Virus record (IMG/VR): IMGVR_UViG_3300009436_000145
Location: 1 to 20,233 of that record
Length of the DNA stretch: 20,233 nucleotides
Strand: one strand, 5' to 3'
Origin: a virus
Positions within the stretch are counted from its first letter, which is position 1. Each line of letters begins with the position of its first letter. The position numbers and the translations under genes are program-made. The notes below the pieces were generated by a model. The model searched no databases. It worked only from the letters and a program-made list of their open reading frames with translations, and was not told the DNA's origin. Shown here piece by piece: positions 1 through 20,233 of this stretch.

Positions 1-80
1 ATTTCATGAAACTCATTCATTTGTAAGATATATTTATTAGAGAAGAACTATTAAACGTTATCAAGAAAGTGGAGTCATAA

Positions 81-100
81 TTCACCTGTTGCCAGGTGAA
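81..100. repeat. Perfect hairpin, possible weak terminator
   Basis: TTCACCTG and CAGGTGAA form a perfect 8-bp stem around a four-base loop (TTGC). A run of seven A residues (102-108) follows on the plus strand, so the T-run lies before the hairpin on the minus strand. Neither strand therefore shows the canonical stem followed by a U-tract. It may end leftward transcripts from the gp55 operon, or it may be a processing or stabilising element. Confidence 0.4.
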
Positions 101-140
101 TAAAAAAATGGATGTCATCAAGATGAGCATCGTCATTTAT

Positions 141-400
141 ATCTCGGGTGCTACTAGGAACCGGTGAGCCTTCTGTCCCCATACACTACCGTCACTGTCT
201 TTCGACCTCACGGAAATTTGTAAAACCTAGAATAATTTAGTTAAACAAATTTACAGGTTGCTTTTTCTCATTGCCTGTATCATTTTAAAGCCATAACGTT
301 GTTTGCTTCTTTACGACTACAGTCCAGTAATCTCGCACCGGGTGTTTCCATTGCCGGATTGTCAAGGACGACAGTTTTATAGGCCCTGTCGGGGCGGTGT
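141..400 (-). ncRNA. Candidate structured RNA of unknown family
   Basis: Two GC-rich blocks (about 141-213 and 310-400) stand out from the AT-rich surroundings. Potential helices, in plus coordinates, are 189-192 with 210-213 (closing a GTC/GAC stem), 214-221 with 245-252, 252-257 with 274-279, 311-318 with 321-330 (with a bulge), and 369-374 with 386-391. On the minus strand a long-range pairing is also possible between GAACTACA and TGTAGTC. The minus strand is preferred because the upstream operon is leftward, but the strand is not proven. A tmRNA-like string (TAGTC, then a nine-codon frame starting GCA AAC AAC at 306-280) is present. I could not find a tRNA-like acceptor end, a T-loop or CCA, so tmRNA is not supported. 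No known RNA family was recognised. Confidence 0.3.
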
Positions 401-480
401 AGTTCCTTATGTAAGGGTTCTGTAATTTGCCTGAATTCTGTTTTGACTTGGTGTCTGTGTGTGCCGTGTTCGATATATAG

Positions 481-906
481 TTATATCTTTTTAAGAGCTT
501 CACGAAGGATTTGTGAACCTCCTACTCTAACGTTTATTATACCATTATAATACTCGTCTGTCAAGAGAACTTTGCGATTAAATTGTTCTTCCGCTTCTAA
601 GTAACTTGCAACGCCTCTACTTGGGCATATGTGCAATATCTCTCTTGTAAATTTATCCTCTCCAAGCTCTAAAACATCTGCTTGAAGATTATCTGAACTG
701 CCCCAATAAGTTTTCCAATCGCTTTCTTTAGTTCCTCGGCGTTTGTTCTTTTTACCTTTTAATGGTGGCTTAGTTGTTTTAAATTTTGCTAACTTTTTGC
801 CTATGTACTTTTTGTCATTAGTTGTGTTTGTGATTAGGTATACGAATGCTTCGCAACCCTCAGGTAGCACATCTATTTTTTTGTTTTGGAAAGTCCATTG
901 CGACAT
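481..906 (-). CDS. GIY-YIG family endonuclease-like protein
   Basis: This 141-residue protein resembles a small GIY-YIG nuclease domain. The paired motif is visible as FVY (residues 21-23) and KKYIGKK (32-38). It is followed by a basic stretch (about 45-60), an Arg in FTREIL (R88), a Glu-rich helix SYLEAEEQF (E104 is the likely metal-binding Glu) and YYN (N121). These are the expected positions of the family's catalytic residues. Free-standing GIY-YIG proteins in T4-like phages include Seg homing endonucleases, but many marine phage members have no demonstrated activity. The gene is the last in the leftward gp55-gp47-gp46 operon, 9 bases after its upstream neighbour. No strong ribosome binding site is visible. 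Whether it is a homing enzyme, a repair nuclease or a host-DNA nuclease cannot be decided here. Confidence 0.7.
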   Translation of the reverse strand: MSQWTFQNKKIDVLPEGCEAFVYLITNTTNDKKYIGKKLAKFKTTKPPLKGKKNKRRGTKESDWKTYWGSSDNLQADVLELGEDKFTREILHICPSRGVASYLEAEEQFNRKVLLTDEYYNGIINVRVGGSQILREALKKI

Positions 907-915
907 AGTACATAG

Positions 916-1701
916 TTATCTACTGCCAATGCTATGTACGAACTTATATCGGCTAATCTTTTCTAAGTCAGGTTTTTGTGTAAGTTTACCTAACGCAATA
1001 TGTCCTATTGCTAACTTTGGGTCGTCGATTGGGTGTGGCAGTTTGTGTGCAACTTGCATACACCAACGCTTTACATGTTTTGTAACTGCTTTTGCATCAA
1101 CACACTGGTCTGGTGCAAACCATGCAAGTAAATCGCTTTTAACTATGCTAGTGGGAATTATATGTTCTTGTGGAACATCTACATCATTGTCGTAGCATAT
1201 TTCCATTATGTGTTTACCTACATGTGGGTAGTTCATGTACAAATGATTATCTAGTCTAGTAGGTGAGAACAATTCGTAATCACTGTCCTCTAGTGGTTGA
1301 GGTGCAGGCTCGCCAGTTGCTGTACTAATTAAGAAGCGTCTATTTTTATTGCCTGTTATATCTTCTAAATGATGTAAGTGATAGTTAAACATACTAAGCC
1401 ACTCTCGCAACTCTCCTGTCTCGGCGTGTACATGATCCGGAAAGTTTTCGTGTAGTCTATTTAGGTCATCACTGCCTGTGAATATTTCAGGCTTGATGCG
1501 TTGGATGTTGTCTATGCTGTGATTTAAGTTTGCCTGTACTTCTGCTATTGTTTCGCCCCAGTTATAGAACTGAGTACGACTCACAAACTCGTAATCGTTA
1601 TCTTTGTAATTGTTCCAAATTACTTCTGCAACACGGTTGTCAAATAGTTCGTATGTGAGAGTGTACTCTGCATCACGACCTAAGTGTATATCAATCCACA
1701 T
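916..1701 (-). CDS. Unrecognised protein in the recombination operon
   Basis: I do not recognise the function. The frame is open from 1746, but the ATG at 1701 is preferred. It gives a 261-residue protein starting MWIDIHLG, limits the overlap with the end of gp46 to 11 bases, and has a possible ACGGA ribosome binding site upstream. The 1746 start would add an unlikely leader inside gp46. The protein is acidic and rich in His, Trp and Tyr. Features seen include a helix-like segment with LNRLHENFPDHVH, then a Leu/His-rich stretch (SMFNYHLHHLED), a Pro-rich turn (TGEPAPQPLED) and a C-terminal segment with several Cys, His and Trp residues. No signal peptide or membrane segment is apparent. Its place between gp46 and a nuclease suggests DNA metabolism, but this rests on context only. 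Confidence 0.75.
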   Translation of the reverse strand: MWIDIHLGRDAEYTLTYELFDNRVAEVIWNNYKDNDYEFVSRTQFYNWGETIAEVQANLNHSIDNIQRIKPEIFTGSDDLNRLHENFPDHVHAETGELREWLSMFNYHLHHLEDITGNKNRRFLISTATGEPAPQPLEDSDYELFSPTRLDNHLYMNYPHVGKHIMEICYDNDVDVPQEHIIPTSIVKSDLLAWFAPDQCVDAKAVTKHVKRWCMQVAHKLPHPIDDPKLAIGHIALGKLTQKPDLEKISRYKFVHSIGSR

Positions 1702-3454
1702 ATTCCGTATCCGTATTATATGCAGTAAAGCCGCCTTCCTTGACAACTGTTAGTACATTATTAACACGACCTACGAGTTCTTCTTTGTGTGAAATAAGGA
1801 AAATATTTTTGCCTTGCTCTCTATTCATCTTCTTAAGGACGGCTAAGGCGTTCTCTACGCCCATTGTATCCATACCTGAGTCTATTAGTTCGTCTATGCA
1901 CATTAAGTTCATAGGTGCATTTAAGCTCTCATACATGTCTCTAAATGCCCAAGATAAGCCTAAAATAAGTCGATTGCGTTCGCCTCTACTTAGATTATCA
2001 AAGTCTAAGTCGCGTCCGTACTCTGTTATTTCGACATTTAAATCGTTCGCAAATTTTACATCATGCGGCAATCCTAACTTATCTAAGTACCATGCTAACC
2101 TATGATTTAAGTATGCAATGTTCTGATCAATAATCTTTTTACGGATAAAACTATCTTTGCTTGTTAACAGTTTATACAAGAACTCTTGGTGTTCTTTTAA
2201 ATGTGTAAGATCGTTAATTAGATCAAAACTAACTTCTTGTAAACCTGTTTCTCTAAGCAAGTCTATTTGATCAATGTACGGATTTGGTTCATCTAATTTA
2301 GTTTCGTATTGTGATGCTAACGACTCTAAATTATGTTTGTGTTCGTATGCCTCTTCGGCAGTTTTATAAAATGTAGTTAGTGTTGCAGGAACAATAATGT
2401 CTTCAAGTGATTCTGTGAGATCAGTTAGTTTACCTTCAGTAGTGGAAGTGTATTCTTTCTCTTCTACTATTTTGCCTTCTAACTCTTTAGTATACGATTC
2501 GTGTGTGCTTAAATGTGCTGTGCCTTGTTCACATGTAGGGCATACACCTTCTTGTGCTTTTACTAAATTAGCCTCTAACTCTATAAGCCTATCTTTACTA
2601 CGATTATAACTTGTTGTTAAACTTTTTAATTCTTTTGTAATAGTGTTAACTAGATCTTGTTGCTCTTTGGCCTCAACATTTTGTTTGAAAGATGCAATCT
2701 CAGTCTCAACATCAAGTTCGCCTAGTGTAGTAATTGCTGTTTCTAAATCTTTTACTTTAGTGTTATGTGTGGCATCCCATGCTTTTTTGCGACTTTCAAT
2801 TTCAGAAATGTTTTTTTCTATACGCTCGTTGCTGTCTTTAACTGCATTAATTCTTAATTCTTCTTCTTTAATGTTATCACGAGTAAACTTAGTTTTCTCT
2901 TTGAGCTGTTCTGCTTTAGCACTCAAATCAGTAATACCTAATAACTGTTCAATCATGTCTCGCTGATCGTTAGTTTTCATACTGAGGAAAGGTTCGCTAT
3001 ATGTGTTCAGTGCAACCAAATGTTTGAACATGTTATGAGGGAAGCCAATAATTTTTTCAATTGCTTTTTGTGTCTCTCTACTATCGCCTTGTTGTTCTTC
3101 TTTTACAGTATCTTCACCGTTAACTAAAAACTTTAACACATTAGGCCTGCGGCCACGCTCGATACGATAATCAATACCTTTAGACTCAAACTCTACTGTG
3201 GTCATCATGCCTTTGGCATTTGTTTTGTTAATTAAGTTATCACGGCGAATGTTAGTAAGTGCTTCACCATACAATGCATAACTTAATGCATTAATAATAG
3301 TAGTTTTACCTGTACCGTTTCTACTACCATCACCACCCATGTCTAGGTTGTGTCCTAGCACTAAGGTTAGTTGGCAGTTATCAAAGTTAACAGCCTGGGT
3401 ATTATTGCCCACACTCATAAAGTTACGGGCTGATACATTTTTAATCTTTAGCAT
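1691..3454 (-). CDS. 46: gp46 recombination endonuclease subunit (Rad50/SbcC-like ATPase)
   Basis: This is the ATPase partner of gp47. In T4 the gp46/gp47 complex resects DNA ends for recombination-dependent replication and helps degrade host DNA. The 587-residue protein shows every landmark of the family: Walker A (NGTGKT, residues 46-51), a Q-loop region near 150, long coiled-coil-like flanks (about 180-300 and 315-390), a zinc-hook CPTC (305-308), the ABC signature LSRGERNR (488-495), Walker B (LMCIDEL, 517-523) and the switch His in LISHKEE (553-559). T4 gp46 is 560 residues, so the length fits. The ATG lies one base after the gp47 stop, which implies translational coupling. Its 3' end overlaps the next gene. 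Confidence 0.96.
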   Translation of the reverse strand: MLKIKNVSARNFMSVGNNTQAVNFDNCQLTLVLGHNLDMGGDGSRNGTGKTTIINALSYALYGEALTNIRRDNLINKTNAKGMMTTVEFESKGIDYRIERGRRPNVLKFLVNGEDTVKEEQQGDSRETQKAIEKIIGFPHNMFKHLVALNTYSEPFLSMKTNDQRDMIEQLLGITDLSAKAEQLKEKTKFTRDNIKEEELRINAVKDSNERIEKNISEIESRKKAWDATHNTKVKDLETAITTLGELDVETEIASFKQNVEAKEQQDLVNTITKELKSLTTSYNRSKDRLIELEANLVKAQEGVCPTCEQGTAHLSTHESYTKELEGKIVEEKEYTSTTEGKLTDLTESLEDIIVPATLTTFYKTAEEAYEHKHNLESLASQYETKLDEPNPYIDQIDLLRETGLQEVSFDLINDLTHLKEHQEFLYKLLTSKDSFIRKKIIDQNIAYLNHRLAWYLDKLGLPHDVKFANDLNVEITEYGRDLDFDNLSRGERNRLILGLSWAFRDMYESLNAPMNLMCIDELIDSGMDTMGVENALAVLKKMNREQGKNIFLISHKEELVGRVNNVLTVVKEGGFTAYNTDTEYVD

Positions 3455-3455
3455 A

Positions 3456-4472
3456 TTAAATTTCTAACTCGTTATAAATGTCGATTAATTTTTGTCTTTC
3501 TATTGTGTTCGATTCAATTGTGTCTAATTGCTGTAGCACTATTTGATCCACACTTTCAAACTTTATTTCACTGCCTTCAAATTCCTGCTCTTCTTCTTTG
3601 ATAGGAATAAGTTGCAATTCTCTAACATTGTATTGTTCAGCCATCTTTTCTTTTATGAAAGTTGCTTCTTCATACGATATGTTAATATCTAATTTTACAC
3701 GAGCATAGGTGTACTTGTCAAGCAAATTCTCATGATTGTCTAATAACTGTTTAAGACTAAACACTCTGTACTTAGGACACTCAGTCCAGTTTACATATAT
3801 AGGCTCTTCTCCCCAAGTAAGGAACATAGCACCACGCTCATCGTCTTGTGCATCTGCATAGTTATGTGGGAAGGCATTACCTAAGTAATGTATGTTATTT
3901 TTAAATTGTCTTTTGTGAAAGTGACCACTAAACACTAGTTCTGGTCCACTAAGCATTTTATCATTAATGCCACCGTGGTCCGGCATCTCTACCATTGCGT
4001 TCATTTTAAAGTAAGGTAATTCAAAATGTCCGAACATGTACTTACACTTCATCTTAGAAACAGTTTTGTAATCGTCACCTACTAACCATGGAACAATAGC
4101 AACATCATCTTTTTCAAACATGTCGTCTACCATAACAAAGTTAGATAAGTCACGAGCAAATTCGATACTGTTCATATCTCTTTTGTCTCTGTAGTAGAGA
4201 TCGTGATTACCTGTTATGAAGTATACTGTTTCGAAGTTGTCGTTTAACTTTTTAAGATCTTGTACAGTTGCATTCATTGTTGCAACATTAATGCTTGATC
4301 TATGATGCATCCAATCGCCTAAGAAAATACATGTTTCTGCATTCCTTGCTTTTGCTTCTGCAATAAACCAATCTATATATCTAGCACAATCATCTAAGTG
4401 TAGACGACTATTTTGTTTTAGCCCGTAATGTATATCCGTAAAACAGGCCGCTGTTTTAAACAACTGACTCAT
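3456..4472 (-). CDS. 47: gp47 recombination endonuclease subunit (Mre11/SbcD-like)
   Basis: This is the metal-dependent nuclease of the gp46/gp47 end-resection complex. The calcineurin-like phosphoesterase motifs occur in order: DIHYG (residues 13-17), GDWMHHR (52-58), GNHD (88-91), GHFE (148-151) and SGHFHKRQ (182-189). Together they supply the Asp, His and Asn residues that hold two metal ions. The length of 338 residues is almost identical to T4 gp47 (339). The C-terminal third is Glu-rich and probably carries the capping and Rad50-binding region. The gene lies six bases after the gp55-like gene and one base before gp46. It should therefore be expressed from the consensus early promoter upstream of gp55. 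No key residue appears to be missing. Confidence 0.96.
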   Translation of the reverse strand: MSQLFKTAACFTDIHYGLKQNSRLHLDDCARYIDWFIAEAKARNAETCIFLGDWMHHRSSINVATMNATVQDLKKLNDNFETVYFITGNHDLYYRDKRDMNSIEFARDLSNFVMVDDMFEKDDVAIVPWLVGDDYKTVSKMKCKYMFGHFELPYFKMNAMVEMPDHGGINDKMLSGPELVFSGHFHKRQFKNNIHYLGNAFPHNYADAQDDERGAMFLTWGEEPIYVNWTECPKYRVFSLKQLLDNHENLLDKYTYARVKLDINISYEEATFIKEKMAEQYNVRELQLIPIKEEEQEFEGSEIKFESVDQIVLQQLDTIESNTIERQKLIDIYNELEI

Positions 4473-4478
4473 AAAAAA

Positions 4479-5354
4479 TTACTCTGGTGTATTTTCTTGT
4501 TCTGCCGCGGCTTCAGCTGAATCTCTTAAATTACGAATTTCTTCTTCATGTTTAATCTGTCTGCTGTAACTTGGCATATGTCCTTGATCGATTAGGATGT
4601 CATCTCTAATATTTTGATTGCGTTTCTCAATGTTTAATACTCTTGTGAAACTGTTATTCACAACTGCTGTATAGTAAGCAAACGGGTTATCCGACTTGGA
4701 CTCATTAAACTGTAGTCCAATTTGAGATAACTGAACTAATGCTTGTCCACGCATTTCGTCTACATAAGTATAACCACGCCAGTTTGCTCTGTGAGAATAC
4801 CTTTCAACAAGTTTTAAAAACATTGTACCTAATTTGTTTGTAATCCTTCCGTGGTCAACACTGAATGTACCATTGCTAATGCTACCTAACCAATGACTGC
4901 GAACAACCTCAACTAATTTGTTGCTTTGGTATGCGTAATGTTTAAATGCTGGAAAGTTTACTTTTGCTCTTTCGTCTGCTTCAGTTTTAGGATTTTTCTT
5001 TCTACCTGGCTCTAACGGTATGTGGTCCATGTTCATAACACGGAAAACTATTTCATCTAAATCAAAACTATCTGGATCTACCGCAAACTCTTTTTGCTTT
5101 GGCTTGTTTTTATAATCTGCTCTATCGTGTGTAGACATTGCTACAGCATACGCTTCGCTTTGCAGTTTGTTTGCTTTGTTTAATCTTGCTTGGTTAATTA
5201 CAGTATCGTTGATCTCGTTGAGGTCTCCTACTATAACATCATAATTATTATACTTTTCGTCGGATACTTGACAGTAAGTGAGTTTACTTGCGTTTATCTC
5301 TTTGAGAATGTCTTTGTTGTTTAAATAATTAACTGGTGCTGGTTTTTTTATCAT
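4479..5354 (-). CDS. 55: gp55-like sigma factor for late transcription
   Basis: In T4, gp55 replaces sigma70 on host RNA polymerase and recognises the TATAAATA late -10 box. In this 291-residue protein, residues about 170-250 carry the region-2-like pattern: a Leu/Arg-rich helix (FLKLVERYSHR), an Asp/Glu-Met-Arg helix (DEMRGQALVQL), then SDNPFAYYTAVVNNSF and a basic IEKRNQ segment. The tail is acidic. The protein is about 100 residues longer than T4 gp55 (185). The extra length is N-terminal (about residues 1-130), Lys/Asn/Asp-rich and unrecognised. The ATG at 5354 fits the upstream promoter and a possible AGGA site; an internal Met (107) would give a T4-sized protein. The gene heads the operon with gp47 and gp46. 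The two late-type promoters in this window are its likely targets. Confidence 0.88.
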   Translation of the reverse strand: MIKKPAPVNYLNNKDILKEINASKLTYCQVSDEKYNNYDVIVGDLNEINDTVINQARLNKANKLQSEAYAVAMSTHDRADYKNKPKQKEFAVDPDSFDLDEIVFRVMNMDHIPLEPGRKKNPKTEADERAKVNFPAFKHYAYQSNKLVEVVRSHWLGSISNGTFSVDHGRITNKLGTMFLKLVERYSHRANWRGYTYVDEMRGQALVQLSQIGLQFNESKSDNPFAYYTAVVNNSFTRVLNIEKRNQNIRDDILIDQGHMPSYSRQIKHEEEIRNLRDSAEAAAEQENTPE

Positions 5355-5368
5355 TTGTTGTTATATCC

Positions 5369-5377
5369 TATAGTTTT
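5369..5377 (-). promoter_or_regulatory. AAAACTATA word at the predicted gp55 transcript start
   Basis: The nine bases AAAACTATA read on the minus strand here, immediately after the -10 box of the gp55 early promoter. The same word lies at the same distance upstream of both late -10 boxes (5480-5488 and 12144-12152). I found no other copy when reading the window. A shared binding site is an inference; a nine-base AT-rich word can also recur by chance. Confidence 0.3.
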
Positions 5378-5383
5378 GTACAT

Positions 5384-5411
5384 ATTATACACTTATAATA
5401 TATTGTGTCAA
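5384..5411 (-). promoter_or_regulatory. Consensus sigma70-type early promoter for gp55-47-46
   Basis: On the minus strand TTGACA (5411-5406) is followed after exactly 16 bases by TATAAT (5389-5384). Both hexamers match the sigma70 consensus fully. Transcription should start near 5377 and leave a leader of about 23 bases, with AGGA ahead of the gp55 ATG. The strength and orientation fit a host-polymerase early promoter driving the whole leftward operon. Confidence 0.88.
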
Positions 5412-5457
5412 TCAGTTATATCCAATTCTGGCAATATTTTAAAGTTTAACTATGTAG

Positions 5458-5465
5458 TATTTATC
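5458..5465 (-). promoter_or_regulatory. Possible leftward late -10 box
   Basis: GATAAATA reads on the minus strand, identical to the two rightward late boxes. It would start a transcript about 100 bases before gp55. It lies beyond the centre of the shared AT-rich element on the other side, but 7 bases further away than in the two rightward promoters. It could allow late self-expression of gp55 or be a chance match in AT-rich DNA. Confidence 0.3.
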
Positions 5466-5467
5466 TG

Positions 5468-5508
5468 TGCCCAATCATTAAAACTATATTTTATGATTCC
5501 GATAAATA
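5468..5508 (+). promoter_or_regulatory. Late promoter with conserved upstream element (gp48 block)
   Basis: GATAAATA (5501-5508) is a T4-type late -10 box. By T4 spacing, transcription starts near 5514, giving a 13-base leader that contains AGGAG (5516-5520) before the gp48-like ATG. Upstream, TGCYCAMT (5468-5475) and CATTAAAACTATA (5476-5488) match the sequence ahead of the gp25 late promoter at exactly the same distance. AAACTATATTTT is an imperfect palindrome centred 14.5 bases before the box. Classical T4 late promoters have no such -35 region element. Confidence 0.82.
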
Positions 5509-5526
5509 GTAACATAGGAGATTATT

Positions 5527-6327
5527 ATGGCGAACAACAATAGTTCTAAAGGTTCTAGCTCACTGGGAGGATTATCCCAGGGTATAAGTGCCAAGGGATT
5601 CCTCAGGAACTTAGCAGAAGACCTGAACAACATTGCTGGCTTGACTACTACTGCTGGAGAGCAGGAAGGTATCACTACAAATGTAGATTGGCGAGCAAGA
5701 TTAAGGCCAAAAAACGGTGGACAAGATTTATTTTGGCGCGGAGCCGATGATTCAGCAAATGAAGGAACTGACTACTTAATGAAACCCTTGCACGAAGCAG
5801 GCGGACTGATTTGGCAGTACACACCGGATATTTTGGTCAGTGCTCAGGTAAACTATAACCAAACAGATTTCCATGGACAAAACTTTCCTGTAATGACTTA
5901 CAAGAATACAATACCACCTGCAATTCCTATAACAGCAGATTTTAGTGCTAACACAGTACCTGAAGCAAGGTATCTATTAGCAGTTATGCATTTTTGTAAA
6001 GTAGCAACTAAATCCTTTGGCGGAGATGCAGCAGTAGCAAGTGGCTTCTATGGTACTCCACCACCTGTGTTATTGTTTGAATACTTAGGTGCTCATGGCT
6101 TTAACAAGGTACCGGTTGTGCTAACATCATATAGTATGAACTTGCCAGCAGATGTAGACTATGTACCAGTAGCAACGGCTATCGCCGGCGGCGAAACAAC
6201 TTATGTGCCTACAATGTGTAACTTCCAGATTAACTTACAACCAACATATACTCCTCACAAATTGCGTAAGAGATTTGATCTACAACGATTTACTACAGGT
6301 AAAAATTATAAGGATGGGTTTGTATAA
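5527..6327 (+). CDS. 48: gp48-like baseplate/tail-tube junction protein
   Basis: This 266-residue protein is probably the equivalent of T4 gp48, which caps the baseplate hub and starts tail-tube assembly. After a low-complexity Ser/Asn/Gly N-terminus (residues 1-20), a central segment (about 105-150, with VNYNQTDF, PPAIPITADF and YLLAVMHFCK) and the pattern PPVLLFEYLGAHGF ... VPVVLTSYSMNLP (about 177-210) are typical of tail-tube-like baseplate proteins of T4-type phages. T4 gp48 is 364 residues, so this version is shorter. T4 gp54 is related in role and cannot be fully excluded. The start is fixed by a good AGGAG site six bases upstream. The gene opens the late block, and its stop overlaps the gp53 start as TAATG. 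Confidence 0.7.
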   Translation: MANNNSSKGSSSLGGLSQGISAKGFLRNLAEDLNNIAGLTTTAGEQEGITTNVDWRARLRPKNGGQDLFWRGADDSANEGTDYLMKPLHEAGGLIWQYTPDILVSAQVNYNQTDFHGQNFPVMTYKNTIPPAIPITADFSANTVPEARYLLAVMHFCKVATKSFGGDAAVASGFYGTPPPVLLFEYLGAHGFNKVPVVLTSYSMNLPADVDYVPVATAIAGGETTYVPTMCNFQINLQPTYTPHKLRKRFDLQRFTTGKNYKDGFV

Positions 6328-6626
6328 TGGCTAAATTTCATAGAAGCGATAGTTTTTTAAAATCAACCGGCGTGTATGACATATTTTTAGATGTAAGTAA
6401 ATTACCTTCGGTACCTAAACTACCATCAGACGACACATACATTATTGAAGCAAAATATGTTAATAGGCTAGACTTATTAGCATACGACAAATACGGTTCA
6501 TCAAGATTGTGGTGGATAATTGCTTTAAGAAACATAGACATAATTAAAGATCCAAGCAGAGATGTAACTGCAGGATTAGAAATTTACTTACCAAGTAAAA
6601 ACACAGCAGAAACAATAGCAGGCTAA
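6327..6626 (+). CDS. 53: gp53 baseplate wedge subunit
   Basis: gp53 joins neighbouring wedges of the T4 baseplate. This 99-residue protein carries the characteristic LysM-like segment LAYDKYGSSRLWWIIALRNI (about residues 51-70), followed by a C-terminal LEIYLPS strand typical of LysM-like wedge proteins. T4 gp53 is 196 residues, so only the LysM-like core with short flanks remains. The start overlaps the gp48-like stop by one base (TAATG), with AAGGA 12 bases upstream, suggesting coupled translation. The next gene starts one base after this stop. Confidence 0.85.
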   Translation: MAKFHRSDSFLKSTGVYDIFLDVSKLPSVPKLPSDDTYIIEAKYVNRLDLLAYDKYGSSRLWWIIALRNIDIIKDPSRDVTAGLEIYLPSKNTAETIAG

Positions 6627-6627
6627 T

Positions 6628-9090
6628 ATGGCACTACAATCGGCAGAACAGTACGATCCGTTTTTAAAGAAAAATGTTTATGGTAACATTTTAGATCAGG
6701 TCGATAACTATCAGTACAACTTAAAATTATATATGATACCACCAATTGCATCTCCTGTAGGAACACAGGCGTCTGCAAATAATCAAGGCGGCTCAGCAGA
6801 TGCTAGACTTGACAAACCAACCAATGCTAGTAACGCAAGTGGACAAGGCGGCTACTTACAAAACTCATATGTAGCAAGTCCGGCAGAAACAATTATACTT
6901 GCACAAACAGGCGTAACAGGAACACAGATTGACAACTTAGAAATAGAAACAGTTGTTGGTCCAGGTGGCGGCATGGAAAATGCAAAAGTAAATTTTGATA
7001 TAATTCAGCCTGGTGCAGCAGACTTCTTAGATCAGATAGTGGCTGCAAAAGCATATTTACGAGATCAAATTACAGCACAAGATGTTCCTATCTTTTTAGA
7101 AATAAATTTTAAAGGATATGACACAGATATCGACGACGAAGATGGCGGCGGCAATCCTATACTTGCAGCAGGTCCTTTCCGATACATGTTAAAAATTGCT
7201 AATGTGCAATTAGAAATTGACGATGCTGGTAGCACTTATCAGTTTAGTTGCGTACCAGTAGATCAAATGGCCTACATTGATACTAGTTTTAGAATGCCAA
7301 AGAAAATTGAATCAATTGGCACAACTATAGAAGAACATGTCACTGACATGATAGCAAAAATTAGAGAGCATAACGAAACTAATAATAACATGTATGCTAT
7401 ACAAGACGAGATTTTAATTGACTTATCTGGATTAACAGAAGGCGACTATGCATTAAAAGACACTAAACTAACTAAGCCAGACGATACACAGGCAGAAGAA
7501 ATAAACAGGATAATGAACCCTGAGTTAGAAGGTAAAACAGAAGACGAATACGAAGACATATTAAGAGAAAATTCTAAAGACGAAGGCACACTAGACATAG
7601 TAGTAGCAGAAAATAAAGTAACAGTTAGGGAAGGTGTATCCTTTGAGAGATACATAGCAACATTGCTTTCTATGAACGATGAATTTTTTAATAGATGTAC
7701 TAGATCAGTTTACCCAGCAGACCCTGAGAAAAACGAAACAAGAAAAGATCAAGCAACTATACAGTGGTTTAAATTAAATGCTTATGTTCAATATATAGCA
7801 TTTGATTATAAAAGAAATGCGTATGCATTAAAAACAGTTTTCAAACCAACAATTTATTCAACAGCAAAAAATACTGTACAAGCAGATGTAGCAGAAAATT
7901 CAGGACTTACTAGCGATGATGTAAGAGCAAGAGTTAATGGTTTACCTATATTCAAATCATATCATTATCTATACACTGGATTAAATGATCAAATTAAACA
8001 ATGTAGGATAGAATACAAATCAGGTATTGCAATTTTAACAGCACCGGCCGGCGGCTTCTCAGGTGATTTTAGTACAGTGTTAGCAAAAACTCTTAGCACT
8101 TCAGCAACGCCAACAGAAGATTTAACAGGTAACGATTTAGCAACGGCGGCTGTAAAAGCATCTAATGAAGAAGATGCAAACAAAGCATTAGATAATTTGT
8201 TTAAAGATAAAAGTCCTGAAAGAGAAAAGGACATTGCAAGTGTAGGAGGATTATTAGGATTCTCAAAAGCAGAAATCAAAGATGCTGTTGAAAATAGAAA
8301 AGGTGCAAATGCACAAAGAATAAAAGACACTCTAGCAAACAAAGGTGCAGCAGAATCAATTAGGAAGGCACAGATTGCAAATGCATCAGGCACAGCAAAC
8401 CCAAAAAATTTAGACGGAACAAATTATACCCCGTCGCTTAGTGGCTATACTTATTCTGCAGATATTATAGGAAGTGTAAGCGAACGATTAGAACAAGCCT
8501 CAGCACTGTCGGCAACACAACAACTAGCAGAATCCTTAAAGCCAAAAGAAGAAGAAGATGCTAATGCTGATGCTAGTGGGCCACAGGAAGCAGTTAAAGT
8601 GGATTCAGTACCTAACCCTGCAGAAGATGCAACTTATAATGGTACTCCAAGAAACACAGTGTTTGGATATTTAATGCAACAACATGCAATCGACGATTTC
8701 CTTGTAACACTAGATATGGAAATTAAAGGAGACCCTTGGTGGCTAGGTCCTCCAAAAGGAGACAATCAGCCAGAAGTAAAAGGAAGTGAATTTGTTAAAG
8801 AAAAAACAGACGAGAACTCAATGAAAACACAAGGTGATGAAAACTATGTGTTATTTGATTTACAAACACCTAGATTGTTTGACTTTGATGTTGAAGACGA
8901 AGACAGTGACAGTAACAGTGGTTACTGGAGTAAAATGGGTACATCATATTTCTTAACAGGCGTGTACATGGTCAGAGGAGTTAACCATATGTTCTCAGGT
9001 GGAGAATTTTCGCAAGAGCTTAACTTAATAAGACAAACAGCAATAGATTTAAAGAAGATAGAAAAAGATCCAACTGGAGGTAATGCGTAA
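6628..9090 (+). CDS. Large baseplate hub-like virion protein
   Basis: This is an 820-residue protein without a confident T4 name. The N-terminal part (about 12-40) has DNYQYNLKLYMIPP. Residues about 185-215 (RYMLKIANVQLEIDDAG then YQFSCVPVDQ) look like a beta-rich hub or tube domain. The middle (about 480-660) is Ala/Asn/Lys/Glu-rich and probably flexible. The C-terminal part has GDPWWLG (about 701-707) and GVYMVRGVNHMFSGGEF (about 778-795). These resemble hub-protein signatures (gp27 or gpD-like) in contractile tails: a G-N/D-P-x-WLG turn followed by a V-x-H-x-F-x-x-G-x-F strand pair. Its position directly before gp5, with a TAATG overlap, supports a hub role, because gp27 binds gp5 in T4. 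The hub assignment is inference. Confidence 0.6.
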   Translation: MALQSAEQYDPFLKKNVYGNILDQVDNYQYNLKLYMIPPIASPVGTQASANNQGGSADARLDKPTNASNASGQGGYLQNSYVASPAETIILAQTGVTGTQIDNLEIETVVGPGGGMENAKVNFDIIQPGAADFLDQIVAAKAYLRDQITAQDVPIFLEINFKGYDTDIDDEDGGGNPILAAGPFRYMLKIANVQLEIDDAGSTYQFSCVPVDQMAYIDTSFRMPKKIESIGTTIEEHVTDMIAKIREHNETNNNMYAIQDEILIDLSGLTEGDYALKDTKLTKPDDTQAEEINRIMNPELEGKTEDEYEDILRENSKDEGTLDIVVAENKVTVREGVSFERYIATLLSMNDEFFNRCTRSVYPADPEKNETRKDQATIQWFKLNAYVQYIAFDYKRNAYALKTVFKPTIYSTAKNTVQADVAENSGLTSDDVRARVNGLPIFKSYHYLYTGLNDQIKQCRIEYKSGIAILTAPAGGFSGDFSTVLAKTLSTSATPTEDLTGNDLATAAVKASNEEDANKALDNLFKDKSPEREKDIASVGGLLGFSKAEIKDAVENRKGANAQRIKDTLANKGAAESIRKAQIANASGTANPKNLDGTNYTPSLSGYTYSADIIGSVSERLEQASALSATQQLAESLKPKEEEDANADASGPQEAVKVDSVPNPAEDATYNGTPRNTVFGYLMQQHAIDDFLVTLDMEIKGDPWWLGPPKGDNQPEVKGSEFVKEKTDENSMKTQGDENYVLFDLQTPRLFDFDVEDEDSDSNSGYWSKMGTSYFLTGVYMVRGVNHMFSGGEFSQELNLIRQTAIDLKKIEKDPTGGNA

Positions 9091-11519
9091 TGGGTATTAG
9101 TTCTAGCAGAGATACAGCAAGTAAAAAGAATCCTGTAATTAAAAAGAATATCAGTAAAGATGCTGTATTTGGTATATACCTTGCAGAAATAGTTTCAACA
9201 AAGGATATTAGCAGAACTGGTAGAGTGCGTGTGTTTATTCCAGCAATAAGCAAAGACAAAAATTCACCAGCTGGGTATTTTGATGCAGTATGGACAAGTC
9301 CGTTTGCAGGAGGCACAGATCCTCGAACAGTAGGACAAGATGTACAAAAGCCACAAGATACTATGAGCAGTTATGGTTTATGGACTACAGTTCCTGACAA
9401 TGGTAACTTAGTCCTTATAGCATTTGGTGACGGTAATACAAAATATCCTATGGTAATGAGTTGTTTGTTTCCTGACAGATTAAATTATATGCTTCCTGGT
9501 AATGCAGGTGGTAAAACATATCAAGCCGCAGGTTTAAATTTACCCACACTAGAAAAAAATAAAAGAACAGCAGATATCAATCACAATGATACATTTAGGC
9601 CTATACAAAATACATTAGCATCAGCAATAGTTAAACAAGGATTAGCACACGATCCAATAAGAGGTGCAGGTTCATCAAGTGCTAGAAGAGAATCACCCAG
9701 TGAAGTATTTGGTTTATTAACACCTGGGCCTAGAGACCCAAACAACTTTAATTATAGACTCGGTGGACACAGTATCACATTAGATGATAACTTAAACTCG
9801 AGACAAATTAGAATACGATCAGCACAAGGTAATCAACTATTATTAGACGATACTAGCGGAATGGTATACTTAATTAATAAAGAAGGTAATGTGTGGATGG
9901 AGTTTGCATCTTCTGGACAAGTGTTTATGTATGCAGAAAACGATATCAACATGCGAACAAAACGAAATTTCAATTTACGAGCAGACTTCGATGTTAATAT
10001 TGAAGCAGGGCAAAATGTAAATATTAAAGCAGCCAAAGATAATGACGGCGGCGAATATATAGGCGATGGTGCAGCAGAAGCAGGTGGCCAAATTAATCTA
10101 CAATCACAACAAGATACGAATATTTTAGCAAATGACAATTTGTTTGTAACAGCAACAACAGGTGAATTACATGTTAATGCAGCCGGCTCTATTAAAAACA
10201 CAACTGGCGATAGCATAAAAAATAGTGCAACAAGTGATATAGTTAATTCAGCTGACGGCAAAGTTACAACCAAGTCCGGTGGTGTGCAAGTTTTAGAAGC
10301 AGGTGGTAATATTATTGAGAAAGCACCTAAGGTATTAATGAACAGCGGAGGTCCTGGTGCAGAAGCTGCAGAAGCTGCAGATACAGCAACGCCAATTCCT
10401 ACAGATACATTTGACGACAATCCTATTGAACAACCTACATACGACGATGAAGGCAAACAAAATATCACAAACGGTATGCGTCAAGGCAACACCGCAGTCA
10501 TTTCAACTATTGTTACAACAATGGTTACCTCAGAGCCATTCATAGGACATGGACTTCCTAACCCAGAAAAAGACGATCAAGCAAACATGGTGCCAGACGA
10601 ATCCATATCTCAAGGATTAGGACCTAGCAGTAACGGAGTTGGTGGTAGTGGTCCTGCAGATGTTAATACTCCGGCTGGATTACAAACAGGCTATGCTGCT
10701 CCTGATGGTACACCTAAGTATACTAGCCCAGCCAATGTACAGAATAATTTTGCTCAGGCACAATCTAAAAAACTTGAAACTAAAAATATAGCAGGTTTAG
10801 CAGGTTCGTTGGCTTCTAGCATACCGCCTATAAGGCAACCAATGACTACTCCAAGCGGTTCAAAGAAAGCAGGAATACTTGGCGAACTAACTGCTACACA
10901 GAATAAGATGAAAATGTTAGCATTCGACAATAAAGGAATGCCAGCAGATTTAATGGGCGGAAGTGCTAAGTCTATGACTAATACAATTGCTACTATTAAG
11001 TCAGGAGGCCCCGGCACAGATGTAGCAGGTGCATTAGCAAGTCAAGGTATTCAAACAATCAAAGATGGACCATCTACTATCTATATGAAGAATGGTGTAA
11101 AAATAGTTGATATGCAAAACGGCATAGGCCCAGTAGGAACTCAAATGCATGCCACTAGTGAATTAGCAGGAACTGCAGAAGTAGTAAAAGGTTTGTGTGG
11201 AACAACACAACTTAGTGATAACCAACTGCTTTCTCTTTCAAGTTTTGCAAATCACACCGGCACTAATGCTTTTGCAAAAAGTAAAGTACTTGGTGCAGTT
11301 AAGAATGGGCAGGGTGATAAAGTGCCTAATTTAATGATGGCTCACAGCACACTAAAAGTTGGTGGAGTACCAACTATGCAAGGGGACTATTATCAAAGAC
11401 GGCAATTCGAAGGCGAACTGTTCCAAACTCCAGATAGCATATCAGTGAAAACTTATTCAGGCTTAGTGCCGTTTGGCAAACAAGCCAGTGACTTAAAACA
11501 AGCCAGAAGATCCGGCTAA
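9090..11519 (+). CDS. 5: gp5 baseplate hub / central spike protein
   Basis: In T4, gp5 forms the membrane-piercing spike. Here residues about 25-130 form an OB-fold-like head (GIYLAEIV, GRVRVFIP, GLWTTVPDNGNLVLIAFGDG). Residues about 226-420 hold regular short beta repeats (GHSITLDD, IRIRSAQGNQLLLDD, INMRTKRNFNLRADFDVNIE and so on), which suit a triple-stranded beta-helix. A conserved-looking MVTSEPFIGHG (478-488) follows. The T4 lysozyme domain between head and helix is absent. The C-terminal segment (708-778) resembles the second half of GH24 phage lysozymes: LSSFANHTGTNAFAKS and then YYQRRQFEGELF. No E-8-D-5-T catalytic pattern is visible before it. The gene has a strong GGAGG site (9076-9080). 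Its stop overlaps the convergent small gene by three bases. Confidence 0.85.
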   Translation: MGISSSRDTASKKNPVIKKNISKDAVFGIYLAEIVSTKDISRTGRVRVFIPAISKDKNSPAGYFDAVWTSPFAGGTDPRTVGQDVQKPQDTMSSYGLWTTVPDNGNLVLIAFGDGNTKYPMVMSCLFPDRLNYMLPGNAGGKTYQAAGLNLPTLEKNKRTADINHNDTFRPIQNTLASAIVKQGLAHDPIRGAGSSSARRESPSEVFGLLTPGPRDPNNFNYRLGGHSITLDDNLNSRQIRIRSAQGNQLLLDDTSGMVYLINKEGNVWMEFASSGQVFMYAENDINMRTKRNFNLRADFDVNIEAGQNVNIKAAKDNDGGEYIGDGAAEAGGQINLQSQQDTNILANDNLFVTATTGELHVNAAGSIKNTTGDSIKNSATSDIVNSADGKVTTKSGGVQVLEAGGNIIEKAPKVLMNSGGPGAEAAEAADTATPIPTDTFDDNPIEQPTYDDEGKQNITNGMRQGNTAVISTIVTTMVTSEPFIGHGLPNPEKDDQANMVPDESISQGLGPSSNGVGGSGPADVNTPAGLQTGYAAPDGTPKYTSPANVQNNFAQAQSKKLETKNIAGLAGSLASSIPPIRQPMTTPSGSKKAGILGELTATQNKMKMLAFDNKGMPADLMGGSAKSMTNTIATIKSGGPGTDVAGALASQGIQTIKDGPSTIYMKNGVKIVDMQNGIGPVGTQMHATSELAGTAEVVKGLCGTTQLSDNQLLSLSSFANHTGTNAFAKSKVLGAVKNGQGDKVPNLMMAHSTLKVGGVPTMQGDYYQRRQFEGELFQTPDSISVKTYSGLVPFGKQASDLKQARRSG
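10359..10380 (+). repeat. Short tandem repeat inside gp5
   Basis: GCAGAAGCT repeats about two and a half times and encodes an Ala-Glu-Ala-Ala-Glu-Ala-Ala linker just after the beta-helix part of gp5. It is probably a flexible or helical linker that can vary in length by slippage. Confidence 0.6.
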
Positions 11520-11695
11520 GTTAAACTGTTAAGTTCTTTTACTTCTGCTAATTTTTTCCAAGCCTTATATTTTGCTTCAGATTCCTCTCTCACCATTTTT
11601 TCTAATAATGAAATAGTACCTGCTTGACTTATGATAGTTTGGTTTTGATCATGAATGATCTGGTTAGCGGAAGATAGACCGTCTTTAGTGTCCAA
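11516..11695 (-). CDS. Small coiled-coil-like protein, TTG start
   Basis: The frame is open from an ATG at 11740, but that start lies inside the terminator hairpin and has no usable ribosome binding site. A TTG at 11695 has GGAGA seven bases upstream, just past the terminator, and gives about 59 residues. The product is rich in Glu, Lys, Gln, Ile and Leu. It has a heptad-like run (IIHDQNQTIISQAGTISLLE) and a charged helix (REESEAKYKAWKKLAEVKE), suggesting a small coiled coil. It lies convergent to gp5, with stop codons overlapping by three bases. It is either expressed by read-through of the terminator or from an unseen promoter. I do not recognise it. Confidence 0.45.
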   Translation of the reverse strand: MDTKDGLSSANQIIHDQNQTIISQAGTISLLEKMVREESEAKYKAWKKLAEVKELNSLT

Positions 11696-11709
11696 TTGTT
11701 TCTCCAGAT

Positions 11710-11746
11710 AAAAAAAATATGTGTGTAGTCTCCTACACACATATTT
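11710..11746 (-). terminator. Strong leftward intrinsic terminator
   Basis: A perfect 14-bp stem (11715-11728 with 11733-11746) closes a four-base loop that reads GAGA on the minus strand. A run of eight T residues (11717-11710) follows on that strand. It starts 15 bases after the stop of the 84-codon gene. On the plus strand only a short TTTAGT follows, so it should act mainly on leftward transcripts. Confidence 0.9.
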
Positions 11747-11761
11747 AGTACTACTTTACTG

Positions 11762-12016
11762 TTAACCGGCTTTTTGAACCATTTTTTCCATCACTCTAAA
11801 TTCATCTGGTTTGATGTTTTTATCGTAACGATAATTGCCAGCAAAGTTTACCGTATCAAACAGTGCATACCGTTTAGATACTGAGTCATATAGACCGACT
11901 GTAACAAACCGCTTAGACTGCTGAAAAATGCGATGGAAACGCTGCCCATTGCTCCTTTCGTTAATCTTAACTGCTTTAGACCACAGTTGGTCAAACTCGC
12001 GATTCAGTTTAAACAT
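11762..12016 (-). CDS. Small early protein of unknown function
   Basis: This 84-residue basic protein (MFKLNREFDQLWSK...) is unrecognised. It has a helical, charged N-terminal half (WSKAVKINERSNGQRFHRIF), a beta-like centre (KRFVTVGLYDSVSKRYALFDT) and a charged C-terminus (KPDEFRVMEKMVQK). No membrane segment or signal peptide is visible. An AAGG ribosome binding site lies about nine bases before the ATG. It has its own consensus early promoter, a leader of about 75 bases with two hairpins, and a strong terminator. It is therefore a complete, self-contained leftward unit set between late rightward baseplate genes. By analogy with other small early phage proteins it may modify host functions, but this is inference only. 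Confidence 0.75.
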   Translation of the reverse strand: MFKLNREFDQLWSKAVKINERSNGQRFHRIFQQSKRFVTVGLYDSVSKRYALFDTVNFAGNYRYDKNIKPDEFRVMEKMVQKAG

Positions 12017-12049
12017 TTCTGTCTACCTTGTTCGCTTGGTGGATGATAT

Positions 12050-12064
12050 GCTCTAAGTTAGAGC
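12050..12064 (-). promoter_or_regulatory. Leader hairpin 2 (or operator palindrome)
   Basis: GCTCTAA and TTAGAGC are perfect seven-base inverted arms around one base. In RNA they would form a hairpin with a loop of about five bases in the leader of the 84-codon gene, 33 bases before its ATG. As DNA the palindrome could equally be an operator. Confidence 0.55.
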
Positions 12065-12070
12065 TGTTTC

Positions 12071-12089
12071 TGTAACATAAACTGTTACA
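12071..12089 (-). promoter_or_regulatory. Leader hairpin 1 at the 5' end of the transcript
   Basis: TGTAACA and TGTTACA are perfect seven-base inverted arms with a five-base loop. They begin within about two bases of the predicted transcript start (near 12091), so the mRNA would start with a hairpin. Such 5'-terminal stems often protect mRNA from decay. An operator just downstream of the promoter is the alternative. Confidence 0.6.
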
Positions 12090-12097
12090 TTACATAC

Positions 12098-12125
12098 ATT
12101 ATAGCACCTTTTGTTATCGTGTCAA
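12098..12125 (-). promoter_or_regulatory. Consensus sigma70-type early promoter for the small gene
   Basis: On the minus strand TTGACA (12125-12120) and TATAAT (12103-12098) are separated by exactly 16 bases, as in the gp55 promoter. Both hexamers are fully consensus. The -35 box lies only six bases from the start of the shared element of the divergent gp25 late promoter, so proteins bound at the two could interfere with each other. Confidence 0.88.
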
Positions 12126-12131
12126 CCTTTT

Positions 12132-12172
12132 TGCTCACTCATTAAAACTATAGTTTAAGAAGTAGATAAATA
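12132..12172 (+). promoter_or_regulatory. Late promoter with conserved upstream element (gp25 block)
   Basis: GATAAATA (12165-12172) is a late -10 box. CATTAAAACTATA (12140-12152) and the flanking TGCTCACT (12132-12139) match the gp48 late promoter at identical spacing. Here the element is close to a full palindrome, TTAAAACTATAGTTTAA, centred 14.5 bases before the box. By T4 spacing, +1 falls at 12178, which is the A of the gp25 ATG, so the mRNA may be leaderless. Confidence 0.82.
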
Positions 12173-12177
12173 AGAGT

Positions 12178-12546
12178 ATGGCTACAATATTCAGAGGATT
12201 CAGCACAGTAGATAAAGTTAAGGCCCCATTTTCTATATCGGACATGGACTTAGTGAAACGAGATCTGCTGAACGAGTTCAATACTCGCAAAGGTGAAAGA
12301 GTTATGCGTCCTAACTTTGGTTGCATAGTGTGGGATTTATTAATGAATCCACAGGATACTTTTACAGACTCTGATATTAAAGATGATATTACACGAATTA
12401 TTGAAAAAGATTCTAGGGTTGAGTTACTTAATATTTCACTGTTCACAAGTGGCCATTCAGTGAGAGCCGAAGTAGAATTGAGGTATGTTATACTAAACAG
12501 CGAAGACACCCTATTCTTAGAATTTAAAAACGAACAGCAGGTATAA
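12178..12546 (+). CDS. 25: gp25 baseplate wedge subunit
   Basis: gp25 is a conserved sheath-initiating wedge component that links the inner baseplate to the sheath. The 122-residue protein is close to T4 gp25 (132). The N-terminus (MATIFRGFSTVD) and the core GERVMRPNFGCIVWDLLMNP (residues about 39-58) are typical of the family. The C-terminal beta strands (VRAEVELRYVILNSED) also fit. The start is supported by the conserved N-terminus, although the late -10 box ends only five bases before it and no ribosome binding site fits in between. gp6 follows after three bases, as expected, since gp25 and gp6 contact each other in the wedge. Confidence 0.93.
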   Translation: MATIFRGFSTVDKVKAPFSISDMDLVKRDLLNEFNTRKGERVMRPNFGCIVWDLLMNPQDTFTDSDIKDDITRIIEKDSRVELLNISLFTSGHSVRAEVELRYVILNSEDTLFLEFKNEQQV

Positions 12547-12549
12547 TAC

Positions 12550-15500
12550 ATGGCATTGGTAAACAGACAAAATAATTTATTCGCCGCAGAAGATTGGAAA
12601 GTAGCGTATAAAGCATACAGTGAAGTAAACTTCCAAGCATATGATTTCGATACTATTAGGTCGGCACTAGTAGAGTATGTGCGTGTAAATTACCCAGAAA
12701 CATTTAACGACTATATTGAGAGTTCAGAATTTATTGCTATCATAGAATTGTTAGCATATCTTTCACAGTCCCTAACTTTTAGAATGGACTTGAACAGCAG
12801 AGAAAACTTTTTAGAAACTGCTGAAAGAAGAGACTCAGTATTTAAACTTGCAAGACAATTAGGATACAATCCACGCAGAAACATTTCAGCAAATGGTTTA
12901 ATGAAAATTGTTGCAATTAGAACTAACGAACCTATTACAGATAGTTTAGGTAACGAACTAAACAACACTAACATTTTTTGGGATGATGCAAACAACGCAG
13001 ACAGTTATGAGCAGTTTATAACTATTCTTAACTCTGCAATGAATTCAGCAAACAGATTTAGTACACCAACTAAGAGCGGAACAGTTAACGGAATAGCAAC
13101 CGACTTATACGAATTAAATACACCTCTAACTGCTCCAGTAGCATATGACTTTGATTTAACAGTTAGCGGAGTACCTAGAACATTCCAAGTTGTAAATCCT
13201 ACTTTTAAGCAAGGTGCGTTTGAGGAACTACACCCAGACAAATTAAATAACTTTAACTTAGTTTATAGAAATGACGGCACAGGCATTAGTAGTATAAACT
13301 CAGGCTTCTTTGTTATGTTTAAGCAGGGCAGATTACAGTCTACTGATTATGATTACAACACTCCAGTACAAAGTAGAACACAAGAAGTTAATATATCAGA
13401 CATCAATGAAACAGATGTATTTGTACAAGAGATTGATAATACAGGTGCAACACTTGCAAAATGGACACAGATTCCTAACACTGTTGGTCAAACACTTAAC
13501 TACAACGATTTAGCATTTGGTGTTAGAACACTGTACTCAGTTGAGAACTTAAATAACGCAGGTATTAAATTAAGATTCCCAGACGGTAACTTTGGCGATA
13601 TTCCTTTTGGAACATTTAGAACATATTACAGAACAAGCGACCCAGAAGCATTTGCACTTGCACCAGAAGATGCAAGAAATGTTAAAGTAACTATTCCTTA
13701 CGAAAATGAAGCAGGTGTTAGTTTTAATTTAACTGTAACATTTAGTTTACAAGAAACAGTAAACAATAGTTTAGCACCTGAAACACTTACTGCTATTAAG
13801 CAACGAGCACCACAAGTTTATTACACTCAAAACAGAATGGTAAGTGCTCAAGACTATAATGTGTTTCCTTTTAGTCAAACAACTAATATTTTAAAACTAA
13901 AAGCAATAAACAAAACACATGCAGGGCATAGTCGTTATATTGATATCAATGACCCAACAGGTACATATCAAAATTTAGAAACTTTTGCAAATGATGGTTC
14001 ATTGTACATAGAAGATGTACCTGGAACAACAGGCATCACAATCAGTGACGATAACACAGTTGCAGCAGTTGTAAACTTTACAATTCCTCAAATACTAAAA
14101 GATAGAAATCTTAACAATTTTGTTTACGAACAATTTAGAGATTCATCTGAACTGTTTGATATAAATCGTTTTTCTCTAGCAACAAAAAATGCTATATGGA
14201 AATCTTTACCAGTTGTATTAGGAACAAGTGCCACAGGGTACTTTTATGAAACTATTACATCAGGCGATAGTACAGTTAATGTATTAGATAACTCATTTGT
14301 ATATGCTTCAGGGGCATCAGCAGGTATTCGTCCTTTTAGAATGTTTACAGAAAATAACTTTATTAAGTTTGTAGACCCAGATGATGCAACAAAGTATGCA
14401 TGGGCAAGAGTTACAAGTGTTGCTAATTTTGGTAGACTGTCCAGTGGACTTACTACAGCAACAGGACCATTTAGTTTAAGTGCTCCAATCCAGGATGGTT
14501 GGAAAGCAGAAGAATATATTGCTACAATGCGTAAAGTACTTGATGCAAGTGAGCTAAGTGCTGTATCAACTAAAATGACAAACAAAGAATCATTTGGTAT
14601 GGGCTACGATGCAGACATTGATCAATGGTATATTATATCGTATTCAAATTTAAATGCAACAGACAAGTGGTCATTAAACAATGCAAAATCTACTTCTAGT
14701 ACTGCATTAGATTCTAGTTGGTTGCTATTGTTTGATTACAGTGCAATTGATGCACGAACTTACAAATACACTGTCTCCACAAGAGGACAGCAATATGTTG
14801 TACAAAGTAAAAACGATTTAAAATTTTATAACATCAATAATGTTAAAGTAGCAGACAGCAACAATCAGTCTAGCAGAGACCTAATACAATTTACAACATT
14901 AAACTTTAAGCCAGGTAATGCAGAAACATTTAAATGGACACCAGAGTCCGGCGTTGGAGTAGCCGATAGATGGGTAAGTGACGAAACAGGTGAAAAATAT
15001 GATCCTAATAGTTATGACCCAGGCATTCCATTAAGAACAAGATCTGCTAAATGGTATGACATAGAATTAGACTATTCAACAAGCGGAGGCATATACAGAG
15101 AAGGTAACGATGTTGCAAACATTTTTGTTAACAATGCTATTGTATCTGTAAACACATATTTTGATGATGGCACATTAGGCTCAACAACAACACCTAATGT
15201 TACTATTGCAAATAACAGTGGTAAAATAAATTCATTGCCTTCAAACATAACTATACCGTTTAGTAATACTACTTTTGGGTATAATATTTTAGATGGTTCG
15301 GGCCAAGTCGTATACAGAGATTATAATACAGGCACCAGCCAATACGAAACTTATAGAGCAAGTGTAACCGGAACTTATAGTTTTGGTCCTAATAATAGTT
15401 CCAACACATCGGTTGCTGGAAGAATATTATTAGCAAATGCAAATACTTCTGCACAAACAGGTAACTTAATTGTTTCTGATATGTTCTCTAATAATTATAC

Positions 15501-16752
15501 CTTTGCAGCAGATGCATCAGGCCAAGTAAGCCAAGACATGATAATTGTTAATTATAAACAATCTAAAGAAAAGTTAGATAGCAGTGTTGATTGGACAGTA
15601 GTAGAACCAGTTAAATATAGCGATGGTTATACTGATAATAGAAAAGTTGTAGTATCACCAGTTGATACCGACAGCGACTTAGTGCCTAACAGACCTTTAC
15701 AGTTTAGAGAGTTTGTAGGCCCAAGAGATTTAGTATTTTTTGAATACTACACTGACTACGATGGGTATAGTTATACAAGACCAGTAGCAGGAAATATTGT
15801 AGATTATCGCACTGAAGAAACTGTAACAACAAACTTTTCTGCACCAAATGGCGGCACACTTACAAATGGCGACCAGCAAAGAATTGAAGCATTGCTAACA
15901 ACAGATATATTAATAGTAAAAGACATTAATAAGATGCCATCAAGTATTGAAGGTAGTCTAGGCGACAACGCAATTACTAATTCAACAGGCTTAGTTATTT
16001 ACGATTTTGGTAACGAAAAGATTTATCAATACATAATGAATAGTAACGGTAGTGCTGTTACGCCAGTTGAGACAACAGACTACTATGTACGAAACGGAAG
16101 GTCCGCAGGACAGAATACAGCATTAATTGAGGATGATGAAATTATACTCAAATGGAAACATGTTGCACCTAAAGATGTTCGCATAGATCCAAGCATTAGT
16201 AATATTGTAGAAATGTTAGTATTAACAAACAACTACAATGATGAAATACAAAAATATAAAAATGTACCAGGAACAGAGTTTCCTTTAGCACCAACACCTG
16301 CACAACTATCAGTAGAGTTTGCAAAACTTGATGAATTTAAAAGTGCAAGTGATGCACTGGTTTATAAAAGTGCAGAGTTTAAATTATTATTTGGTGCAGA
16401 CGCAGACACAAATAACCAGGCTAAATTTAGAATTGTTAAATTAGCCGGCTCTACTATGAGCGACAATGAAATTAAAAGTAAAGTAATTTTAGCTTTTAAC
16501 GCATTCTTTGCAATTGGTAATTGGGAGTTTGGCGAAACATTTTACTTTACAGAGTTAAGTAGTTATGTCCATCAACGATTGGGCAGTAACATAGGTAGTA
16601 TAGTTATTATTCCTAAAAACAGTGCAGGGTCATTTGGAGACTTATTCCAAATTAAAGCAGACCCACATGAAATGTTCTTGAACACTGCAAAGGTTAGTGA
16701 CATCGAAATTGTAGAGAAGATAAACTCTCAAACACTTAGAGCTGATAGGTAA
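12550..16752 (+). CDS. 6: gp6 baseplate wedge subunit, greatly enlarged
   Basis: gp6 dimers form the continuous inner ring of the T4 baseplate. This 1400-residue protein has a recognisable N-terminus (residues about 65-115: LAYLSQSLTFRMDLNSRENF then ARQLGYNPRRNIS). It also has a strongly family-like C-terminus: APKDVRIDPSISNIVEMLVL (about 1207-1226), WEFGETFYFTELSSYVHQRL (about 1324-1343) and GDLFQIKADPHEMFLNTAKV. T4 gp6 is 660 residues. The extra ~700 residues lie in the middle (roughly 450-1150) and are Asn/Ser/Thr/Tyr-rich and beta-like, with domains such as a Tyr/Gly-rich stretch near 920-1010. They may form added peripheral or carbohydrate-contacting domains. An AGG site lies eight bases before the ATG. 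Confidence 0.88.
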   Translation: MALVNRQNNLFAAEDWKVAYKAYSEVNFQAYDFDTIRSALVEYVRVNYPETFNDYIESSEFIAIIELLAYLSQSLTFRMDLNSRENFLETAERRDSVFKLARQLGYNPRRNISANGLMKIVAIRTNEPITDSLGNELNNTNIFWDDANNADSYEQFITILNSAMNSANRFSTPTKSGTVNGIATDLYELNTPLTAPVAYDFDLTVSGVPRTFQVVNPTFKQGAFEELHPDKLNNFNLVYRNDGTGISSINSGFFVMFKQGRLQSTDYDYNTPVQSRTQEVNISDINETDVFVQEIDNTGATLAKWTQIPNTVGQTLNYNDLAFGVRTLYSVENLNNAGIKLRFPDGNFGDIPFGTFRTYYRTSDPEAFALAPEDARNVKVTIPYENEAGVSFNLTVTFSLQETVNNSLAPETLTAIKQRAPQVYYTQNRMVSAQDYNVFPFSQTTNILKLKAINKTHAGHSRYIDINDPTGTYQNLETFANDGSLYIEDVPGTTGITISDDNTVAAVVNFTIPQILKDRNLNNFVYEQFRDSSELFDINRFSLATKNAIWKSLPVVLGTSATGYFYETITSGDSTVNVLDNSFVYASGASAGIRPFRMFTENNFIKFVDPDDATKYAWARVTSVANFGRLSSGLTTATGPFSLSAPIQDGWKAEEYIATMRKVLDASELSAVSTKMTNKESFGMGYDADIDQWYIISYSNLNATDKWSLNNAKSTSSTALDSSWLLLFDYSAIDARTYKYTVSTRGQQYVVQSKNDLKFYNINNVKVADSNNQSSRDLIQFTTLNFKPGNAETFKWTPESGVGVADRWVSDETGEKYDPNSYDPGIPLRTRSAKWYDIELDYSTSGGIYREGNDVANIFVNNAIVSVNTYFDDGTLGSTTTPNVTIANNSGKINSLPSNITIPFSNTTFGYNILDGSGQVVYRDYNTGTSQYETYRASVTGTYSFGPNNSSNTSVAGRILLANANTSAQTGNLIVSDMFSNNYTFAADASGQVSQDMIIVNYKQSKEKLDSSVDWTVVEPVKYSDGYTDNRKVVVSPVDTDSDLVPNRPLQFREFVGPRDLVFFEYYTDYDGYSYTRPVAGNIVDYRTEETVTTNFSAPNGGTLTNGDQQRIEALLTTDILIVKDINKMPSSIEGSLGDNAITNSTGLVIYDFGNEKIYQYIMNSNGSAVTPVETTDYYVRNGRSAGQNTALIEDDEIILKWKHVAPKDVRIDPSISNIVEMLVLTNNYNDEIQKYKNVPGTEFPLAPTPAQLSVEFAKLDEFKSASDALVYKSAEFKLLFGADADTNNQAKFRIVKLAGSTMSDNEIKSKVILAFNAFFAIGNWEFGETFYFTELSSYVHQRLGSNIGSIVIIPKNSAGSFGDLFQIKADPHEMFLNTAKVSDIEIVEKINSQTLRADR

Positions 16753-16760
16753 AGGAAAAT

Positions 16761-19700
16761 ATGTCAGATAAAAAGATTGTAAACCAGTTACCGGTAGTAC
16801 TGCAAACTAAAGCCATCAAAAATTTCTTTGAGGCTACAGTTGAGCAGTTATATAGTGAAGCAAACACTGTTCCACTAGCAGGGTTTATTGGTAAAAAAAC
16901 AGGTGATGATAAAGGACTAACCGGTGCATTCATTAACGAAAATAATGCTGATAGACGCCAGTATAATTTATCTCCTGCAGTCAACAATATTAATCCAGTT
17001 ACAGGTGACAGTGAAAACTTAATCTTTTACGATGAGTTCATTGACACATTAAAAGTCTATGGTGTAAACACTAGCAATCATAATAAACTTTTTGGTAGTA
17101 GGTATAGATCTTTTGTACCACCTATTGATATAGATAAGTTTGTAAATTATCAAGAATACTTTTGGCACCCAGCAGGAATTGGCGTAATACCTATTACCTC
17201 AACAGAATCTGCTCCCATTAATTTAGATGAAGATGTACTAGGCAAAAAATCATTTACTGTAGGCAATACAACATTGCGTAATGGCATGACAGTAAACTTT
17301 ACAGACAACTCTTATACTATCCCAGCTAATACTTCCGCACAGCGAGTAAAAGCAGGTGTTGATTATATTGTAGAAGGTGTAGGCGAAAGTATTAAACTAG
17401 TTGAAAAAAGTATTACAGATAGTACTGAATATGGTGGAGCCGTTGAGTCCAAAGATTATATTGTACAGCAACGGGGTGCTGTAAATAAAAATGCGTGGAG
17501 CAGAGTTAATCACTGGTATCACAGAGATAACTTTACGGATGCTGGCGATCAGTTCCCAATGAGAGAATACCGTGCCACAAGACCAATTTTAGAATTTAAC
17601 AACGACTTAGAACTATTTAATCAAGGTACTACCAGTTACGGCGAAGCAACTGTGAATGTTACTGGTATTTTTAAAACTGATATTGAAACTTTAACAAGTA
17701 AAACAATTGATACTAGAGAATTACTTAATGGAGACATTTTATTATTCTCAAACGAATCTGCAGATATTAAAAAATACTTATATACAGTTAGCGGAATAGG
17801 CACTGGTATTATGTTAACACCTACTAGCAGTACTCCTATTGCAGTTGATCAAACAGTAACAATAGCAGAAGGTAATGTTTTTAAAGGTATTGACTATCTG
17901 TACAACGGAACAGATTATGTTAGGGCTCAGAGAAAAATAAAAACTAACCAAGCACCGCTATTTGAATTATACGATGATGCTGGAAACATACTAAGTCATT
18001 CAGGTCTTTATAACAACAGTGATTTTGCTGGAAGTCCAATTTTTGGATACAAAGAAGGCACAGGCGCTAAAGATATTGAGTTAGGATTTCCTTTAACTTA
18101 TACTCCGTACAAATCTGCTAGTGAAATAACATTTGAAAATTTTATTCACACTGGTAGAACAACTTACATGCCTTTTGGTACTAATACTACTAAAACAATT
18201 TTTGGTACTTACTATTATAAACTGTTAAAAGAAACACCAGAATATCATTCTGCATGGAAGCAAAGCCCAGCCCGGAATGAACAAAAAATTATTACTACAC
18301 ATTATATTACACAACTTGTAGTAGACGATAAAACTTTAATATTTAATATAGGGGCAACACCAGATGTGCTGTCATCTACTCCAAGCGGATATGATATATT
18401 AGTAAAAGTTAATGGTGCTATTGTTTCAGACTATGTATATTCTGCAACAACAAACATTAAGTTTAACACTTTTACTTTTAAAGCCGGAGATGTAATTGAT
18501 ATAGAAGTAGGCAGTGACTCTGGTATATCTAAAATTACAGATAGTAGATATGAAATACCATTGAGTTGGAAAGCAAACCCATTTAACAATGAAATTGAAT
18601 TTGTTGCTGAACCTGACTACATGTCTCATTTTAAAAGATATATCGAAAGACAAGATGGCTTTACAGGCAATGCGTTAGGTGAAAACAACTTTTCTAATAC
18701 ATCAAAAGATACTGCACATGCTAAAGACATTGTACAAACAGATCAAGACTTAATTGTTGCTGCTTTTGCATTAGATGATCAACCACACAACTTAGTTGAC
18801 GCATTAAGATTTACTGGAAGAGAATACGAAAAATATAGAGCAAGATTAATAAAAGAAATTAACTCGTACTACAATCGATTTGATACAACCAATCTTAGTA
18901 AAGAATATATATTAGAGCAAGTACTACGAAGCCTAATTTCTTTTAGTATAGGCAAAGATATCTTTGGTACAACTTATATTTTACCTTTCGGCGACAACTA
19001 TTTAAAACAAGAATTTGATGTTGCAGACATTAATTCAACAATTTATACACTTGATAATTATGCAGACTTAGATGAAATTACTAACAGTTTGTTAGTTTAT
19101 CATGTAGATGCTGCTACTGGAGTTCAAAATATATTAACTGTTGAACAGGATTACGCTATATCAAGTGTGAATCCTATTACATTAACTATTCACAAAGCAT
19201 TGTCATTGGGTGATACCATTATATCTAAGTTGTATGACAAAGACAGAGACAGTGCTGAATGTCCACCTACACCGAGTACAATGGGATTATACACTTTGTG
19301 TCAACCTAGAGTTGCTACAGATTTTAGTTTTAAAACTCCACAAGATTTATTAATTGGGCACGATTGTAGTAAAACAGTACTCAACGGTGATATTAGAGAT
19401 GATGTACTATTAGAATTTGAAATAAGATTATACAACTCAGCAGCACAACAATTTAGAACAACTGATAGTGTGCCTGCACTAAGTGTAGGAAATATTCGAT
19501 CAGGTGCATTTAGAACAACTAATCAGGCTCCTAGAGAGTATGCTGATTTATTAAGAAACAGTTTTACAAATTGGACTAAAGTGTCCGGTGTTGATTATTC
19601 AACAAATGAATTTTACGATACAACTGAAACAACAACTTGGAACTACAGAGGCGATCAAGACTTACCAGGTCACTGGAGAGGCTGGTTCGAATACTATTAC

Positions 19701-20233
19701 GACACAGTAAGACCTCATACACATCCTTGGGAAATGTTAGGCTTCATAGAAGAACCAACATATTGGTTAACACAATACGGCACTAACTTTACTAAGTCAA
19801 ACGAAGCAATGTGGAAAGACTTAGAGCAAGGTATTATTCGTTCAGGCACAAGAGAAAATTTTGTTTCAGGAGAGTATTTAATAGACAACCCATGGAGAAG
19901 AGTTGGACTATTAAATTTATTGCCAGTTGACTTTACTAGTGCGTTACTAACACCAGGACAAATTACTAATACTGGAAGTACATCAAAAGTTGAAACATGG
20001 ACAAATGCTCGTCCTAGCAGTACTTTAATAAGTGATGCATTTATTGATGTCTCCGGCACAAACAGTCAGCCTAATGGCATTAACATAACTTACGGGTCAA
20101 CAGATGCATTAAGAGTTTTGTTTGATGCGTTCGATATTGGCAATGTTAATGTTAAAGCCCAAGCAGGAACATTTTGGGATTACTCCCCTGCAACTGCTGT
20201 AACAGTATCAGATGCATACCCAACAGGGTTTGC
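16761..20233 (+). CDS. Large Trp-rich virion structural protein, 3' end missing
   Basis: An open frame starts at ATG 16761 (MSDKKIVNQLPVVLQ), with AAGGA four bases upstream and eight bases after the gp6 stop. I read it in frame without a stop to the window end: at least 1157 codons. Landmarks are RYRSFVPPIDIDKFVNYQEY (about 114-133), IVQQRGAVNKNAWSRVNHWY (about 233-252) and RPHTHPWEMLGFIEEPTYW (about 985-1003). Such aromatic-rich giant proteins are found as virion structural proteins next to gp6 in marine T4-like phages. By position it replaces T4 gp7 (1032 residues), the wedge initiator, but I see no clear gp7 motif. A wedge or baseplate-periphery role is inference. Confidence 0.8.
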   Translation, partial: MSDKKIVNQLPVVLQTKAIKNFFEATVEQLYSEANTVPLAGFIGKKTGDDKGLTGAFINENNADRRQYNLSPAVNNINPVTGDSENLIFYDEFIDTLKVYGVNTSNHNKLFGSRYRSFVPPIDIDKFVNYQEYFWHPAGIGVIPITSTESAPINLDEDVLGKKSFTVGNTTLRNGMTVNFTDNSYTIPANTSAQRVKAGVDYIVEGVGESIKLVEKSITDSTEYGGAVESKDYIVQQRGAVNKNAWSRVNHWYHRDNFTDAGDQFPMREYRATRPILEFNNDLELFNQGTTSYGEATVNVTGIFKTDIETLTSKTIDTRELLNGDILLFSNESADIKKYLYTVSGIGTGIMLTPTSSTPIAVDQTVTIAEGNVFKGIDYLYNGTDYVRAQRKIKTNQAPLFELYDDAGNILSHSGLYNNSDFAGSPIFGYKEGTGAKDIELGFPLTYTPYKSASEITFENFIHTGRTTYMPFGTNTTKTIFGTYYYKLLKETPEYHSAWKQSPARNEQKIITTHYITQLVVDDKTLIFNIGATPDVLSSTPSGYDILVKVNGAIVSDYVYSATTNIKFNTFTFKAGDVIDIEVGSDSGISKITDSRYEIPLSWKANPFNNEIEFVAEPDYMSHFKRYIERQDGFTGNALGENNFSNTSKDTAHAKDIVQTDQDLIVAAFALDDQPHNLVDALRFTGREYEKYRARLIKEINSYYNRFDTTNLSKEYILEQVLRSLISFSIGKDIFGTTYILPFGDNYLKQEFDVADINSTIYTLDNYADLDEITNSLLVYHVDAATGVQNILTVEQDYAISSVNPITLTIHKALSLGDTIISKLYDKDRDSAECPPTPSTMGLYTLCQPRVATDFSFKTPQDLLIGHDCSKTVLNGDIRDDVLLEFEIRLYNSAAQQFRTTDSVPALSVGNIRSGAFRTTNQAPREYADLLRNSFTNWTKVSGVDYSTNEFYDTTETTTWNYRGDQDLPGHWRGWFEYYYDTVRPHTHPWEMLGFIEEPTYWLTQYGTNFTKSNEAMWKDLEQGIIRSGTRENFVSGEYLIDNPWRRVGLLNLLPVDFTSALLTPGQITNTGSTSKVETWTNARPSSTLISDAFIDVSGTNSQPNGINITYGSTDALRVLFDAFDIGNVNVKAQAGTFWDYSPATAVTVSDAYPTGF

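Follow-up and report, generated by a model that had tools for sequence, protein, structure and literature searches.

In phage T4, a late promoter is an 8-bp box with no sequence conservation at -35; gp33 occupies the sigma-4 site and reads no sequence, and activation is provided by the sliding clamp gp45 (available part of PMC2988020). The locus described here raises the question of whether late promoters of the T4 type can also carry a second, sequence-specific element upstream of the box and, if so, which genes it serves and what reads it. A sequence-only reading of the window (the whole analysed stretch of 20,233 nt) had proposed such an element for the late promoters of this phage, and its premise that T4 late promoters are a lone box agrees with the source cited above.

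The protein matches of the window are those of a T4-related contractile-tail phage. When its region 5300-12400 was compared by blastn with 50,697 named phage records, nothing matched. The features concerned are listed in Table 1. Homologues of SbcD and then SbcC come after the gp55 gene on the leftward side. A 140-aa protein encoded at 481-906, and at 114765-115187 of a related 250-kb contig (G015), appears GIY-YIG-like by eye and matches phrog_447 (annotated as NAD synthetase) and homing endonuclease families, with matches in 167 loci and pieces of the lineage, overlapping ones counted.

Table 1. Promoter elements and neighboring genes in the window.
Feature	Position	Strand	Remarks	Family match
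gp55-type late sigma factor	4479..5354	-	291 aa, with ~140 extra N-terminal residues	phrog_12791, 3.1e-93
Late promoter box GATAAATA	5458..5465	-	Faces the gp55 gene; shares the 5477-5494 repeat at gap 11	
Inverted repeat ATTAAAACTATATTTTAT	5477..5494		6 nt upstream of the rightward box, 11 nt from the leftward box	
Late promoter box GATAAATA	5501..5508	+	Rightward baseplate operon	
First gene of rightward baseplate operon	5527..6327	+	Virion structural protein; called gp48 in the sequence-only reading	phrog_12050, 1.9e-42
Baseplate wedge subunit	6327..6626	+	Same operon as the 5527 gene	phrog_7145, 4.3e-20
Baseplate hub subunit and tail lysozyme (gp5-like)	9090..11519	+	Same operon	phrog_13211, 3.1e-38
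Inverted repeat ATTAAAACTATAGTTTAA	12141..12158		6 nt upstream of the gp25 late box	
gp25 late promoter box GATAAATA	12165..12172	+	13 nt from box start to start codon	
gp25 baseplate wedge protein	12178..12546	+		PF04965, 3e-12

Taken by itself, the box is no commoner in the window than chance predicts (4.96 RATAAATA expected, 4 found). The 13-mer CATTAAAACTATA has just two exact copies there (5476-5488 and 12140-12152), each starting exactly 25 nt before a plus-strand GATAAATA, so the spacing proposed for the two rightward late blocks was confirmed for both copies. Rather than the 13-mer as such, it is an 18-bp inverted repeat that is conserved, at -24 to -7 counted from where the box begins, with the consensus ATTAAAAC-N2-GTTTTAAT, of which CATTAAAACTATA is the left part. 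Further matches had also been noted in the eight flanking bases (TGCYCAMT); their letters are indeed present at 5468 and 12132, but the ortholog consensuses of the two promoters have no flank in common. The flank was therefore not accepted into the element and most likely represents lineage noise.

The symmetry of the unit was also seen when complementary pairs were counted without any matrix. At the offset of the 5477-5494 repeat, 6.37 of 9 pairs were found (30 thinned orthologs, median over offsets 2.73), and at that of the 12141-12158 repeat 6.57 (28 thinned orthologs, median 2.79). The count peaks at -24 for the tape measure promoters as well (5.62) and at -21 for the hub (5.10), with medians over offsets of 2.5 to 2.8. 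No clear peak was obtained for the portal (highest value 3.25) or for the phrog_11259 protein (highest value 4.25, at -31; 8 sequences).

Conservation was assessed in 98 related IMG/VR loci together with the window. Some contigs stand under two identifiers in the per-ortholog counts (L008/L089, L013/L092, and L080 with G014); such duplicates are reduced by clustering in the matrix test, which dropped sites within 60 nt of contig ends, and by thinning in the dyad counts. The GATAAATA boxes lie mostly between genes, with 140 distinct boxes in ~82 kb of intergenic sequence against 55 in ~1.37 Mb called coding, and many of these 55 resemble, by consensus, gp25 promoters inside over-extended reading frames. 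The matrix was trained on 12 gp25-like promoters, so that gp25 hits are not independent of it. Among the other GATAAATA cluster representatives, 57 of 127 had a best hit above 8 bits (40 at -24, 8 at -21 and 4 at -29), whereas the same matrix gave 2 hits in reversed upstream sequence and a mean of 2.3 in shuffles. The pairing of box and repeat is not due to chance.

The position of the repeat is nearly invariant for a given gene. It lies at -24, i.e., 6 nt upstream of GATAAATA, in 75 of 78 promoters of the first baseplate gene, in 66 of 69 gp25 promoters (one more at -25) and in 40 of 42 tape-measure-like promoters (again one at -25). On the gp55 side it is at -29 in all ten loci with GATAAATA there, this being the other side of the shared repeat, while promoters of the phrog_11259 protein have it at -23 to -27 in 7/10. 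Hub promoters carry it at -21 (gap 3), in 13/41 by the matrix and 21/41 by the dyad count, the other 20 being without a dyad of 6 pairs at that position. In the tail tube promoter of G015, repeat and box are 17 nt apart, and in the close relatives of this promoter (L452-L479, the first 28 of 80 fetched) the best match stands at exactly gap 17 in 28/28, 25 of them with a score S of 8 or more and three weak (3.2-3.7 bits); this gap is kept although the 17 nt themselves differ. Among 52 less close tube loci (L480-L531), 27 have a NATAAATA box upstream and none of these 27 has the repeat within 24 nt of it; 24 of the remaining loci have no box and one is too short. A gene for a 100-aa protein in G015 (L421:9101-9403) also carries the repeat, at gap 10, and S reaches 8 or more in 8 of 80 relatives, at gaps of 0, 10 and 11 and, in one, 8 or 12.

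Spacing is therefore fixed per gene and differs between genes (gap 6, 3 or 17), a variation that speaks against a rigid -35 contact of the sigma type. A partner element at fixed distance, absent from classical late promoters, stands as had been proposed, but not a distance common to all genes. A sigma70-type -35/-10 pair, with its hexamer fixed 16-18 nt from the -10, does not describe the arrangement, as the repeat is shifted by 3 nt at the hub and by 11 nt at the tube. Neither does a sigma28-type promoter (TAAA-N15-GCCGATAA): the left TAAA is at sigma28 distance only in gap-6 promoters, the GCC is not conserved and other genes have other gaps. A terminator or RNA hairpin was likewise rejected as improbable, the repeat lying upstream of the expected start and having no T run.

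Many late promoters lack the repeat. No hit was found in 33 of 34 portal promoters (the other has one at -20), and the repeat was absent from 31 of 32 promoters in downstream-ortholog groups 7-14 (one at -29) and from 7/7 singletons; these groups include a UDP-glucose dehydrogenase and proteins that look fiber-like by eye and have no family match. In G015, the repeat is found at 6 of 45 GATAAATA promoters, that of the tail tube gene included, and the gene before the tube gene (sheath, by reading of its sequence) has a box without the repeat. The sequence-only reading had itself named absence upstream of other late genes of the phage as the observation that would refute it, and as a general late -35 element the repeat was accordingly rejected. 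By position it instead appears to mark a tail and baseplate sub-regulon.

Specificity was examined with a symmetric matrix in 16 contigs (1.19 Mb; G014 was fetched for 20,000 of 45,981 bases, G001 for 80,000 of 80,414, G012 for 40,000 of 40,994 and G013 for 40,000 of 40,431). At S of 11 or more, 56 matches were obtained (8 in reversed sequence), 38 of them noncoding, and 35 of these 38 have GATAAATA at a gap of at most 19 nt, as against 938 of 15,783 random noncoding positions. The gaps of all 40 box-linked matches, noncoding or not, are 6 (31 matches), 5 (3), 3 (3), 11 (2) and 7, 10 and 17 (one each). S was 8 or more at 56 of 167 GATAAATA promoters, and at 1/167 with the upstream sequence reversed. 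Among all NATAAATA promoters of named phages there was no match in T4 (0/37, in line with its lone box), Syn9 (0/24), KVP40 (0/25; 220,000 of 244,834 bases) or CBB (0/47), and a single one each in PA5oct (1/59, at -20), Vibrio 2.275.O (1/53, at -39) and Atu_ph07 (1/58, at -40; 390,380 of 490,380 bases). The repeat is thus real, conserved and largely lineage-specific, and the late promoters that carry it, a subset of all, belong mostly to tail and baseplate operons.

Among the named phages, Phosso, a Sinorhizobium phage (49% GC) on which no publication was found, has the element at one promoter. In the 400,000 of its 469,473 bases scanned, one of 44 NATAAATA promoters matches, at exactly -24: ATTAAAGCTGTTGTTTAT precedes CATAAATA by 6 nt, upstream of an operon that diverges from gp55 and begins with a gene annotated as an adenylyltransferase. 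In the 400 kb, two hits with S of at least 9 fall between genes or near an ATAAATA, and this site is one of them; Phosso gp25 has a degenerate form of the repeat (4.4 bits). The corresponding promoter divergent from gp55 gives weak matches in Atu_ph07 (ATTAAATTAGTAGTTAAT-6-ACTAAATA, S 8.05) and in RaK2 (ACAAAAAATAGTTTTTAT-5-TATAAATA, S 8.4; L107 5860-6020), the latter being the single RaK2 promoter looked at, and scores of 3.0-3.7 in PA5oct, CBB and Vibrio 2.275.O. With the RaK2 match, the element may turn out to have a wider range, or to have had one in the past.

The phage encodes a sigma factor of the gp55 family. Its closest relatives are jumbo-phage gp55 proteins (46.9% for Phosso, 45-46% for the Pseudomonas PA5oct group and 44.6% for CBB), and residues 140-245 match T4 gp55 in PDB 7d7c (E 0.00045), residues 1-139 lying outside the match. 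The C-terminal half of the structural model, which is of low confidence (mean pLDDT 61, the N-terminal part left uninterpreted), aligns with sigma domain 2 structures and with T4 gp55, the Z-scores of at most 8 being middling; the best Foldseek row is T4 gp55 (prob 0.99, E 0.068). By eye, the C-terminus, in T4 the clamp-binding end, is variable and hydrophilic here in the alignment.

It could be supposed that the late polymerase itself reads the repeat, with the N-terminal extension of gp55 or an unrecognized gp33-like partner as a substitute for sigma region 4. In favor of this, residues 1-139 of the 291-aa gp55 lie outside the match to T4 gp55, its gene adjoins a site, and the left-half TTAAAA of gap-6 promoters has its end 17 nt ahead of the box, where a -35 element would normally stand. 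However, alignments with gp55 of PA5oct, CBB and RaK2 cover 92-93% of the length and take in the extension, and neither PA5oct nor CBB has a match at the conserved offset. The extension was therefore rejected as a sufficient cause, and the second DNA contact of gp55 put forward as an alternative in the sequence-only reading did not find support. Shifts of the size seen at the hub and tube would hardly be tolerated by a rigid -35 contact, and most GATAAATA promoters of the same genome do without the repeat. Reading by the polymerase is on the whole improbable.

The T4-type clamp family PF02916 was found in none of 8 records (6 jumbo phages and 2 contigs; T4 gave 2.9e-35) and PF02767 in none of 9, where the contigs are perhaps partial and the clamps perhaps diverged. 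The six jumbo phages without PF02916 (NC_042013, NC_071039, PV764938, NC_041878, MG592671 and NC_019526) each have a gp55 match. No clamp was detected in PA5oct, CBB or Vibrio 2.275.O, and these phages have no match at the conserved offset either, so a phage with no detected clamp does not have to carry the element in its place, and the link between missing clamp and element is suggestive only.

The symmetry of the repeat points to a dimer. We consider it about evenly balanced whether the repeat is the operator of a putative dimeric, sequence-specific regulator, which would form a second layer of control on the gp55-type late promoters of some operons only (tail tube, tape measure, baseplate hub and baseplate wedge). 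If GATAAATA has the T4 position (-13 to -6), the repeat of the main promoters would cover about -37 to -20, with its center at about -28, which is presumably near the position of MotA at T4 middle promoters. The dimer would hold the gp55-RNA polymerase on the promoter, so that a fixed DNA site would do the work of the T4 sliding clamp, which needs none. The two-part architecture, its conservation, the spacing per gene and the restriction to a mostly tail and baseplate subset of late promoters are direct observations, from which we infer the dimer, the transcript start, activation over repression and the regulator protein itself.

An activator at about -28 is more likely than a repressor. The strict spacing per gene, and gaps of 6 and 17 that differ by 11 nt or about one helical turn, favor contact with the polymerase and hence activation, and the inverted repeat emerged without the matrix in four operons, three times at -24 and once at -21. 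Genes bearing it are the baseplate operon, gp25, tape measure, hub and tube. The gaps of 0, 10 and 11 at the 100-aa protein gene and gp55 are about half a turn away and might have another effect, such as feedback, while a gap of 3, as at the hub, agrees with neither phase. Counting against activation, one member of the set, the 100-aa protein, is not known as a tail protein, and the varied gaps (0, 3, 6, 10, 11, 17) would also fit a repressor operator, at which blocking of the polymerase would hold the tail and baseplate promoters (and gp55) in check until late or switch them off. Gaps of 5 and 7 add to this variation, the gp55 promoter shares a site at gap 11 as would fit feedback, and dyads that overlap a promoter are typical repressor sites. 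Steric repression, however, would need neither a spacing nearly invariant across diverged relatives nor gaps one turn apart, and a repressor could equally sit on or downstream of the box, whereas the noncoding sites, scored for a box reading away from them, lie upstream of one in 35 of 38 cases. We regard repression as rather unlikely. A sequence-specific late activator, as the sequence-only reading had suggested, remains the best reading for the tail sub-regulon but not for late genes at large, and no such protein was found. Somewhat doubtful, though conceivable, is the fuller scheme in which the late genes are split and the tail tube, tape-measure and baseplate regulon would be read by the gp55-polymerase only with a dedicated dimeric activator at about -28, replacing the clamp site-specifically, perhaps with feedback on gp55 through the shared site.

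In the search for the binding protein, 137 of the 153 G015 proteins listed with lengths of 55-300 aa and genes beyond the structural block were scanned against Pfam (E 0.01), and no helix-turn-helix family was among those listed; two batches gave the best 25 of 51 and the best 25 of 27 families, and 49 of the 50 proteins of the former were rescanned with full lists. The small proteins of G015 gave single hits to WYL_2, SWIM zinc finger and, weakly, C2H2 zinc finger. The 100-aa protein was not upheld as the binder and is kept as a weak lead: its model is of good quality (pLDDT 88), with no PDB match under E 1 and two viral models at E 0.001 or less, both uncharacterized, and its family hits are weak, the best in Pfam being SspH (E 0.0028, in 19 of 52 members). 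Its family is common in IMG/VR (at least 80 relatives), and among the matches listed a NATAAATA box stands within 150 nt upstream in 68 of 80. The binder could also be a host protein, a new fold or gp55 itself.

A host regulator exploited by the phage would account for the lack of a helix-turn-helix family among those listed for the scanned proteins. The core TTAA-N8-TTAA resembles the CtrA site, TTAA-N7-TTAA, but its spacing is N8 rather than N7, and the noncoding matches are nearly all beside a late box. A comparable use of host sites by cyanophages has been suggested for NtcA and Pho boxes (available part of PMC3037559). For the present repeat we hold a host regulator to be quite improbable.

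Compared with known systems, the arrangement appears to be a variant of the T4-type late promoter with a second element, whose mode of action we infer. It shares with T4 the ATAAATA box, NATAAATA upstream of virion genes and a gp55 homologue in the same genome, and differs in the upstream inverted repeat at tail genes (-24 to -7 from the box, where T4 has no conserved -35 sequence), in a box whose first base is mostly G and in that no T4-type clamp was found in the records scanned. T4 middle promoters are also phage promoters with an extra site near -30, but here a late box takes the place of the sigma70 -10 and the site is an 18-bp inverted repeat, while the MotA box is short, non-symmetric and centered near -30, with a consensus not resembling the repeat. 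The I-TevI operator is likewise a site for a DNA-binding protein overlying a T4 late promoter, but at a single autoregulated gene rather than a set of tail operons.

The Aeh1 late promoter has the variant box CTAAATA, and the available part of its description mentions no upstream partner element (PMC1524935). Its box type, ACTAAATA, is seen at tail promoters in Atu_ph07 (L102, the operon beside gp55) and at the Phosso hub gene (L443, near 233000). CBB and GAP32, jumbo phages with the same broad type of gp55, have a predicted late promoter ATAAATA (35 places in CBB), for which the available part of the report describes only the box and downstream A/T (PMC5259590), and CBB boxes are without the repeat. 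No upstream element of gp55-type late promoters was described in the available parts of the open-licence literature (PMC2988020, PMC5259590, PMC5931967, PMC3037559, PMC5780444, PMC1524935, PMC7824862), and a prior description may exist elsewhere.

A different composite was noted at portal promoters (G006 49130, L134; G007 6117-6124, L136; and others), which read TTGACA, 6 nt, GATAAATA, GTGTAATAT. Their consensus over 28 thinned orthologs resembles a sigma70-like promoter interleaved with the late box, with TTGACA and no dyad in the -35 region. In a cyanophage psbA motif, a sigma70 -10 and a gp55 site coincide (available part of PMC5931967). The psbA family PF00124 was found in none of 18 contigs. 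G015 encodes an alternative oxidase (2467-3036, in L412, G015 1-20000), and the scanned proteins of L412-L414 include one that is plastocyanin/azurin-like and a cytochrome c.

T4 late transcription is the standard example of promoters without an upstream element that are activated by a moving clamp. If the proposed reading is true, gp55 systems can also use a fixed DNA site, by which tail assembly could be timed or dosed apart from heads and fibers. The known sites and exact spacings allow direct tests, perhaps in Phosso, for which a host is listed and where one promoter is built in this way. For this group of little-known large aquatic phages, the extra mirror-image site suggests a DNA-binding protein that would control the tail assembly genes separately from the other late genes.
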